Assembly (NCBI GenBank): GCA_021324885.1
Contig: JAJPIF010000011.1
Coordinates: forward strand, 62,001-126,000
Direction: 5' to 3'
Length of the DNA stretch: 64,000 nt
DNA from: Pseudomonadota bacterium
GTDB lineage: Bacteria; Desulfobacterota; Binatia; Binatales; Binataceae
This document shows positions 1 to 64,000 of this stretch, piece after piece. Every line of letters starts with the position of its first letter. The stretch's first letter is position 1. A program made the position numbers and the translations under genes. The notes beneath the pieces are model-generated. The model had not been told where the DNA came from and searched no databases. It saw only the letters and a list, made by a program, of their open reading frames with translations.

Positions 1-1196
1 TGCGATCGCGCCGCAAATCGACGTTTATTTCGATTACCACGCTGTTTACCGCGATCGGCGTGATGATCGGGGTGGCGGCTCTGACCATTACGATCGCGGT
101 GATGAATGGGTTCGAAGCCAATCTGCGCAGCCGTATCCTGAGCCTCACGCCGCAGGTCCAGATTGTGCGCTTCGGTGCGATGTCCAACTATCGCGAGGTT
201 CAGGCCACCGCCAGCAAGCTTGCGGGCGTCACCGGCGCCGATCCATTCATAATCGGCCAGGGGATGCTGACTTCCAAAAGCGCCGCGCGCGGCGTCGTGG
301 TGCGCGGGATCGATCCGCAAAACCCCGCCGCGGTTACCGATCTGCGGCGATACCTGGAGCAGGGGAGTATCGCCAGTCTGATTCCGGGCACGGCTTCAAC
401 CACGCTCAGCGCGCTGGCGATTGGATCCATACTCGCCGACAAGCTCCATGTTCATCCGGGCGACGCCGTCAGGCTGATTTCGCCAATCTCGGTAACCGGC
501 GGGCAGATCCAAGCCACCAGCGCGCCGTTTCGGGTCGGCGCAATTTTCATGTCCGGAGTCCAGTTCATCGACGAAACCGTGATTTTCATGGATCTGGCCC
601 GCGCCCAGGCCTTTTTTGGACGCGACGGCGTCGTGGACGGCGTCGAAGTGCATCTGGGCAACCTCGATAACACCTGGCCCGTAACTCACGAACTGGAAAA
701 GATCTTTCCCTTTCCGCCCTACCGCGTGCGCAATTGGATCGAGATCAACCAGGCCGCTTCGGCTGGTTTCGCGATGCTCAAAACGGTTTACACCCTGGTT
801 CTGATGCTGCTGATCGCGGTGGCTGCCTTCAACCTGGTCGCGATGCTGATAATGGTCGTGATGGAAAAGCGCAAGGACATCGCAATCCTGATGACGATGG
901 GCGCCACGGGCGGCGCGGTGCGCCTGATCTTCATAATTAAAGGGCTAATCGTCGGCGCCATCGGCACGATTGCGGGAGTGGCGCTGGGCGCGGCCGGATG
1001 TTTTACCCTGGCCCATTACCATTTCATTCATCTGCCGCGCGAGATTTACGGCATCTCGACGCTGCCGGTGTCAGCCTCTCCGGCCTCGTTCGCGTGGGTG
1101 TCGGGCGCGGCGATGGTGTTGTGCTTCATCGCAGCCCTTTACCCCGCCCGCCAGGCTTCCAGACAGTTGCCGGTCGAAGTGATACGCTGGGAATAG
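1..1196 (+). CDS. lolC: LolC/LolE-type lipoprotein-releasing ABC permease, 5' truncated
   Basis: This is the permease of the LolCDE system, which extracts outer-membrane lipoproteins from the inner membrane. The reading frame is open from base 3, reading RSRRKSTFIS before the first internal start at 60, so the true start lies before the window. The N-terminal membrane helix ends in the family signature VMNGFE. A periplasmic MacB-like domain follows, then a C-terminal FtsX-type segment with three membrane helices (MLLIAVAAFNLVAML and two later) and the cytoplasmic coupling loop MEKRKDIAILMTMGA. The end PARQASRQLPVEVIRWE is typical. LolC and LolE cannot be told apart from this fragment. A lolD ATPase would be expected nearby but none follows. 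Confidence 0.9.
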   Translation, partial: RSRRKSTFISITTLFTAIGVMIGVAALTITIAVMNGFEANLRSRILSLTPQVQIVRFGAMSNYREVQATASKLAGVTGADPFIIGQGMLTSKSAARGVVVRGIDPQNPAAVTDLRRYLEQGSIASLIPGTASTTLSALAIGSILADKLHVHPGDAVRLISPISVTGGQIQATSAPFRVGAIFMSGVQFIDETVIFMDLARAQAFFGRDGVVDGVEVHLGNLDNTWPVTHELEKIFPFPPYRVRNWIEINQAASAGFAMLKTVYTLVLMLLIAVAAFNLVAMLIMVVMEKRKDIAILMTMGATGGAVRLIFIIKGLIVGAIGTIAGVALGAAGCFTLAHYHFIHLPREIYGISTLPVSASPASFAWVSGAAMVLCFIAALYPARQASRQLPVEVIRWE

Positions 1197-1279
1197 CTCC
1201 CGGGGCGCAGACGCGTAGCGCTTGCGCTGATTTTGGCTAGGAATCAGCAGACAGCCACCCGGCGCCGGGCCCGGTGTGC

Positions 1280-1573
1280 TTATCCGCGAGGCGGGGCCGA
1301 ATCCGGACGGGATTTGCCGGCCAGCTTGGACTTGCGAATCACCAGCGTTTCATGACCGCGCACCTTGATCGTGCGGGCGGGCTCGGAAGTTGGCGGTTTG
1401 CTGATGGCCCGGTCGTCCCGGAAACGGGCCGCGGGTCCACCGCCGCGTTTGCGGCGCCAATTACTGAGCTCTTTGGAAAGCTTGGAGGCCAGATCGCTGT
1501 CGCCGTTGCTTTGCGCCTCTGGTTCCGGCGCTTCCGTATCCATCGTGTTATTCGACGTCTCCTGGGAACTCAT
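1280..1573 (-). CDS. small charged hypothetical protein
   Basis: I do not recognise this 97-residue protein. The start at 1573 was chosen because GGAGAAGGGAG lies just before ATG. The N-terminus (MSSQETSNNT) is acidic and low in complexity. The middle is basic (NWRRKRGGG) and the C-terminus reads TIKVRGHETLVIRKSKL. There is no signal peptide or membrane helix. It is convergent with the LolC/E gene and stands alone. The composition suggests a mostly disordered, possibly nucleic-acid-associated protein, but that is only inference. Confidence 0.55.
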   Translation of the reverse strand: MSSQETSNNTMDTEAPEPEAQSNGDSDLASKLSKELSNWRRKRGGGPAARFRDDRAISKPPTSEPARTIKVRGHETLVIRKSKLAGKSRPDSAPPRG

Positions 1574-1799
1574 GCAGCTCCCTTCTCCTGAGGCAATTTT
1601 ACCGACCCGCCCAACCATAAGTTTATCTGGTTCGGCTTGGGTTCGGCGTGGGTTGTTCCGTTCTGATTTGGAAGACCAAAAATTTTTACGTGAGTTCTAT
1701 ACTATGCCCGATTTGGAAGGACCCGGAGGATGGTGTGCTCGGAAAGGCTCGTGACCCGTCTCAGGTATTAACCCGTATCCCGATCTTACGCTGATAGCG

Positions 1800-2132
1800 T
1801 TACTGTTGGAAGATAGTCTGCATCCGCAGCGCGAGGCCCAGGTCACCCGCGATGCGCAACTTGCCGCTCATGAACAGCATCTGACCGTTGGCTTTTCCGG
1901 TGACCATGTCGAGGTAATCCGAAGCCGCCATCGAAATCGTGATATTGGGCGACGGATGCTGGCCTTCTTTCACGTCGCAGGCATCGTTCTTGACCGTGAC
2001 GTACCATTTGCCCCCGCCGTCGCCGGACAGATCGAACTGATAAACCGCGTCCAACCCCTTGGCTGCTTCCTTGTTGAAAACACTGGGCATCCGATCGAAT
2101 GCCTCTTTAACCGATTTGGGTTCGTCAGCCAT
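1800..2132 (-). CDS. SCP2 sterol-binding domain protein
   Basis: A 110-residue single-domain SCP-2-like protein. The family binds lipids or fatty acyl-CoA in a hydrophobic tunnel. Visible family features are the N-terminal FDRMPSVFNKEAA, the glycine-rich strand turn DLSGDGGGKWYVTVK, the acidic segment CDVKEGQHPSPNITI and the closing helix GKLRIAGDLGLALRMQTIF. The start at 2132 is favoured over an upstream start by AGGAGGAAATA directly before ATGGCC. It is monocistronic. SCP2 proteins of this size are common in bacteria that degrade steroids or hydrocarbons, but the ligand cannot be read from the sequence. Confidence 0.88.
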   Translation of the reverse strand: MADEPKSVKEAFDRMPSVFNKEAAKGLDAVYQFDLSGDGGGKWYVTVKNDACDVKEGQHPSPNITISMAASDYLDMVTGKANGQMLFMSGKLRIAGDLGLALRMQTIFQQ

Positions 2133-2320
2133 TATTTCCTCCTGGACGCTGCCAACCACCACGCGGCCTGCTTAATGATGGCCATCTAAGCGCCGCACCG
2201 GCGACTTGTCAACAGGTTAAGTATGCGGTTAGTAACTTTTTCTTCGCTGCCGACAGCGCAACGGGACAGGCCTCAACAACGCGTTGCCGCTTGCATTTAC
2301 TCTGACCACTGATTGTTGAT

Positions 2321-3841
2321 TTAGAAACTGCTGAAGACTCCGGCGGGCACCACTCGAATCAGATTGGTCCTCACGCGCACGGGAGCCGCACCTTCGGCTA
2401 CCGTAACCGCGTGCTCCTTTTGCGCCTCGGTGCTGACCTGACCGCTCAGGTAAGCGTCGTGCCCGATTACCTTGACTTTCACCTGGTTGAGGCCGGCGCT
2501 TTGCAGTTGAGCGGCGATCGCGGCTTCCTGCCGCGCCCATGACGCAGTGTCGGTCTGAAGCGTGTCGATAACGTCCGTGACCCCGTCGACACTTTTAGCG
2601 GTTGCAACCGCCAGCCGCCGGTCTTTGTCGTCGAATACCTTGCCGTAAAGTGTGACCACCCCGCCGCCGTTCGTGTAGGCCTTGACGCGTCCCAGTCTAC
2701 GGTCGCTGCGCAAGCGTTCCTCCACGCGGGTGAGCAGGCTGACCCTGGGCGGCGGTGGTGCCGTGTATGCCCTGCGATGGCGCCGACGCGGCCGCTCCGG
2801 CGCGGCTTCGGGCGCTATCGCGGGCGGCGTGATCGGCTCGCGCGCGGCCAGCGAGGTCGGCGGACTCGAGGCGGCCGCGGCGCTTGGCGCTGCAGGCGGT
2901 GCCGGTGGAACTGCAGGCGCGCTGGCATACTCAGGAGCCTCGCCAGTGCCCATGGCCGCGATTTTGTCCGCCAGCGCCGATTCCACTGAAGCTCTGTCCG
3001 CGGCCTTGGGCACCATTACCACCGGATAGCTGACCTCGACTGAACTGCCGCTGAACGGCGTGAAGTGCCATCCCATCATGGTCTTGACCAATTCAGCGTC
3101 CAGCGCGGGATTGGGCGAGGTGGAAACCTTGACTGAGCCTGCCACCACGTCGCCGGCCGGGTTGACGGTCAGCGAGGCAAGCACACCGTCGGTTAAATCG
3201 CTGTTGCTTGCCAGTGCCTTTTTGTAAGTGTCGAGCACGCTGGCGGCATTGTCGTTGAATACCTTGGTTGCGGCCTCGGAGTTGCGCGCCGGGTCCGAGG
3301 ATGATTCTCCGGTTACCTCCACGGGCTGATGAACCGCCAGGGCCGCGATCGGACCGCTAACCGCGGGCGAAGGAGCAGGCCCGGCAACCGAGGGCGCGGA
3401 GGCCGATACGTGGGCATTGTGGCTCAGATGAAGCGCAAACCAGGCGCCCGCACCCAATGCGATTATCGCGGCCGCCAGGTAGATCGCGAATCCGGAGAAC
3501 CAGCGCGACCCGGATTGTTCGGGAATCGGCACCGGTTCGTCGGCAAAGCTCTGGCTGCCGCTGGGCGGCGGCGTCAAGACCGTCTGCCGGGGAATGGTGA
3601 AGGAAGGCTGCGCCGGCGCCTCGGGAGCGTTGAGCCGGGCGCCGCAGAACGGGCAAAGCTCTTCGCCGGGCAGCGCTTTGCCTCCGCATACGGAGCATTC
3701 CACCCGAGGCTCGTTGGAAGGCGCAGGAGCGGCAACCGTCGGATGCCCCGCGGGCTCGGCCGGCACCAGTTGCGCACCATCATTCGAACAGAACCGCTCC
3801 GAATCAGGATAAGTAATCGAGCATTGAGGACAGCGCTTCAT
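2321..3841 (-). CDS. zinc-ribbon, AgmX/TonB-like and double-BON membrane protein
   Basis: A 506-residue protein of unusual architecture. Residues 1-25 form a zinc ribbon (CPQC...FCSNDG) and residues 49-68 a second one (CSVCGGKA...CPFCG). A single membrane helix follows at about 115-136 (FAIYLAAAIIALGAGAWFAL). The region at about 185-285 resembles the AgmX/PglI-TonB C-terminal fold (SLTVNPAGDVVAGSVKVS, then WHFTPFSG and VSYPVVMVP). After a Pro/Ala linker come two BON-like modules (VTLYGKVFDDKDRRLAVA and AYLSGQVSTEAQKEHAVTVA), which usually bind phospholipid surfaces. The layout implies zinc ribbons in the cytoplasm and BON domains in the periplasm. A role in envelope maintenance is inferred; no specific function is known to me. 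Confidence 0.8.
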   Translation of the reverse strand: MKRCPQCSITYPDSERFCSNDGAQLVPAEPAGHPTVAAPAPSNEPRVECSVCGGKALPGEELCPFCGARLNAPEAPAQPSFTIPRQTVLTPPPSGSQSFADEPVPIPEQSGSRWFSGFAIYLAAAIIALGAGAWFALHLSHNAHVSASAPSVAGPAPSPAVSGPIAALAVHQPVEVTGESSSDPARNSEAATKVFNDNAASVLDTYKKALASNSDLTDGVLASLTVNPAGDVVAGSVKVSTSPNPALDAELVKTMMGWHFTPFSGSSVEVSYPVVMVPKAADRASVESALADKIAAMGTGEAPEYASAPAVPPAPPAAPSAAAASSPPTSLAAREPITPPAIAPEAAPERPRRRHRRAYTAPPPPRVSLLTRVEERLRSDRRLGRVKAYTNGGGVVTLYGKVFDDKDRRLAVATAKSVDGVTDVIDTLQTDTASWARQEAAIAAQLQSAGLNQVKVKVIGHDAYLSGQVSTEAQKEHAVTVAEGAAPVRVRTNLIRVVPAGVFSSF

Positions 3842-4194
3842 GGGTCTTCTCCCGGTTCCCCCGATCTGTTGGACGCATCGCGTCTGACTCAGTTTACCTC
3901 CCTGGTGCCGTTAAAAGACCGCAGGATACAAACCGTGCAGGCTACCGGCAGCAGGGCGAACCCAATTCGAAATGAGAACCAGCGTGTTCGCACGCTGTCC
4001 AGCATAATCAGCGCGCGCCCGGCGCAAAAGTGCCTTGGGGAAATCGCCGCTGCCCGAGGTTCGATGCGAAACCAGCGATATCGTCCGAAATGTGAGAAAA
4101 TCAACTCCTTCTCCCACACTGTCCCTGGCAGATCCTTGCCGTTGAAAGGCCCCGGGGGTGAAGGTTTATGCTTCGAAGCAACTTTGCGCGGTGG
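3842..4194. other. intergenic stretch without recognisable gene
   Basis: About 350 bases between the zinc-ribbon/BON gene and the terminator after dodecin. I see only unsupported open frames with no family resemblance and no good ribosome binding site. The promoter of the minus-strand gene starting at 3841 should lie here, but I cannot place it. Confidence 0.4.
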
Positions 4195-4243
4195 CGGAAA
4201 ACCAAGGCGAGATCCGGAGGACCTGGTATCCAGACCTCGCCTT
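4195..4243 (-). terminator. intrinsic terminator after dodecin
   Basis: The arms AAGGCGAG (4204-4211) and CTCGCCTT (4236-4243) form an 8-bp stem, with an inner CTGG/CCAG stem around a short loop. On the minus strand the stem is followed by GGTTTTCC, a short U-run. It lies 35 bases past the dodecin stop codon and probably ends the MFS-bioB-selA-dodecin transcript. Confidence 0.55.
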
Positions 4244-4278
4244 GAGGGACGGCTCTTTAGCCCGCTGCGGTTGATGTT

Positions 4279-4497
4279 TCAGACGCCTTGCCCCTCCAGC
4301 CGGAACCCGATCTTGACACTGACCTGGAAAATCGGCTCGGAGTTGTTTTTTACCGATCCGCGAATCTCGGTTACTTCAAACCAATCAATGTTGCGTAGTG
4401 TCTGTGAAGCCTTTTTCAGCGCGTTGCGCACCGCCTGCTGAACGCTGTCTTCGGAAACCCCGACCACGTCGACGATCTTGTAAGTGTTCTCCGGCAT
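4279..4497 (-). CDS. dodecin family flavin-binding protein
   Basis: A 72-residue dodecin, a small protein that assembles into a hollow dodecamer and stores or buffers flavins (or CoA in some forms). The family signatures are clear: YKIVDVVGVSEDSVQQAV at the N-terminus, the helix NALKKASQTLRNIDWFEV and the strand IRGSVKNN...FQVSVKIGF. The tryptophan in NIDWFEV is the usual flavin-stacking residue. The start at 4497 follows GGAGGAGAAAG. It lies 97 bases after selA on the same strand and ahead of a terminator, so it is probably the last gene of that run. The link to selA may only be positional. Confidence 0.93.
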   Translation of the reverse strand: MPENTYKIVDVVGVSEDSVQQAVRNALKKASQTLRNIDWFEVTEIRGSVKNNSEPIFQVSVKIGFRLEGQGV

Positions 4498-4593
4498 CTT
4501 TCTCCTCCAACGCGATAATTCTTTCAACTAATCGCGGAAAACCATCCACTGCAAGCAAATTTCGAAATTCGCGGCCTCAAGTGCGAATCGAAA

Positions 4594-6000
4594 TCAGGAA
4601 CTGATTGATGGAAACGATGCCGCCAACGCCGCCGGATCCTCGATCGTGCGCATGTCCAGGGTAAACGCGCCTTCGCTTATTCTGCCGATTATGGCCGGAT
4701 CGGCGCGGCGAAACATTGCGGCGATGGCGTCGGCGGAGTGAGCGGGATGGGTGATGCGGAGCACGCGGGTCTCGATTCCCTCACCCGGCATCGTGCCCGA
4801 GCCAATCTCGGACACCGAACCGGCCACAGCAATCGAAAAAGCCTGACCCAGCCGCTGCGCCAGCAGTTCGCGCGCGCGATTGGCGACAATTTCCAATTCG
4901 TTGGGCGTGCGCGTCAGCAGGCGCAACACGGGAAGGCTGCGCACCAGGTCGGCGGCACGCAGATAAATCCCCAACGTGGCCGACAGCCCCGCCAGCGTCA
5001 GCTTGTCGCAGCGCAATGCCCGTTTGAGCGGATTGCTTCTGATGCGGTTGATCAGTTCGCGCCGCCCCACGATTACACCTGCCTGTGGGCCGCCCAGCAG
5101 CTTGTCGCCCGAAAAGGTTACCACGCCGGCGCCCGCCGCGATTCGATCGCGGACCATCGGTTCCTGATGCAGACCGAAGCGGCGCAGATCGGCCAGCGCG
5201 CCCGAACCGAGGTCTTCCATCACTTCGAGGCCGCGGTCGGCGGCCAGGCGGCAGAGTTCGTCGATCGTGACTGAAGCGGTAAATCCTACAATCCGATAGT
5301 TCGAGGGATGCACCTTGAGCAGCAGGGCGGTTTGCGGGCCGATTGCCTGGGCATAGTCGTCGAGATGGGTGCGATTGGTGGTTCCGACCTCGCGCAGGAG
5401 GGCGCCGCTTTTGCGCATCACGTCGGGGATGCGGAAGGATGCGCCGATCTCGATCAGTTCGCCGCGCGACACGATTACTTCGCGCCCCTCGGCCAGCGTA
5501 TTGAGCGCAAGCAGCACGGCAGCGGCGTTATTGTTGACGATGGTCGCGGCCTGCGCGCCGGTGAGCGAGCACAGGTCCGCCTCGACCATCCGATCGCGGT
5601 CGCCGCGCGCGCCGGTCTCGAGATCGTATTCCAGCGTGATCGGCGAACGCGCGGCCACACTTATCGCGTCCACCGCCGCTTGCGCCAGCATCGCGCGGCC
5701 CAGGTTGGTGTGAATCACCACCCCGGTGGCGTTGATGACGGGGCGCCAGGAAAACTCGCCAGCCGCAATCCGTTCCTCGACCTGGCGCGCGATTTCGTGG
5801 AGCAATGCCTCGCGGCTGGAGGGCGGCGCTTGTCCTGAGGCGATCGCAGCGCGCATCCGATCCTGAATCTTGCGCACGATCGAGGCGAGGTAATTGCGAT
5901 TGTATTTTTCCAGTGCCTGCGGGGGCAGGGCCCGGACACACTCGTCAACCGGCGGTATCTGGCGCAAGGCCCTGGCAGCGTCGTCAGCGGAGTTCGCCAT
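4594..6000 (-). CDS. selA: L-seryl-tRNA(Sec) selenium transferase
   Basis: SelA converts seryl-tRNA(Sec) to selenocysteinyl-tRNA(Sec) with selenophosphate and PLP. At 468 residues it has the usual length. The N-terminal part reads RQIPPVDECV, and the core has INATGVVIHTNLGRA, the stretch NNNAAAVLLAL and GELIEIG. The PLP lysine is K300 in TFSGDKLLGGPQAG. The gene overlaps nothing and starts 35 bases after bioB, on the same strand. It implies that the organism makes selenoproteins, but no selB, selC, selD or recognisable selenoprotein gene is in this window. Confidence 0.97.
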   Translation of the reverse strand: MANSADDAARALRQIPPVDECVRALPPQALEKYNRNYLASIVRKIQDRMRAAIASGQAPPSSREALLHEIARQVEERIAAGEFSWRPVINATGVVIHTNLGRAMLAQAAVDAISVAARSPITLEYDLETGARGDRDRMVEADLCSLTGAQAATIVNNNAAAVLLALNTLAEGREVIVSRGELIEIGASFRIPDVMRKSGALLREVGTTNRTHLDDYAQAIGPQTALLLKVHPSNYRIVGFTASVTIDELCRLAADRGLEVMEDLGSGALADLRRFGLHQEPMVRDRIAAGAGVVTFSGDKLLGGPQAGVIVGRRELINRIRSNPLKRALRCDKLTLAGLSATLGIYLRAADLVRSLPVLRLLTRTPNELEIVANRARELLAQRLGQAFSIAVAGSVSEIGSGTMPGEGIETRVLRITHPAHSADAIAAMFRRADPAIIGRISEGAFTLDMRTIEDPAALAASFPSISS

Positions 6001-6035
6001 CGCTTATTCAGCCGGGCGCAATCGCCGCGCCGCGA

Positions 6036-7031
6036 TTAATCCTGCTCTTCGACTTCGAACCCCATGCGCGCGATCATCTCGCGGGTCGCGGCGGCGGCGA
6101 GGCCGGGAGTGGTCAGATAGCCATCGACAAAAATCGAATTTGCCGCGTACAGCGAATAGCCCTGGAGTTCGCCCAGATTGAGTTCGCGTCCGCCCGCCGC
6201 GCGCACCTCGCTTTGCGGATTAAGCAAACGGAACAGACACAACGCCTTAAGGCATTTGGCCGGCGTCAGGTTGTGCTGAGCTTGCAGCGGAGTTCCCGCG
6301 ATCGAATTGAGGAAATTGACCGGCACCGAATCAATTCTCAGGCGCCGGGTCGCGTAGGCGAGGTCGAGCAGGTCGTCATCGCTCTCGCCCATCCCCACGA
6401 TTCCGCCCGAGCAGGTGGACAGGCCCGCCGCCCGCACGTTTTCGATCGTGCGCACGCGGTCGTCCCACGTATGCGTGGTGCAGATGTTTGGATAAAAGCG
6501 CCGGCTGGTGTTCAGATTGTGATTCACCCATCCGGCGCCAGCGGTTTTGAGGGTCTGCGCCTGAGCGCGTTGCATCAGCCCCAGCGACAGGCAGATTTCC
6601 AGCTCCGGAAACCGCTGGCGGATGCGTTCGCAGGTCTCGCCAAAATGTTCGACATCGCGGGCGTCGGGACCGCGTCCGCTGGTCACCATACAGTAGCGGC
6701 GCGCCCCCGCCTGTGCGGCGCGATCGGCGCCCTCGACCAGGTCAGCGACGCTTTGGATTTTGTAAACCGGGATGTCGGCCCTGGAAACCCTTGACTGCGA
6801 GCAGTAGCCGCAATCCTCCGGGCAGATGCCGCTGCGGGCGTTGCGCAGCATGCAAAGCTTGACGCGCCGGCCGAAGCGGTCCTCGCGCACTTTAAGCGTC
6901 GCGGATAGAAGATCGGGCAAACGTTCGTCGGGGCAGTTCAGAATCGCCCTGGCGGTTTCGCGCTCCAGTTCCGCGCCGCTGCGCACCTGCTCGACAATCT
7001 GATCCAGGTCCAGGTCTTCGAATTTGACCAT
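6036..7031 (-). CDS. bioB: biotin synthase
   Basis: This radical SAM enzyme inserts sulfur into dethiobiotin to form biotin. The [4Fe-4S] motif C-x3-C-x2-C is at residues 70-77 (CPEDCGYC). The family stretches AGAGWVNHNLNTS, TCSGGIVGMGE and PVNFLN are all present, so the enzyme looks intact. The 331-residue start at 7031 is preferred because AGGTG lies just upstream; an in-frame ATG pair lies 11 codons earlier. It sits between the MFS gene (46 bases upstream) and selA. No other biotin genes are nearby, so the rest of the pathway must be elsewhere. Confidence 0.97.
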   Translation of the reverse strand: MVKFEDLDLDQIVEQVRSGAELERETARAILNCPDERLPDLLSATLKVREDRFGRRVKLCMLRNARSGICPEDCGYCSQSRVSRADIPVYKIQSVADLVEGADRAAQAGARRYCMVTSGRGPDARDVEHFGETCERIRQRFPELEICLSLGLMQRAQAQTLKTAGAGWVNHNLNTSRRFYPNICTTHTWDDRVRTIENVRAAGLSTCSGGIVGMGESDDDLLDLAYATRRLRIDSVPVNFLNSIAGTPLQAQHNLTPAKCLKALCLFRLLNPQSEVRAAGGRELNLGELQGYSLYAANSIFVDGYLTTPGLAAAATREMIARMGFEVEEQD

Positions 7032-7077
7032 CAAATGACACCTGCCTTTTGCGCCCGCCATCATAACGCCGTTACCA

Positions 7078-8376
7078 TCAATGGGCTACCTTCGCGCAAG
7101 CCAGAACGTTTAACCGGGAGATGAGGAAAGCGGCGGACGCCAGCACTATAGCTCCTGCTATCAGCACGGCAACTTCGGGACTGAGATGCTGGCCGATAAA
7201 ACCGGCTTCCAGGCTGCCCAGGGGCGCGAGGCCCATCAGCGACATGGTGTACAGACTCATAACGCGCCCGCGCAATTCATCACTGACGAACAATTGAATC
7301 AACGTGTTGGTCGAGGCGACATAATTGATCATCCCCGCCCCCACCAGCATCTGCGCGGCGATCGACAACGGCAGCGATCGCGACATGCCGAACACAACGA
7401 TCGCCGATCCCAGCACGCAGGCGCCGGCGATCAGATGCTGGCGAATCCGTGCCAGACCATGAGAGCGCGAACTGAGCACGACCGCGCCGCATACCGCACC
7501 CGCGCCCTGCGCCGCCATCAGGAAACCATAAGTTCGGGCCTGACCGTGCAGAATATTGCGCGCGAAGACCGGCACCAGAACCGAGTACTGCAGGCCCAGC
7601 CCCATTATCAGGGCGACCGCGACCAGCAGGTTGAGGGTGGCGGGATGGTGCCATGCGTAGGCAAAGCCCTCGCGCACCCGCTTGAACATGGTCAGGCCGA
7701 AGCGCTGTGATTGGCGCGCCGGCAGCTCCATTTCGAGCAGGCTCCAGATCACCGCCAGGTAGCTGACGCCGTTGAGGAAAAAGCATCCAGCTTCGCCGAC
7801 CACCATCAAAACCAGACCGGCGATCGCCGGACCGATCGAGCGCGCGCCGTTAAAGGTCATCGAGTTGAGCGCGATCGCGTTGGGCAGGTCCTCGCGGCTG
7901 CCGCCGACCATCTCGACCAGGAAGGTCTGCCGTCCGGGCAAATCAAACGCGTTCACCAGGCCGTTGAAGGCGGCCAGAATTATGATCTGCTCGACGCGCA
8001 CGACTTTGGCCCAGGTCAGCGCGGCCAGCACGAACGCCGAACACATCAGGCAGGTCTGCGTGATCACGATCAAACGGCGGCGGTCCATGTGATCGACCAC
8101 CACACCGGCAAAGACCGTCAAAAGCAGCAATGGAAGATAACTGGAGAACGCGACCAGGCCGAGTTTGAACGCTGAATTGCTCAGCCGCAGCACCAGCCAT
8201 CCCTGCGCCACTATCTGCATCCAGGTCCCGACCAGCGAGGTGAGCTGGCCGAAGAAGAACAGGCGGAAATTGCGATGGCGCAGCGCGCGAAAAGCTCCGA
8301 GCCCGCTGCCTGGCGGACGACTCTGACCTCCAACATCAAGGGGGATTTCGGGTGCTGCGCGCTGCGACTCTTGCAT
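7078..8376 (-). CDS. MFS transporter, EntS/MFS_3-like
   Basis: A 432-residue major facilitator protein with about 12 hydrophobic helices. The N-terminal signature FRALRHRNFRLFFFGQLTS followed by WMQIVAQGWLVLRLS, and the loop VVVDHMDRRRLIVITQT, are typical of the MFS_3 group that includes the enterobactin exporter EntS and many predicted drug exporters. The segment DLPGRQTFLVEMV between helices 4 and 5 also belongs to this group. It is the first gene of a minus-strand run that continues to bioB, selA and dodecin. The substrate is unknown; a role in biotin or precursor movement is only a guess from position. Confidence 0.88.
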   Translation of the reverse strand: MQESQRAAPEIPLDVGGQSRPPGSGLGAFRALRHRNFRLFFFGQLTSLVGTWMQIVAQGWLVLRLSNSAFKLGLVAFSSYLPLLLLTVFAGVVVDHMDRRRLIVITQTCLMCSAFVLAALTWAKVVRVEQIIILAAFNGLVNAFDLPGRQTFLVEMVGGSREDLPNAIALNSMTFNGARSIGPAIAGLVLMVVGEAGCFFLNGVSYLAVIWSLLEMELPARQSQRFGLTMFKRVREGFAYAWHHPATLNLLVAVALIMGLGLQYSVLVPVFARNILHGQARTYGFLMAAQGAGAVCGAVVLSSRSHGLARIRQHLIAGACVLGSAIVVFGMSRSLPLSIAAQMLVGAGMINYVASTNTLIQLFVSDELRGRVMSLYTMSLMGLAPLGSLEAGFIGQHLSPEVAVLIAGAIVLASAAFLISRLNVLACAKVAH

Positions 8377-8594
8377 CGGGCTGCGCTGATTGTGACAGAG
8401 CCTCGGCGGCGAATCGAGCTGCGATGGCCGGGGCCCCGAGGCATCAAAGCCGTGACGATCGAAGCAAACGATGCGCCAGCAGCTGCGGAAAAACGGGCGG
8501 AGCTTTCAATTAAAAGCTGCGGTCCGCGCTACTTACCCTGATGAACATTTTGCAGCTCGACTGACGCGCATATAAGCCTTGCTCGAATTTCACA

Positions 8595-9662
8595 CTAATT
8601 CGTCCGTCCCCGTTCCTGGAGCAGGAGCGGAGCGAGCAGCGCCGAGAGTGCCTGTTCGCGTTCCTTTACCGTTCCGTTCTTGAAGCTGGCATCCAGTTCG
8701 ATCGCTTCGCGATAAGTCCGAGTCAGGCGCTGCAAGCCATAGCGGCGGGCGGCGTTGGTGGTGGCCGTCACTCTGGGGCTGCGCGGCGACATCCCGATCT
8801 CCATCGCGATTTCCGCTGGCCCCTGCCCCTGCGCGCTGAGCGCGGCGGCGAGCAACAGCCGGCGCAGCGACGGGATAATTTCGACCGAGAGCAGTTCGGT
8901 GGGATCGCGTCCAATGGCGATGGCGCGGTCGATCATCGCAAACGGCATCAGCGGCAGGTCTGCGCTGAGGCTTTCGGAAATCTGGAACAGCTCGGCACCG
9001 AGGTCCGATCTGCCGGCGCCCGAGCGCAGGAAATCGTCCACGTTCTGATGTGGCGTGAGCGCCGCCAGCACCAGCGCGTTGTGCATCGCGGCCAGATTGC
9101 TGCCGTATCTTTCGCTGAGCGTTTCGGCGGCGGCGTAGCTGATCTTCACTCCGAGACGACGGGCGAACAGATTGGCGAACTGAGGTAATTGACTGTCGAA
9201 GGGTTTGCTGCAGACCACGCTCACGCCCGCCTTGTCGACCAGGCGCTGCACCCTGGCCGGCGCGCTGTCGCGTTCATACAGCAGGATCAGATGAGAAGGG
9301 TTGCGCGCCAGTTCGATGGCGCGCGCCAGCGCGGAATCGTCGGCGGCGCGCGGCGTACGGGGCTCCGCGCCGTCGCCCTCGTCATCTCCGCCGCTGCGAG
9401 CGCGCACAATGCGGCAGCTCGCGATCGTGGCAGGAGCGAACAGGCCGGGCGCCGCCATCGCTTCCACCACCGGTGCGAAATCGCCGGGCGCCGCAATCTG
9501 GAACGACTGCCATTCGCATCGCGCACCGCGCAGCGCGTCGCGGCAGAGGTCGAGCACGTACTCCCTTAAGAACACCTGCGGACCAGCGATCAGGATCACG
9601 GGCGGCAGTTGTGTCCTGGCGTCGATCCGCGCAATGAACGCGAGCGCGTTCTCGGCTGACAT
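8595..9662 (-). CDS. holA: DNA polymerase III subunit delta
   Basis: HolA is the clamp-loader subunit that opens the beta sliding clamp. At 355 residues it has the family length. The N-terminus (PPVILIAGPQVFLREYVLDLC) and the middle (HLILLYERDSAPARVQRLVDKAG) follow the delta AAA+ fold. Further family features are the helix RYGSNLAAMHNALVLAAL and the C-terminal helical domain with SLRRLLLAAALSAQGQG. A low-complexity acidic insert (GGDDEGDGAEPRT) sits at about 95-107. It starts 8 bases after lptE. The lptE-holA order is common in Proteobacteria and supports both calls. Confidence 0.93.
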   Translation of the reverse strand: MSAENALAFIARIDARTQLPPVILIAGPQVFLREYVLDLCRDALRGARCEWQSFQIAAPGDFAPVVEAMAAPGLFAPATIASCRIVRARSGGDDEGDGAEPRTPRAADDSALARAIELARNPSHLILLYERDSAPARVQRLVDKAGVSVVCSKPFDSQLPQFANLFARRLGVKISYAAAETLSERYGSNLAAMHNALVLAALTPHQNVDDFLRSGAGRSDLGAELFQISESLSADLPLMPFAMIDRAIAIGRDPTELLSVEIIPSLRRLLLAAALSAQGQGPAEIAMEIGMSPRSPRVTATTNAARRYGLQRLTRTYREAIELDASFKNGTVKEREQALSALLAPLLLQERGRTN

Positions 9663-9670
9663 CGGCGCCG

Positions 9671-10261
9671 TTAAAAACCGCTGGCCATCCCGGCGTAAAC
9701 CGCCTGGGCAACGGTCGACATCGCCTCCTGGTAGGCGACGCCGCTCTGCGTCATCTGGGTCTGGGTATCGGTCAACTGCGCAATGTCATTGGCGCGGAAG
9801 TTGTATTTCAGGAACTGGGGCGAGGTGGCTATAACCGCCTGAGGCACCACCGCATATTGCTGTTGCGAGGTAATATTTTCTCCGCGCCAGATTACCTTGT
9901 TGGTTTTTTTGTTAATCAGGGTGGCATTCACCCCCAGGCCCACGATGTAGATCGAGGGCTCACCTACGGCGTTCATCGCCGCCGGAAACGGCTGCCCGCC
10001 CAAAACTGAACCGGTCAGTTCGAGATCCGCCTGGGCTGGGTCGTCGACCAGTTGCAGCCGGGCATGTTTGGCGATTTCGTCCTTCATATAGCGCATGAAG
10101 ACGTCCTGGATCCCCGTAATCATGGTGCCGTTTTCAAAACGGGCCACATAGATGGTATGGGCCGACGGGGGCAGCGAATCCGCCGCCGAAAAAGTGTAAC
10201 CGCATCCACCCAGCGTCAAAGCAAGCAGCAGGCCTGCCACCGCAAATCTATTGCTTTGCAA
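9671..10261 (-). CDS. lptE: LPS-assembly lipoprotein LptE
   Basis: LptE is the outer-membrane lipoprotein that plugs the LptD barrel, through which LPS reaches the cell surface. The signal sequence ends in LTLGGCGYTF with the lipobox cysteine, followed by the family pattern HTIYVARFEN. I chose the TTG at 10261 (LQSNRF) because it gives a basic n-region before the hydrophobic core; a GTG at 10240 is possible but leaves no positive charge. It overlaps the end of nusB by 14 bases and precedes holA by 8. The product has 196 residues. The lptE-holA neighbourhood supports the assignment despite weak primary conservation. Confidence 0.88.
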   Translation of the reverse strand: MQSNRFAVAGLLLALTLGGCGYTFSAADSLPPSAHTIYVARFENGTMITGIQDVFMRYMKDEIAKHARLQLVDDPAQADLELTGSVLGGQPFPAAMNAVGEPSIYIVGLGVNATLINKKTNKVIWRGENITSQQQYAVVPQAVIATSPQFLKYNFRANDIAQLTDTQTQMTQSGVAYQEAMSTVAQAVYAGMASGF

Positions 10262-10721
10262 CCTCAAAGTCCTCGTCGCCCTTGTGCCTGAGTCCCGCGC
10301 GCTGCGCCAGCATGTCCAGGACGCCGTTGACGAATTGGCCCGAGTTCTGATCCCCGTAGCGCTTGGCCAGTTCAATCGCCTCGTCCATGGTGACCCGCGC
10401 GGGGACGTCGTCCAGATGCAGCAGCTCCCAGGCGGCCAGGCGCAGGATGTTGTGGTCGATGCGCGAGAGGCGGCTAATCGACCAGTTCGTGATCACCTGC
10501 GCCAGCAGGACGTCCAGATTTTCGAGTTCGGCGCAGACCCCCTGCACCAGGTCGGCGGCGAACTTGCGCGCCCGCTCATGGGCCGGCATCGCCTCCAGCA
10601 ACGCGCGCAGATTGGTGGCCGAGCGGTCGCCGACGATATCCATCTGGTAAAGCACTTTCAGGGCCAGATCGCGGCCCGCTGTCCTGATTCCCACGGCATT
10701 CCACCGGTTGTTGGCTGGCAA
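10248..10721 (-). CDS. nusB: transcription antitermination factor NusB
   Basis: NusB works with NusE (S10) at boxA sites in rRNA operons. The 157-residue protein contains the expected motifs GRDLALKVLYQMD, FAADLVQGV, NWSISRLSRIDHNILRLAAWELL and DEAIELAKRYGDQNSGQFVNGVLD. The usual ATG start at 10721 is used; a GTG at codon 10 (before IRTAGRD) is an alternative. It starts 25 bases after ribBA. In many bacteria ribH lies between ribBA and nusB, and it is missing here. Confidence 0.96.
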   Translation of the reverse strand: MPANNRWNAVGIRTAGRDLALKVLYQMDIVGDRSATNLRALLEAMPAHERARKFAADLVQGVCAELENLDVLLAQVITNWSISRLSRIDHNILRLAAWELLHLDDVPARVTMDEAIELAKRYGDQNSGQFVNGVLDMLAQRAGLRHKGDEDFEVAKQ

Positions 10722-10746
10722 GGCTGAAGGGGTCGAAACACGGCGC

Positions 10747-11949
10747 TCAGCCGAGAAGTTTTAATTCCGAGAGCAGATGCCCCAGCTTTTCCTTCTTGGT
10801 CCGCAGGTAGTCGATGTTGGCGGTATGGGGCGTGACCTCCAGCGGAACTCTTACCACCTGCACCCCATAGTTGGCCAGACTTTCCAGCTTGTGAGGGTTG
10901 TTGGTCAGCAACATCACCGTGCCGATACCGAGGTCGCGGAGAATCTGCGCGCCGATTCCGTAGTCGCGCAGGTCTTCCTTGAAGCCCAGTTCAAGATTCG
11001 CCTCTACCGTATCCAGCCCGCGGTCCTGCAAAGCGTAGGCGCGAATCTTATTTCCCAGGCCGATACCTCGGCCTTCCTGATGCAGATAGATGAGGACGCC
11101 GGCTTCGGCGGCACAAATCTGTTGCAGCGATTTCTTGAGCTGATCGCCGCAGTCGCAGCGCTGGGAGGCGAAAACGTCGCCAGTCAGGCATTCCGAGTGC
11201 AACCGGACCAGGGCCGGCCGGCCGCCGCCGACATTACCCTTGACCAGCGTCAGATGCTCGCGGCCGTCCACGATATTGCGATAGACGATCGCGCGCAGCT
11301 CGCCCTCGGCGGTCGGGAAAGGCACATCGGCGACCCGCTGCACCAAAAGCTCGTGAGTCAGGCGATAGGATACCAGCGCTTCGATCGAGCAGATCGGCAG
11401 GGAATGAGCCTGGGCGAATTCCCTCAACTCGGGAAGCTGGGCGGCGTAGCCGTCCTCGCGCAGGATTTCGCACAATGCCGCATACGGCCGCATCCCGGCC
11501 ATCCGCACCAGGTCGACCGCGCCTTCGGCCCGCCCCATTCGCATCAGCACGCCGCCCGCCAGCGCCATCCGCGGCGGCACGTGCCCCGGCATAATGATGT
11601 CGTCGGGACCGCATTGGTCCGAGGCGATCGTCTGGATCGTTTTGGCCCGGTCGCTGGCGGAGATTCCCGTCGTCGTACCTTCGCGCGCCTCCACCGAAGC
11701 GCCGACGGTTTCGGCGTTCTCCTCCGAGGAACGCTGCGGCAGCAAAGGAATGCGCAGCTCACGCATCCGCCGCTCCGGAATCGCCGCCGAGATGATACCC
11801 CGCGCGTAACGGGCCATGAAGTTGACGTGTTCGGGGATGATCTTCTCCGCCGCCATCACCACGTCGCCCTCGCCGGAGGGACCGACCAGCACGACCATTT
11901 TGCCGGCGCGGATACGATCAAAGGCTTCTTCAAGTTCGGGTTCGACCAT
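10747..11949 (-). CDS. ribBA: RibBA-type protein: GTP cyclohydrolase II with degenerate DHBP synthase domain
   Basis: A 400-residue protein in the order DHBP synthase-GTP cyclohydrolase II, for the first steps of riboflavin synthesis. The C-terminal cyclohydrolase looks intact: zinc cysteines in SECLTGDVFASQRCDCG, then LHQEGRGIGLGNKIRAYALQ and TVEANLELGF. The N-terminal half is altered. The metal and catalytic motif usually written DDEDRENEGD is shortened to GPSGEGD (residues 23-29), and the GHTEA histidine is replaced (GRAEG, R140). The TTTGISASDRA loop is kept. The ribose-phosphate activity is therefore probably lost or changed, and another RibB would be needed. It heads the run to nusB-lptE-holA. 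Confidence 0.93.
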   Translation of the reverse strand: MVEPELEEAFDRIRAGKMVVLVGPSGEGDVVMAAEKIIPEHVNFMARYARGIISAAIPERRMRELRIPLLPQRSSEENAETVGASVEAREGTTTGISASDRAKTIQTIASDQCGPDDIIMPGHVPPRMALAGGVLMRMGRAEGAVDLVRMAGMRPYAALCEILREDGYAAQLPELREFAQAHSLPICSIEALVSYRLTHELLVQRVADVPFPTAEGELRAIVYRNIVDGREHLTLVKGNVGGGRPALVRLHSECLTGDVFASQRCDCGDQLKKSLQQICAAEAGVLIYLHQEGRGIGLGNKIRAYALQDRGLDTVEANLELGFKEDLRDYGIGAQILRDLGIGTVMLLTNNPHKLESLANYGVQVVRVPLEVTPHTANIDYLRTKKEKLGHLLSELKLLG

Positions 11950-12118
11950 AGGCAGGCCTATCTTACCACCCCGTGCACAACGTCACCAGCGCCGCTGCTC
12001 TTCACGTCCCTGAGTTGGACGTTTGCCTGATCAGAAGGTTCCCGTTTCGATTTTCGCTGATCGACGCAGTGTGCTATCCGAAACGACTGCAGCTTTTCAT
12101 GTACCGAAGGATTGAACG

Positions 12119-12994
12119 ATGGACATAGGAATCATGATCGCGGCTACGGCGCAAAGCGGTGATATCGCCGAAATCGCCCGCGAAGTTGAAAATCTTGGCT
12201 ACGCATCCTTTTTTATCCCCGAGCATCCGGTGATTCCGATCGGTTTCAAAACCACGCCGCCCGGCGGCATGGAACTGCCCGAACATTATGGCCGCTGGAT
12301 GGATCCGTTCGTCGCCCTCGGCGTGGCGGCGGCCGTTACCAAACGGGTGAAGCTCGGTACCGGGATCTGCCTGCTGCCCGAGCGCGAGCCAATCGTGACC
12401 GCCAAGGTGATCGCCACGCTCGATGTCATCTCCCGTGGCAGGGTGGTGCTCGGAGTGGGTGCCGGATGGCTGCGTGAGGAAACTGAAGTGATGGGTACGC
12501 AGTTCGTCAAGCGTTGGAAGCGTTTGCGCGAAACCACCGAAGCGATGCGCGTTCTGTGGACGCAACAAGAGCCCTCCTACAAAGGCGAACTGGTGAACTT
12601 TCCCCCGGTCAGGTGCGAGCCCAAACCGGTGCAAAAGGGGGGTCCTCCGGTGTTGCTGGGAGCGCGCGGTCCCAAGGCCCTGGAGCGCGTGGTTCGCAGT
12701 TACGATGGATGGTGCCCGGTGGTGGGCAAGCCCGAATCCTTCAAGCGCGATATCGGGGCTTTGCGCAAGCTCGCATCCGAGCGCGGCCGCAATCCCGACC
12801 AATTACAAATCATCGGCTTTGTCGCGCCCGGCGAGGACGGCATCTCGCTGGACAACCTGAAGTTCTTCAAAGATGCAGGCGCGCAGCATCTGATCATGTT
12901 TTCGCAAAAGGACGCGATCAAAATGGCAGCCGGACAGACGCTGGAGATAGTCCGCAGGCTGGCCCCAACCGTAGAGCGCGCCTTGCACGCCTAA
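12119..12994 (+). CDS. LLM class F420/flavin-dependent oxidoreductase
   Basis: A 291-residue luciferase-like TIM-barrel oxidoreductase. The N-terminus (MDIGIMIAATAQSGDIAEIAREVENLGYASFFIPEH) and the later RVKLGTGICLLPEREPI, RVVLGVGAGWLREE and PPVLLGARGPKALERV match the TIGR03619-like F420-dependent group. Whether it uses F420 or FMN cannot be told. It has its own transcript, divergent from ribBA, and no clear partner. The number of LLM proteins in the window fits a lineage with broad oxidative catabolism. Confidence 0.9.
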   Translation: MDIGIMIAATAQSGDIAEIAREVENLGYASFFIPEHPVIPIGFKTTPPGGMELPEHYGRWMDPFVALGVAAAVTKRVKLGTGICLLPEREPIVTAKVIATLDVISRGRVVLGVGAGWLREETEVMGTQFVKRWKRLRETTEAMRVLWTQQEPSYKGELVNFPPVRCEPKPVQKGGPPVLLGARGPKALERVVRSYDGWCPVVGKPESFKRDIGALRKLASERGRNPDQLQIIGFVAPGEDGISLDNLKFFKDAGAQHLIMFSQKDAIKMAAGQTLEIVRRLAPTVERALHA

Positions 12995-13219
12995 ACAAGT
13001 CTTTCAGGCTCGGGTAGCTGATCAAGGCGAGCATTTGCGCCAGCCCGATTCATCCTCGCGCGAGCTCTTTTTTTTGGCCGGCGCCCGGCGCAGCGATCCA
13101 GACTGGCGGCCACCCCGCGCCATTTCGTGACCGGCGCAGCGCGATAGACTTGGCGATTAAGCCGTCCTACTCTGAGGTCCGGCGTCGAGCAGACGTCTTG
13201 AAGCGAGAGGGCAGCCGGG

Positions 13220-14413
13220 ATGGACTTTAATTTCACCCCCGAAGAGGAGAAGTTCAGGGAAAAAGTACGCGCGTTTCTGGACGCCAACCTTCCCCGGGAT
13301 TGGGGGTCCGATGATTTTGAAATGCCTGACGAACTGGCCGGAAGAGCCTTTTATATCGATTGGCATCGCCGACTTTATGCCAACGGATTGGTCGGGATGT
13401 CATGGCCCAGAGAGTACGGTGGGCAGGGTGCGTCCCCGGTCGAGCAGGCAATTTTAAACGAGGAATTGGCGCGCCGGCGCGCTCCCGGACCGCTGGGCGG
13501 AATCGGACTGGCGCTGGCTGGGCCGACCATTATCGTGCACGGGACCGAGGCGCAGAAAAAACGCTATCTGCCAAAGATTCTCTCGGGCGAGGAGAAATGG
13601 TGCCAGTTGTTCTCGGAGCCCAACGCCGGATCCGACCTGGCCTCGCTGCGCACGCGCGCGGAGCTGAAAGGCGATGAATTCGTAGTCAACGGTCAAAAGA
13701 CCTGGACTTCGGGTGCGCGCACTTCCCAATTCGGAATTCTGCTCGCGCGCACCGATCAGAGCGCGCCCAAGCACCGGGGCATCAGCTATTTCATCGTCGA
13801 CATGAAAAGCCCCGGTATCACGATCAAGCCGCTGCGCCAGATCACCGGCGAATCCCACTTCAACGAAATCTTCATGGACGATTTGCGCGTGCCGCGCGAA
13901 AATCTGGTCGGCAAGCTCAACGACGGATGGCACGTCGCCAACACGACTCTGGCCAACGAGCGCGGCACCGGCGCATTGGCGTTGCTGGTACGGTTCGGGA
14001 CGCAGTATCAGGAGCTGGTCGACGCGGCGCGTATCGCGCTTCGCCATGGCCGCCCTGCCGTGGCGGATCCCGTGGTGCGCCAGCGCCTGGCTGAATACTA
14101 CATCGACCTCCAGCGGCTCAAGTACAACGTGTATCGGGGCTTCTCCGCCGTAATCAAGGGCGGGAAACCCGGACCTGAGGGCTCGATTCAGAAGCTGCTA
14201 TGGTCGGAGTTAAGCCAGAAAATCCAGGAATTCGCCGTCGAACTGCAGGGACCGGGCGCGCAACTTGCCTTCAAGGAGCCGCGCGCGATGGCCGGCGGTT
14301 ACCATCAGCGGCTCTTCCTGCGCTCGCGCGCCGATACGATTTATGCCGGCACCTCGGAAATCCAGCGCAATATAATTGCGCAGCGCGTGCTGGGCCTGCC
14401 CAGAACGCATTAG
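13220..14413 (+). CDS. acyl-CoA dehydrogenase
   Basis: A 397-residue FAD-dependent acyl-CoA dehydrogenase that introduces the alpha-beta double bond in an acyl-CoA. The N-terminal helical domain begins MDFNFTPEEEKFREKVRAFLD. The middle beta domain has QLFSEPNAGSDLASLRTRA and FVVNGQKTWTSGA. The C-terminal signature is YAGTSEIQRNIIAQRVLGLPR. The start follows an AGAGGGCAGCC stretch. The subfamily (short-branched versus FadE17-like actinobacterial type) cannot be set from one gene. It is flanked by an LLM oxidoreductase and an NHL propeller, without a paired subunit. Confidence 0.95.
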   Translation: MDFNFTPEEEKFREKVRAFLDANLPRDWGSDDFEMPDELAGRAFYIDWHRRLYANGLVGMSWPREYGGQGASPVEQAILNEELARRRAPGPLGGIGLALAGPTIIVHGTEAQKKRYLPKILSGEEKWCQLFSEPNAGSDLASLRTRAELKGDEFVVNGQKTWTSGARTSQFGILLARTDQSAPKHRGISYFIVDMKSPGITIKPLRQITGESHFNEIFMDDLRVPRENLVGKLNDGWHVANTTLANERGTGALALLVRFGTQYQELVDAARIALRHGRPAVADPVVRQRLAEYYIDLQRLKYNVYRGFSAVIKGGKPGPEGSIQKLLWSELSQKIQEFAVELQGPGAQLAFKEPRAMAGGYHQRLFLRSRADTIYAGTSEIQRNIIAQRVLGLPRTH

Positions 14414-14420
14414 GAAAGAA

Positions 14421-14512
14421 AGAGGAGTGAGCTAAGAGAAGTGAGGAGTGAGAGCAGGAAATAGAGTCTTCTTTTTTCTCCCATTACTCACTTCTCTTCA
14501 CTTCACTCCTCT
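14421..14512. repeat. imperfect inverted repeat with 27-base arms
   Basis: The left arm at 14421-14447 starts AGAGGAGTGA and contains AAGAGAAGTGAG. The right arm at 14486-14512 is its near-complete reverse complement, ending CACTCCTCT. Only a 3-4-base internal block differs. The loop is about 38 bases and contains CTTCTTTTTTCTCCC. It lies between the acyl-CoA dehydrogenase stop and the next ribosome binding site. The purine-rich, repeated GAGTGAG units look unlike the coding DNA around it. It could act as a transcript hairpin, a terminator or a small dispersed repeat. Confidence 0.6.
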
Positions 14513-14536
14513 GCCCTTTTTTAAAGGAGCCTTACC

Positions 14537-16144
14537 ATGGTACAGGCGGATAATTCCAGCATCATCCATGAACCCGGGACTGCTGCGAGCGGATGGCGTA
14601 TCGAGCGGCTGCTTGGGCCCTCGCCTTTGCACGGGTCCAATGGGATGCGGTTCGGGCCCGACGGTCTGCTCTACGTCGCGCAATGCTTTGCCAACGAGAT
14701 TACCGCGTTCGATATCCGCACCGGAGCGCGCAAGGAGATCAATCGCAACGGCGGACCAATCAAGGCTCCCGACGATCTCGCTTTCGATTCCCATGGGGTG
14801 ATGTATGTGACGGAATTTTTCAATGCGCAGGTGACCACGATGGCGCCTGGCGGCAAGGTGGACGTGCTGATCGACCATGTCCCCGGCGCCAACGGTATCA
14901 CGGTCTACCAGGATCGCATCTTCATGGACGAATGCCGTCCCGCCGACGCGCAGGTCGTCGAACTGTTTCGCGACCGCCGCCCGCCAAAAGTCCTAGTCGA
15001 CGGATTGGATCTGGCCAACGCGCTGTCGGTGGGCCCTGACGGGAAACTCTACTTTCCGCAATTAGGGAAAGGCGAGGTGTGCCGGGTTGCGCTCGAGGGC
15101 GGTGCGGTGGAGCGGGTGGCCGAGGGTCTCGGTGTGCCCACCGCGGTCAAGTTCGACAATCGGGGAAATCTGCTGGTGCTGCACGCGCTGACCGGCGAGA
15201 TTTCGCGCATCGATATCCAAAACCTGCAAAAGAGCCGAGTGGCGATGTTGTCTCCGGGCCTGGATAATCTGGTCATCACGCCCGACGACCGGCTCTTCGT
15301 CTCCAATTTCCTGGACGGCACGATTACGGAAATCGCCGCCAACGGACAGCACAGCACCTTCAGCCCGGCCGGATTCGCGTGGCTATCCACCGTAGCCTGC
15401 GCCGAGGACGGCACAGTGTACCTGTCCGACTTCGGCTCGATTTTGCGCGTCGCCGGCCGCGGCCGGTGGGAGCGCGTCGGATGGAGCTTCGATCCTGAAT
15501 TTCCCGGATCCCTGCGCAGCATCTGCGCGGGCCGGGGTGACGTGCTCTATGCCACTACCATGTTGGGTAACCTGAGCGCCTATGATACCCGCCAGCGCAC
15601 CTGCGAGGTGCTGGCGACCGGACTGGAGTCGCCCTTCGGCGTCGCGCGGGGGCCGGGCGGCGCGCTGTTCGTCGCCGAGCGCGGGGGCGGACGCGTGATC
15701 AGCGTTGAAGGCAAAGGCCAGCTTAAGGTCATCGCGCGTGGTCTCGCCAATCCGATGGGAGTGGCGGCAGGCGCGGACGGTTCCTGCTTCGTGAGCGAAA
15801 CGGGCAAGGGCAGGGTGGTCCGCATTGACGGCGGCATCACGCCAGTATTGGAAGGTCTTGATCAGCCGCAAGGAATCGCGATTAGCGGTAACGATCTGTT
15901 TGTCCTCGACACCGGATCGAAACAATTGTGGACCGTATCGCTCAGCGATAATCAGTCGCAGGTGGTGGCCAGTCGACTTCCGGTCGGGCCTCCCGCCGGG
16001 AGCAACCCGCAGCCGATGCCGGGAATACCGGGATTTTTCCCCGGCCCGATCATCTCGTTCGCCGGCATCACCGCGGCCAGAGATGGCACTATCTACATCG
16101 CCGCCGACGCCGAAGGCAGCCTGCTGGCGGTGCGCCGCCAGTAA
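14537..16144 (+). CDS. SMP-30/NHL-type beta-propeller protein
   Basis: A 535-residue protein made of repeated blades of the SMP-30/gluconolactonase/NHL class. Repeats are visible as SNGMRFGPDGLLYVAQCF, PDDLAFDSHGVMYVTEFF, ALSVGPDGKLYFPQLG, VKFDNRGNLLVLH and PFGVARGPGGALFVAERG. No signal peptide is seen, so it is probably cytoplasmic. A strong AAAGGAG precedes ATG 14537. Some members are lactonases that use metal-bound Glu/Asp/Asn; I cannot confirm these residues here. The partner could be the upstream acyl-CoA dehydrogenase, but the inverted repeat separates them. Confidence 0.8.
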   Translation: MVQADNSSIIHEPGTAASGWRIERLLGPSPLHGSNGMRFGPDGLLYVAQCFANEITAFDIRTGARKEINRNGGPIKAPDDLAFDSHGVMYVTEFFNAQVTTMAPGGKVDVLIDHVPGANGITVYQDRIFMDECRPADAQVVELFRDRRPPKVLVDGLDLANALSVGPDGKLYFPQLGKGEVCRVALEGGAVERVAEGLGVPTAVKFDNRGNLLVLHALTGEISRIDIQNLQKSRVAMLSPGLDNLVITPDDRLFVSNFLDGTITEIAANGQHSTFSPAGFAWLSTVACAEDGTVYLSDFGSILRVAGRGRWERVGWSFDPEFPGSLRSICAGRGDVLYATTMLGNLSAYDTRQRTCEVLATGLESPFGVARGPGGALFVAERGGGRVISVEGKGQLKVIARGLANPMGVAAGADGSCFVSETGKGRVVRIDGGITPVLEGLDQPQGIAISGNDLFVLDTGSKQLWTVSLSDNQSQVVASRLPVGPPAGSNPQPMPGIPGFFPGPIISFAGITAARDGTIYIAADAEGSLLAVRRQ

Positions 16145-16184
16145 AGGCGCAGGCGCCTCCGTTTCGTTCGCGTAACGCCAAGCG

Positions 16185-16208
16185 AAAGCGCGCCGCAGCG
16201 CGTTTTCC
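16185..16208 (+). terminator. intrinsic terminator after the propeller gene
   Basis: The stem CGCGC (16189-16193) / GCGCG (16198-16202) with a CGCA loop is followed by TTTT at 16203-16206. It lies 41 bases beyond the stop and between convergent genes. Confidence 0.45.
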
Positions 16209-16245
16209 TTCCCGCGTTGGGGAAGCGAGACAGACAGTTCGCGGT

Positions 16246-17289
16246 TTAAATTCGCGCTTCGCGCGGGGTCTTGACGCGTTCCAGCGCCGCGGTCGCCTGT
16301 TCGTCGAAGCAGCCGATCTCCACGATCGATGCGCCTGCGGCGGTGCAATCGAAGTAGCAGGCGCGGATGCCGTGGCCGCGGAACTCGATCAGCGGTTTTG
16401 CGCCGCTGGCCCGCATCCGCTCAGCGGCGGGCTCGAACTCCGCCACCAAAAACGAGACGTGATTGAGCCCCGAACCGTTGCGCTGAACGAAGTCCCGGTA
16501 TGGACTCGGGCCCTCCAACGGCTGAATTATTTCTATCTCCTGCTCGCCCCGCGGCCCCAGTCGGCCCATCGCGGTGCGCAGCGAAAACGGCGTCGAGACG
16601 GGCTCGTCTCTGACCAGCACCTGGTAGTCGCGGCCTGCGGTTGCCCTGGTGATGCCGAAATGTTTGACGCCGATCACCCGCTTGAACCAGTCAGTGACCG
16701 GGTCGAGTTCCTCCACCACGTAGGAGATCTGGACCAGGCGGGGCAAGGTTGGATCCGCCGCCCGCTTTGAGGCCGCGCCTGATGGTGATTTGAGGCGCTC
16801 GAGATCCTGCTGCGTGGCCTGATCGAAGTGCGCCAGTTCGATAATGGAAGCGCCCGCGCGGCGGCAGTCGAAATATGCGGTTCGGGTATTGCCATTGCCG
16901 GTCACCACGGACGCCACGAGGCCCTCGCGTTCAAACGGCTGGGCTGCCGCATCGAAGTCGTCGGCCTCGAATGCCACATGATGCAATCCGCCGCCGGTGC
17001 GCTCCACATACCGGGAGAAGACGCTGCGGCCGCCATCGGGTTGAATCAGTTCGATTTCCAGTTCGCCGTGGTTTCCAGCGCGCGCCAAAGCCAGCTTGAT
17101 CCCGACTTTTGCAGAAATCGGAGCGCCGCCGGACGTGATGCGGAAATCCGAGCCGCCGAGCGTGTAGCTGCGCACGTCGAAGAATTCGACTCCCAGAGCC
17201 TGGCTGAACCATCTCGCGGTGGCGTCGAGGTCGCGGACCACGTAGGAAACCTGTCTGAAACGACTGGCCAAACCACCCGCTGCCATCAT
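16246..17289 (-). CDS. two-domain VOC (glyoxalase/bleomycin-resistance fold) protein
   Basis: A 347-residue protein with two vicinal-oxygen-chelate modules, about residues 8-150 and 183-335. Each starts with a paired strand and helix (RQVSYVVRDLDATARWFSQALG; VQISYVVEELDPVTDWFKRVIG) and carries GLHHVAFE or GLNHVSFL, where the metal-binding histidine usually sits, and later ASIIELAHF or ASIVEIGCF with a Glu ligand. The pattern resembles methylmalonyl-CoA epimerase-like and dioxygenase-like VOC proteins. No substrate can be assigned. It faces the propeller gene and is divergent from the metal transporter. Confidence 0.85.
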   Translation of the reverse strand: MMAAGGLASRFRQVSYVVRDLDATARWFSQALGVEFFDVRSYTLGGSDFRITSGGAPISAKVGIKLALARAGNHGELEIELIQPDGGRSVFSRYVERTGGGLHHVAFEADDFDAAAQPFEREGLVASVVTGNGNTRTAYFDCRRAGASIIELAHFDQATQQDLERLKSPSGAASKRAADPTLPRLVQISYVVEELDPVTDWFKRVIGVKHFGITRATAGRDYQVLVRDEPVSTPFSLRTAMGRLGPRGEQEIEIIQPLEGPSPYRDFVQRNGSGLNHVSFLVAEFEPAAERMRASGAKPLIEFRGHGIRACYFDCTAAGASIVEIGCFDEQATAALERVKTPREARI

Positions 17290-17408
17290 TCCTCACCTCT
17301 GCCGGTATTCGAACCCGGATCTATTCCCTTAAGCACAAGTTGGTGGGAACGCGCGAACCCGCCAGCTCCATTATCTCGATCTTGCGGCGCACCGGCGCAA
17401 GGGCGTTA

Positions 17409-18260
17409 ATGGTAACCGTGAATGATTTCCTTTCCAGCATCAGTCATCTGGCGCCAATCGGTTTCGCGGCGCTCGGATTTGCCCTTGGCATGAGGCACGC
17501 CACCGACCCCGACCACGTGGTCGCCGTGACCGCGATTCTCAGCCGCGAACGGCGGCTGGCGGCGGCCACCCGCACGGGTTTGGTATGGGGTCTGGGTCAC
17601 TCGCTGACCGTATTGGCGGTCGGCTGCGCGATCATCCTGCTTAAGATCCAGGTCCCGGTCAGGCTGGGACTGGCGATGGAGTTTGCGGTCGCGATCGTTT
17701 TAATCCTGTTGGGGCTGCCTGCCGTCGGATCGGCATTGAAGTCCATCAGCGTTGCCCTCGGCCTGTTCTCGACTCCGATAACGGCTGCTGCAACAGTGCA
17801 GGTCCATTCGCACGTCCACAGTCATGACGGCATCGCGCACAGCCATGTCCATGCGCATTATCACGATGGCGTCACGGTCCATCAGAGCCATCTGCTGGAG
17901 CCTGATGCCGCTTATCGGCCGGCCCCGCGATCGGCGCTGAAGTCCTTTTGCGTTGGTCTTGTGCACGGGTTGGCGGGCAGTGCGGCAATCGCGCTGTTCG
18001 TGCTGAGCGCGATTCCACAGCCGATCTGGGGCGCCGCTTACCTTGGGGTTTTTTGTCTGGGAACGGTCGCCGGAATGATGCTGATCACGACCGCGATCGG
18101 GGCCCCGATGGTGCTGGCGGCGCGTCGGGTCGGCCGACTGCATCGTAAACTCGTCCTGGGATCGGGGCTTCTGAGCTTTTGCTTCGGATTGTTTATCGCG
18201 TATCAAATCGGCGTGACCAAGGGCCTGTTCAGCGCGACGCCAATCTGGACTCCGCACTGA
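17409..18260 (+). CDS. NicO-type nickel/cobalt transporter
   Basis: A 283-residue inner-membrane protein with six or more helices. The motif GMRHATDPDHVVAVT in the first part matches the H-A-x-D-x-D-H type signature of NiCoT/RcnA-like transporters. WGLGHSLTVLAVG and LVHGLAGSAAIALFVLS are further family features. A histidine-rich loop lies in the middle (HSHVHSHDG, HSHVHAHYHDG) and is likely to bind Ni2+ or Co2+. ATG 17409 was chosen over the TTG at 17340 because the longer N-terminus is unlike the family. No nickel enzyme gene is close by, so import versus efflux is open. Confidence 0.85.
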   Translation: MVTVNDFLSSISHLAPIGFAALGFALGMRHATDPDHVVAVTAILSRERRLAAATRTGLVWGLGHSLTVLAVGCAIILLKIQVPVRLGLAMEFAVAIVLILLGLPAVGSALKSISVALGLFSTPITAAATVQVHSHVHSHDGIAHSHVHAHYHDGVTVHQSHLLEPDAAYRPAPRSALKSFCVGLVHGLAGSAAIALFVLSAIPQPIWGAAYLGVFCLGTVAGMMLITTAIGAPMVLAARRVGRLHRKLVLGSGLLSFCFGLFIAYQIGVTKGLFSATPIWTPH

Positions 18261-18334
18261 CGAAAGATGAATATTTGGCGCTCCCGTCAGTTTGTGACGT
18301 TGCCAGCGTGGCATTAATGGCGTCAAAATAAAGT

Positions 18335-19558
18335 GTGTTTACATCTCCCGCTTCCGCACCCAAGCCGGATCCTTCGGATCACGATTTGGTGCTCGCGATG
18401 GCGGCGGGCGACGCGAATTCGCTGCGCGTTCTGACCGCCCGTTATGCCCCGGCTTTGACCGCCATGGCCTTGCACTTGCTGAACGATCAGGATGCGGCCG
18501 AGGAGATTGCCTCGGTTGCGCTCTGGCGGGCATGGTCGGAGGCCAAATTGTACGACCCCCGCCGCAGCTCGGTTGGACAATGGTTGGTTGGAATCGCGCG
18601 CCGCCAGGCAACTGATCGTGTCCGGCGCGCCAACGGTTGCCGCCAACACGACCATCCGCCAGCCGCGGATAGCGCAGGCACTCAAACATCGACTGAGCAC
18701 GAACGGATTGCCAACCTGCTCCCGCTGGCCGCTGTGGATCGGCTGCAGCCCGACCAAAACCGGCTGTTGCAGGAACATCTGCGCCAGGGCTGCGATCGAT
18801 GCGAGCGGGAACTGCGCGAGCTGCGCAATATCGTGGCGGCGCTTGATCGATCGGAACGATCCGAGCACAGGGTGTGGCAGCGGCTGGAAGGGCGGCTGCA
18901 CGCCGAGGCCGCCGCCGCTCATTCCCTGGCCCGCGCGGTGTCGCGTCCGCGCCGCATTGGCCAGGGCGAGCCGCGCTCGAGCATCAAATGGTGGCGGGGA
19001 CTCGCGCTGTTTGCGCTTGGCACCGCGATTTTGCTGTTCGCTGCCTATGACCGCATCATCAAGCGAGCGCGGCACGGTGAAGTTCGCCAACTCGAGCAAC
19101 TCGAGTCCCTCAATTGGCAACTCAATCACCTGCGCGCGGACGCGGCGTCGGCACGGATGCAGGCTGAATCGCTGCGCGGGGAAGTCGCCGCCGAGGAAAA
19201 ATTCGTCCGCTTGCTGACGTCGCCTGATAGCCGGGTCATCCGGCTTGTTCCGGCGGGACCAGCCCGCGCGACCGCCGGCCTGGTCGCTTCGAGCGATGCG
19301 TCTCATACCGCGATGGTGCAGGCGTTGGGCTTGCCGGCACCGCCGACGGGCAAGGCCTACGTGCTGTGGTGGATAACACGCTACGGATCGGTCAAAGCGG
19401 GCTTGCTTGCTGCGGGGCCGCAGCAACTGGCCGTAGCGCCCTTATCGATGCCGCCGCCTGGCCAACGAGTTATCGCGGCGACACTCACCCTGGAACCCGC
19501 CGGCGTACAGAAGCCTCGTGGACCAGTCTTTTTGCAGGGCTCGGTGGAGCGCGAATAG
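18335..19558 (+). CDS. fusion of ECF sigma region 2 with a membrane anti-sigma factor (no sigma4)
   Basis: One 407-residue frame joins two normally separate regulators. Residues 17-98 are ECF sigma region 2 (DLVLAMAAGDANSLRVL, then EEIASVALWRAWSEAK and SVGQWLVGIARRQATDRVRR). Residues 124-170 are an anti-sigma zinc-binding domain with H-x4-C-x2-C (HLRQGCDRC). A membrane helix is at about 219-237 and a coiled stretch at 245-285. Residues 295-405 form an RskA-like periplasmic domain (KAYVLWWITRYG, TLTLEPAGVQKPRGPVF). Sigma region 4 is absent: ANGCRQHD runs directly to the anti-sigma part. Start GTG 18335 is weakly supported. The paralogous separate pair lies at 40092-41557. Confidence 0.82.
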   Translation: MFTSPASAPKPDPSDHDLVLAMAAGDANSLRVLTARYAPALTAMALHLLNDQDAAEEIASVALWRAWSEAKLYDPRRSSVGQWLVGIARRQATDRVRRANGCRQHDHPPAADSAGTQTSTEHERIANLLPLAAVDRLQPDQNRLLQEHLRQGCDRCERELRELRNIVAALDRSERSEHRVWQRLEGRLHAEAAAAHSLARAVSRPRRIGQGEPRSSIKWWRGLALFALGTAILLFAAYDRIIKRARHGEVRQLEQLESLNWQLNHLRADAASARMQAESLRGEVAAEEKFVRLLTSPDSRVIRLVPAGPARATAGLVASSDASHTAMVQALGLPAPPTGKAYVLWWITRYGSVKAGLLAAGPQQLAVAPLSMPPPGQRVIAATLTLEPAGVQKPRGPVFLQGSVERE

Positions 19559-19585
19559 GGGTCTACTTGAAATCCGGCCCCAGTC

Positions 19586-19981
19586 TTATCTTTCCTCGAT
19601 GGCGCCGGGCGGGAGTTCTCCTGGCTTCCTTACGTCCTCGTCCGTGAAAAGCCACCAGACCTGTCCGGCGTGCGGGCCACCCAGGACACGCACCTTGGTG
19701 CCGCCCATGACTCTTACCTGGGTACCCGCGTCGAGCACCACCAGATGCCCACCGGCGCCCATCTTTTCCAAACCCTCGGTCGCCTCCTGCATCTCAGTCT
19801 GCGAACTTCCGGTATGCAGGAACCGGCTGCCCTGGTCGAAGGTTTCCTGGCTGTCCGCGGCCAGAGTTTCGCGCGGCAATTTCATGCTGTCCTGGGCGCG
19901 GGCCAGTCCGGGCGCGATGAACAGCATCACCGCTAACATCATCGTGGCATTCACTACGGTCGTACGGGAGCTAAGCTTCAT
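19586..19981 (-). CDS. exported hypothetical protein
   Basis: A 131-residue protein with a clear signal peptide: MKLSSRTTVV, a hydrophobic core MMLAVMLFIAPG, and a likely cut after ARA. The mature part has a glutamate-rich helix (TEMQEATEGLEKMGAGG), and its end VRVMGGTKVRVLGGPHAGQVWWLF looks like a small SH3-like beta barrel. GAGGCGAAGTG precedes the ATG. It converges on the sigma/anti-sigma fusion with 27 bases between. I do not recognise a named family. Confidence 0.7.
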   Translation of the reverse strand: MKLSSRTTVVNATMMLAVMLFIAPGLARAQDSMKLPRETLAADSQETFDQGSRFLHTGSSQTEMQEATEGLEKMGAGGHLVVLDAGTQVRVMGGTKVRVLGGPHAGQVWWLFTDEDVRKPGELPPGAIEER

Positions 19982-20231
19982 TTCACTTCGCCTCGGGTTT
20001 CCGGCGCGCTGTGCAAGCAGAACGTGAGCGGGCCAGAATACCTGTCCCCGCTATTGTTTAACAGGCGAAACCGCATGTCCAGCGTGGCCCGGCTAATCTG
20101 AACTTGAAAATGGATTCAGGCACGGACATACGGGCCGCGCTCGATTGCTCCTGAAGCGCAGTGGTTCTTCAAGCACAACTCTACTTTGCTTTTCGGGCGC
20201 TTGCTATAAAAACGACGCGGAGACTTGACGC

Positions 20232-21740
20232 ATGTCGAGAAGAACGTGGCATGTAATCATGATCGCGGCGCTGACGGCCATTTTCATGGTGCAGGCCGGC
20301 GGTCGAGCAGGCGGCGCGCGCGGTCCGCGGGTCCGCCATCATATCAAGCGGATTCTGTTCATCAGTATCGACGGGATGCATGCGCTGGATCTGGCCAATT
20401 ATGTGCGTGACCATCCCGATTCCACATTGGCCAAGCTCAGCGCCCACGGCGTCACCTATACTCAATCGTTGACCTCCAGACCCTCGGATTCCTTTCCCGG
20501 AACGCTGGCCGAGTTTACCGGCGGAAGCCCCCTTACCACCGGCGTCTGGTATTGCCTCAGCTACGATCGCAAGCTGTCGCCGCCGCACTCGAAATGTGCG
20601 ACCATCGGCACCGCCGTGCTCTATGATCAGCGGATGGACTATAATCCGCATCTGTTGGACGCCGGCGGCGGCCTGGACCCCGCCAAATTGCCGCTCGATC
20701 CGTCCCGAGGATGCGCTCCCGTCTATCCGCACAATTACCTGCGAGTCAACACGATTTTCGAGGTGATCAAGGCCCACGGCTTGCGCACCGCCTGGAGCGA
20801 CAAGCATCCGGTATACGATATTCTCAACGGCCCCTCGGGCCGCGGTGTGGATGATCTTTTCGACCCCGAAATTTCCGCCGACGCGGGCGGCGGCAAGACC
20901 TACCAATCGACGGTTGCGCTGACCGAAAAATACGACGAGATCAAGGTCCGGGCGACGCTCAATGAAATCGCCGGCAAAGATCACACTGGACGGCGAGCGG
21001 TGGGCGTGCCTGCGATCTTCGGGATGAATTTTCAGGCGGTCAACACCGGGCAAAAGAAAAGCCCGGGGGGTTATCAGGACAGCCAGGGGACGCCGACACC
21101 GCTGCTGGCCGATGCCTTTCATTTCGTCGACGTTTCGTTGGGCCGGATGGTCGCCGCGCTGGCGGCCAGACATCTGCTCGAATCCACGCTAATCATCATC
21201 ACCGCCAAACACGGCAATGCGCCCATCGACCCGCTGCAATATCAGCGCGTGTCACCGACGCCGAGCGACCTGCTGGTGAAGATGGGGGAACCGCCTGCCT
21301 TTGCCCGCCAGCTTGGGATTTCCGTCCTATGGCTCCGACATCAGGACAAGACGCTCCAGATTGTTCGTAAACTGTACAATCCAGAGGTATGGTCGGCGCT
21401 GAGAATATCCAACATCTATAGCGGAGCGTCGCTCCAACTGTTCGCCAACGATCCGGCCAGGGATTCGCGGGTTCCCGATATCATCATCGAACCTCGCACG
21501 GGCGTTGATTATAGCGAAATTCTGACCAATATTGCTGAGCATGGGGGCTTCAACGTTGAGGATCGCAATGTCGCCTTGATGCTCGTCGACTACGGCAATC
21601 CGGCCATCGCGGGCCATGTACTCAAGACTCCCGTTGACGCAACCCAGCTTGCTCCTACTATCGCGGTCGCTCTTGGCCTGGATCCGATGGAGCTGGAGGC
21701 GGTGCGCGTTGAAAAGACCGCACCGTTGCCTGAATTTTAG
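20232..21740 (+). CDS. type I phosphodiesterase/nucleotide pyrophosphatase (alkaline phosphatase superfamily)
   Basis: A 502-residue exported enzyme of the phosphodiesterase branch of the alkaline phosphatase superfamily. The signal sequence is MSRRTWHVIMIAALTAIFMV. The first metal site is ILFISIDGMHALDL. The nucleophile region is SRPSDSFPGTLAEFTGGSP, with Ser/Thr candidates. The later metal segment reads IIITAKHGNAPIDP, where most family members have an Asp before the His-Gly pair. The end of the fold has AEHGGFNVEDRNVALML, a usual third-site region. The substrate is unknown; nucleotides, phytate and phospholipid head groups are the typical options. No partner genes are adjacent. Confidence 0.88.
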   Translation: MSRRTWHVIMIAALTAIFMVQAGGRAGGARGPRVRHHIKRILFISIDGMHALDLANYVRDHPDSTLAKLSAHGVTYTQSLTSRPSDSFPGTLAEFTGGSPLTTGVWYCLSYDRKLSPPHSKCATIGTAVLYDQRMDYNPHLLDAGGGLDPAKLPLDPSRGCAPVYPHNYLRVNTIFEVIKAHGLRTAWSDKHPVYDILNGPSGRGVDDLFDPEISADAGGGKTYQSTVALTEKYDEIKVRATLNEIAGKDHTGRRAVGVPAIFGMNFQAVNTGQKKSPGGYQDSQGTPTPLLADAFHFVDVSLGRMVAALAARHLLESTLIIITAKHGNAPIDPLQYQRVSPTPSDLLVKMGEPPAFARQLGISVLWLRHQDKTLQIVRKLYNPEVWSALRISNIYSGASLQLFANDPARDSRVPDIIIEPRTGVDYSEILTNIAEHGGFNVEDRNVALMLVDYGNPAIAGHVLKTPVDATQLAPTIAVALGLDPMELEAVRVEKTAPLPEF

Positions 21741-21944
21741 CTCGTCGAAAAAATCCAGCGGCGGTCCGTCTCATGGAGGCGCAGGAACATCGAGCAGTTA
21801 ACCTCGAAATCTGGACTTTTTCCCGCCCGCGCGCCCGGGTCAATTCGAATCATGGAAAATAACATCTTGCGCCGTTTGTTCGACGCAAATCTCGTTCGGG
21901 ACTGTCTCCTGATGGCCTTTATTACGTTCGTTGTTTCTTTAGTG

Positions 21945-21979
21945 TTGACTTGTTATTAGCTTTTTTCCTAAGTTAGGAA
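21945..21979 (+). promoter_or_regulatory. probable promoter with a 15-base palindrome
   Basis: In a locally AT-rich stretch, TTGACT (21945-21950) lies 18 bases before TAAGTT (21969-21974), a plausible sigma70-type pair. The -10 is embedded in a perfect palindrome, TTCCTAAGTTAGGAA (21965-21979), which looks like an operator. The downstream gene at 22094 encodes a small DNA-binding protein, so autoregulation is possible. No experimental basis is known to me. Confidence 0.4.
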
Positions 21980-22093
21980 TATTACGCTTTGGGCGGAGAC
22001 CGACCCTTCTTTGGTATCTCGGTTGGGCCTTTCTCCCTTTTGACTCTTAATCTGGCGAAAAAAAGAAATACTTGTGCCGAGGAGACGACAGAG

Positions 22094-22321
22094 ATGCAGA
22101 ACAAGGAAGCAGTCGGCGAAGTTATGACGGTCAAAGACTTAAGCGAGTATCTCCATTGCAATCAGTCGACCATCTACCGGCTGCTCAAGCGAGGCGAGCT
22201 GCCTGCGTTCAAGGTAGGTAGTGACTGGCGGTTCATGACAGCAGAAATTCGCAATTGGTGCAAAAAAAGAATGTCCAGCGCCAAGCCGCGGACGAATTCA
22301 CGCTCGCGAGGCGCGCTTTGA
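22094..22321 (+). CDS. small helix-turn-helix (excisionase/HTH_17-like) DNA-binding protein
   Basis: A 75-residue protein with a winged-helix motif of the HTH_17 type: MTVKDLSEYLHCNQSTIYRLL, then KRGELPAFKVG and WRFMTAEIRNWCKK. Such proteins bind DNA in excisionases and in many small regulators. The start at 22094 follows GAGGAGACGACAGAG; an upstream in-frame start at 21989 lacks this. There is no phage or integrase gene around it. The 350 bases upstream are AT-rich and hold a palindrome at the likely promoter. A perfect hairpin follows. It may be a stand-alone regulator; the target is unknown. Confidence 0.85.
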   Translation: MQNKEAVGEVMTVKDLSEYLHCNQSTIYRLLKRGELPAFKVGSDWRFMTAEIRNWCKKRMSSAKPRTNSRSRGAL

Positions 22322-22436
22322 TCGCTGGCCGGGGGTCGATCGCCTTCGGCCCCATGACCTTGGGGTGACGTTTCAACCCGTGTCGGGAGATCGCAAAGCG
22401 CGAGAAGCAAATTTTTTCAGATCCGAGTCGCTATGA

Positions 22437-22475
22437 AAGACAGCAGGGAGCGCGTGGCGCCGTCCCTGCTGTCTT
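22437..22475. terminator. perfect 13-bp hairpin between convergent genes
   Basis: AAGACAGCAGGGA (22437-22449) and its exact reverse complement (22463-22475) enclose a 13-base loop. It lies between the HTH gene (+) and the LLM monooxygenase gene (-). There is no long T-run on either side, but the position and stability fit a bidirectional terminator. Confidence 0.6.
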
Positions 22476-22513
22476 CAGGCCGGCGGCGTGTCCGCTGCCG
22501 CGCTGGCTGTGAA

Positions 22514-23908
22514 TCAATTAAAAAGTCCAGCCAGCGGCTCCAGCGACCCGACTGATTCGGGTTTGCCCGAGGGGGGCAACGGCCGCGAGCCCGGCTGCAC
22601 TTCGAAGGGCGACTTGAGCTCCAGCTCGCGCGCCATTTCACGCACGGCCGGCACCACTTCGGTGCCCAGCAGCTTGATGTTGTTGATCCGGTCTTCGCGC
22701 TTGATGGGCCCGTCGTTCTGCCAGAAAAAGAAGATTCCAGGGCGCAGGCATTCCAGGACCTTGCGGATTTTCGGCAAGACCGTCCTGGGCGTGCCGCAGA
22801 TTATCTGGAACTGCCGTTCCACTTCGGGGAAAGAACTGAAGATGTGTTCGCGGGTGGAATCGATGCTGTCGCGGGTTTCACCCCAAATGCCCGAGCGATG
22901 CTGAACCTGCGCGGCGGAAATGTTCTGTCGTGTCTGCTGCGCTGACTGGCCGCTTGCCGCCGTCGCCCAGGGACTGCCCTGGGTGGCGTCGGGCGCGGTG
23001 AATTGTCGCGCAATACGGCTGGTCGCCTGCTTGGAATTGTATCCGGGCGGAAACATCCATTGCGGCTGACCAAACAAACTGTAGCCGATTCCAGCACCCC
23101 CGAACATGTCGTACTTGGCTATGTCGTGGGCTTTCTCCTCGGTGTCCGCCACGTACACCTTTTGCAGGTAGCCGAAGTTTTCCGTGCCAACCTGGTATCC
23201 GTGTCTGGCTGCCGCGTCGCGATAGAAGTTCCACAAATCGACGGTGGGCGGCAGAAACGTCGCCAGCGCAACGTACGGGTAACGGTGCTCGGCACACCAT
23301 TCGACCGTTTCCGGGCTGAGCAATCCGGGAATCCAGATGGGCGGATGCGGCTTTTGAATCGGCAGTACCCAGGGATCGATGAAACGGTAGTGAAAATGCT
23401 TGCCTTCGTAGCGGAACGGACCGGGCTGCGTCCAGGCCTTGATCACGACTTCGTGGGCTTCGTTGAAGTATTCACGGTTGAAGGCGGGATTGGCGTTGCT
23501 GGCGAATTGTTCGCTGCCGCCGCCCCGCACCCATCCGCTGACCAGGCGTCCGCCGGAAATCATGTCGATCATGGCCAATTCCTCGGCCAGGCGCAGCGGA
23601 TTTCCCACAATCGGCAGCGGATTACCAAGCAGCGCGATTTTGACCTTTTTGGTGATTCGCGCCAGCACTGACGCCTCGACGTTCATTACCGAGCCCATAC
23701 AGAAGGAGGTGTCGTGATGTTCGTTGAGCATCACGCCGTCGAAGCCCAACTCTTCGGCCAGCAGTTTTTCGTCGAGGTATTCGTTGAGCAGTTGACCGCC
23801 CTTGACAGGATCAAAGAACTTGTTCGGATTGCCGAAAAAGCCGTTCCGGATCACCATGTCGTTGGGAACGTAACGATAGGGCCGCTCGGTAAAGTAACTG
23901 ATATGCAT
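22514..23908 (-). CDS. LLM class flavin-dependent monooxygenase
   Basis: A 464-residue bacterial-luciferase-like protein, longer than the single-domain F420 type because of a C-terminal insert and tail. The N-terminus MHISYFTERPYRYVP, the segment LGFDGVMLNEHHDTSF, the barrel part KVKIALLGNPLPIVGNPLRLAEELAMIDMISGGRLVSGWVRG and the motif HPPIWIPGLLSPET are typical of alkanal/alkane-type LLM monooxygenases. Ala/Gln-rich low complexity occurs at about 310-330. It starts 19 bases after the alpha/beta hydrolase on the same strand, so the two probably form an operon. Substrate unknown; the cofactor would be FMNH2 or F420H2. Confidence 0.9.
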   Translation of the reverse strand: MHISYFTERPYRYVPNDMVIRNGFFGNPNKFFDPVKGGQLLNEYLDEKLLAEELGFDGVMLNEHHDTSFCMGSVMNVEASVLARITKKVKIALLGNPLPIVGNPLRLAEELAMIDMISGGRLVSGWVRGGGSEQFASNANPAFNREYFNEAHEVVIKAWTQPGPFRYEGKHFHYRFIDPWVLPIQKPHPPIWIPGLLSPETVEWCAEHRYPYVALATFLPPTVDLWNFYRDAAARHGYQVGTENFGYLQKVYVADTEEKAHDIAKYDMFGGAGIGYSLFGQPQWMFPPGYNSKQATSRIARQFTAPDATQGSPWATAASGQSAQQTRQNISAAQVQHRSGIWGETRDSIDSTREHIFSSFPEVERQFQIICGTPRTVLPKIRKVLECLRPGIFFFWQNDGPIKREDRINNIKLLGTEVVPAVREMARELELKSPFEVQPGSRPLPPSGKPESVGSLEPLAGLFN

Positions 23909-23927
23909 CGCGCTGCCTCCCCTGGTG

Positions 23928-24719
23928 TCAAGCCAGAAAGTTCTGCGTCTCGCGCAGAAAATCAGTCAGTTTCTCGATTTCCGGGCGATGGCCGCATTGG
24001 TCGAACGTCACCAGGCGCGAGCCCGGAATCGACCGTTGATAGATCTCGCCGGCATTAAGCGGCACAATGGAGTCTTGTTTGCCCCAGATAAGCAGAGTGG
24101 GAGTGTCGACGATTTCGAGCAGATGGCCCAGACTGGGGTTGTGAAGGTAGGGTTGCCATGCCAGTCGCGCGGTCTGCGCGCGGGCATCTTCCCACAGTTC
24201 GAATTGCTCGGGTCCGATGCCGCCGAAAAGGCTGTTGAACTCGGGCGTGTTCTCGTAATCCAGCACGCTGCTGCGCAACTGATCCGGCGCCATCATTTGA
24301 AAGATGTCGCGAATCTCGCCGCGCTCCGGCTTGATCCCACATGGCGCAACCAGGACGATCCGGCGAAATTGATCGGGGTTGGCAGCCGCCATTTCCGCGG
24401 CGATCCATCCGCCCAGGGAAAATCCGATGACGTCCACCGGCGCCAGTTTCTGTTGGCGCAGGAGCAGGGAGTATAAGCCTGCAACGTCGCGGATGCTGCG
24501 AATCCACTCGGGCGCGAGGGTGCGGCCGAAACCCGGATGCAGCGGGATGATCAGGCTATGCTCGCGCGCCATCGCGGAATGCCACTTGAGCCATCCTGGA
24601 TGGCCCATTTCGTCGTGCAGGACCAGCAGCGGCCGGCCGCTGCCGCCCTTTACGATATGCAGGTCCGTCTGGTCAACGCGCAGTGTTTCTTCCTGCCATT
24701 CCTGTGAGTTTTGCGCCAT
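23928..24719 (-). CDS. alpha/beta hydrolase
   Basis: A 263-residue alpha/beta hydrolase. The nucleophile elbow is GFSLGG (Ser), the acid is Asp in IWGKQDSIVP, and the general base is His in CGHRPEIE. The family strand LLVLHDEMGHPGWLKW forms the oxyanion region. It has no signal peptide. Its end lies 19 bases before the start of the LLM monooxygenase, so the two probably act together, for example on an ester or ring-cleavage product. The exact substrate cannot be read. Confidence 0.9.
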   Translation of the reverse strand: MAQNSQEWQEETLRVDQTDLHIVKGGSGRPLLVLHDEMGHPGWLKWHSAMAREHSLIIPLHPGFGRTLAPEWIRSIRDVAGLYSLLLRQQKLAPVDVIGFSLGGWIAAEMAAANPDQFRRIVLVAPCGIKPERGEIRDIFQMMAPDQLRSSVLDYENTPEFNSLFGGIGPEQFELWEDARAQTARLAWQPYLHNPSLGHLLEIVDTPTLLIWGKQDSIVPLNAGEIYQRSIPGSRLVTFDQCGHRPEIEKLTDFLRETQNFLA

Positions 24720-25023
24720 TCTGTCATCTCTCCCCTGGCGAAATGGTTACCCTTCGCTGGCCGTCCATATAAAGGTGGCCTAGCTTGCATAGCACTTTCC
24801 TTTAGCGCTTGGGAAATCCTCCGGGGCGTCGATGATTTCGATAAACGTTATTGCAAAGGTCGTCGGTAGAAAAAATTTATTGAGCTAAATGCTTATCTTG
24901 TGAACGTATATCACGTAATATGAGTCCAGCGTGGTTCCACCTGACGATGCGATCAGTCATTTTGCGAGGTTGGGCGGACTGCGCCCCCGCACTCAACAAA
25001 TTGTGGAAACCTGACCTCAATCT
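24720..25023. other. divergent intergenic region between hydrolase and waaA
   Basis: About 300 bases between diverging genes, AT-rich in 24835-24925, where promoters should lie. A TGTGA-N7-TCACG inverted repeat (24899-24915) is visible, but its spacing does not match a CRP site. I cannot place a convincing -35/-10 pair. Confidence 0.4.
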
Positions 25024-26316
25024 ATGCCTTCACCCGGCGCAACTCCCTCAGGCCTCTCCGCGTTGGAAAAAATCTACGCGGCTTTATCGCCGTGCGTGTT
25101 TGGGCCGTCGCTGGCTGCGGCTTATGTCAGCGGTGCGACCGGTGACGAGTTGCGCGCGCGCATGGGAAGGGTACCGGTTACGGAGCGGGGCGCCCTGTGG
25201 TTTCATGGAGCCTCGGCGGGAGAGATGGCTGGCGCGGCGCGCCTGGTGACGGCCCTGCACGACCACGGTTATGATTTTCCTGCGATCTTTACTGCCTCCA
25301 ACCGCGCCGGCGTCGACTATATCGCCCGTTTACAGACCCGCAACACCGCCGCGGCGCTGGTTCCCTGGGATGTGTCTGCATGGATCGGCCGCGCCTTTGA
25401 CACCTGGCAGCCTGCGGCGCTGTTTTTGATCGAAACCGAATTGTGGCCGCTGCTGATCTACGAAGCGTGGCGGCGCGCGGTGCCGGTGCTGGCGTTAAGC
25501 GCGCGAATTTACCCGCGGGATGTAAAGCGTTATCAGGCGATAAGGCTTTTTATTGAGCCGACGCTGCGGCGGCTCAGCCGTATCCTGGCGCAAAATGAAA
25601 TCGAGCGGGAGCGCTTTGTCGCACTCGGCGCGCCGCCGCATCGTTGCGTCGCAGCGGGCAACCTGAAGCATCTGCACGAGCGCGTGCCGGGAGATCCGCT
25701 TTGGTTGCGCAGCGAAATCGGTGTTGGTCCGGGCGAGCCGGTAATCGTATTCGGCAGTGTGCATCGCCAGGAACTCGCCCTGATATTCCAGGCAATGGCT
25801 GAGGTGAAGGATAAGGCGGTGCGCTTTGTCGTCGCTCCAAGACATCTGTCGTCGGCGCCGGACGTGGTGCGGGGAGCGACCGCGGCTGGATTGCCGGTGG
25901 CTTTGCGCAGCAGGATGCAAGCTGGCGATAATTGGCGCGTTTTGGTACTAGACACAATCGGCGAACTCAGGGAATTTTATGGGGTGGCGGTAGTGTCGGT
26001 TATTGGTGGCGGGTTTGGGAAATTCGGCGGACATAATCCGCTGGAAGCACTTGAGGCCGGAGTGCCGGTGCTCCTCGGCGCCCATTTCGATCATTTCGAG
26101 CACGAAGCGCGATCGCTGGTTGCGGCGGCGCCACAGACGATGGTTGCCACGGCTGCACAGCTGGCGGCGGCGCTCAGGCAAATGCTTGCGGATGAGCAAT
26201 GGCGGCGCAACATACTAGCCAAACAACTGCAGACATTGCCGGACCCGGTCTGCGTTACCCGGCGTTATCTTGATGAACTCGCACCCTATCTCACGGCGGC
26301 CTATGCAGGAACCTGA
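25024..26316 (+). CDS. waaA: 3-deoxy-D-manno-octulosonic acid (Kdo) transferase
   Basis: WaaA adds Kdo to the lipid A precursor. The protein has 430 residues, as expected. The catalytic-base motif is GALWFHGASAGEMAGA (Glu in SAGE). The family sequence LFLIETELWPLLIYEAWRRAVPVLALSARI follows, then GSVHRQEL and SVIGGGFGKFGGHNPLEALEAGVPVLLG in the C-terminal CMP-Kdo-binding domain. The N-terminus is more polar than usual. It overlaps lpxB by 14 bases and opens a plus-strand run of lipid A genes. Number of Kdo residues added cannot be told. Confidence 0.96.
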   Translation: MPSPGATPSGLSALEKIYAALSPCVFGPSLAAAYVSGATGDELRARMGRVPVTERGALWFHGASAGEMAGAARLVTALHDHGYDFPAIFTASNRAGVDYIARLQTRNTAAALVPWDVSAWIGRAFDTWQPAALFLIETELWPLLIYEAWRRAVPVLALSARIYPRDVKRYQAIRLFIEPTLRRLSRILAQNEIERERFVALGAPPHRCVAAGNLKHLHERVPGDPLWLRSEIGVGPGEPVIVFGSVHRQELALIFQAMAEVKDKAVRFVVAPRHLSSAPDVVRGATAAGLPVALRSRMQAGDNWRVLVLDTIGELREFYGVAVVSVIGGGFGKFGGHNPLEALEAGVPVLLGAHFDHFEHEARSLVAAAPQTMVATAAQLAAALRQMLADEQWRRNILAKQLQTLPDPVCVTRRYLDELAPYLTAAYAGT

Positions 26317-27508
26317 CGGCAAACCGCTGACCATTTGCCTGGTGGCGGGCGATGTTTCCGGCGACCAGAACGGTGGGCGGTTGGCCAGCGCGCTGCTCGA
26401 GCTCAACCGCGATATTCGTCTGGTCGGTGCCGGGGGATCGGCGATGGAGCGCGCCGGGGTCGAAGTTGCAGTCAGCAGCACCGGGGTTTCGACCATCGGT
26501 CCGCCTGATTCGGTGCGGGCGGCGCGCTCGGTGCTGCGTGTGTGGCGCGATACGCGCTCGCTGCTCAGCAACGCGCGTCCCGACCTCGCAGTCCTGATCG
26601 ACGCCGAAACCATCAATGTGATGCTGGCGCGATGGCTGCGCGCTCACGGTATCCCGGTGGTGTTCTTTTTTCCGCCCCAGGTTTGGCTGTGGGGCCAATG
26701 GCGGCTGCCGCTGGTGGTGCCGCTGGCGACCCGGGTCTTGTCGGCTTTTCGCGAGGAAGCGGAAATCTACAAGGCGGCGGGTTCCGACACCTTGTGGGTG
26801 GGCCATCCGCTGCGCGACGCGGTGCGGGTGAACGAAGATCCCGCCGCCGCCCAGATGAAGATCGGGCTTGATCCGGCCCGTCCGATGGTTACCCTGATGC
26901 CGGGCAGCAGGATGCAGGAGATTCGCGATTTAAGCGGACCGATGCTGGGTGCGGCCAAACTGCTGCAGCAGCGCAATCCCGCGCTTCAGTTTTCCATCCC
27001 GCTGGCCAGCGAGGAACTGCGGACCGACCTCGCCCAGGCGGTGCGCCAGAGCGGTTTGCGCGATGCCGTGGTCTACAATCCCGATTCCTATGCCGTGCTC
27101 AGCCGCGCCAAGGTAGTGCTGCAATGTTCCGGAACCGCCACGGTCGAAGTGGGCCTGCTCGGTATCCCGTCGGTAATCGCCTACCGCTGCCGCCCGCTTT
27201 ATTACTCGGTCGGACGCCGTCTGATGAGGGTCAAGTACATCGGGATGGTTAACATCCTGCTCAACGACCTCGTGCAGCCCGAGTTTTTCCAAAAGCGCGT
27301 CGATCCCGTTCATCTGGCCGACGAGGTCTGGTCGCTGCTGACCAACGAGACCCGGCGTCGGCAGATCCAGATGCGGCTGGCGCAACTTCCCGAGGTCCTG
27401 GGGCCCACCGGGGCGATGAAACGCGCGGCGCAGGCCATCATGGAGTTGCTCCAACCGTGCGCCCGTCCCCAGACACGGCCGCTATCCGCAGGAATCGGAG
27501 CGCAGTAG
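26303..27508 (+). CDS. lpxB: lipid-A-disaccharide synthase
   Basis: LpxB joins UDP-diacylglucosamine and lipid X to the lipid A disaccharide. The N-terminal motif is LVAGDVSGDQNGGRLA, followed by GAGGSAMERAGVEV. The sequence PPQVWLWGQWRL is the usual PPQVWAW-type motif, and LPGSRMQEI plus CSGTATVEVGLLGIPSVIAYR complete the GT19 fold. I place the start at ATG 26303 (MQEPDG); an earlier in-frame start at 26270 extends the overlap with waaA. It is 401 residues long, with only 30 bases to the next gene. Confidence 0.96.
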   Translation: MQEPDGKPLTICLVAGDVSGDQNGGRLASALLELNRDIRLVGAGGSAMERAGVEVAVSSTGVSTIGPPDSVRAARSVLRVWRDTRSLLSNARPDLAVLIDAETINVMLARWLRAHGIPVVFFFPPQVWLWGQWRLPLVVPLATRVLSAFREEAEIYKAAGSDTLWVGHPLRDAVRVNEDPAAAQMKIGLDPARPMVTLMPGSRMQEIRDLSGPMLGAAKLLQQRNPALQFSIPLASEELRTDLAQAVRQSGLRDAVVYNPDSYAVLSRAKVVLQCSGTATVEVGLLGIPSVIAYRCRPLYYSVGRRLMRVKYIGMVNILLNDLVQPEFFQKRVDPVHLADEVWSLLTNETRRRQIQMRLAQLPEVLGPTGAMKRAAQAIMELLQPCARPQTRPLSAGIGAQ

Positions 27509-27538
27509 CTGCTTACGATCGGCGCGGTCGGGCGCAAC

Positions 27539-28312
27539 ATGGCCGAGACCAAAATTGACCCGGCATTGAAGGGGAAGGTCGCCCTGGTGACCGGAGCCTC
27601 GCGCGGGATTGGCCGGGCGATCGCGCTTAAGCTGGCGCGCGAGGGCTGCGACATCGCCGCCGTCTATTTCAATTCGCACGATCAGGCGCGCGCGGTTTGC
27701 GCCGCAATTGGCGCCCTGGGACGCCAGGCGGTGCCGATCGTCGCCAATGTTGCCAGCCCCGAAAGCGTCAGCGCACTGTTTGCGGAAATGTCACGGCATT
27801 TCACCCGTCTGGACATCGTGGTCAGCAACGCGGCCAGCGGCGTTTTGAAACCCAGCCTCGAGATGTCGCTTAAGCACTGGCGCTGGTGCATGGAAACCAA
27901 CGCCCTGGCGCTGAACCTCCTGGCTCAACGCGCCGCGCCGATCATGGGGCGTGACGGACGAATCATTGCGATTTCCAGTCTGGGCGCGCGTTTCGCCCTT
28001 CCCGACTACAGCTTTATTGGAGCTTCCAAAGCCGCATTGGAAGCGCTGGTGCGAAGCCTGGCGATGGAACTGGGACGCAGCCATGCAATCCGCGTCAACG
28101 CCGTAACGACCGCGGCTGTCGATACCGACGCGCTCAAGGCGTTTGCCGCCCGTGAACAAATGCTGCGCGATTTTGCTCAGCGTTGCGCCCTCGGACCGGC
28201 AATCACGCCCGAGCATGTAGCCGATGCGGTTTTCCTGCTATGCCTGCCTGAAGCGGCGATGATCACGGGCCAGACGCTGGTGGTCGACGGCGGATTTTCG
28301 ATCAGTGGGTGA
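27539..28312 (+). CDS. fabL: enoyl-ACP reductase of FabL type (SDR)
   Basis: A 257-residue SDR protein with the NAD(P) motif VTGASRGIGRAIA. The active site is Y157-x6-K164 (YSFIGASK), the spacing of FabI/FabL enoyl reductases, rather than the Y-x3-K of ketoreductases. Strong resemblance to Bacillus FabL is visible by eye in SNAASGVLKPSLEMSLKHW, ISSLGARF, SKAALEALVRSLAMEL and DTDALKAFAAREQ. FabL-type enzymes reduce trans-2-enoyl-ACP. It starts 30 bases after lpxB and ends directly before fabG, so it probably acts in the dedicated acyl-chain pathway of this run. Cofactor preference is unknown. Confidence 0.87.
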   Translation: MAETKIDPALKGKVALVTGASRGIGRAIALKLAREGCDIAAVYFNSHDQARAVCAAIGALGRQAVPIVANVASPESVSALFAEMSRHFTRLDIVVSNAASGVLKPSLEMSLKHWRWCMETNALALNLLAQRAAPIMGRDGRIIAISSLGARFALPDYSFIGASKAALEALVRSLAMELGRSHAIRVNAVTTAAVDTDALKAFAAREQMLRDFAQRCALGPAITPEHVADAVFLLCLPEAAMITGQTLVVDGGFSISG

Positions 28313-28321
28313 GTGGCGCGC

Positions 28322-29080
28322 ATGCTCGGCGATTCCGGCTTGGCCGGCAAAACAGTCATCGTAACGGGGGGCAGCCGCGGCATCGGCCGGGCAATCGTCC
28401 AATCATTCGCCGCCGAAGGCGCCGCCGTGACCTTTTTCTTCCAATCCGATCATGCCGGCGCGCAACAGACGCTGGAACACGCGCGCGCCCGCGGCGGATC
28501 CGTGTTTGCCGAACAGGCCGACGTACGCGACGCGGCTGCCGCAAGCGCGGCGGTGCGCCGTGTAATCCAGCACCATAGCCGCATTGACGTGCTGGTCAAC
28601 AACAGCGCCGTCATCCGCGATAACCTTTTGCCGTGGCTGGAAGACGCCGATATCAGCGACGTGCTGCAAACCAACGTGACCGGAGTGTTCAATGTGACCC
28701 GCGCCGCCGTTCCACAGATGATAAGCCAGCGCGCGGGGAAAATCATAAATATCAGTTCAGTCGCGGGTGCGATGGCGGGGCGCGGGCAGAGCAATTACGC
28801 CGCCAGCAAAGGGGCCGTCAACGCATTTACCCGGGCGCTGGCGGTGGAATTGGCGCCGCGCAAAATCACCGTCAACGCCGTCGCCCCCGGCCTTATCGAA
28901 ACCGCGATGTCCCAGCGCATCCGCGCCAACGCCGGCGACGAGGCGCTCAAGCGAATCCTGCTGCGCCGCTATGGACAACCCGACGAAGTTGCCCACGCGG
29001 TGGTGTTCCTTGCCTCGCGCTTTGCTGATTATATTACCGGTCAGATCATATACGTGGATGGCGGTTTTAAAATGGAGTGA
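28322..29080 (+). CDS. fabG: 3-oxoacyl-ACP reductase
   Basis: A 252-residue classical SDR ketoreductase. Features are VIVTGGSRGIGRAIV, VLVNNSAVIRDNLLP, SSVAGAMAGRGQSNYAASKGAV with the Y-x3-K pair, and the C-terminal ITGQIIYVDGGF. These are the FabG hallmarks. Start ATG 28322 is chosen; a GTG at 28313 directly after the fabL stop is an alternative. It is two bases from the ACP gene start (stop TGA 29078-29080, ATG 29083). Its place next to a FabL-type enoyl reductase, an ACP and two KS genes indicates a dedicated fatty-acid or polyketide line. Confidence 0.92.
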   Translation: MLGDSGLAGKTVIVTGGSRGIGRAIVQSFAAEGAAVTFFFQSDHAGAQQTLEHARARGGSVFAEQADVRDAAAASAAVRRVIQHHSRIDVLVNNSAVIRDNLLPWLEDADISDVLQTNVTGVFNVTRAAVPQMISQRAGKIINISSVAGAMAGRGQSNYAASKGAVNAFTRALAVELAPRKITVNAVAPGLIETAMSQRIRANAGDEALKRILLRRYGQPDEVAHAVVFLASRFADYITGQIIYVDGGFKME

Positions 29081-29082
29081 CC

Positions 29083-29499
29083 ATGCCGGTTGCAATCAGC
29101 CAAGAGGATATCGAATCGGTGTTCCCCCAGGTGGCCAGAATTGTCGCCGAAGCGCTGGCCCGGGACCCCTCCGAAATTCGTCCAACCAGCCGTCTGTTCG
29201 CCGATCTCGAAGCCGAGTCGATCGACCTGCTCGATATTGTGTTCCGGCTGGAGCGCGAATTCGACATTCAGATCCCGCGCGGCCGCATCATCGAGGACGC
29301 GCGCGGCGACCTGCCCGAGGCGGAGTTTGAGCACAACGGAGTGCTTACCGCCGCGGGGCTGGAACGCCTGCGCCAGTATATGACCGAGGTCCCCCCTGAA
29401 AACTTCCGCCCGCAAATGAACCTGGCGGACGTCCCGAGCCTGTTCACGGTGGAAACGATGTGCAAGATGGTGCTCCGCGCCAAGCGTGCCGGCGCCTGA
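29083..29499 (+). CDS. acyl carrier protein with a C-terminal extension
   Basis: A 138-residue carrier protein, longer than the usual 75-80. The phosphopantetheine attachment site is Ser46 in DLEAESIDLLD (canonical DLGADSLD). The four-helix ACP pattern continues through FRLEREFDIQIPRGRI. About 50 extra residues follow (ARGDLPEAEFEHNGVLTAAG, RLRQYMTEVPPENFRPQM). GGAG lies just before ATG 29083. It lies two bases behind fabG and two ahead of the KS gene. It resembles the dedicated ACPs of lipid A very-long-chain or aryl-polyene systems in being separate from acpP. The extension may be for partner recognition. Confidence 0.9.
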   Translation: MPVAISQEDIESVFPQVARIVAEALARDPSEIRPTSRLFADLEAESIDLLDIVFRLEREFDIQIPRGRIIEDARGDLPEAEFEHNGVLTAAGLERLRQYMTEVPPENFRPQMNLADVPSLFTVETMCKMVLRAKRAGA

Positions 29500-29501
29500 T
29501 C

Positions 29502-30800
29502 ATGCCTTCGCGCCGGCGCGTGGCGATAACCGGATTGGGTTTGGTCACGCCGCTGGGCAACAGCGTCGAGGAAACCTGGCGCGCGTTGCTCGAGGGCCGC
29601 AGCGCAATTGCGCCGATCAGCGGGTTCGATCCCAGCGGTTTCCCGGTCCGCATCGCGGCTGAAGTCAAAAATTTTTCCTACGCGCCCCCGCCGCCATATC
29701 GCAAATTGCTCAAGTACGCGGCGCGCCATGTCCGCTTCGCGCTGGCCGCCGCTACCCAGGCGATCGAGGACTGCGGCCAAAGCCCGCGGCCCGATAACGC
29801 CACGCGTTGGGGCTGTGTCGCCGGCAGCGGCATGATGGCGAACAATTTCGACGACCTGGTCCGATTCCAGCGCTGTTTTGCGGCAAACGGGCGGCTCGCC
29901 ACCCGTTTGCTGTTCGACCCGGCGGCAGGGATGCCCGATCCGATTGCCTATGCGCGCAATCAGCCCAACGCCGGTGTGGCCCTGATGGCCCAACGGTTCG
30001 GAATTCGCGGCTACACCGGCGCGGTACACACCGCGTGTGCTTCCGGCGGTCAAGCAATCGGTAGGGGCCTGCGTCTGATTCGGCGCGGCAGCGCCGACAT
30101 GGTACTGGCTGGCGGCTTTGATTCGATGGTTAATCCGATCGGCCTGGCGGCATTCAGCTTGCTGGGCGCACTCTCGGACTGCAACGACACGCCCTCGCGC
30201 GCCAGCCGTCCCTTCGATCGCACTCGCAATGGTTTCGTGCTGGGCGAGGGCGCCGGGTTCATGGTGCTGGAGGAATGGGAGTCGGCGCGCCAGCGCGGCG
30301 CCCGCATTTACGCGGAACTGGCCGGCGACGGCAATTCGCTCAGCAGCTACCGCATCACCGATTCCCATCCTTCAGGCGACGGCCCGATCCAGGCTATGCG
30401 TGAGGCGCTCAGGGACGCGAATGCGCAACCCGATGAAGTCGGCTACATCAACGCTCACGGCACCTCGACGATCATGAACGACCGCAGCGAATGCGCGGCC
30501 GTCAACGCCGTCTTCGGCCTCCATGCGCGGCGCGTCCAGGTCAGCTCGACCAAAAGCCTGATGGGGCACCTGATCGCAGGCGCCGGCGCGGTCGAGGCCG
30601 TGATTTGCGCGCTCGCCATTCATCATTCAACCCTCCCCTTCAGCGCCAACCTTGAACATCCAGACCCCCAATGCGACCTGAACTTCGTGCGCGACCGTCC
30701 AGTGCAATGCCGCCTGGGGCTGGCGATGTCGAATTCGTTCGGCTTTGGCGGTTCCAACAATAGCCTGGTGTTCAGGAATCCCGAGGACGTCAGGCAATGA
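29502..30800 (+). CDS. fabF: beta-ketoacyl-ACP synthase, FabF type (active KS)
   Basis: A 432-residue KAS II protein. The nucleophile is Cys179 in VHTACASGG, and the two histidines are in NAHGTSTIMND and TKSLMGHLIAGAGAVEA. N-terminal RRRVAITGLGLVTPLGNSVEETW and C-terminal NSFGFGGSNNSLVF are typical. The ATG at 29502 lies two bases after the ACP stop. It overlaps the next KS-like gene by four bases (ATGA), so the two products are probably made in equal amounts. The active site is complete, in contrast to the partner. Confidence 0.95.
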   Translation: MPSRRRVAITGLGLVTPLGNSVEETWRALLEGRSAIAPISGFDPSGFPVRIAAEVKNFSYAPPPPYRKLLKYAARHVRFALAAATQAIEDCGQSPRPDNATRWGCVAGSGMMANNFDDLVRFQRCFAANGRLATRLLFDPAAGMPDPIAYARNQPNAGVALMAQRFGIRGYTGAVHTACASGGQAIGRGLRLIRRGSADMVLAGGFDSMVNPIGLAAFSLLGALSDCNDTPSRASRPFDRTRNGFVLGEGAGFMVLEEWESARQRGARIYAELAGDGNSLSSYRITDSHPSGDGPIQAMREALRDANAQPDEVGYINAHGTSTIMNDRSECAAVNAVFGLHARRVQVSSTKSLMGHLIAGAGAVEAVICALAIHHSTLPFSANLEHPDPQCDLNFVRDRPVQCRLGLAMSNSFGFGGSNNSLVFRNPEDVRQ

Positions 30801-32092
30801 ATGAGCCGATCGTAATTACCGCGACCGAAGCGATTTGCGCCTCGGGCACATCGGTGGCGCAAATCCATCGGGAATTGCTCGCGGGACATACCGCTTTCAC
30901 ACCGCTCAGCCAATGGGATTCCTCCGCCTGGCCGGTGCCATTGGCGGGCGGCGTCCCAAATATCGATGGCGCCGGACTGTTTGACGATCGCAGGCTGCTT
31001 AAATCGATCCAACGCCTGCGGCGCACCGACCTGCTCGGCTTGTACGCCGCCGCCCGCGCCGTAGCCAATTCAGGCATTCCGGCGTGCAGCGCCGCTTTAG
31101 ACGAGTCCGCGCGCATTCAATTCAACGAGCGCACGGCGGTGTACACCGGCTGCGGCGGGGTCGGCTATTACTACCAGTATGATTTTTTACCCGCCTTAGC
31201 GGCGGCGGACGGCGATTTGCGGCGCTTTGCCGACAAGCTGGGCGCCACCGTCAATCCCACCTGGCTGCTTCAGTCGCTGCCCAACAACGTGTTGTGTTAC
31301 CTCGGAATCGCCTTCGGCTTCAAGGGCGCCAACACCTGTATCACCAACCATGGAACGGGCGGAGCCCAGGCGATCGTCGAGGCATATTACGCGTTGCGCG
31401 CCGGCGAGGCCGATCGCGCGCTGGCCGCCGGGCATGATTGCCCAATCGAACCCGAGATCATATTGAACCTCTACCGTCTGGGACTGTTGACCACGGACGC
31501 GATTCGACCCTTTGATGCGGCCAGCAGCGGACTGATCGTGGGAGAAGGCGCGGCGGCGATGGTGCTGGAGACGCGATCGGCGGCGGCGGCGCGAGGAGCG
31601 CGCGTGCGCGGAGAAGTTCTGGGCGCCGGCTTCAGCACCGAAGCGGCGGGCGTCTTGTCCACCGGCGCGAGCGGCGATGGGATGGCGGCAGCAATCGAAC
31701 TGGCGTTGGGCGAGGCGGGGGTCGCGCCCGCAGAAATTGCCTTGATTGTCGCGCATGGTAATGGTACGGCGGCATCTGACCGCTCCGAGGCCGCTGCCAT
31801 CCGCCGCGTATTTGGCCGCGATATGCCCGTGGTTACATCGTTCAAATGGGCGTTCGGCGATACCATTGCGGCCGCCGGTGCAATCGATGCGGCGCTCGCG
31901 CTTGAGTGCCTGCACGCCGAAACCGTCCCGGGCATCGCCACGCTACGCCAACCCGATCCGGGATGCGCGGAGCTCAACCTATCGGCGTCGCCAACCCGAT
32001 TGCGCGGCAACCTCGCGCTGGTTTTGAGCCGGGGGTTCGGAGTCATGAACTGTGCCCTAGTGATCAAGGCGCCTCGCGATGGGCATTCATGA
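30797..32092 (+). CDS. KS-like protein lacking the catalytic Cys and one His (chain-length-factor-like)
   Basis: A 431-residue ketosynthase-fold protein. Aligned without gaps to the neighbouring KS, the nucleophile position is Gly186 (NHGTGG instead of TACASG) and the second His is Asp (FKWAFGDTIAAAGAIDA instead of MGHLIAGAG). The first active-site His remains (VAHGNGTAASD). The N-terminus is MNEPIVITATEAICASGTSVAQ. Cys-less KS proteins are known as KS-beta/chain length factors in type II polyketide and aryl polyene systems, where a Gln often replaces Cys. A heterodimer with the upstream KS is likely, since the genes overlap by 4 bases at the start and 4 at the end. Confidence 0.9.
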   Translation: MNEPIVITATEAICASGTSVAQIHRELLAGHTAFTPLSQWDSSAWPVPLAGGVPNIDGAGLFDDRRLLKSIQRLRRTDLLGLYAAARAVANSGIPACSAALDESARIQFNERTAVYTGCGGVGYYYQYDFLPALAAADGDLRRFADKLGATVNPTWLLQSLPNNVLCYLGIAFGFKGANTCITNHGTGGAQAIVEAYYALRAGEADRALAAGHDCPIEPEIILNLYRLGLLTTDAIRPFDAASSGLIVGEGAAAMVLETRSAAAARGARVRGEVLGAGFSTEAAGVLSTGASGDGMAAAIELALGEAGVAPAEIALIVAHGNGTAASDRSEAAAIRRVFGRDMPVVTSFKWAFGDTIAAAGAIDAALALECLHAETVPGIATLRQPDPGCAELNLSASPTRLRGNLALVLSRGFGVMNCALVIKAPRDGHS

Positions 32093-33291
32093 AAACCCCT
32101 GATTCCGACAGTGGATTGCGCCACAGCATCGACCTGGTCGATATCGGGCGCATCCGCCGGCTGCTGGCCGAGATGCCCAGAAACGATTTGCTGCGGATTT
32201 TCTCCGAGCGCGAACTGGCCGACGCGGCCGACGGTCCCGAACCTGCACGCCTTGCCGCCCGCTTCGCCGCCAAGGAGGCATGTCTGAAGCTGTTTCCCCG
32301 CGAGACCGCGCTGGGCGAACTGGAGGCGCGCGATTTCGAAATCGTTTCCGATCCCTACGGAGCGCCGCGCGTGAACCGTTCGCCGCGCGCGGCGGATGCG
32401 ATGGCGCGTCATTGGATAGCGGACATTTCCCTTGCGCTCAGCCATGATTCGACTCACGCCACGGCGATGGCCGTGGCGCGGACGCTGCAACTGAGCGCGC
32501 CGGCATCAGGCCGCTTCATGTATCATTGCCTGCCGATTCGCCGCCGCGTGGTGATTTCCAACCTCAAACGCGCCTTTGGCAGCGAACTCGATGAGCGGCA
32601 GATAATTACGCTGGCACAGGCCTTTTACGGCCATCTGTTCCGCTCTGTCGTCGAGTTCGCGCGCATCAACCTGGGCATCGGAGCGCGCCCTGTTGTGCAA
32701 GTCCGCAATCTTGAGGCGATCCTTAAAGCCTACCACATGAACAAGGGCGTGCTGCTCCTGTCCGGCCATTTCGGCAATTGGGAAGTCGCGCTGCCCGCCG
32801 CGATGGAAAACTTTCCCGAATACCGCGGACGCTTTTATATCCTGCGCCGTCCCATACCCCGATGGCTCGAGATGATCGTCGATCGGCGGATGCGCAAAAG
32901 CGGACTTAAGGCGCTGCCCAAGCGCGGCTCGATGCAGACTATTCTCGATCGGCTCGCGGCGCGCGACGCGGTGGTCTTCATTATGGATCAGCATGCAGGC
33001 GGGCGCGACGGCGTGCTGGTCGATTTTTTTGGCTCGCCGGCGTGGACCTTTCGCAGCCTGGCGCTGATCGCATTGCGCAGCGGCGCGCCGGTGGTGCCCG
33101 CCGCCTTGTGGCGCGAAGCCGACGGCTCGCACGTGGTGCGTTTCGAAGAAGCCCTGCCGACGCTGCCAGGACGCAGCGCGGCGGATGCGATTGCGGCCAA
33201 CACGCGTCTATACAACGCAGCGCTGGAGCGCATCATTATGCGCCACCCGGAGCAATGGCTGTGGATGCATCGGCGATGGAAACCGCGTTGA
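32089..33291 (+). CDS. fusion of holo-ACP synthase (AcpS) with LpxL/HtrB-type acyltransferase
   Basis: A single 400-residue frame carries two enzymes. Residues 10-135 are AcpS-like: SIDLVDIGRI with Asp15, FSERELADA, then LAARFAAKEACLKLF with the catalytic AKEA (Glu63), and ISLALSHDSTHATAMAVA. Residues 145-400 are a lipid A secondary acyltransferase of the LpxL/HtrB family: RRRVVISNLKRAFG, the catalytic H-x4-E in SGHFGNWE (H227, E232), MDQHAGGRDGVLVDFFG and HPEQWLWMHRRWK. The usual N-terminal membrane helix of LpxL is missing. The start ATG 32089 overlaps the KS-like stop. The fusion would load and discharge the same ACP. Confidence 0.88.
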   Translation: MKTPDSDSGLRHSIDLVDIGRIRRLLAEMPRNDLLRIFSERELADAADGPEPARLAARFAAKEACLKLFPRETALGELEARDFEIVSDPYGAPRVNRSPRAADAMARHWIADISLALSHDSTHATAMAVARTLQLSAPASGRFMYHCLPIRRRVVISNLKRAFGSELDERQIITLAQAFYGHLFRSVVEFARINLGIGARPVVQVRNLEAILKAYHMNKGVLLLSGHFGNWEVALPAAMENFPEYRGRFYILRRPIPRWLEMIVDRRMRKSGLKALPKRGSMQTILDRLAARDAVVFIMDQHAGGRDGVLVDFFGSPAWTFRSLALIALRSGAPVVPAALWREADGSHVVRFEEALPTLPGRSAADAIAANTRLYNAALERIIMRHPEQWLWMHRRWKPR

Positions 33292-33382
33292 ATGCTGGCG
33301 GCCGCAAGTCGAACGATCCTGGGGTCGCGTGGGAACGTCTGGAAAGCTCCCTGCGCGCCGGGAATAAACCGGAGTCCTCTAT

Positions 33383-34423
33383 TTGACGCGACCATCGAAT
33401 CCCGACCGCATCCTGGTGCACGGAGTCAATTGGCTGGGCGATTTGGTCATGACGATGCCGGCGCTGGCGGCCTTGCGGCGGCATTTCCCCCAGGCGCATC
33501 TTGCAGTACTCGTCGATCATAAGCTGACTTCGTTTTTCGACGGTGTCTCATGGGTCAATGAAGTAATCCCGCTGCGGCGCGACCCCGATAAATTCCAGCT
33601 TTCTGAACTGATGCGGACCGCGTCCGAGTTACGCGCGCGCCGATTCGAGCTGGCGGTGATCTTCGCCAACAGTTTTGTCTCAGCATTGCGGATAAGGCTG
33701 GCACGCGTCCCTGTTCGCGCCGGATTCTCCAGCGACGGCCGTGGATTGCTACTGACTAATCGAGTCAAACCGGATCCGGCTTTGATGAATCAGCATCAGG
33801 TCTATTACTGGCCGGCGATGCTGAAAGCGACGTTGAACATCGAAACCGATCTCAATCAATTCGCGATTCCAGTTGCCCCCCGCCATCTCGATGAGATGGG
33901 CCGATGGCTTTCCGCCCGCCGCAATGCGCATTCAAAGCTGGTTGCGATCGCTCCGGCCGCCGCCTACGGACCGGCCAAGGAATGGCCGCAGGAGCATTAC
34001 GCGGAACTGGTATCGGCATTGGCCAGGCGGGGCGTGCAATCCGTGCTGGTCGGAGGCGCCGGTGACGCGGCCCAATGCGAGAGGATCGCGTCGGCATCGG
34101 ATTGCCGCGCGATCGTTGCGGCCGGCCAGACCAATGTCGGCCAGTTGATGGCGCTGCTGTCGTTGTGCGACGGCTTTGCCGGCAACGATTCCGGCGCCGC
34201 GCACGTGGCGTCGGCGTTGAATGTTCCCACGGTGGTAATTTTCGGTTCGACCAATCCCTTGCGCACGGGGCCGCTGGGCGCGCGCACCGCAATCCTCTAC
34301 AAAGCGATCCAGTGCAGCCCCTGCCTGGCCCGCACCTGCCGCTTCGGCCATTACCGCTGTCTGCGCGAAATCAGCCCCGCCGAAGTCATGACCGCGTTGG
34401 CCAATCTCGGCGCAATCGCCTGA
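33383..34423 (+). CDS. waaF: ADP-heptose--LPS heptosyltransferase II
   Basis: A 346-residue GT9 protein that adds heptose to the LPS inner core. The N-terminal motif is RILVHGVNWLGDLVMTMPAL. The C-terminal part has GNDSGAAHVASALNVPTVVIFGSTNP and the cysteine cluster CSPCLARTCRFGHYRCLREISP, typical for WaaF. TTG 33383 is the start: GGAG lies 8 bases upstream, an in-frame TAA is at 33365, and no ATG is near. It closes the lipid A/core run started by waaA. Confidence 0.95.
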   Translation: MTRPSNPDRILVHGVNWLGDLVMTMPALAALRRHFPQAHLAVLVDHKLTSFFDGVSWVNEVIPLRRDPDKFQLSELMRTASELRARRFELAVIFANSFVSALRIRLARVPVRAGFSSDGRGLLLTNRVKPDPALMNQHQVYYWPAMLKATLNIETDLNQFAIPVAPRHLDEMGRWLSARRNAHSKLVAIAPAAAYGPAKEWPQEHYAELVSALARRGVQSVLVGGAGDAAQCERIASASDCRAIVAAGQTNVGQLMALLSLCDGFAGNDSGAAHVASALNVPTVVIFGSTNPLRTGPLGARTAILYKAIQCSPCLARTCRFGHYRCLREISPAEVMTALANLGAIA

Positions 34424-34706
34424 CGATAAAGTTCGAGCTACCGCATCTCAGGAGCGAGCCACAAATGCCCGCGAATTGACCGAGGTCTGCGCGAGGACGC
34501 GCGCCAATACCGCCGTTCTCGGCGGTGTGCGAATACGTCGAGGCGTGAGTTCGCACCACTCGATCAGTCTGGAAAAATCCAAGTCTGGAAAAATTAGGGC
34601 AGAGATTAAGACAGAGCTCAGCGGGCGCAGGCTCCTGTCCGGTTTTCCTCTCCTGAAGGGAGAGGGGCAGGGGGTGAGGTCTTGAAAATCACACGCAATC
34701 AGCCCG
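34424..34706. other. non-coding stretch after waaF
   Basis: No supported gene. The end (34646-34681) contains TCCTCTCCTGAAGGGAGAGG and GGGGGTGAGG, a C/T-then-G-rich inverted motif that often precedes DUF559-type genes in many genomes, here just before such a remnant. Confidence 0.4.
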
Positions 34707-34925
34707 GTGAGCACAGAGAAGCTGGCGCTTGCCCGAAAGCTTGGCCGCGAAATGACGCCTGGCGAGCGGATTCTATGGCCGCGCTTCGCCGCAACCGGCT
34801 TCGCGGCCTGCACTTCCAAAGACAGCAGGTGATTGCCAGGTACGTTGTGGATTTTTACTGCGCCCGCGCCCGGCTCGCCGTTGAACTGGACGGAGACTCC
34901 CGCGCCGGTCATCGTGAGTCTGTCC
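34707..34925 (+). pseudogene. decayed DUF559 (restriction-endonuclease-like) gene
   Basis: From GTG 34707 one frame reads STEKLALARKLGREMTPGERILW. After about 34780 the matching part continues in another frame as RRNRLRGLHFQRQQVIARYV, then VDFYCARARLAVELDGDS. Together they follow the DUF559 pattern of small endonuclease-fold proteins, so there is at least one frameshift. The C-terminal half, after the VELDG motif, is absent. The remnant ends just before the 3' end of the J-protein gene on the other strand. Confidence 0.7.
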
Positions 34926-34962
34926 CATCGCCTTTGCCGCAACATCGGCCACGAGCAGGATT

Positions 34963-35649
34963 TCACACAACGCGCAGATGCAGCCGAAGATATTTGCCCA
35001 TCACTCCCAAATGCGGTAACGGCATCTCCATACGCGCGTACGACGAGCTCAGCGGCGGTATGTTTACATGAATTCGTTCTTCATCCAGTTGAATTGACTC
35101 TCCGTCGCATGCGCCGCACGGCAGGCCTTCGGTGCGCCCCGAGCCACGGCATTCAGCGCACGGGTACCACGCGGGAAGCGCAAGAATCGCGACGCCGCCG
35201 CGTGCAGCATCGGCGGCTGGGAGTGTGGCGGTAAGATCCAACGGATCCCATTCGCCCTCGTTGGTCCGCTCGGCGCATTGCAGCCTTTCATGCATGCGCC
35301 CAGCCAGCGAATCCAATACGACCAGTGAAAGCACCCTGAGTTCAATCGTGGGAATGATCCGCAACGCAGCGAAGTTTTCATGAGGAACATCGTTACCCAA
35401 CGATATCACTGGCTCTGGGGTGACTTGGCGTGAAACTGAGTCGTCGATCCCCCTGTCGTATTGCTTGCGCCATTCTTCTCTTTCCAACAGCCGATAAGCA
35501 CTGACTATTTGCTGAAAGGCCGCGATGGCGCGGGGGCCCGCTCGGTCGGGATGATAGCGCTTGACGAGCCGCCGGAAGGTCCGGCGCAAGCCATCATGGC
35601 TTTCCGTCTGCGTCACCCCGAGGATTGCATATTGCGTTCTTGCCAGCAT
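34963..35649 (-). CDS. J-domain protein with a half DnaJ zinc finger
   Basis: A 228-residue DnaJ-like co-chaperone. The J domain (about 3-70) has the HPD motif at 33-35 (KRYHPDRAGP). A linker with a helix follows. Only two of the four CxxCxGxG elements of DnaJ are present (CAECRGSGRTEGLPCGACDG), so the zinc site would be single. The C-terminus HVNIPPLSSSYARMEMPLPHLGVMGKYLRL resembles a short client-binding strand domain. It is the last gene of the Hsp20 run, 39 bases after the third Hsp20 gene, and would recruit DnaK for clients held by the small heat shock proteins. Confidence 0.85.
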   Translation of the reverse strand: MLARTQYAILGVTQTESHDGLRRTFRRLVKRYHPDRAGPRAIAAFQQIVSAYRLLEREEWRKQYDRGIDDSVSRQVTPEPVISLGNDVPHENFAALRIIPTIELRVLSLVVLDSLAGRMHERLQCAERTNEGEWDPLDLTATLPAADAARGGVAILALPAWYPCAECRGSGRTEGLPCGACDGESIQLDEERIHVNIPPLSSSYARMEMPLPHLGVMGKYLRLHLRVV

Positions 35650-35688
35650 GATGCGCGACCTCCTGACGCACGGGAGAAACGACGCGTC

Positions 35689-36276
35689 TTAGCGCACCTT
35701 GATTTCTATTCGCCGCGTCCGCGCATTTGCGCTTTTTGGCATGGAGACTTTTAACAGGCCGTTTTTGTAGGTCGCTTTGACATGCTCCGTATCGACCTCG
35801 CATGGCAATGGCACCACCCGGAAGAAAGAGCCAAAACTGCGCTCCGCGTAATAGTATCCTGAACGCCGTTCTTCAGCGCTTTGTTGCTTCTCACCGCGCA
35901 GGATTAGACGGTCACCGCTAACCTCCACAGCGAAATCATTCTTGTCGAGCCCGGGCATTTCAGCGGTGACCACAATCTCATGGTCGCTCTCCTGTATATC
36001 CAGCGCCGGCCCCCCTGTCTCGAAAAAAGAAGGAAACCACAGATCGCCATCGCCTTCGCTTAAACGGGAGCCAACGCGCCGCGGGATCAGTCGGTCCACC
36101 GCACGTTGCAGGTTGGTTCGCAAATCGACCAACTTCTCTTTAAGCGGCGCAGGCAGTCTTTCGCTGTGTTCACGGTCCTCCTTCGCGCGGCTGCGCGACC
36201 ATCTGGCAAATGCGCTATCGATATCTTCGCGCAGCCGTCGCAAAGGCTCTTTCCACGTTTCCGGTAAAAGCTGGGC
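35689..36276 (-). CDS. Hsp20/alpha-crystallin protein with long N-terminal arm
   Basis: A 195-residue small heat shock protein. The alpha-crystallin domain occupies about residues 95-195 (LDIQESDHEIVVTAEMPGLDKNDFAVEV, RLILRGEKQ, YYYAERSFGSFFRVVPLP, KATYKNGLLKVSMPK). The N-terminal 80 residues are charged and helical (LRRLREDIDSAFARW, KEKLVDLRTNLQRAVDRL), longer than in most bacterial members. The start at 36276 has GGAGGAGAATTGAC before it; an upstream in-frame start at 36372 lacks this. Third of three Hsp20 genes on this strand. Confidence 0.93.
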   Translation of the reverse strand, partial: AQLLPETWKEPLRRLREDIDSAFARWSRSRAKEDREHSERLPAPLKEKLVDLRTNLQRAVDRLIPRRVGSRLSEGDGDLWFPSFFETGGPALDIQESDHEIVVTAEMPGLDKNDFAVEVSGDRLILRGEKQQSAEERRSGYYYAERSFGSFFRVVPLPCEVDTEHVKATYKNGLLKVSMPKSANARTRRIEIKVR

Positions 36277-36368
36277 CATGTCAATTCTCCTCCGTTTAAC
36301 GCGGGCAAGGAGCGGATGCTCACGCGGCGATGCTCGAATCGATCGCGCCGCCGCGCTCGCGCCGGAAT

Positions 36369-36770
36369 TCAACTCACGCGTACCTCGATCTGCTTTGGCT
36401 TGGCTTTTTCGGTTTTCGGCAAGCGCAAGGTCAGCACGCCGTGTTTCAATTCCGCGCTGATCTTCTCCCGGTCAATCTCCTCGTTGAGCTCGAACTGGCG
36501 GTAAAAATTCGCGAGCTCATATTCACGGTAGATTGTGTCGCCCGCCGCCACGTGGCTCGCCTTGCCGCTTATGGTTAACAGGTCGTTGTCAATATGCACC
36601 TGCAGATTCTCCTTGGCCACGCCGGGAAGATCGGCCATCAATACCAGGCCCTCGGGAGTTTCATAGATGTCCACCGGAGGACGCAGATTGCGCTCTCTAG
36701 CGCGGGTGATTTCGCGTTCGCCTTTTCCACGTTCGGGTCCCCTTGGAACCGGCACAGTTTTTTCAGCCAT
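36369..36770 (-). CDS. Hsp20/alpha-crystallin protein
   Basis: A 133-residue small heat shock protein, a holding chaperone that binds unfolding proteins without ATP. The alpha-crystallin domain has PPVDIYETPEGLVLMADLPGV, NLQVHIDNDLLTISGK, the FYRQFELNEEID segment and the end HGVLTLRLPKTEKAKPKQIEV. The N-terminal arm is short and charged (RGKGEREITRARERN). It is second of three tandem Hsp20 genes, 45 bases after the first. The three differ mainly in the N-terminal arm, which usually sets oligomer size and client choice. Confidence 0.94.
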   Translation of the reverse strand: MAEKTVPVPRGPERGKGEREITRARERNLRPPVDIYETPEGLVLMADLPGVAKENLQVHIDNDLLTISGKASHVAAGDTIYREYELANFYRQFELNEEIDREKISAELKHGVLTLRLPKTEKAKPKQIEVRVS

Positions 36771-36815
36771 GGCGATTGCCTCCTGCTTTTGACTTGAACG
36801 TAATTTGCCCGAGCC

Positions 36816-37274
36816 TCAGGCAACCTGCACGCTGATTTGCTTGGGCTTTGCCTTCTCGGCCTTCGGTAGCGTGATCAGCAACAAGCCGTTCTTAAACTCA
36901 GCCTTTACATTCTGATCGTCTATTTCGACCGGCAGGGTGATGCTGCGAACAAATTTTCCGGCCGCGCGCTCCTCCCGGTGAAATGATTCCGCTTTCACGT
37001 CAGACGGCGGCCCCTTCTTTTCGCCAGAGATTGTAAGAGAATTGTGAACCACCGTTAGCTTTAGAGAATTCGGATCGATGCCAGGCGCCATCGCTTCGAC
37101 GTACAGATGGTCCCGGTCTTCATGGACGTTGACCAGCGGATAGCCGCGTGCCAGACGTCCTGGAAGGAACGCCGCCCGGAAAGCCGGCTCGGTCTGAAAG
37201 CCGAACTCTTCGAAAGCCCGATCTACTTCCCGGCGCAACTCATCGATCTCCCGCCACGGATCCCATGTCGCCAT
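36816..37274 (-). CDS. Hsp20/alpha-crystallin protein
   Basis: A 152-residue small heat shock protein. The N-terminus ATWDPWREIDELRREVDRAFEEFG is the common Hsp20 class type. The crystallin domain contains VNVHEDRDHLYVEAMAPGIDP, SLTISGEKK, FHREERAAGKFVRSITLPVEID and FKNGLLLITLPKAEKAKPKQI. AAAGGAGGGTTGAAA precedes ATG 37274. It is the first of three consecutive Hsp20 genes, which end in a J-protein. No CIRCE or clear sigma32 site could be recognised in the 240 bases upstream. Confidence 0.95.
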   Translation of the reverse strand: MATWDPWREIDELRREVDRAFEEFGFQTEPAFRAAFLPGRLARGYPLVNVHEDRDHLYVEAMAPGIDPNSLKLTVVHNSLTISGEKKGPPSDVKAESFHREERAAGKFVRSITLPVEIDDQNVKAEFKNGLLLITLPKAEKAKPKQISVQVA

Positions 37275-37512
37275 TTTCAACCCTCCTTTTAGGATTTGAA
37301 GTGCGGAGCGCCAAACCGAGCAGACAAACCGTCGGGCTGGCCGCTCGCGCGGCGCGGTTTTCGGCCCGCCTGCCGTCAGGCGTGGCGGAACATTGCGCTT
37401 AAGCGCGCCGTCCCTTTGCACACCCTCCGAGCCGCCGGCTAATCGCGATACCGGCGGGCGGCCTTCCCAGACGGTTCAGATCGCCGCCTACCCTCGTGGA
37501 ACCCGCTTGCGC

Positions 37513-37731
37513 CTAGCTGACGCCGAGGGCTCCAGCCGCAGCGAGCGCTGAGATTGGATGGAGCCACTTAGCTCGATCCAACCTCATTCTTTGACCGGGC
37601 ACAGCGGCTGTGGAAGAACTGCCCAGTGCGGAACGAAGTCCTGGCAGGAACAGCCAGATCCAGCGGCAGAACTCCATCCACGAGGTGGCTAACCATGCGA
37701 GCCATACTCTTACGATCGCCAGCATAGCCAT
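37513..37731 (-). CDS. possible small membrane protein
   Basis: A 72-codon frame preceded by a very strong ribosome binding site (GGAAGGAGGTG directly before ATG 37731). The predicted N-terminal half is a tryptophan-rich hydrophobic helix (MLAIVRVWLAWLATS, CRWIWLFLPGL). The C-terminal half is basic and ends in AALGVS-type residues. No family is known to me. It lies 238 bases before the first Hsp20 gene on the same strand, so it could be co-transcribed. The strong Shine-Dalgarno is the main evidence; a chance frame cannot be excluded. Confidence 0.45.
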   Translation of the reverse strand: MAMLAIVRVWLAWLATSWMEFCRWIWLFLPGLRSALGSSSTAAVPGQRMRLDRAKWLHPISALAAAGALGVS

Positions 37732-37991
37732 CACCTCCTTCCAAGGTCGTTCTTCCACTGAAAAAACTAAGCCGTCTCTCATCGATGTCAAGGAAGGAAT
37801 GCGCTTGCAGGAAATCCCGTCGCTTTTGGATAAGGTGTGGCGAACTTCTCCGCCCTCTTCAAAACCGCGGGGATACCAGCTCGGGCGAAAGCTGAGCAAG
37901 ACCTGACGTGATAAATTCCACCGCAACCGCCGTCAGGAGCACTCCCAACAACCGCGCCACCACGTTGAGGCCTCGAAAACATATTGCTGAC

Positions 37992-38187
37992 GTGACGACT
38001 GATCTTAATTTGACGGGGCCCGTCCTGGAGCACTGGGCGGCATTATGCCGAGATCGTTGTAGCGCTATTCGTAATCGCAGGCCCGATCGGCGCCGTTCCG
38101 ATATTCGTGACTCTTACGCAGCATCACGCGCCGTCCGACCGCGCCAGGATGCAACATGCGGTGGGCGGTGCCGGATTGAGTTCAGAC
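37992..38187 (+). pseudogene. 5' remnant of a MarC-family membrane protein gene
   Basis: From GTG 37992 the frame reads VTTDLNLTGPVLEHWAAL, the usual MarC start. After one shift at about 38043 it continues as YAEIVVALFVIAGPIGAVPIF, then VTLTQHHAPSDRARM, the typical first helix and NPIG-like motif of MarC. The gene stops at the 3' end of the opposite-strand secreted protein gene, so most of the helices are lost. Confidence 0.72.
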
Positions 38188-38205
38188 CGGCACCGCCGTC
38201 AAGTC

Positions 38206-39060
38206 TTACATTTTCATGCCCTTCATCGAGCCGAAGAAAAGATAGAAATTGGATGGAACATCGCCCAACGCGCCACCCTCTTTCTGAGCTTCCCTGAGCT
38301 TCTGGAGCGAAGTTATGCCGCTGCTGCCGTCAGCCGCCGGCCAGTCCGAAGGATCGGTCACTAAAACGGTGATGACCTGCCACCACTGTGGCTGCTTTTG
38401 ATTAATGTTCTGCGAGATGACGTGATCGTGGTTAGGTGTCGGCACGAAAATGTTTTGCTTGGGCGTGGCCGGAATCTTTCCCAGCGCAACCAAGGCGGGA
38501 AACAGATCCAAGGTCGATGCGTGCATCGTGCAGGTGCCGGGCGGTGAACCAGGATCTGGACACTGTACTGCCACCGACGGCGTCTCCTTGAATCCCTCGG
38601 GTACGATACCGAAGAGTTTGATTAGGGTGTCGCCCAGCTCCTTGCCGCAAAGCAGTCCCGGACGAGGGTTGGGAGGACAGGAAATCGCGTCGGTATCAGT
38701 GGTGTCAGTGCCAAAAAACGGCACCAGTACCCAGAGCTTAACCGTCGTATTGGCGTTGGCGCCGGTCGGATCGTGTTGCGGCTCGGTACCAACTTGACAA
38801 ATGGGGGTCTGAAACTCGGCTGGGTCTGATTGCGCTGGTATGCCGTTGAAATTCAAATCGTCGGTTGGTTCATCCACACAATCAAAGTTTTCTGTATAGC
38901 TAAACACCAACGACTGGTTTTGGCCGAAAGCAGCGGTTTGATTCGGCGCCAGGGTGTCCGAGGACGTATTCGGACCGCCCTCCTGTGCGATTGCGATTCC
39001 GACAGAAAGAGCAAGCGCAAGACCGGCGCCGACCATAAGTCGAAGTATCCAACCCTTCAT
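38206..39060 (-). CDS. secreted cysteine-containing hypothetical protein
   Basis: A 284-residue exported protein of no family known to me. The signal peptide is MKGWILRLMVGAGLALALSVGIAIA with a cut after AQ. The mature chain is rich in Thr, Pro and Asp. It has six or more cysteines (NFDCVDE, TPICQV, ISCPPNPRPGLLCG, VQCPDPGSPPGTC), likely to form disulfides, and a HASTLDLFPALVALG stretch near the middle. GAGGAGGCAAAACGCTT precedes the ATG. It is downstream of the diiron-protein/anti-sigma/sigma run but separated by 110 bases. Confidence 0.72.
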   Translation of the reverse strand: MKGWILRLMVGAGLALALSVGIAIAQEGGPNTSSDTLAPNQTAAFGQNQSLVFSYTENFDCVDEPTDDLNFNGIPAQSDPAEFQTPICQVGTEPQHDPTGANANTTVKLWVLVPFFGTDTTDTDAISCPPNPRPGLLCGKELGDTLIKLFGIVPEGFKETPSVAVQCPDPGSPPGTCTMHASTLDLFPALVALGKIPATPKQNIFVPTPNHDHVISQNINQKQPQWWQVITVLVTDPSDWPAADGSSGITSLQKLREAQKEGGALGDVPSNFYLFFGSMKGMKM

Positions 39061-39169
39061 AAGCGTTTTGCCTCCTCAACAATGCGCGAAGATTGAAAGT
39101 CCGACCAAAGATACGCGTGGCTGACCGGATTGGATTGGAAAATCGACGTTGGCCAGCCGGCTGGAAAAG

Positions 39170-40111
39170 TTAATCAAAAAGCAGCGACTTCGCTGAGTTC
39201 GCCGCGGCGCAAGAATTGAGCTGCGGCGCGGAGCGACTGAGGCAGTAGCGCGACGCCATGTCGAACCAATCCAGGCCGGGCAGCCGGGCGATCGTGGTAT
39301 CGAGCTCAGCCAGGCGGCGCGGTCCGCTCGCGTCATCGAACAGGTAGCTACAGACGCGGCGCGCGTCAGTATTGCCCCGCACCGGGCTCCCGACCGGACT
39401 CCAGAAGTTGCGCAGCGCGACCGAAGTCAAGATCTGCGCGGCACGCGGCCGCAGGCGCATCCGCGCCTGCTGGAAGTAGAAGGAAAAGTGGCGACGCTCA
39501 TCCTTTATTATGCGCCCGAGCACCGTGACGAGCAGCGGATGGCCTGTGCGCTCCATTAACGCGCGATAACCGGTCAGCGTCGAGAGTTCGTTGATCGCGC
39601 CCCAGGCCATGTGTACGGCAGCGAAATGGCGCGTCGCGCGCGACAACAACCGCGCGATTTTTTGCGCGAGGTGGTCGGCCGGCCGCGCGCGGCGCAGCGC
39701 GGTGAAGCGCCAGTCGTCAATCACAACCCCTTGGCTCATCAGCAAGCGCTTCAGCACCTGTGAGTGAAAGAACTCCTCGTAAGCCCAGCACGACAGAAAT
39801 GCGGTTATCGAGGGATCCTCAACCACCGCGGTCGAGAGCATTTCGCGCAGATAGATGATGGTATGCGACTCGATGTCCATCATGTAGCCAAGGCAAAACA
39901 GCGCTTCGTCGTCCAGGCGCGGCCCCGGGTCAGACCAGTCGAAGGCTTCTGGACGAGCGCAGCCTGCTACCCGCAGATACTTCTCGAGGTTGAAACCGTA
40001 ATCCGCGCTTTGGTCGGTAGTGCGAAACTGTGTGGTGCTCACAACCTCAGATACGATGACCGCGCGCGGATGGATTGGCCGAGAGCGGAAGTCAGGCAGG
40101 ACCGGGCGCAC
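39170..40111 (-). CDS. ferritin-like diiron protein, acyl-ACP desaturase type
   Basis: A 313-residue four-helix diiron carboxylate protein. The ligand set is readable: Glu81 in DIESHTIIYL, E-x2-H at 113-116 (YEEFFHSQVL), Glu175 in AINELSTLTGY, and E-x2-H at 205-208 (KDERRHFSFYF). This matches soluble acyl-ACP desaturases and related N-oxygenases; the ENRHG form of plant desaturases is replaced by EEFFH. Start GTG 40111 overlaps the anti-sigma gene end by 20 bases, so it is part of the sigma-anti-sigma run and may be its regulated target. Substrate unknown; a fatty acyl chain would be natural. Confidence 0.72.
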   Translation of the reverse strand: MRPVLPDFRSRPIHPRAVIVSEVVSTTQFRTTDQSADYGFNLEKYLRVAGCARPEAFDWSDPGPRLDDEALFCLGYMMDIESHTIIYLREMLSTAVVEDPSITAFLSCWAYEEFFHSQVLKRLLMSQGVVIDDWRFTALRRARPADHLAQKIARLLSRATRHFAAVHMAWGAINELSTLTGYRALMERTGHPLLVTVLGRIIKDERRHFSFYFQQARMRLRPRAAQILTSVALRNFWSPVGSPVRGNTDARRVCSYLFDDASGPRRLAELDTTIARLPGLDWFDMASRYCLSRSAPQLNSCAAANSAKSLLFD

Positions 40112-40985
40112 CCTTGAGGTACATAGTCCCAGTCGGTTTGCTGACGCCAGCCGCCGGTTCCAGCGTTACCGCCCCTAGCAGCACATGCTCATCTCGCGGT
40201 GGCACGGCGACTGACGCGATCACCGGCTGGCCCTGCTCGGCCCGGAAGAGACCCGCCGCTACCGGGCCGTGCTCCTTGGTGATCCACCACAGCTCGTAGG
40301 CTTTGCCCGCCGGAGTTGCTGGTAGGCCGCTAGCCTGCAATACCGCGGTATCGTGGGAGGCGCTGACGGCTACTACTGCATGGGCTCCAGCGGCCGGTAA
40401 GAGTGGTTCAAGACGAGTCAGGCGCAGATCGGGTGCGCTCAGCACACGCTCCAAACGGATGCGCTCGTCAAGCACGCGCTGAAGCGCGCCGACCTCATCG
40501 CGCGCGCGCCTTAGTTGCGCGCTCAAATCGCTCAATTGGGAGTGAATCGCGGCAACCTCGCGCAGCTGGTCGGCGCGCGCGCGTTGCAGTTGACGCTTCA
40601 ACTGGCCGGCGTAGATCGTGGCTACGACGACGGCTGCGGCGAGCAGGGCGGCCGCAGCGCGCCAAACGCCGACGCTGCCGCGCAAGAGGTGCCGCCGCGC
40701 GAGCGCGCTGGGGCGCGTGCCCGGCAACGATGGCGAGGGCGCAGACTGTTGCAGTCGTGCCCGTAACCGGGCCCAAACGCGTTCTTCGAAATCAGCCGCG
40801 CGGGTGGCAGCCGACTCGTCAAGGCTGAGCGCGAGCGCCGCTGCCGTTTCGCGCAGCGCACGCAGTTCCGCCTCGCATTCCTCGCAGCCGTCGCGTAAAT
40901 GTCCCTGAAGAGCGCTGGCGTCGTCGGGCTCAAGCTGGTCGAGCGCGGCGAGCGGAAGCAGTTCTTTGATCGCCTTATGGTCCAT
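40092..40985 (-). CDS. RskA-like membrane anti-sigma factor
   Basis: A 297-residue anti-sigma protein. The cytoplasmic N-terminus has an H-x4-C-x2-C zinc motif (HLRDGCEEC) in ELLPLAALDQLEPDDASALQG. A membrane helix lies at about 108-130 (WRAAAALLAAAVVVATIYAG). A coiled stretch follows (RARADQLREVAAIHSQLSDL), then a periplasmic RskA domain with KAYELWWITKEHGPVAAGLF and TLEPAAGVSKPTGTMYLKG. It starts 11 bases after the sigma gene. The layout is the same as in the fusion protein at 18335-19558, so the two are paralogues. The signal sensed is unknown. Confidence 0.92.
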   Translation of the reverse strand: MDHKAIKELLPLAALDQLEPDDASALQGHLRDGCEECEAELRALRETAAALALSLDESAATRAADFEERVWARLRARLQQSAPSPSLPGTRPSALARRHLLRGSVGVWRAAAALLAAAVVVATIYAGQLKRQLQRARADQLREVAAIHSQLSDLSAQLRRARDEVGALQRVLDERIRLERVLSAPDLRLTRLEPLLPAAGAHAVVAVSASHDTAVLQASGLPATPAGKAYELWWITKEHGPVAAGLFRAEQGQPVIASVAVPPRDEHVLLGAVTLEPAAGVSKPTGTMYLKGAPGPA

Positions 40986-40996
40986 ACGACTCGTAA

Positions 40997-41557
40997 CTAT
41001 TGGCGGCTCCCCGCCAGCGCCCGCCGCAGCTTCATCATCGCGCTGCGCACCCTGGTCTTTACCGTACCCAAAGGAATGCCCAGCCTGACTGCAATCTCCG
41101 ATTGCGAAAAATCTGAAAAATACGCCAACTCCAGGGCGGCGCGCTCACTGGCATCCAGTGTGGTGAGCGCCGCGCGCACCACCCGTGCGCGCATAGCCTG
41201 GTCCAGTTCCACTCCGGGATCGAGCGCCCATTGCGCGGCCGGCTGCTCCGCTAGCGGTTGTTTGCGCACGCGAAGGGCCCGTGAGCGATCGATGGCGCGG
41301 CTGCGCGCGAGCGTCACCAGCCAGACGGAAACCGAGCCGCGCGACGGGTCGAAAGATTTCGCCTCGCGCCATGCCTGCCACAACACGTCGGCGACCACTT
41401 CCTCGATGTCGGCTTCATCCTTCAGAAAGCGCCGGACAAGTCCGGCCAATGCCCTGCCGTAGCGCACGTTCAGAGTACGAAGGGCCTCCGCATCCCCTGC
41501 GGCCATGGCGGCAATCAAGTCCTGGTCCGCGGGTGTCGCCTGTTTTGCGTCTGCCAA
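40997..41557 (-). CDS. ECF-type RNA polymerase sigma factor
   Basis: A 186-residue ECF sigma factor with both regions. Region 2 is at about 12-100 (DLIAAMAAGDAEALRTL, VADVLWQAWREAKSF, SVSVWLVTLARSRAIDRSRA). Region 4 is at about 125-182 (LTTLDASERAALELAYFSDFSQSEIAVRLGIPLGTVKTRVRSAM), the -35-binding helix-turn-helix. It is followed by its anti-sigma gene 11 bases later, as usual for ECF/RskA pairs. Region 2 is closely similar to the first 100 residues of the fusion protein at 18335. Target promoters cannot be identified here. Confidence 0.95.
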   Translation of the reverse strand: MADAKQATPADQDLIAAMAAGDAEALRTLNVRYGRALAGLVRRFLKDEADIEEVVADVLWQAWREAKSFDPSRGSVSVWLVTLARSRAIDRSRALRVRKQPLAEQPAAQWALDPGVELDQAMRARVVRAALTTLDASERAALELAYFSDFSQSEIAVRLGIPLGTVKTRVRSAMMKLRRALAGSRQ

Positions 41558-42234
41558 TTCCTTTTCTCAAGATACGTGATGCTGGAGCGTTCAGATTTCG
41601 CGCACGGCGCAAGCAGCCAACTCGATACTCTTCCTCTTATATCCCCGGGGTGCAACGTGGCCACAACGCTACACAACGCAACGAGGTGCTGGTTCGCTGT
41701 TGATAGGAATTCATCTCGATGTCCTGCCGCGCCGCGCCCGTCTCATGGCGTCTTCAGCCGCCTTGCGACCGCGGCGTCGAATTGCTCGAAATGCGTGGTA
41801 TTCCAAGTGTAGATCGCCAAGATGCTGCTCGTCGCGTTCGCGCCCGACCCGATCCACGGTCTCCCCAATGCGACCGAGTTTATCGAGGTAATTTTGCCAG
41901 CATCTTAGCACCAGATATTAGGATTATTACAAATCGCGGACCAGACCGTCTTTTACCTTAGCGCTTCATCCCGACATCTGCTCCAATGCCTCGCGCCCGG
42001 TCCGCTCGACCTATTCGAGCAAGCGCTTGCGGCTGCCCTTTTTGCTGAGATCGGGGCCGTTGAGCAACTCCTCCCTGATCTGCTCCAGCGCGTCGACACG
42101 GCGTGGGCCAGGCATGGTGCCGGGAACGGCTGACGCCGGAGTTGGCGCTCGTCAATGCGTTCGGAATTATTCCCGCTTGCCGGGGCGCTGGAGGGGCGGT
42201 GGCATAAGCCGGCCTGACAACGTAACCTCCCGGT
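41558..42234. other. gene-poor stretch upstream of the sigma gene
   Basis: About 680 bases without a well-supported gene. It should hold the promoter of the sigma/anti-sigma/diiron run and that of the Kdo hydroxylase gene, but I cannot place either. A minus-strand PIN-domain remnant is annotated separately. A 34-codon frame at 42013-42117 (minus; RVDALEQIREELLNGPDL) is too short to call. Confidence 0.4.
41744..41850 (-). pseudogene. C-terminal remnant of a PIN-domain (VapC-like) toxin
   Basis: The minus strand reads SSILAIYTWNTTHFEQFDAAV, then ARRLKTP and a stop. This resembles the last strand of PIN toxins, where a T-x-N-x-x-H-F motif precedes the end of the protein. The preceding acidic residues of the catalytic core are not found and no antitoxin is seen. 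Low-confidence call on a short match. Confidence 0.35.
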
Positions 42235-43155
42235 ATGGGGTTGGTGGAAATCAGCGAATTCAGCGTCGAGGGATGGCGGGACCCGAGATTCGCGGCTGAG
42301 CGGGCGCGATTATGCTGCGAGCGGCTGGAGCGCGGGGAGATCCTGCTGTTGCGGGATTTTCCGATCATCAGCCAGGAGGAGCGCGACTTTTTGACCGGGG
42401 TCAGGCAGACCGCATCCAGTTTCATTAAAAACATTTCCTACGATTCGCAAGCGGGCCGTTTGCGCGGCGTTGCGCGCCGGGGTATCGACGTGCAAGCTCT
42501 CAAGCGCGCGCTGACCGGTTACGCCGACAGGGTCAATGCTCTGGCAGCCCAATTGCTCGCGCCGTACGCCGGCGCGCTGCAGGTCGATCTGACCAGCTTC
42601 AGGCCGATCGAAGAGCGCGGGCGCAATCTGCGCGGACGTTCGCGCAACGATCTGATCCATATAGACTCCTTTCCCACGCGTCCGGCGCGCGGACGGCGTA
42701 TCCTGCGCTTCTTCACCAACGTCCATCCGAGCGAGCCGCGAGTGTGGATCACCTCCGAGACGCTGGCCGCAATCGCGCCGCGGATGGCGCTGGATGCGGG
42801 GCTTGCAGACTGCGCCAAACCAGATGGACTTGCACGGCTCAAAACCGTCGCGCGGGGCGCGCTCCGCCCGCTTGGAATCAAGCTGCGCGAGCGCTCACCT
42901 TACGACCGTTTCATGCTGCGGTTTCACGACTACCTCAAGGCCAACGCGATGTTTCAGCGTGATTGCCGCAAGGACTTCCATGAATTCCCGCCCGGCGCTA
43001 CCTGGATAGTCTTCACCGATATGGTTCCGCATGCGGTCTTGTCGGGACAATATGCCCTGGAGCACACCTATTTCGTGCCGGTAAGCGCGATGGTGACCCC
43101 GGAAAACAGTCCCCTGCGCATCCTGGAGTCGATCGCGCGGTCCCCCCTGGCGTGA
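42235..43155 (+). CDS. kdoO: Kdo 3-hydroxylase (KdoO-like, Fe(II)/2-oxoglutarate-type)
   Basis: A 306-residue enzyme like KdoO, which converts the lipid-linked Kdo to Ko (D-glycero-D-talo-octulosonate) in the LPS inner core. Family features are ERLERGEILLLRDFPI, SFIKNISYDSQAGRL, VDLTSFRPIEERGR, then NDLIHIDSFPTRPARGRRILRFFTN. The iron ligands His142 and Asp144 (HID) and a later His in TDMVPHAVLSGQ fit the jelly-roll metal triad. FPPGATWIVF precedes that His. It needs Kdo made by the waaA pathway at 25 kb. Start ATG 42235 is the only close start. Confidence 0.85.
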   Translation: MGLVEISEFSVEGWRDPRFAAERARLCCERLERGEILLLRDFPIISQEERDFLTGVRQTASSFIKNISYDSQAGRLRGVARRGIDVQALKRALTGYADRVNALAAQLLAPYAGALQVDLTSFRPIEERGRNLRGRSRNDLIHIDSFPTRPARGRRILRFFTNVHPSEPRVWITSETLAAIAPRMALDAGLADCAKPDGLARLKTVARGALRPLGIKLRERSPYDRFMLRFHDYLKANAMFQRDCRKDFHEFPPGATWIVFTDMVPHAVLSGQYALEHTYFVPVSAMVTPENSPLRILESIARSPLA

Positions 43156-43473
43156 GCCGATTGGGTCGCGGTTCCGATCCGTCAAGGCCGCCCGGGCCTT
43201 CGCGCGCCAGGTCTTCGCTCCGTCTGTGTGTCGGTCCGCGATGCGCTATTTGCTCCTTTTTGATGCGCACTGAAAGGACAGGCAGTTCGAGATGTGTTAG
43301 GCTGGGGCAATTGAATTGGGTCCGAAAGCACCGCAATCCCGCATTATATGGGGCACCGGCCGCTGGGCGGAGCTTAACGGGGTGTATCGGCGGGCGCGCA
43401 CAGCTAGACTTGTGCGGATGCGAGGTTGGGGCGGAGGGCGCTTGGTGCGGAAGATCATGAATGCGGTAAATCG
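43156..43473. other. intergenic region before the ABC exporter
   Basis: About 320 bases with no supported gene. It should contain the promoter of the exporter gene. I see no clear -35/-10 pair or repeat. Confidence 0.35.
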
Positions 43474-45741
43474 ATGGCTGGCTCGTTGAAACCGTCGGAC
43501 GGCGTTTTATCGGCCGCCGGCGCCCCCGATTGTTTTGATCCGTCACGGGCTGAATTTCCGACGCGCTTGGTTGCCGCCAACCGGGTCGTGGACCTTTTTA
43601 CTACCACGCATGCGCCGGAACGAATCGAGAGCTACCGTCAGGCGATGGCCGCAGGGGAGCTTTTTCCGCCAATCTCCGTGATCAGGATCGGATCGCGTTT
43701 CATAATCGCGGACGGTCACAAGCGTTACCAGGCCTGCCGCCTGCTCAATTGCGAGCGGATTGCGGTCGAGTTGTGGACCATCCGCAAGCTGCTGCAGGAT
43801 CAATGGCGTCAGTTCCGGCATAAGACCCGGCAGACGGCCACGGTGATGGTGCGGGCCGCGCAAGGACCGCAAGGGCGCAAGGAGGCCCATCGGCTGTTCT
43901 GGGACACTGTTGGCCATTGGCAGCGCCTCCTGCTTTCCGCCGCAGCAGGAGTGCGCCGGCTGACCGGCGGTAAGCAGCGCGAGCAGGCGGAGGGGCGCGC
44001 GGTCTTCGCGCGTCTGCTGCGCGATTGTCTGCAGCTGCGCGCTCCGCTTGCGATTGTGTTCGTCAGCCTGGCGATGCTGGGCGGGGCGCAGCTTTATCTG
44101 ACCTGGATCGCGAAATTGTGGGCCGAAGGGCCGTTGCTGACCGGAAATCGCGCCGCGATGGACCAACTGTTCTTGCGCGCCGCATTAACGGCGCTGGCGA
44201 TGGTGGCGGGCATCTTTTGCTCCCGCTATTCGCTGCGGATGGTCGATCTGATGATGGTGCAGTCGCTGCGCGACCGCGCGCATGACCGTTTGCTGGAAAC
44301 CGATTTGGTAACGGCGCGCCGTTTTCAGACCGGCGACCTGATGTCGCGGCTGTTCAATGACGCCGGCGCACTTTCTGAATTCGTGCGTGAAATTCTGCGC
44401 CGCGGCGTCGGCGAGACCCTGGTGGTGATCGGAGCAACCGCGATGCTGTTCCGGCTCAACTGGCGGCTGGCGCTGGTCACTGGTGTGGTCGTGCCCACGG
44501 TCGCCCTGCCGCTAGCCCATCTGGGCAAATTGGTGCGCAAATGGGGCACGGCGGCGCAGGAGGCTGCCGGCGACCTTGGCGCCATGCTCAACGAGCAACT
44601 CCACGGTCTGACCACTATCAAGGGCTTTCAGGCGGAACGGATGGAGTGCAAGCGTTTCGTTGCCAGCGATAACACCTGGCGCCGGCAGGTGATGCGCAGC
44701 GAATTCTGGTCGGCCGCGCTAATCTCGTCGGTCTGGCTGATTGCAGCCGCCGGGCTGCTGGGCGTGGTCTGGTACGGCAGCCATCTGGTCACCACCGGCG
44801 CCGCCACCACCGGCGGCCTGATGGCATTCTGCCTGTACGCGGTGCAGACGGTCGAGCCGCTGCGGCGCCTGAGCGAAGTCCATAGCATGTCGCAGCGCGC
44901 AATCGCCTGCGCCACGCGGGTGTATGAGCTTATCGATCTGCCGCGCTCGGAGCACGACGGTACCGTGGCGCTGATGCCGCATGTCCGCCGCGATTTGCGC
45001 TTCGAGAACGTCGCTGTCAGTTTCGGCCACAAACCCGTGCTGGCAGGCTTTAACCTGAGCGTGGGAGCCGGTGAAACGATCGCGCTGGTCGGAGCCAGCG
45101 GGGCGGGCAAGAGCACGATTGCCAACCTTTTGCTGCGCTTTTTGGAGCCCGGCGCCGGACGCATCCTGCTCGACGGCAACGACCTCACGCAGTTGAAGCT
45201 GGCAGACCTTCGGCGCGTGGTCTGCGTGGCCGAACAGGACCCGTTCATCTTCAGCGGCTCACTGCTCGACAACATCCGCTATGGCGCATGGAATGCCTCG
45301 CGCAAACGGATCGAGGAGGCGGTGGTGCTGGCTGGCCTGGAGGCCTATGTGGCGTCGATGCCCAAAGGGTTGCAAACCAATCTGGCCGAATCCGGCCGCA
45401 ATCTCTCCGGCGGCCAGCGCCAGCGCATAGCCCTGGCGCGTACCATCGCGCGCGACCCGGATATCCTGGTGCTCGACGAAGCCACCAGCGCGCTCGACAG
45501 CGACACCGAACGCGCGATCTTCAATAGTCTGAAGCAATGGTTGGAGCGGCGGACGGTTATCGTGATGGCGCATCGGCTGGCGACGATCAGCCGTATCGGC
45601 CGGGTGGCGATGCTGCGCGACGGGGCGATTATCGGCGAAGGGACGGTTGCGGATCTGCTGGCAACCTGCGCCCCATTCCGCGAATTGTTCGCCGACCAGT
45701 TCAGCCCCATGGATACCGAAGATCGCCGCAGCGCAGGCTAG
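43474..45741 (+). CDS. ABC exporter (MsbA-like) with N-terminal ParB/sulfiredoxin-like domain
   Basis: A 755-residue fusion. Residues about 38-101 form a ParB-like nuclease fold: VVDLFTTTHAPERIESYRQAMAAGEL, FPPISVIRIGSRFIIADGHKRYQAC (DGHKR at 80-84) and a final CERIAVELW strand. Residues about 185-465 are a six-helix exporter membrane domain (QTGDLMSRLFNDAGAL, SEFVREIL). The ATPase follows at about 495-745: Walker A GASGAGKST, signature LSGGQRQRIALARTIARDPDILVLDEATSALD. MsbA-type exporters flip lipid A-core. The ATG at 43474 is favoured over a TTG at 43426. The ParB-like part may act as an ATP/CTP-binding or regulatory module. Confidence 0.88.
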   Translation: MAGSLKPSDGVLSAAGAPDCFDPSRAEFPTRLVAANRVVDLFTTTHAPERIESYRQAMAAGELFPPISVIRIGSRFIIADGHKRYQACRLLNCERIAVELWTIRKLLQDQWRQFRHKTRQTATVMVRAAQGPQGRKEAHRLFWDTVGHWQRLLLSAAAGVRRLTGGKQREQAEGRAVFARLLRDCLQLRAPLAIVFVSLAMLGGAQLYLTWIAKLWAEGPLLTGNRAAMDQLFLRAALTALAMVAGIFCSRYSLRMVDLMMVQSLRDRAHDRLLETDLVTARRFQTGDLMSRLFNDAGALSEFVREILRRGVGETLVVIGATAMLFRLNWRLALVTGVVVPTVALPLAHLGKLVRKWGTAAQEAAGDLGAMLNEQLHGLTTIKGFQAERMECKRFVASDNTWRRQVMRSEFWSAALISSVWLIAAAGLLGVVWYGSHLVTTGAATTGGLMAFCLYAVQTVEPLRRLSEVHSMSQRAIACATRVYELIDLPRSEHDGTVALMPHVRRDLRFENVAVSFGHKPVLAGFNLSVGAGETIALVGASGAGKSTIANLLLRFLEPGAGRILLDGNDLTQLKLADLRRVVCVAEQDPFIFSGSLLDNIRYGAWNASRKRIEEAVVLAGLEAYVASMPKGLQTNLAESGRNLSGGQRQRIALARTIARDPDILVLDEATSALDSDTERAIFNSLKQWLERRTVIVMAHRLATISRIGRVAMLRDGAIIGEGTVADLLATCAPFRELFADQFSPMDTEDRRSAG

Positions 45742-45864
45742 GCTCGTGACGTGCAGCGGTCCGCAATAACGTCAGCAGCACCCAGAAGGGCGAGGCCTCA
45801 GAATCCACTGTCCATGAGCGTGTATCCCTCGCGCAGTCGAAGAATGCAGACTGGAGAAAGCGCT

Positions 45865-46617
45865 TCATCCGCCGGATTTTCGGCTGTTGAATGCCGCCAG
45901 CCGTTGGCGGACATCGGGGGCGAGACCGGGCGAGCGATAGACTTCGTGGGCCAGCCCTTCCATCAATCCCATTCCCTCGGTCTCGCGCAGCAGACGTTTG
46001 TTTGCGCGCAGCGTATGCCATGAATTTGCCACAATCGTGTCGGTGAGCTTGCGCAACTCGGCCTCGAAGGCGTGGTCGGGAAAACAGTAATTCACCAGTC
46101 CCATCGCCAACGCCTCGGCGCCGGTGTAGGGACGCGACGTGGTCATCATCTCGATCGCTTTGGCCGCGCCGATTCTGCGGGGCAGGCGCTGGCTCATCCC
46201 CCACATCGGGACCAGGCCCAGTTTGGCGTGAGTGTCGGCAAAACGGGCGGATTCGGCGGCGACGATAAAATCGCACGCCAGCGCCAATTCAAGCGCGCCG
46301 GTGTAACAGACGCCATGCACCGCGCAAATCACGGGCTGGGGCAGGAGCGCCACCATCTCGACCGTCTTCGCCTTGAAGTTGGGTTGCGGCTGCGATACGT
46401 GCCGGCCCATCTCCTCGATATCGTTGCCGGCGGAAAAGCCTTTGCCGGCGCCGCGAATGACCACCAGCCCAATCCGATCGGTCTGCCGCTGGAGGTCTTC
46501 GAGATGGGCTCGCAGTTCCATAAACAGCGGCTGGCTCAATGAGTTGAGCTTGTCTGGGCGATTGAGGATCAGGGTGGCAAGTCCGTTCCGATCTTCGCGC
46601 AACACCAGTTCGGCCAT
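45865..46617 (-). CDS. enoyl-CoA hydratase/isomerase
   Basis: A 250-residue crotonase-family protein. ATLILNRPDKLNSLSQPLFMEL opens the fold. GAGKGFSAGNDIEEMGR holds the CoA oxyanion loop. CAVHGVCYTGALELALACDFIVAAESARFADTHAKLGLVP is the second signature, including the Glu usually at ELALACDF. The exact activity (hydration, isomerisation or decarboxylation) is not set. Start ATG 46617 follows GGGAGAA; an upstream in-frame start is rejected. It lies opposite the EthD gene. Confidence 0.92.
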   Translation of the reverse strand: MAELVLREDRNGLATLILNRPDKLNSLSQPLFMELRAHLEDLQRQTDRIGLVVIRGAGKGFSAGNDIEEMGRHVSQPQPNFKAKTVEMVALLPQPVICAVHGVCYTGALELALACDFIVAAESARFADTHAKLGLVPMWGMSQRLPRRIGAAKAIEMMTTSRPYTGAEALAMGLVNYCFPDHAFEAELRKLTDTIVANSWHTLRANKRLLRETEGMGLMEGLAHEVYRSPGLAPDVRQRLAAFNSRKSGG

Positions 46618-46753
46618 AACGATTCTCCCAAGCTTTTCCGCGCACCATAGCGCCGGTGTTAACGCAGGAAAAGCGTCCGTGTCAGCGCCGGTGTGCGGGA
46701 CCATTGCAAAACCGCCCGGTTAGGACGATTTAGTTGGATCGGGAGTATCAACC

Positions 46754-47506
46754 ATGAGCGAGCAAGCAGCCCGGATGAGAAAGGTGATGCAGTTCATCGC
46801 CTGCAAGCAGGGGAGCGACCGCGCCGCTTTCCGCGAGCATTACCTGCGCATTCACGCGCCGATGGTGATGGAACATTGCCCGCGCCTTTTGCGCTACGTA
46901 GTCAACCTGGTGGATATCAAGGCCTCGATCCGCCATCGCGCGGGAATCCCGCCGCTTAACCGCGAATTGGATCCGCCGCCGTTCGAAGTTGTGACGGAAA
47001 TGTGGTTCGAGAGCTTCGACGACTTCAAGGATTCGCAACGCCGCTATGATTCAGTAGCCGGGGCGCAGGCAGTTGAGGATGACCTCCGAAAGCAGGGAGC
47101 GGCGGTTTACGATTATCTGATTGCGCAGACGGTGCAGTGGGATCGGACGCCGCGGCCGCCAATTGGCCAGCGCACGCCGGGGGTCAAGGCGATTATTTTC
47201 ACGCGTCGCAAACTTGATCTCCCGAACAAAGAGGTCGAAGCCTTGTGGCGCAATCATCGCATCGTGGCCGAGAAGTATCATTGCTTCGCCACGACTTATA
47301 TCCAGGACGGCGTGATTGCGGCGTTGACGCCTCAAGCGCCGGTCGTCCATGGCCTGGCAGAGCTGTTTTTCCCCACCAAGGAAGATCTGGAAGAGCGCTT
47401 TTACGGCGGCACGGTCGAAGGCGAGAAGGCAATCGCGGCCGACGCGGGCCCGTTCGTCGCCGATGCGATCGGATTGTACAGCAGCGAATATGTCCTACGC
47501 GCCTGA
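46754..47506 (+). CDS. double EthD-domain protein
   Basis: A 250-residue protein with two EthD (dimeric alpha/beta barrel) modules, about 8-125 and 138-245. The first has KVMQFIACKQGSDRAAFREHYLRIHAP, the second AIIFTRRKLDLPNKEVEALWRNHR. EthD proteins occur next to ether- or hydrocarbon-degradation oxygenases and in polyketide cyclisation. No oxygenase is adjacent here; an enoyl-CoA hydratase diverges from it. Substrate unknown. Confidence 0.82.
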   Translation: MSEQAARMRKVMQFIACKQGSDRAAFREHYLRIHAPMVMEHCPRLLRYVVNLVDIKASIRHRAGIPPLNRELDPPPFEVVTEMWFESFDDFKDSQRRYDSVAGAQAVEDDLRKQGAAVYDYLIAQTVQWDRTPRPPIGQRTPGVKAIIFTRRKLDLPNKEVEALWRNHRIVAEKYHCFATTYIQDGVIAALTPQAPVVHGLAELFFPTKEDLEERFYGGTVEGEKAIAADAGPFVADAIGLYSSEYVLRA

Positions 47507-47510
47507 ACTA

Positions 47511-48017
47511 TCAATGCGCGGGAGGCAGCACATAAATCTGGCCCGACATCTCCGGCTGATGCATCGTGCAGTAAAACGTGTACAGACCTTCCTGATGGAA
47601 GGTCAGGGTGACGGTGGTCTTCTTCAGTTCCGGCAGCATCATTTTCATCAGCACCTGGCCTGAGCCGTTGGTGAGCATGAAGTCATGGGTTTCATCCGAC
47701 TGCAGGTTCCAGAAGCTGAACGAGGTTGGCTCTTCGCGATGCACGAAGACAACGCGCGGCGAAAACACATAGAGCACTCCGAACGTCTTCTCTTCCCCGG
47801 GATCGGGTTGGCCTTGGGGCAGCGCCTCGGTGAGGATCACCACGGCGGCGCGCGCCATGCCGTCGGGTGCGGCGGACACGATTTTGGACACGGCGGCGGT
47901 GGGAAGATAGCCGTCCTCGGCGCGGGCTAAAGGGATGGCTGTGAAGACCGCAGCCAACAGGATCGAGACAGCGGCCAGGCCCCCTGCTTTTGTAATCGCT
48001 TCAAATTGCCTGGACAT
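47511..48017 (-). CDS. exported cupredoxin-domain protein
   Basis: A 168-residue protein. The signal peptide is AITKAGGLAAVSILLAAVFTAIPLARA. The mature part has a beta-barrel with the type 1 copper ligands: His in SDETHDFML, then Cys, His and Met in YTFYCTMHQPEMSGQIYVLP. The spacing resembles plastocyanin/azurin-like domains, with a sequence close to those of cytochrome oxidase subunit II-like proteins. It likely carries electrons or copper in the periplasm. It is followed by the amidohydrolase gene on the same strand, 3 bases upstream, but I see no functional link. Confidence 0.85.
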   Translation of the reverse strand: MSRQFEAITKAGGLAAVSILLAAVFTAIPLARAEDGYLPTAAVSKIVSAAPDGMARAAVVILTEALPQGQPDPGEEKTFGVLYVFSPRVVFVHREEPTSFSFWNLQSDETHDFMLTNGSGQVLMKMMLPELKKTTVTLTFHQEGLYTFYCTMHQPEMSGQIYVLPPAH

Positions 48018-48020
48018 GGT

Positions 48021-48902
48021 TTAGAACTTGAACAGTTCCAGCGCGTTGTCGCGCAGATAGCGGCGCCTGGCGTCTTCCTTGAGCGGCACCTCCCATCCCT
48101 CGCGGACGCATCGTTGCACCGAGAGCAGCGGATAATCCGTGGCCCACATCACCTTGTTGATTCCGCGGCTGGTATTGGCGAAATCCCAGATTTCCCGCGG
48201 CACGTGGCGGGGTGCCCACGCCGAGGTTGCGAGGTAAAAGTTCGGATACTTCTGAAGCAGCGCGATTACTTCGCCAATCCACGGATGGCCCAAATGGACG
48301 CCGATCACCGTGAGTTCCGGAAAGGCCAGCAGCACCTCGTCCAGCAGCATCGGAACCTGCATCGAAGTCGGACGCATCGGCCCCGGCACACCGACGTTGA
48401 TCTTGATCGACAGTCCCAACTCGACGCACTTTGCGTAAATCGGAAAATAGCTGGCGTGATTGGGCGGCAACCCGACCATCGAGGGCATGATGTAGGCTCC
48501 CGTGAAGCCATACTCGTTAACCGCCCTTTCCAGCCGCCGCACCGCGCCCCTCACGCTGCCTGGATCCAATCCGACGCTGGCTTTGAAACGGCCTGGATAG
48601 CGCCGCATCAACTCCGCTGCGCGCTGGCAAAGGGCCTCGAACAGCGGGTCCGGGATGTCCTGTCCGACGCCGTAGGCGGGACCGGAGACCCGTCCCATGA
48701 TCGCGGCCGTGACATGCGCGAACTCGACATCGCCGGCGTCCATCGCGGCGACCATATCCTCCAGCGTTGCCCCCTGGGTCATCGCGCTGGACGCCTTGAA
48801 CCAGCGGGCGATGTTCGGATCGAGTTTGCGCGCCTGGGTCTGCGGTCGGGGCGGCGACGGCATCCCCGTCATCGCGTCAACCAGCCTGTACTCACCTGCC
48901 AT
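48021..48902 (-). CDS. amidohydrolase family 2 protein
   Basis: A 293-residue TIM-barrel amidohydrolase of the ACMSD-like family 2. Motifs are RRYPGRFKASVGLDPGSVRGAVRRLERAV, VELGLSIKINVGVPG, LTVIGVHLGHPWIGEV with the metal His, and INKVMWATDYPLLSVQR with the Asp ligand. The usual N-terminal HxH is not clear in this frame, so a Zn-bound decarboxylase or lactonase activity is uncertain. ATG 48902 follows GAGGCAGA. The product precedes the cupredoxin gene by 3 bases. Confidence 0.83.
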   Translation of the reverse strand: MAGEYRLVDAMTGMPSPPRPQTQARKLDPNIARWFKASSAMTQGATLEDMVAAMDAGDVEFAHVTAAIMGRVSGPAYGVGQDIPDPLFEALCQRAAELMRRYPGRFKASVGLDPGSVRGAVRRLERAVNEYGFTGAYIMPSMVGLPPNHASYFPIYAKCVELGLSIKINVGVPGPMRPTSMQVPMLLDEVLLAFPELTVIGVHLGHPWIGEVIALLQKYPNFYLATSAWAPRHVPREIWDFANTSRGINKVMWATDYPLLSVQRCVREGWEVPLKEDARRRYLRDNALELFKF

Positions 48903-49185
48903 TACATCTGCCTCGTTTCCCAATCGGCCATCGTTGCGTACCTGATCGCGCACGGTCAGGCTGTGCAACTAGCATCGGTTGGTGTGAAATGTCCACGGTC
49001 GATGCATCGATGAACGGCAGCGGAGGTGGGACTGCCTGTTTTTCGGTCATTTCTGCTGTCGGAGTTCGGGTTAAAGGCGGCAAAACGGGCGTGTTCACGG
49101 ACGCCTTGCGCAATTGTCGATTATTGACCTGCATGGCGAGCTACTTGCATTAAATCGGGGCGGAGAAAGGGAGAGCACGCTCGTG

Positions 49186-50112
49186 ATGGCGGGTGGAGAG
49201 AATTCAAATCGAGCTGCGGTGATTCTGGCCGGCGGCGACGGCGTCAGGTTACGCGGCCTGGTCCGCAATATGACGGGTCAGAGCGTACCCAAGCAATTCT
49301 GTTCGCTGTTGGGGGAATCGACGCTGATCGAACGTACGCGCCGGCGCGTTGAGATGGCGGTGGCGCCAGGCAACATCCTCTACGTCGTCAGCCAGTCGCA
49401 CGAGCAGCATTACGCCCCGCTGCTGCGCGACGTGCCCCCAGGCAACGTCGTGGTGCAGCCCGCCAACAAGGGCACCGCGCCTGCTGTCCTGCTCGCGCTG
49501 CTGCGCATCGCCGCGACCGCGCCTGAGGTGTCGGTGGCAATTTTTCCCTCGGACCACTTTCTCAGTGACGACGGCGATTTCATGCGTCATGTCCAGCTCG
49601 CCTTCGACGCCGTCGAGCAGCGGCCGGAATTCACGGTGGTGCTGGCAATGCAGCCGTCGCATCCTGAGGCGGACTATGGATGGATCGAGCCGGCGGAAAA
49701 GGTCGGATTCGGCGCTTACGACCTTTACCGGGTCCGAGCATTGTGGGGCCACCCCGATCAGCAACAGGCAACGCAGCTACTGAAGCGTGGATGTCTATGG
49801 AACAGCGCGGTGACCGTCGGCCGCCTTTCAACCATCCTGGGCATGATTATGGTCACGGCGCGGGAGCTGTACGCCGCGTTCGCCCCATTGCGCGCGAAAT
49901 TCCCGCATTCACCCAGCCTGCGCAATATCGCTGTCGTCTATAACGATCTGCCGCAGATGGGATTTTCAGAGCATGTCCTGGGAGGCGCGGCGGTTAATCT
50001 GGCGACTCTGCCGGTGGCTGGTGTGCGCTGGGCGAATCTGGCAGAACCCGCCCGGGTCCGGCAGACCTGGAATCAGCTGGGGCTCAAGCCGCTGTGGTCG
50101 ATTGGGTCTTAG
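49186..50112 (+). CDS. mannose-1-phosphate guanylyltransferase-like nucleotidyltransferase
   Basis: A 308-residue sugar nucleotidyltransferase. The N-terminus has AVILAGGDGVRLRGLVR...VPKQFCSLLGESTLIERT, which follows the signature of GMP/mannose-type enzymes (usually LAGGSGTRLWPLSR...PKQF). FPSDHFLSDD gives the acidic metal site. There is no C-terminal isomerase part, so it is the short form. It could produce GDP-mannose for polysaccharide. The altered signature (GVRLRGL) leaves the exact sugar open. Confidence 0.75.
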   Translation: MAGGENSNRAAVILAGGDGVRLRGLVRNMTGQSVPKQFCSLLGESTLIERTRRRVEMAVAPGNILYVVSQSHEQHYAPLLRDVPPGNVVVQPANKGTAPAVLLALLRIAATAPEVSVAIFPSDHFLSDDGDFMRHVQLAFDAVEQRPEFTVVLAMQPSHPEADYGWIEPAEKVGFGAYDLYRVRALWGHPDQQQATQLLKRGCLWNSAVTVGRLSTILGMIMVTARELYAAFAPLRAKFPHSPSLRNIAVVYNDLPQMGFSEHVLGGAAVNLATLPVAGVRWANLAEPARVRQTWNQLGLKPLWSIGS

Positions 50113-50124
50113 CGGGCGCGTTCC

Positions 50125-50423
50125 TCACCAGGTTTCTTCGGGTAACAGATTTTCATAGCCGGCGCGGGCCAGCGCGCGGCGTGTGGCCGCCATCACTTTA
50201 AGACCGTCATTGAAGGACGCCGCTGCCACCTCGGAAGCGCCTTGCAGCCGGGTGATCAGCTCCTGCGCGCTTGCAGCAGACAGCCGGTCACTAACGTCAT
50301 AGACCCCATCGGTGCCTCTTCCAAAGCGTTGTGCGCGCGCATCAACAGTTCGTCCAGACGCGCATGATCGGCCGCCATCATCCGGCCAATCGGACCTGGG
50401 GTTGGCGCAGCCTGGGTGCTCAT
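50125..50423 (-). pseudogene. possible frameshifted hemerythrin (HHE)-like gene
   Basis: From ATG 50423 the frame reads MSTQAAPTPGPIGRMMAADH, then ARLDELLMRAHNALEE, a pattern like the start of HHE proteins. It ends at 50256. In another frame, DVSDRLSAASAQELITRLQG continues to a stop at 50125 with GYENLLPEETW. One frameshift would join the two into about 98 residues. The match is too short for certainty. It fills the gap between the nucleotidyltransferase and hisS. Confidence 0.3.
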
Positions 50424-50554
50424 ATCGTGAAGTCCTGAACTAACAGCATCAACTTTACCGCTCCATCCGTCCCGGTTTGGCCCGGTTGCGAATAGCCGTG
50501 AAAGACCCGACAATAAAGGTTTCGAAGTTCTTTTGAGATTAACCGGTAAACAAC

Positions 50555-51811
50555 TTGGAACTTACACGCTTAAGAGGCTTTCAGGACCTGATTGGGCCGC
50601 AGGCGCAAACGCTGGCCTACGTCGAGCAGCGGGCGCGCGCGCTGATGGAACGATACGCGATCGGCGAAATTCGCATCCCGCTGCTCGAGCGAATCGAACT
50701 CTACCAGCGCTCCACCGGCGAGACTTCCGACATCGTTTCCAAGCAGATGTACACCTTTACCGATCGGGACGAGGCTGGGAGCGTGCTCGCTCTGCGACCG
50801 GAAGGGACGCCCGGAGTGGTGCGCGCCTATATCGAAGCCGGGTTGGATCGCTCAGACCCCGAACAACGCTTTTTTTACTCAGGACCGATGTTTCGGCGCG
50901 AGCGGCCGCAGAAGGGGCGCTATCGCCAGTTCTATCAATTTGGGGTCGAGGTCTTCGGCCGCGCGGACCCCGCGTGCGATGCCGAACTGCTGATCATGAT
51001 CGATGATTTGCGCCGCGACCTGGGGCTCGATTTCCAAATCGAGCTCAATTCCCTGGGCGACGCCACGTGCCGGCCCGCATTTCGCGCCGCCCTGCTGGAA
51101 TACGGAAGGCAGCACTGGGATGAGCTGTGCCGCGATTGCCATGACCGGCTGGAGCGCAATCCGCTGCGTCTGCTGGATTGCAAGATCGACGTCAGGCTGG
51201 CAGAGCAGGCGCCAAAAAGCCTGGATTATTTGTGTCCTGAATGCCGCCGGCATTTCGAGACCCTGTGCGACCTGCTCAAGGCGGCCGGTGTTCAATTCGT
51301 AATCAATCCACGAATCGTGCGCGGACTTGATTATTATATGAGGACGACCTTCGAGGTCACTTCGTCCAATCTCGGTTCACAGAACGCGGTCGTCGCGGGC
51401 GGACGCTACGATGGGCTGGTCGAAGTGCTGGGCGGCGCATCCGTGGCCGGGATTGGATTTGCGATTGGTGTGGAACGGGTCGCGCTGGCGCTGCATGCGG
51501 CGCGCGCGCCGCGCGCACAGTTGCCGCGCGTGGCGTTGATCGCGTTGGGCGACCCCGCCGTGCGCAAAGCCACAGAGTTGGCGCGCGCGCTGCGCGGATT
51601 GCCGCTGCAGGTTGAGCTGCTGTCCACGCAGCGGAGCCTTAAGGCGCAGCTCAAACGCGCGGACAAGATTGGGGCAAACTACGCGGTTATAATCGGACCG
51701 GACGAACTGGCGCGGGCGGCGGCGCAATTGCGTGACCTCGGCGCCAGTTCTCAGCGCGAAGTCAGCCTCGACCGGCTCGCGTCGGAGCTGGCCGGGGGTT
51801 TGGCGCATTAG
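50555..51811 (+). CDS. hisS: histidyl-tRNA synthetase
   Basis: A 418-residue class II tRNA synthetase. The N-terminus reads RLRGFQDLIGPQAQ. Motif 2 is FFYSGPMFRRERPQKGRYRQFYQFGVEVFG. RGLDYYMRTTFEV is the histidine A motif and GGRYDGLVEVLGG with GIGFAIGVERVALAL is motif 3. The start is TTG 50555, since an in-frame TAA lies at 50540 and no ATG or GTG is near. The anticodon-binding C-terminus runs to the end. aspS follows 49 bases later, the usual hisS-aspS pair. Confidence 0.96.
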   Translation: MELTRLRGFQDLIGPQAQTLAYVEQRARALMERYAIGEIRIPLLERIELYQRSTGETSDIVSKQMYTFTDRDEAGSVLALRPEGTPGVVRAYIEAGLDRSDPEQRFFYSGPMFRRERPQKGRYRQFYQFGVEVFGRADPACDAELLIMIDDLRRDLGLDFQIELNSLGDATCRPAFRAALLEYGRQHWDELCRDCHDRLERNPLRLLDCKIDVRLAEQAPKSLDYLCPECRRHFETLCDLLKAAGVQFVINPRIVRGLDYYMRTTFEVTSSNLGSQNAVVAGGRYDGLVEVLGGASVAGIGFAIGVERVALALHAARAPRAQLPRVALIALGDPAVRKATELARALRGLPLQVELLSTQRSLKAQLKRADKIGANYAVIIGPDELARAAAQLRDLGASSQREVSLDRLASELAGGLAH

Positions 51812-51859
51812 CTATTTCGTCCGCGATTGCACGCAGGTATTGTTCCCGATCAAAGTTTT

Positions 51860-53653
51860 ATGACGACCAATTTTGCCTTTTCACCGCTTCCGCCATGGCC
51901 GCGGACCGACTACTGCGGAGCACTGCGCGCCGGGGATGCGGGGCGCCAGGTCGGGCTTTGGGGATGGGTCGCCGCGCGGCGCGATCACGGCGGGCTCATC
52001 TTTATCGATCTGCGCGACCGCGAAGGTATCGTGCAACTGGTGTTCAATCCCGAGCGCAATCCGACGGCGCACGAAGTGGCGCGCGGCACGCGCGCTGAAT
52101 ATTACCTCGCGGCCAAAGGCGAGGTGCTGCGGCGCTCGCAGAGCACGGTCAACGCGCAAATTCCCACCGGCACTGTCGAAGTCGCCGTCAGCGAAGCGAA
52201 AATCCTCAACACCTCGCAGGCGCCGCCGTTTCCCCTGGGTGAGGGCGAAACCGGCAACGAGGAGGTTCGTCTGCGTTATCGTTACCTCGATTTGCGCCGG
52301 CCCGAGATGCAGCGCAACCTGCGCCTGCGCCATCGCGCCGTCCGCGCCGTGCGCGATTTCCTGGATCAGTCCGGCTTTGTCGAGATCGAGACGCCAATCC
52401 TCTGGCGTCCGACGCCCGAGGGAGCGCGCGACTACCTGGTTCCCAGCCGCGTCAATCCCGGAAGGTTTTATGCGCTCCCGCAATCGCCGCAGCTCCTCAA
52501 GCAGCTGCTGATGATCTCCGGCTACGACCGCTACTATCAGATCGCTCGCTGCTTTCGCGATGAGGACCTGCGCGCCAACCGCCAGCCCGAGTTCAGCCAG
52601 ATCGATCTCGAAATGACCTGCCCGCGCCCCGACGATATCCATGGCTTGGTCGAGGGAATGCTGGCCGCGGTTTATCGCGAGGCGGCCGGAATCGACGTGC
52701 CGCTGCCTTTTCCACGGCTGACTTACGCGGAAGCGATGGAACGGTTCGGCGTCGACAAGCCCGACCTGCGCTTTGACCTGGAACTGAAGCGGCTTGACCA
52801 GGCTTTCGCCGCAACCGGGTTCAAGGTGTTTGCCGAAGCCCTGGCCCGTGGTGAGAACATTTACGCGATTCGCGTGCCGGGGCACTTGCAATTCACCCGC
52901 CGCGAACTGGACGAAATCGCCGAAACGCTCAAGGTGCGTCAGGGCTTGGGACTGGCATGGGCGAAGATTACGGAGGCCGGATGGCAGGGACCGATTGCGA
53001 AGTTTGTCGAGGATAAAGCCAGGGCCGATTGCGCCAGAATCGCCGGCGTGCAGGCCGGCGACACCTTGCTCATGGTGGCGGGACGGCCTGCAAAAGTCCG
53101 TCCGGTCCTGGGCGAACTGCGCCTGCAACTGGGTGACAAGTTCGGACTGCGCGGCGGCGAGGAGCTGCGATTTTTATGGATCGTCGAGTTTCCACTGTTT
53201 GACTACAGCGAACAGGAGCGGCGCCTGGTGTCAGTCAACCACCCCTTCACCGCGCCCCATCCCGATGACCTCGAATTTCTCAATACCGATCCGCTCAAGG
53301 CGCGCGCTTTGGCTTACGATATCGTCCTCAACGGCGAGGAGATGGGTGGAGGATCGATTCGTATCCATAATCCGGAACTGCAGATGAAAGCCTTCGAACT
53401 GCTTGGATTTACCCGAACGGAGGCGAATGAGAAATTTGGATTTTTATTGGAGGCGCTCAGCTACGGAGCGCCGCCGCACGGCGGAATCGCATTGGGTGTC
53501 GACCGCCTTGCCATGATGCTGTGTCATACAGAGTCGCTGCGCGACGTAATCGCATTCCCCAAGACCCAGCGCGCGGTCGATCTGATGAGCGGAGCGCCCG
53601 GCGAGGTCGATCCTCGCCAATTGCGCGAGCTTTCGATAAAGGTGATCAAATGA
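51860..53653 (+). CDS. aspS: aspartyl-tRNA synthetase
   Basis: A 597-residue bacterial AspRS with the OB-fold anticodon domain (GLWGWVAARRDHGGLIFIDLRDREGIVQLVF), the class II core (RCFRDEDLRANRQPEFSQIDLEMTC) and the bacterial GAD insertion. The end has GGIALGVDRLAMML. Start ATG 51860 (MTTNFAFSPLP) is taken because the longer frame adds an unusual N-terminus. The stop overlaps the start of the next lipoprotein gene (ATGA). Discriminating versus non-discriminating type cannot be told from the window. Confidence 0.95.
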   Translation: MTTNFAFSPLPPWPRTDYCGALRAGDAGRQVGLWGWVAARRDHGGLIFIDLRDREGIVQLVFNPERNPTAHEVARGTRAEYYLAAKGEVLRRSQSTVNAQIPTGTVEVAVSEAKILNTSQAPPFPLGEGETGNEEVRLRYRYLDLRRPEMQRNLRLRHRAVRAVRDFLDQSGFVEIETPILWRPTPEGARDYLVPSRVNPGRFYALPQSPQLLKQLLMISGYDRYYQIARCFRDEDLRANRQPEFSQIDLEMTCPRPDDIHGLVEGMLAAVYREAAGIDVPLPFPRLTYAEAMERFGVDKPDLRFDLELKRLDQAFAATGFKVFAEALARGENIYAIRVPGHLQFTRRELDEIAETLKVRQGLGLAWAKITEAGWQGPIAKFVEDKARADCARIAGVQAGDTLLMVAGRPAKVRPVLGELRLQLGDKFGLRGGEELRFLWIVEFPLFDYSEQERRLVSVNHPFTAPHPDDLEFLNTDPLKARALAYDIVLNGEEMGGGSIRIHNPELQMKAFELLGFTRTEANEKFGFLLEALSYGAPPHGGIALGVDRLAMMLCHTESLRDVIAFPKTQRAVDLMSGAPGEVDPRQLRELSIKVIK

Positions 53654-54384
53654 TTCGATGCGGATTCGGCGGCTACCAAGTGCTGGCCGTGATCGGCGCG
53701 ACGGCGCTGCTGTGCGTCTCCTGCGCGCCGGCCTGGGTGCCGGTGATTGGCAAAACTCCTGACGTTCAGGTCCAGGCGGTGCGTTCGATCAAGACCATCC
53801 GAATTCGCAGAGTCGCCGTCATGCCGCCGATCGACGCGCCGGCGCCGGGAGATACCGTGGCCGAAGGAGCGAGCGATTCGCTCACGGCGGAACTACAGGC
53901 CAAGATGGCGCTGGATGCCGGATGGCAGGTGGTGCCGGAAAGCGACATCTCCGATGCGATGCAAAAAATGCCGCCCACCAATTCCTCCAACATCCAACGC
54001 AACGCCAGAGAGCTGGGCCATCTGGTTGGTGCTGATGCCGTCCTCTATGGCGAGATCGAAGACTACAAGGAACGCGTCGGCAGCGATTACGCGGCGGCCA
54101 GTCCGGCCTCGGTCGCCTTCACGCTCCATCTGCTGGACATGAAAAGCGGCCAGGTGGTCTGGAGCGCCCATTTCGCCAAATCGCAAAAGGCGCTGACCGA
54201 CAACGTGTTCGACGTGGTGGCATTCGTGCAGAACTCCGGCCGCTGGGTCCGCGCCCATGAGATTGCGGCCGAGGGTGTGGATCAGGCGATCGAGGACCTG
54301 CACGACAAGCTCAACCTGCAGCAGGAAGGGCCCTCCTTCGCGATTCCGGAATACCAGGGCCGGTTCGATAATCCCGAGAAGTAA
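53650..54384 (+). CDS. GNA1162/CsgG-like outer-membrane lipoprotein
   Basis: A 244-residue lipoprotein. The signal sequence VLAVIGATALLCVSC ends in a lipobox Cys. The mature part resembles the GNA1162/CsgG-like family: KTIRIRRVAVMPPID, then SLTAELQAKM and the RELGHLVGADAVLYGEI motif. DMKSGQVVWSAHF is another family feature. Start ATG 53650 overlaps the aspS stop by four bases, so it is translated with it. A linked regulator or envelope partner is not seen. Confidence 0.85.
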   Translation: MIRCGFGGYQVLAVIGATALLCVSCAPAWVPVIGKTPDVQVQAVRSIKTIRIRRVAVMPPIDAPAPGDTVAEGASDSLTAELQAKMALDAGWQVVPESDISDAMQKMPPTNSSNIQRNARELGHLVGADAVLYGEIEDYKERVGSDYAAASPASVAFTLHLLDMKSGQVVWSAHFAKSQKALTDNVFDVVAFVQNSGRWVRAHEIAAEGVDQAIEDLHDKLNLQQEGPSFAIPEYQGRFDNPEK

Positions 54385-54414
54385 AGCCAGTTGCACCGCA
54401 TTGAGGTTGACAAC

Positions 54415-54933
54415 ATGAGCATCGACGCGCAGACGCAGGCGGCCCTCAAGGTCTTGTTGGACAAGCAGCAGATCCATGACGTGATGATGCGTTACTGCCG
54501 CGCCGTCGATCGGGTCGATGAGGAATTGCTGCGCAGCGTGTACCATCCCGACGCGATCGACAATCACGGCCTGTTCAACGGCGCCGCCGCGGACTTTGTG
54601 CCCTGGTGCATCAACCAGTTGCGTCAGGCCTACACGGCGACCCAGCATTTCATCGGCAACGAGCTGATCGAGATCGACGGCGACCAGGCCTGGTGCGAAT
54701 TCTATTTCGTCGCCTACCATCGCTATGAGCGCAAAGGCGAACCGCGACACATGAGTGCCGGGGGACGCTACGTCGATCGCTGGGAGCGGCGCAGCGGTGA
54801 ATGGCGAATCGCCGAGCGCACGGTGGTGGTCGACTGGCAGCGCGTCGATCGCGTGCATGAACCCGACGCCAGTATGCTCACCCTGGGCCTGCGCTCGCGC
54901 CAGGATCTGTCTTACCGCCGCCAGTTAGCCTAG
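54415..54933 (+). CDS. SnoaL/NTF2-like domain protein
   Basis: A 172-residue protein with a cone-shaped NTF2-like fold. The start reads ALKVLLDKQQIHDVMMRYCRAVDRVDEELLRSVYHPDA, and TQHFIGNELIEIDGDQAWCEFYFVAYHRY follows. The end TVVVDWQRVD is typical of the SnoaL_4 group, often near aromatic or steroid degradation genes. A Tyr-Asp-His catalytic set is possible (RYCRAVDR, HPDAID). Start ATG 54415 follows a weak site. It lies 30 bases after the lipoprotein gene; the link may be incidental. Confidence 0.8.
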   Translation: MSIDAQTQAALKVLLDKQQIHDVMMRYCRAVDRVDEELLRSVYHPDAIDNHGLFNGAAADFVPWCINQLRQAYTATQHFIGNELIEIDGDQAWCEFYFVAYHRYERKGEPRHMSAGGRYVDRWERRSGEWRIAERTVVVDWQRVDRVHEPDASMLTLGLRSRQDLSYRRQLA

Positions 54934-55214
54934 CCGCGCGCTAAACGCCGCCCGGATCGCACCCGCGGTAAAGCTGCGAATGGGACAGGGGTGTGTTTAT
55001 AACCCGTTCCCGTCAGGCTGCATTTAACGGCCGGTAGTGGACGGGCAATGTTACACAGAGACGCAGGCCAGCACCGACCCGAATCCAATCGATGGCCGCC
55101 GATCGCAGACTAACGCAACCCCAAACCTCGATTTCTCGCTCGTCGCCCCGTTATCCGATCCGGAAGACAGGAAGGGAAATCTTCAGGGCGGCCAGCGCCG
55201 TTTGAGCTGCGCCG

Positions 55215-55610
55215 TCAGCCCCGTACCACGCGCAGGCCGAGATGGCGCTCGAAGGGGTCGAAATCCCGGTCGCAATGAAGCAGCTCGTGACGGTGGATGA
55301 TACAAAAGGTCGCGATCAGCGCATCGATTGTCTTGCGAACGGTGACGCCGCGCCGTCTGAGGACTCGAAAGTTGCGCGCGGCGGCGACGGCGGTGTCGCG
55401 CCCGCCAATCGTCACACATTGCAGCTGAGCCAGTTCCCGGCGCGCGCGATGAAAATCCAGGTCCGAGCGGAAGCCCTGCAGGACTTCGACCAGGATAAGA
55501 TCCCCCAGCAACGGCCGCTGCGCAGTCAGCAAGCGATCGAGCAAATCGGTTTCGCCGGTCGGCCGCCCGTTGAAATAATCGATCCAGACGGAGCTATCTA
55601 CCAGGATCAC
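55215..55610 (-). CDS. vapC: VapC-type PIN-domain ribonuclease toxin
   Basis: A 131-residue PIN toxin. The acidic active-site set is readable: Asp5 (MILVDSS), Glu42 (LVEVLQG), Asp96 (TIDALIA) and a late acidic group in HCDRDFDPF. VapC proteins usually cut tRNA or rRNA when free of VapB. The start at 55610 overlaps the end of the antitoxin gene (ends 55607) by 4 bases. This is a classic vapBC pair. Confidence 0.93.
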   Translation of the reverse strand: MILVDSSVWIDYFNGRPTGETDLLDRLLTAQRPLLGDLILVEVLQGFRSDLDFHRARRELAQLQCVTIGGRDTAVAAARNFRVLRRRGVTVRKTIDALIATFCIIHRHELLHCDRDFDPFERHLGLRVVRG

Positions 55611-55804
55611 GTTGGGTCGCGCCGCATCGCGTCAAGATCGCCTTCCCATTTGAGTTTTCCGCGCAGCCGGCGAATCCGGTCCTGCTGCTTGATACTGACC
55701 AGCAGGCGCAGCGCCGCTTCGACCGCCTCCCGTTTGGTTTTCGCGCCCGACGCGCGCATCGCGCGCTTCATCAGCTCATCGTCAATCACGATATTGGTCC
55801 GCAT
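55607..55804 (-). CDS. vapB: VapB-type antitoxin
   Basis: A 65-residue ribbon-helix-helix-type antitoxin with the common start MRTNIVIDDELMKRAMRASGAKTKREAVEAALRLL. The C-terminal part is basic and would wrap the toxin. The stop overlaps vapC by four bases. VapB proteins normally autoregulate the operon, so an operator should lie just upstream of 55804. Confidence 0.93.
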   Translation of the reverse strand: MRTNIVIDDELMKRAMRASGAKTKREAVEAALRLLVSIKQQDRIRRLRGKLKWEGDLDAMRRDPT

Positions 55805-56170
55805 CGCGAATCACTCGATGTGTATGCTAGACCTTCTGCATACACACCGCAAGCTCGGCGCGCGCGATCGAAATCAAGGGCCGCGCTGTCGGGCATTGCT
55901 TGCCTCTCCCGACAGGGAGGGGCATCAGGAGGCGGAGCATCCGGCCATGAGTGATCGGCCGCGACTTATCGTGGACTTCGTCGCGAGCCGCGTGCTTAGC
56001 GATAATGGCGAGGTGTCGGCGGTAAGCGGTCTCGACGACGTGAGGACCGGCCAATCTTCTGATCCTCTCCCGGTCGGCCGGCGTCGTCTATGAGATGCGT
56101 GGTTAACGAAACCACTTCAAGAGTCGGATCTTTGAGTGCGGCTTTTCGTCGGGCTCCTGGCGTGAACCGG
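55805..56170. other. gene-poor region between vapB and the tandem CoA-transferase
   Basis: About 365 bases. A C/T-rich then G-rich inverted motif (CCTCTCCCGACAGGGAGGGG, 55905-55924) is present. A plus-strand 48-codon frame at 55947-56093 with AGGAGG 14 bases upstream could encode a small peptide, but I cannot support it further. The vapBC promoter and operator should be near 55805-55860. Confidence 0.35.
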
Positions 56171-58675
56171 CTACTTCAAGGCCCCGGCGTCGCGCAGGCG
56201 CTGAATTTCCGCCCGCGACATCTCCAGCAGCTCGCTCAGAATTTCCTCAGTGTCGGCGCCGAACAGCGGGGCAGGACGGCGCACCCGACACGGGGTGCCG
56301 GACATGGTCCAGGGGATCCCCGTATGGAGCCGGTGGCCGACTTCGGGATGGATCAAGTCGGGGAAAAAACCGCGCTCCGCCAGATGGCGATCTTCCGCCA
56401 GATCCTTGCTGCTCATGACCGGTATCGCGGCCACGCCGGCGGCCTGAAGCTGGCATGTGATTTCCCATCGATCGCGCGGCAGCGTCCAGGCCGTGATGAT
56501 CGCGTCGAGTTCGTCCTCGTTGGCTTTGCGCAGCGCTGCGCTCGCAAACCGCGGATCATTGGCGAGCTGCGGTTTTCCGATCGCGGCGCACAAGGAGCGC
56601 CATTCAACCTCGCTGCCGACGGCGATGGTAACCCAGTCCAGCGGTCCGCCCCTGGTCTTGTAGCAGTTATGCGGCGCCATCACGCGGTCGCGATTGCCCA
56701 GACGGCGCGGCTCGCGCCCGTTCATCGCGAATTCCATCAGCGCCTCGCCCATCACCAGTTCGGTGGTCTCCAACATCGCCAGGTCGATATGCTGTCCCTC
56801 GCCGGTGCGCGCGCGATGCATGAGCGCGGCGACCACGCCCATCGCGCCGGTGAGCGCCGCCACCGACTCCGCGCAGATCCATCCGGGTTCCAGCGGCTCA
56901 CCGCCTTCATACCCGCACAGACCGTAGATTCCCGAGAGCGCGCCGACCGTCGTTCCGTAGCTGATGTCGTTGCGATACGGCCCGGTCTGCCCGTTGCCGC
57001 TGACCGACAGCATGATGAGGTCCGCGCGCAGCGCGCGCAGGGTGGCGTAACCGAGTCCCATCCGATCCATCACGCCGGGCGCGAAATTTTCCGTGACCAC
57101 GTCGCATCGCGCCGCCAGCCGGCGCGCGATCTCCAGTCCCAGCGGATTGCGGACATCAAGCTGGACGCTGCGCTTGCCCTGGTTCCATTGATTGAAGATG
57201 CCGGCGCGGTTGAGGCCGCGTTCGCCGTCCGCGAACGGCGGCAGGTTGCGCTGATGACAGGGGCGCAGCGAACTTTCGATCCGGATCACTTCGGCGCCGA
57301 GATGGGCCAGTTGGAGACTGCAAAACGTGCCGACCCACAACTGCATGAAATCAAGCACGCGCACGCCGGCCAGAGGGGGCGCCGGCGCAGCCGCAATCCG
57401 GCGCGGAAATTCGACTGACGCGCGATCGGCCGCAGTTGATCCCGCGCTTTCCAGCCGCGCCTGGATTTCTTCATTGTGTTCGCCCAGGCGCGGAGCGGGC
57501 CGCCGCAGCGACCACATCGGGGCGGTCGATTTGAAAGGCGCCCCGGGAATCAGCAGCGGCTTGGCGCTCGGATCGCGCGCGGGCATCGGCACGAAAAACT
57601 GGCGTGCGGCGAATTGCTCGTTGGCGTACACGTCGGCGATCCTGGACAGCGGTACGATCGCCACCGCATGCGCCCGCGCCTGAGCGAACAAGTCGCGCAC
57701 GGTCCACGGCCGCACCCAGTTCTCGAGCAGCGGGCGCAGCTTGGCGATATTGCGGCCGCGCGCCATGGTGTCGGCGAAATCCGGCTCCATGGTCCATTGC
57801 GGATGGCCAATCCATCGGGTGAAACGGTGCCAATCGTTATCGTAAAGCAACGAGAAGAGCACGTAACCGTCGGCGCATTGCGCGATGAACCACGGGCCCG
57901 GACGGCGCGGCCGAAAGCGCGAGCTCTCCACGCCGGAATATGAATAGAGTACGAAATTGGATTCCAGCGTCGCCGCCAATGCCTCCTGCTCGGACACTTC
58001 GATTGCCTGCCCGCGCCCGGACTCCATCCGATCCCACAACGCCGCCAGCGTGACCATCGCAGCGTTCAGCCCGCCTTCGAATTCGGCCATATTGCCGAAC
58101 AGCTTCAGGGGCGGCAGCTCAGGATAGGGGGTGGTAAGCGGACTGAGCGAGCCGGCGCCGCTGGAATGGAAGGCGTTGAGTTCATAGGCGCGGTAATTGG
58201 CGCGCGGCCCGCTGTCGCCGTAGGCGGAAATGGCGCTGATGATCAGCCGGGGAAAGCGCTCGCCGAGTTCGCGCGCGGCCAGCCCCAGCGCGGCGCGCTG
58301 GTAGGGCGGCACGTTGTGAATCAACACGTCGGCATGCCCAAGCAAGCGGTAAAGCCGCGCGCGTGAATCGGCCGATTGAAGGTCCAGCGTGATCCCGCGC
58401 TTGTTGGCGTTAAGATAAAGGAAAAGCCCGCTGTTTTCAGGGTCGGGAATATCGTCGGGAAATGGACCGCGCCGGCGCGTCAGGTCGCCGCCGGGCGCTT
58501 CGACCTTGATCACGTCCGCGCCCATGTCTGCAAGCAGCCGGGCCGCAAAGGCCGCCGCGACACCCTCGCCGCATTCGATAACCAGGCAACCCGTGAGCGG
58601 CCCCCGCGGTTGCGTCGAATCGGCCAGGGGGGAGGTTCCAGGACGGATAGATACGCTGTTATCCTCGCTGCTCAA
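56171..58675 (-). CDS. tandem family III (CaiB/BaiF) CoA-transferase
   Basis: An 834-residue protein with two CoA-transferase III domains, about 28-400 and 434-825. Each has the opening sequence of the fold (CLVIECGEGVAAAFAARLLADMGADVIKVEAPGG; RVLDFMQLWVGTFCSLQLAHLGAEVIRIES) and the loop with CoA-binding residues (NANKRGITLDLQ; NQGKRSVQLDVRN). At the catalytic Asp of Frc (Asp169), a by-eye alignment gives Glu198 (MAEFEGG) and Glu603 (CAESVAAL). Normally two polypeptides form an interlocked dimer; here one chain supplies both. Substrate unknown. Confidence 0.85.
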   Translation of the reverse strand: MSSEDNSVSIRPGTSPLADSTQPRGPLTGCLVIECGEGVAAAFAARLLADMGADVIKVEAPGGDLTRRRGPFPDDIPDPENSGLFLYLNANKRGITLDLQSADSRARLYRLLGHADVLIHNVPPYQRAALGLAARELGERFPRLIISAISAYGDSGPRANYRAYELNAFHSSGAGSLSPLTTPYPELPPLKLFGNMAEFEGGLNAAMVTLAALWDRMESGRGQAIEVSEQEALAATLESNFVLYSYSGVESSRFRPRRPGPWFIAQCADGYVLFSLLYDNDWHRFTRWIGHPQWTMEPDFADTMARGRNIAKLRPLLENWVRPWTVRDLFAQARAHAVAIVPLSRIADVYANEQFAARQFFVPMPARDPSAKPLLIPGAPFKSTAPMWSLRRPAPRLGEHNEEIQARLESAGSTAADRASVEFPRRIAAAPAPPLAGVRVLDFMQLWVGTFCSLQLAHLGAEVIRIESSLRPCHQRNLPPFADGERGLNRAGIFNQWNQGKRSVQLDVRNPLGLEIARRLAARCDVVTENFAPGVMDRMGLGYATLRALRADLIMLSVSGNGQTGPYRNDISYGTTVGALSGIYGLCGYEGGEPLEPGWICAESVAALTGAMGVVAALMHRARTGEGQHIDLAMLETTELVMGEALMEFAMNGREPRRLGNRDRVMAPHNCYKTRGGPLDWVTIAVGSEVEWRSLCAAIGKPQLANDPRFASAALRKANEDELDAIITAWTLPRDRWEITCQLQAAGVAAIPVMSSKDLAEDRHLAERGFFPDLIHPEVGHRLHTGIPWTMSGTPCRVRRPAPLFGADTEEILSELLEMSRAEIQRLRDAGALK

Positions 58676-58829
58676 GTTGGTCAGCCTTCCAGATGAGCGT
58701 GGCCGCTACGCGCGGGATTGTAACCATAAAAGCGGCGCGAGGCATACCGGCGACAAACACGAAGCGCATTGGCAGGTGGGAAAGACCGCACCGGGGGCTC
58801 ATCGCGGTGCCTTGTTCTCAGCCGTTGGT

Positions 58830-59087
58830 TTACGTGGGACGCGCTTCCTGGTGGCTTTTGGCGCCGAAAATCGTGGCGATGAATTCCGTGACCTGGCATC
58901 GCGGGCACATGACCAGCGGATGCGGCTCCCTGGGCTTGTCGCGGGATTCGTCGAAGTAGCAGCAACAGGCCATCTTGAGATTGCACCATTCGCATTTGAC
59001 CGCATGCAGCCGCCCGAGATTGCGGCTGATGCGCGTCTGCTCGGCCTTGCGCGAGCGCTTGCCTTTCTTCTCCGTCGCCTTTTTCAT
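58830..59087 (-). CDS. small cysteine-rich hypothetical protein
   Basis: An 85-residue protein with a basic N-terminus (MKKATEKKGKRSRKAEQT) and two cysteine pairs or clusters, CEWCNLKMACCC and CPRC, likely to bind zinc or another metal. The C-terminus reads TEFIATIFGAK. No family name is known to me. It is on the same strand as the tandem CoA-transferase, 154 bases upstream. Start ATG 59087 was chosen; the longer frame has an odd N-terminus. Confidence 0.6.
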   Translation of the reverse strand: MKKATEKKGKRSRKAEQTRISRNLGRLHAVKCEWCNLKMACCCYFDESRDKPREPHPLVMCPRCQVTEFIATIFGAKSHQEARPT

Positions 59088-59296
59088 GGTCCAAACGGTA
59101 GCATCGCGTCTGAACAACGGTTGTCCTGAATATGGACGCGTTAGAAGGACGCCGGTAAAACCAATTATCTGCTCGTCCAACGCAATTGGTGTCCTGCTAT
59201 CGACTGAGAACAATTTCGACTAAAATCGGCACCATTCGCGAAGCGGCGGGCGAACGGTGGTCCGCCGTTTCTCAGAAAAAAAAGGAGCATCTGGCG

Positions 59297-60547
59297 ATGG
59301 CGTTGCCATTGGAAGGAATAAAGATAATCGACTTTACCGGCGTCCAGGCGGGGCCTGCATGCACGCAGTTGCTGGCGTGGTTCGGCGCCGAGGTGCTGAA
59401 GGTCGAGCGGCCCGGCGTCGGCGATGTCACCCGCCGCCAACTCCGCGATGTTCCCGATCTCGACGCGCTTTATTTCACGATGCTCAACAGCAACAAGAAG
59501 TCGCTGACGCTCAACACCAAAACGCCCGAAGGCAAGGCGATCATGGAGCAACTGATCCGCGAAGCTGACGTGCTGGTCGAAAACTTCGCGCCCGGCGCGC
59601 TGGACCGGATGGGTTTCACCTGGGAGCGATTGCAGGAACTTAATCCGAGGCTGATTTTCGGCTCGATCAAGGGCTTCAGCGAGGAGTCGCCCTACGCCGA
59701 TCTCAAGGTCTACGAGAATGTGGCCCAATGCGCCGGCGGCGCCGCCTCGACCACCGGTTTCTGGGACGGGCCGCCAACGGTAAGCGCGGCGGCGCTGGGC
59801 GACAGCAATACCGGGATGCATCTGGCGATCGGAATCCTGACCGCGCTGCTGGGCCGCGCCAAAACCGGCAGGGGCCAGAAGGTGTCGGTCTCGATGCAGG
59901 ACGCGGTGCTCAATCTGTGCCGGGTCAAGCTGCGCGATCAGGAACGGCTGGAGCACGTCGGCTATCTCGAAGAGTATCCCCAATACCCCAACGGCAAGTT
60001 CACCGACACGGTGCCGCGCGGCGGCAACGCCGGCGGCGGCGGGCAGCCCGGATGGATTCTCAAGTGCAAAGGATGGCAAACGGATCCCAACGCCTACATC
60101 TATTTCACCATCCAGGAGCAGAACTGGGCCCGCACCTGCGAGGCCATCGGCAAGCCGCAATGGGCCAACGATCCGGCCTATGCCACGGCGCGTGCGCGCC
60201 AGCCGCATATCTTTGACATTTTCGCCGAAGTCGAGCGATGGCTGGCCGACAAGACCAAGTTCGAAGCAGTGGAGATCCTGCGCAAGTTCGGGGTGCCGTG
60301 CGCGCCCGTGCTGTCGATGAAGGAAATCGCCCACGATCCCGCCCTGCGTGCCAGCGGCAGTATCGTCGAAGTGGACGAAGAATTGCGCGGCAAGTACCTG
60401 ACCGTCGGCAGCCCGATCAAATTTTCCGATTTCAAGCCAAATATCACCGGCGCGCCGCTGCTGGGCGAGCACACCGACGAAGTTCTTGGCCGGCTTGGCT
60501 ACAGCGCCGAGCAGATCGCAAAACTGCGCCAGAACAAGGTAATCTGA
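59297..60547 (+). CDS. frc: formyl-CoA:oxalate CoA-transferase
   Basis: A 416-residue family III CoA-transferase that moves CoA from formyl-CoA to oxalate. The sequence follows oxalate-metabolising Frc throughout: [51 protein letters not shown], and [11 protein letters not shown] with the catalytic Asp169. [12 protein letters not shown] is the glycine loop. ATG 59297 follows AAAGGAG. oxc is 68 bases downstream, so the pair gives oxalate to formate plus CO2. Confidence 0.96.
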
Positions 60548-60615
60548 ACTGGCCGCGCCCGTCGTACGATCGCCGTCGGGCCGCTCGCCACCGTTTTGAC
60601 TTGAAAGGCGCTGAC

Positions 60616-62313
60616 ATGCCGAATGAAATGACCGACGGTTTTCACCTCGTTATCGAAGCCATGAAGCTCAACGGCCTCGATACGATCTTTGGCGTGGTCG
60701 GTATCCCGGTGACTGACCTGGCGCGCCTGGCGCAGGCCGAGGGGATTCGCTACATCGGCTTTCGCCATGAGCAGTCCGCCGGACACGCCGCAGCCATCGC
60801 CGGCTATCTGACCCAAAAGCCCGGCGTCTGCCTGACCGTGTCGGCACCGGGCTTTCTCAATGGGATGGTGGCGCTGGCCAACGCGACTATCAACGGCTTC
60901 CCAATGATCCAGATCAGCGGATCGAGCGACCGGGCGATTGTCGATCTGCAGCAGGGCGACTACGAAGAACTGGACCAGATGAACGCGGCCAAACCCTACG
61001 CCAAAGCCGCGTACCGGGTGAATCGGCCCGCGGATATTGGAATCAGCATCGCCCGATCGATTCGCGCCGCCTTATCAGGGCGTCCGGGCGGCGTCTATCT
61101 CGATCTGCCCGCCGATGTTTTGAGCGCCTCGCTGGATGCGGACGCCGCCGCACGATCGCTGGTGCGCGTGGTCGATCCGGTGCCGCGGCAGATCCCAGCC
61201 CCGCAAGCGCTCGAGCGCGCGCTCGATTTGCTGGCCCAGGCGCAGCGCCCTCTGATCATTCTCGGCAAAGGCGCGGCTTATGCTCAGGCGGATGCTGATA
61301 TTCGCGAGTTCATCGAGAAGACCGCGGTCCCATTTTTGCCGATGTCGATGGCCAAGGGGCTGCTGCCCGACGACCATCCACAGTCGGCGGCTGCGGCCCG
61401 ATCGTACGCGCTGGCCCAGGCCGACGTGGTGATGCTGATCGGCGCGCGGCTTAACTGGCTGCTCGGCCATGGCAAAAGCCCGCAATGGTCGGCGGCCGCG
61501 CGGTTCATTCAGATCGATATCGCGCCGACGGAGATCGACAGCAACCGTCCGATCGCTGCCCCCGTCGTGGGCGATATCGCTTCCTCGATGGCGGCGCTGC
61601 TGGCGATGCTCAAGCCTGGACGGATCAAACCAGACTCGCTCTGGCTGCGCGAGATCGATCAGCGCAGGCAGCGCAACGCCGAGCGCATGCGCGAGCGGCT
61701 CGCCGCCAATCCCAGTCCGATGGACTTTTACAGCGCGCTGGGCGCGATCGCGCGGGTGCTCGAAGACAAGCCGGACGTGTACCTGGTCAACGAAGGGGCG
61801 AACACGCTGGACATCGCCCGCAACGTGATCGACATGCGCGCGCCGCGCAAACGCCTGGATTGCGGCACATGGGGCGTGATGGGCATCGGGATGGGCTTCG
61901 CGATCGGCGCTGCAACTATCAGCGGCAAGCCGGTGGTGGCGATCGAGGGCGACAGCGCATTCGGCTTCAGCGGCATGGAAATCGAAACCATCTGCCGCTA
62001 TCAACTGCCGATCGTGGTGGTGATCTTCAACAACGGCGGCGTTTATCGGGGCGATGACGTCAATCGCGGCGGCGGCGCCGATCCCGCTCCTACCGTTCTG
62101 ATGAAGCAGGCTCATTATGAAAAGCTGATCGAAGCCTTCGGCGGCGCCGGCTATCAGGTGACCGATCCGCAGGCGCTCGCCACGACCCTGGCCGCTGCGC
62201 TCGCTTCGGGCAAGCCGGCCTTGATCAATTGCGTAATCGATCCCACAGCGGGCACGGAAAGCGGCCATATCGGCAATCTCAACCCGCAAAGCGCGATCGC
62301 GTTCAGGAACTGA
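60616..62313 (+). CDS. oxc: oxalyl-CoA decarboxylase
   Basis: A 565-residue thiamin-diphosphate enzyme that decarboxylates oxalyl-CoA to formyl-CoA. The start has GVVGIPVTDLARLAQAEGIRYIGFRHEQSAGHAAAIAGYL, with the catalytic Glu in RHEQSAG. ThDP/Mg motif: EGDSAFGFSGMEIET...FNNGGVYRG. VVAIEGDSA and CGTWGVMGIGMG are other Oxc sequences. It is paired with frc, 68 bases upstream, as in most oxalate degraders. The TCTCTC/GAGAGA hairpin at 62372-62390 may end the transcript. Confidence 0.96.
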   Translation: MPNEMTDGFHLVIEAMKLNGLDTIFGVVGIPVTDLARLAQAEGIRYIGFRHEQSAGHAAAIAGYLTQKPGVCLTVSAPGFLNGMVALANATINGFPMIQISGSSDRAIVDLQQGDYEELDQMNAAKPYAKAAYRVNRPADIGISIARSIRAALSGRPGGVYLDLPADVLSASLDADAAARSLVRVVDPVPRQIPAPQALERALDLLAQAQRPLIILGKGAAYAQADADIREFIEKTAVPFLPMSMAKGLLPDDHPQSAAAARSYALAQADVVMLIGARLNWLLGHGKSPQWSAAARFIQIDIAPTEIDSNRPIAAPVVGDIASSMAALLAMLKPGRIKPDSLWLREIDQRRQRNAERMRERLAANPSPMDFYSALGAIARVLEDKPDVYLVNEGANTLDIARNVIDMRAPRKRLDCGTWGVMGIGMGFAIGAATISGKPVVAIEGDSAFGFSGMEIETICRYQLPIVVVIFNNGGVYRGDDVNRGGGADPAPTVLMKQAHYEKLIEAFGGAGYQVTDPQALATTLAAALASGKPALINCVIDPTAGTESGHIGNLNPQSAIAFRN

Positions 62314-62525
62314 AATCGGTCAACAGCCCCCTCCGCGTTTCGAAGGCCGGGCCATGGAACCACTTGCCGATTCTCTCCTCGGACGAGAGAGGGAAACGGC
62401 GCCGAGCAGGTCGAGTTCCTGCCCCTGACGGCATCCGAGGCGAAAAACTGTCCGCGGCTGCGGCTGTTTAGTTGACAGCAAAGACCACTGCGGAAAGTCC
62501 GCGTCGCTCAGCCGACGCATCGCGC

Positions 62526-63608
62526 TCAGAACGACGAGGACGGGTCGAGGCGGTCTCGCAGGTGATCGCCGAGAAAATTGAAGGCCATCACCGTCAGGAA
62601 GATGAAGATGCCGGGAATCAGGATCCATGGATAGCGGACCAGGTTCTGCGGGTCTTCGGCCTGACTCAGCAGGTTGCCCCAGCTCGGTGTCGGCTCCTGG
62701 ATTCCCAGGCCCAGCAGCGACAGCGCGCTCTCGCCCAAAATAAATCCGGGAATCGACAGCGTGGCGGCGACGATCGCGTAGCCCAGCACGGAGGGGATTA
62801 CATGGCGCGTTATAATGCGCCATCGCGATCCGCCCAACGCGCGTCCCGCTTCGACATAGGGCAGCGAGCGCACCGACGATGACATCCCGCGGATTACTCT
62901 CGCCAGTCCCGCCCAACTGATGAAGCTCATAATCGCTACTATCAGAAGGAAACGCTGGGCGGCGCTGATTCCGGGCGGGATCACCGCGGCCAGCGCAAGC
63001 AGGAAATAAAACGACGGCAGCGACATCTCGATTTCCGACCATCGCATGATCAGATTATCGGTCAGCCCGCCGACGTATCCCGACAGCGCGCCTACGGCGA
63101 TTCCCAGCGAGAAGCTGATCAGCACGCCGATAAGCCCCACGCACATGCTGACGCGCGCGCCGTATACGATGCGTGAGAAGAGGTCGCGGCCCAATCCGTC
63201 GCTGCCCATCAGGTAAAAGGGTGCCTGTTCGGAATCGGTCGTGAACAGATGGCCCCGGGAAAACAGATGGATATAGATGCGATGATTGCGGTCGGGCGCG
63301 TAGCTGCGTTCCTCGGCGTCAACCATGTGCAGCGGATAGGTCCAGAACACGCCGTAACCCCACTGCGAGGGCGCGCTGAGGTGCAGGCGCATCGGCGGGC
63401 AATCGGGCATCGAGCGGTTCTGATAAATCGGATCGTAGGGTGCGAAGAAGGGCGAGAACGCGGCGAACAGGTAGAACACAACCAGGCAAATGACCGAAGC
63501 GCGTACGGTGCGCGAGGCCAGACGCCATTCGCGCGCGAGCCCGCCGCGAATCGGCCCGGCAACGGCGGCGGCTTGCAGCCGCGGCAGCGTAGTTACAGGA
63601 GCGCTCAT
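62526..63608 (-). CDS. dppC: dipeptide/oligopeptide-type ABC transporter permease (DppC/OppC)
   Basis: A 360-residue inner-membrane permease. The N-terminal helix SVICLVVFYLFAAFSPFFAPYDP is followed by an enlarged periplasmic loop (to about residue 130). HYP-like sequence MGSDGLGRDLFSRIVYGARVSM and the EAA-type motif VEAGRALGGSRWRIITRHVIP are OppC marks. FILGESALSLLGLGIQEPTPSWG closes it. It overlaps the next permease gene by 4 bases (ends at 63605). Substrate unknown; other subunits lie beyond the window. Confidence 0.93.
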   Translation of the reverse strand: MSAPVTTLPRLQAAAVAGPIRGGLAREWRLASRTVRASVICLVVFYLFAAFSPFFAPYDPIYQNRSMPDCPPMRLHLSAPSQWGYGVFWTYPLHMVDAEERSYAPDRNHRIYIHLFSRGHLFTTDSEQAPFYLMGSDGLGRDLFSRIVYGARVSMCVGLIGVLISFSLGIAVGALSGYVGGLTDNLIMRWSEIEMSLPSFYFLLALAAVIPPGISAAQRFLLIVAIMSFISWAGLARVIRGMSSSVRSLPYVEAGRALGGSRWRIITRHVIPSVLGYAIVAATLSIPGFILGESALSLLGLGIQEPTPSWGNLLSQAEDPQNLVRYPWILIPGIFIFLTVMAFNFLGDHLRDRLDPSSSF

Positions 63609-64000
63609 TGCGAGGCCATCGAGGAGAAGTCCACCCGCGGATCGACCGCGACCAGCGCGATATCGGCCAGCAGATTGCCGACCAGCAGCAGCATCGTGCC
63701 AATCAACACCGATCCCATCACCAGGTAGATGTCAAGCGAGCGGACCGCGTTAAGCAGGAGCAGTCCCAACCCCTGGAGGTTCATCACCGCTTCGACCAGG
63801 GCGGCGCCGCCCAGCAGATCACCCAACGAATATCCGGCCATCGTGATGAACGGGTTGAGCGCGTTGCGCAGCACGTGCTTGTAGATCACGACGCGCTCGG
63901 GCAGGCCTTTGGCCCGCGCCGTGCGCACGAATTCCGAATTTTTTATTTCCAGGATTTGCGAACGCATGAGCCGCATCAGACCCGCCATCCCGGCGACGCC
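63605..64000 (-). CDS. dppB: dipeptide/oligopeptide-type ABC permease (DppB/OppB), 5' truncated by window end
   Basis: The frame is open to base 64000 (GVAGMAGLMRLMRSQ), so only the C-terminal 131 residues are seen. The EAA loop EFVRTARAKGLPERVVIYKHVLRNALNPFI and the later DLLGGAALVEAVMNLQGLGLLLLNAV are typical of DppB. It overlaps dppC by four bases. Confidence 0.92.
   Translation of the reverse strand, partial: GVAGMAGLMRLMRSQILEIKNSEFVRTARAKGLPERVVIYKHVLRNALNPFITMAGYSLGDLLGGAALVEAVMNLQGLGLLLLNAVRSLDIYLVMGSVLIGTMLLLVGNLLADIALVAVDPRVDFSSMASQ

Follow-up and report, generated by a model that had tools for sequence, protein, structure and literature searches.

Six consecutive genes in an uncultured member of the Binataceae probably make up a type II acyl line that uses a private ACP and delivers its chain to a second lipid A line at the late stages; we give this reading a probability of roughly 0.55. 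The cassette occupies positions 27539-33291 on the forward strand of the window, by which we mean the whole stretch of 64,000 nucleotides that was analysed. All six open reading frames lie where a preliminary description of this DNA had located them, and a re-check with the same ATG starts reproduced exactly the gaps it had given from the second LpxB gene through the terminal fusion gene (30, 9, 2, 2, -4 and -4 bases). Chance or mis-called frames are ruled out by the conserved order of the genes in further loci. Neither tRNA genes nor Rfam families at gathering score were found in the window. The cassette and the lipid A genes around it are as follows.

25024..26316, + strand: WaaA-2, Kdo transferase, second copy (PF04413, 145.9 bits)
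26303..27508, + strand: LpxB-2, lipid A disaccharide synthase, second copy (PF02684, 244 bits)
27539..28312, + strand: FabL-type enoyl-ACP reductase (NF005975, 321 bits; best PDB match 3OIC; Tyr-x6-Lys)
28322..29080, + strand: FabG 3-ketoacyl-ACP reductase (NF009466, 241.5 bits; GTG at 28313 a possible start)
29083..29499, + strand: dedicated ACP with C-terminal extension (PF00550; GTG at 29077 a possible start)
29502..30800, + strand: ketosynthase, KS (NF005589; Cys-His-His intact)
30797..32092, + strand: KS-beta (PF00109/PF02801; Gly at the Cys column, Asp at the second His)
32089..33291, + strand: AcpS::LpxL fusion (PF01648 and PF03279 in one frame)
33383..34423, + strand: WaaF-like heptosyltransferase, GT9 (PF01075, 156 bits; adjoins the cassette in 2/4 loci)
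42235..43155, + strand: KdoO-like Kdo hydroxylase (PF11004, 287 bits)
43426..45741, + strand: MsbA-2, ABC lipid flippase-like, with N-terminal extension (PF00664 and PF00005)

The identities of the six products, read directly from the sequence, and their conserved order support the dedicated acyl-chain line that the preliminary description had suggested. The first reaches 321.3 bits against the NCBIfam FabL family NF005975 (cut-off 328; next family 177.5) and 194 bits against FabL itself (3OIC) in the PDB, where the next match scores 147; its motif YSFIGASK has the Tyr-x6-Lys arrangement that we take to be the FabL-type catalytic spacing. FabG carries YxxxK and exceeds the cut-off of NF009466 (222), and its top-scoring family, TIGR01830, is at 260 bits below a cut-off of 298. 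The ACP, of 140 residues, scores 38 bits against PF00550 and was modelled with a pLDDT of 81; both its carrier-serine motif ESID and its C-terminal extension are present in six of six proteins compared (five cassette ACPs and the distant L099). A FabF-type KS with the active-site motif HTACASGG follows (NF005589, 422.5 bits, cut-off 387; top-scoring family TIGR03150, 438 bits, below its cut-off of 494), and in the alignment its Cys-His-His columns are kept at all six cassette loci. KS-beta has the KS fold at full size (431 residues) and is, as in KS-CLF pairs, a second KS-fold subunit without the nucleophilic cysteine: the catalytic column holds Ser in four loci, Thr in one and, in the window, Gly. 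Its gene overlaps that of KS. Only the window's copy, among the six, has Asp for the second His. In the last protein an AcpS half (about residues 12-132; PF01648 at 14-111, 40.3 bits, cut-off 25) is joined to an acyltransferase half (about residues 140-398; PF03279 at 140-398, 126 bits, cut-off 22.3). Asp15 and Glu63, presumably the metal ligands of the AcpS half, and His227 and Glu232, which form the canonical HX4E motif of the LpxL half, are invariant in six of six fusions, and the predicted structure of the fusion resembles those of AcpS, PatA and LpxM.

Gene order in related genomes, a check proposed at the outset, is conserved in five Binataceae loci, one of them partial, and in L077, a contig assigned to Burkholderiales by binning. 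The window's genome (G000) and two others of its genus (G001 and G002) have the six genes in the same order, and G020 has this order plus a seventh gene, for a dehydratase; in G029 the last four genes alone lie at a contig edge, and L077 has seven genes, of which the first is truncated where the contig begins. These genomes are mostly MAGs, G029 being cut at contig ends and L077 possibly mis-binned. L077 stands next to the window's genus in the LpxL tree (99/92) but outside the Binataceae in the KS tree (96), so the histories of the cassette genes differ. A GTDB scan with two peptide patterns, which divergent cassettes could escape, returned no further cassettes, and a search at E <= 1e-60 in 395 sampled genomes of the phylum recovered the genome of the window itself together with two that carry a different cluster (G235 and G320). 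A fusion-like match in G051 (query 18-398, with one TGA inside) proved to be only a separate LpxL frame (L038). The carriers of the cassette are a few uncultured soil bacteria (Binatota). Its reported place between lpxB and waaF holds on one side: it follows LpxB-2 in all four Binataceae loci that reach that far (G000, G001, G002 and, with one gene between, G020), but waaF lies downstream in only two of the four (G000 and G002).

The cassette had been assigned to a lipid A locus, and it does lie in one, but that locus appears to be a second, non-canonical late line and not the only one of the cell. A second LpxB is present in 6 of 57 Binatia genomes, including all five Binataceae cassette genomes, and these proteins form a deep clade of their own (100/100). 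The stem separating LpxB-2 from LpxB-1 measures 2.5 changes per column, which rules out a recent duplication within the genus; the Burkholderiales row of the tree is a long branch. WaaA gives two strong matches in five of the 57 genomes (G000, G001, G002, G010 and G020), one in 50 and none in two; no second copy was found in G029. LpxC, by contrast, is single in 55 of 57 genomes, with no match in the other two, and a second LpxC was found in 0/55. In G000 the canonical run FabZ-LpxA-LpxB-MsbA-WaaA-LpxK is on C27, far from the WaaA and LpxB of the window. The KdoO-like gene adjoins WaaF in G002 and falls within the LpxB-2 locus in G010 and G020, and MsbA-2 is syntenic with the cassette or the LpxB-2 locus in G002, G010, G020 and G029. 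G000 also encodes a stand-alone AcpS and two further LpxL homologues elsewhere, so that the housekeeping roles are covered. Extra LptF/LptG copies, of which the window's genus has three, were rejected as a mark of a second line, there being four in G023 and four or five in eight genomes of other families, all with one LpxB.

On the reading we prefer, the AcpS half of the fusion would charge the cassette ACP with phosphopantetheine, after which KS and its cysteine-less partner would condense, KS-beta acting as chain-length partner or malonyl decarboxylase. FabG would then reduce, a dehydratase would remove water, and the FabL-type reductase would complete a saturated chain with an unusual length or starter. 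Finally, the fusion's LpxL half would take this chain from the cassette ACP and esterify the glycolipid of a second line comprising WaaA-2, LpxB-2, KdoO and MsbA-2, with LpxC common to it and the canonical line. More tentatively, we consider it possible that two lipid A lines part after the shared LpxC, that the second has an acyl supply set apart from housekeeping fatty acids because the off-loading acyltransferase activates its only carrier, that two LPS populations result, one with a long saturated chain, and that the whole is independent of the rhizobial VLCFA system.

Some observations sit awkwardly with this proposal. The L077 cassette, fusion included, has no adjacent lipid A genes and its genome shows one LpxB (genome completeness is not given), which leaves room for an acceptor other than a second lipid A. 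G010 has the LpxB-2 line and an LpxL lacking AcpS, without the cassette. LpxL-like enzymes can also use other acceptors: passages of one paper describe VexE, a soluble LpxM-like acyltransferase of the Vi antigen anchor built as a TPR::LPLAT fusion, as acylating UDP-GlcNAc (PMC9597891). We considered that the same acyl line serves an acceptor other than lipid A, such as a UDP-sugar, a capsule anchor or a different glycolipid, and lies beside LpxB-2 by chance or because an LpxL gene was already present. L077 and VexE both speak for this. So, more faintly, does the fusion's want of a strongly hydrophobic stretch where LpxL enzymes begin: the Kyte-Doolittle maximum of the linker is 0.25-1.1 in six fusions, as against 0.76-1.95 for the N-terminal part of stand-alone LpxL in 8 of 10 loci tried (two were unrecognised by the pattern), overlapping ranges that make this a weak contrast. 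Given, however, that the cassette follows LpxB-2 wherever a Binataceae locus extends far enough, that LpxM appears besides PatA among the structural matches of the fusion and that HX4E is canonical, we think another acceptor somewhat unlikely.

It is improbable that the cassette is a reducing type II polyketide cluster of the secondary-metabolite kind, with LpxL off-loading a product that is set free or attached as a pigment or polyene. The cassette KS does group (SH-aLRT 97) with KSs of the f83 clusters and of an Actinomadura cluster, which share with it a long ACP and FabG and, in f83 (L178), also a double-hotdog dehydratase. Against this, the cassette lacks a thioesterase, ligase or exporter, the rest of the Binataceae loci consists of lipid A genes, and the FabL-type enoyl reductase, present in five of six loci (in G029, the remaining one, the upstream part is cut away), argues for saturation.

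It had been stated that the set lacks only a dehydratase, which is true of the window's genus, but a double-hotdog FabA-like gene stands ahead of KS in three other loci: in G020 and L077 it is flanked by ACP and KS, and in G029 it precedes KS at the contig edge. No dehydratase of the G020 kind was found in any of the three genomes of the window's genus; among the 57 Binatia genomes the search gave some match in 16 and strong ones only in G020 and G029, and matches of 36-40% in G045, G051 and G053 have no cassette beside them. The FabZ-like gene expected elsewhere is present: in G000 it adjoins LpxA and is the sole FabA-like domain of the genome. Dehydration in the window's genus is most likely supplied in trans by this single housekeeping FabZ, although the gap in the window's own cassette counts against our preferred reading. 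The rhizobial cluster L186 offers a parallel for a line that has no dehydratase of its own, since none lies between its acpXL and fabF2XL, 32 bases apart. That the line is instead decaying in this genus and no longer makes its chain, as the missing dehydratase (3/3 genomes) and the Asp at the second His of the window's KS-beta might suggest, is very improbable: none of the six frames is interrupted, identity between species of the genus is 65-79%, the catalytic residues of KS, AcpS and LpxL are kept and FabZ is present in the genome.

If our proposal is correct, lipid A has acquired acyl-chain lines of its own on at least two occasions, each drawing on a different ketosynthase stock and each with a cysteine-less KS partner. 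The fusion suggests a simple way of keeping an acyl pool private, in which the off-loading enzyme switches its own carrier on, and the paired second LpxB and WaaA would allow the coexistence of two lipid A lines in one uncultured bacterium to be tested directly.

Parts of this arrangement recall several known systems. Legionella pneumophila reportedly has an lpxB paralogue in one cell, and no acyl-chain cassette is known among its paralogous lipid A genes. In fungal type I FAS a PPTase is likewise fused to the machinery that uses its carrier (the AcpS half is a structural match), but there it is part of a megasynthase and here it sits on the off-loading acyltransferase. Aryl polyene clusters carry acyltransferase and PPTase genes. 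The cassette resembles them (ApeO-ApeC), and KS-CLF type II PKSs, in combining a KS with a CLF-like partner, its own ACP and a KR. Kinship with aryl polyenes, whose KS/KS-beta logic the preliminary description had likened to that of the cassette, was not found: the cassette KSs stand apart from those of mixed KS clusters in a tree that held no named aryl polyene reference, and KS-beta is full size, unlike the aryl polyene CLF of about half size (PMC8358021). The enoyl reductase is a further difference. In the open-access literature searched no AcpS-LpxL fusion of this kind was found, the one paper returned being that on VexE (PMC9597891), according to passages of which VexE shares the LpxM-like fold, a fused N-terminal domain and dependence on acyl-ACP but has a TPR domain and a degenerate HX4D/E in place of AcpS and an intact HX4E. 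Among the matches listed there was also no title on two lipid A pathways in one cell, nor a Binatota paper for Binatota and lipid A, which says little; in a term search of the main text of the Binatota genome paper (PMC8262859), lipopolysaccharide, LPS, lipid A, polyketide and aryl polyene were absent.

The closest comparison in logic, already drawn in the preliminary description and upheld here, is with the rhizobial system, which equips lipid A with a very long, omega-1 hydroxylated chain of 26-34 carbons. Part of one paper describes acpXL-fabZXL-fabF2XL-fabF1XL-adhA2XL-lpxXL of A. fabrum as functioning in the VLCFA of lipid A (PMC11901934), and we saw the rhizobial order in L187, where a FabG-like gene is added, in L186, where fabZXL was not seen, and, by matches, in L189. 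Direct kinship is rejected by the AcpXL score and by the KS and LpxL trees. The cassette ACP scores 42.5 bits against the AcpXL family NF005079, below the cut-off of 83, which is exceeded in four of five genomes searched (L186, L187, L188 and L189, 153-181 bits; the genome of L077 reaches 47.4). KS and KS-beta form clades separate from FabF1XL and FabF2XL, each supported at 100 with three rhizobial rows, in a 'quick' tree without AU test that held 43 of 109 further KS rows, hand-chosen, and left out the truncated L188; three LpxXL rows group together (100/100), separate from the fusions. The cassette probably works like the rhizobial system, but the trees give no shared origin. Both place in one run a private ACP with a C-terminal extension, a reductase, an LpxL-family transferase, a KS with Cys and a KS-like protein without it (FabF2XL lacks it in the same catalytic columns) and, in G020, G029 and L077, a dehydratase. 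Unlike the rhizobial cluster, the cassette has KS preceding KS-beta, SDR reductases (FabL and FabG) in the role of the zinc-type dehydrogenase, a transferase that carries a fused PPTase and, in the Binataceae, a locus with a second LpxB and WaaA.

The acyl-chain cassette of the window (G000:C13:62001-126000) lies in a run read on the forward strand throughout, in which WaaA and LpxB are followed by the six cassette genes and then by a GT9 gene. The features of the window discussed here are as follows.

4594-6000: SelA, selenocysteine synthase (PF03841, 518 bits)
27539-33291, forward strand: the cassette, namely a FabL-type reductase, FabG, an ACP, a KS, a KS-like partner (KS-beta) and an AcpS::LpxL fusion
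34448-42234: about 8 kb between WaaF and KdoO, with one DnaJ-like gene and three Hsp20-like ones, all judged by eye, and an anti-sigma-K-like gene
43426-45741: MsbA-2, a second MsbA with about 190 extra residues ahead of its transmembrane region

Given SelA, selenoproteins may be made. We consider the cassette to be, with a probability of roughly 85%, a dedicated acyl-chain line that works or did so until recently. With the ATG starts used in the preliminary description, its gaps of 30, 9, 2, 2, -4 and -4 bases were reproduced. Of the two SDRs, the one nearest LpxB is FabL-like, scoring 321 bits with NF005975 (cut-off 328) and matching FabL 3OIC best among PDB sequences, and the other is FabG. 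Counted from a GTG, the ACP has 140 residues; its carrier domain takes up about 75 of them and is followed by a C-terminal part showing good conservation across five cassette ACPs. Its predicted structure (pLDDT 81.3) has seven helices and found no PDB match at an E-value of 0.001; among the 50 matches listed, the top query-normalised TM-scores were 0.49 (rmsd about 5) for 8f5i and 3lmo, ranked 2 and 11, both entered under specialized acyl carrier protein. The model thus faintly suggests that this might be an extended ACP of the AcpXL kind.

The catalytic residues were compared over six loci. The KS keeps its Cys, both His and Lys in all six. Every KS-beta lacks the Cys, as had been described for the KS-like partner in the window, the column holding Ser in four, Thr in one and Gly in the window's own copy; all six retain the first His and the Lys, and five of six the second His, for which the window has Asp. 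All six fusions carry Asp15, Glu63, His227 and Glu232, and the acyltransferase motif is HFGNWE in all but L077, a locus on a contig binned as Burkholderiales, where it is HFGSWE. In the fusion model (pLDDT 74.0, pTM 0.56) one half matches PatA and LpxM structures and the other AcpS structures.

Full-length fusion matches of at least 49% identity were obtained in 5 of 57 Binatia genomes (G000, the source genome, with G001 and G002 of its genus, and G020 and G029), and KS-beta at the same threshold in the same five; the G010 match to the fusion is confined to the LpxL part (54% identity). A scan of GTDB r220 with the KS-beta alignment, by means of two peptide patterns and with one genome per species and the window's own genome possibly left out, gave 77 loci. 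Five of these (L075, L076, L077, L078 and L079) share 48-65% identity across almost their entire length, L075, L076, L078 and L079 apparently being the loci of G002, G001, G029 and G020, and the other 72 reach at most 41%, mostly near 30%. The gene order recurs in further Binataceae genomes and in L077, whose contig starts inside FabL.

A dehydratase had been reported as the one missing activity. This holds for the window's genus (0/3 genomes by genome search) but not elsewhere: G020 has a gene with two FabA-like stretches between ACP and KS (PF07977, 50.7 bits), L077 a relative in the same position (37.5% identical) and G029 another ahead of KS at a contig edge (72% identical). The full cassette is therefore FabL, FabG, ACP, dehydratase, KS, KS-beta and AcpS::LpxL, with the window's genus lacking the dehydratase gene. 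The FabZ-like gene expected elsewhere in G000 exists, a single FabZ beside LpxA and the genome's only FabA-like domain.

In a KS tree of 66 rows (quick method, SH-aLRT only), all six cassette KSs fall into one clade and all six KS-betas into another (100 and 100). The KSs group with those of family f83, Actinomadura L099 and G035 (97), and the deeper placement of KS-beta is tentative (82). L077 falls outside the Binataceae rows for KS (96) and KS-beta (91), whereas in the LpxL tree it stands beside the window's genus (99/92); either L077 is mis-binned or the cassette has been transferred among distantly related bacteria. The LpxL of G010 joins the fusions in a single LpxL clade (100/99), where it may lie inside or outside them, the fusions forming one group in 30% of bootstrap trees. 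The last cassette gene may, on these trees, have a history of its own.

Related sets were seen further afield. Two genomes of another family, f83 (L178, L179), have a long ACP, KSs and a KS-like protein whose Cys column is occupied by Tyr, L178 with FabG and a double-hotdog dehydratase and L179 with a stand-alone AcpS; neither set gave an LpxL match. The Actinomadura cluster (L099:5460-10266) has a long ACP of the same kind and FabG; its KS shares 43% identity with that of the cassette, and in a further KS-like protein Ala takes the place of the Cys. Planctomycete KS-like proteins (L086, L104, L108) have Glu replacing the active-site Cys, and no cassette was seen beside their genes.

In the window the cassette sits in an apparently second lipid A locus. 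A second LpxB (52-79% to LpxB-2, whole or, as in G029, in pieces) occurs in 6/57 genomes, the five with the fusion plus G010; three genomes gave no LpxB match, and two G056 matches were read as pieces of one gene. LpxB-2 forms its own clade (100/100, stem 2.5, 26 rows). Two strong WaaA matches occur in five of these six genomes, not in G029, and a third in G001 scores a weak 26.7 bits. For LpxC, 55/57 genomes have a single copy, and none was found in two. The canonical run of G000, on contig C27, reads BamA, Skp, FabZ, LpxA, a Gfo/Idh oxidoreductase gene, LpxB, MsbA, WaaA and LpxK; the oxidoreductase gene (L168:3878-4843, between LpxA and LpxB-1) could have a GnnA-like role in diamino sugar lipid A. 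The LpxB-2 locus of G010 and G020 continues to DUF374, LptF, LptG, KdoO and MsbA, an AcpS-less LpxL taking the cassette's place in G010. WaaF, KdoO and MsbA-2 follow the cassette in G002, with 51 bases between WaaF and KdoO (L075), and the window has both KdoO and MsbA-2 another 8 kb downstream. G023 (L199) has a second LptF, LptG, KdoO and MsbA-2 but one LpxB, LpxB-2 not being found there; this set may be what is left of the second line. The MsbA-2 extension, over most of which the G002, G010 and G020 copies align, gave no match in a Pfam search; we take one stretch, by eye, to resemble a ParB/sulfiredoxin-type motif. Gene content, gene order, catalytic residues and the additional LpxB and WaaA copies are established from sequence, and all that concerns product and acceptor is inferred from them. 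That the whole chain of events would end on a second lipid A seems to us slightly better than an even bet.

The closest comparison is the rhizobial acpXL-lpxXL system, whose product is described in PMC11901934 as chains 26-34 carbons long that are stated to reach across the outer membrane, and whose cluster is given there as five ORFs in some rhizobial genera and as six or seven elsewhere. Locus L187 reads acpXL, fabZXL, fabF2XL, fabF1XL, a FabG-like gene, a zinc-type dehydrogenase and lpxXL; L189, by matches to these five genes, acpXL, fabZXL, fabF2XL, fabF1XL and lpxXL; and L188 ends within fabF2XL. Rhizobiaceae L186 keeps the L187 order without fabZXL and FabG, acpXL directly preceding fabF2XL by 32 bases (L186:3764-5250), and fabZXL had no match within 15 kb. 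In FabF2XL the Cys is replaced by Glu (3/3) and the first His is missing, in divergent rows whose alignment is uncertain there. FabF1XL and FabF2XL form clades separate from the cassette KS and KS-beta. The likeness first drawn to a rhizobial logic with a different gene set is thus borne out: the two systems correspond piece by piece, down to members without a dehydratase gene, but show no common descent in the pieces tested.
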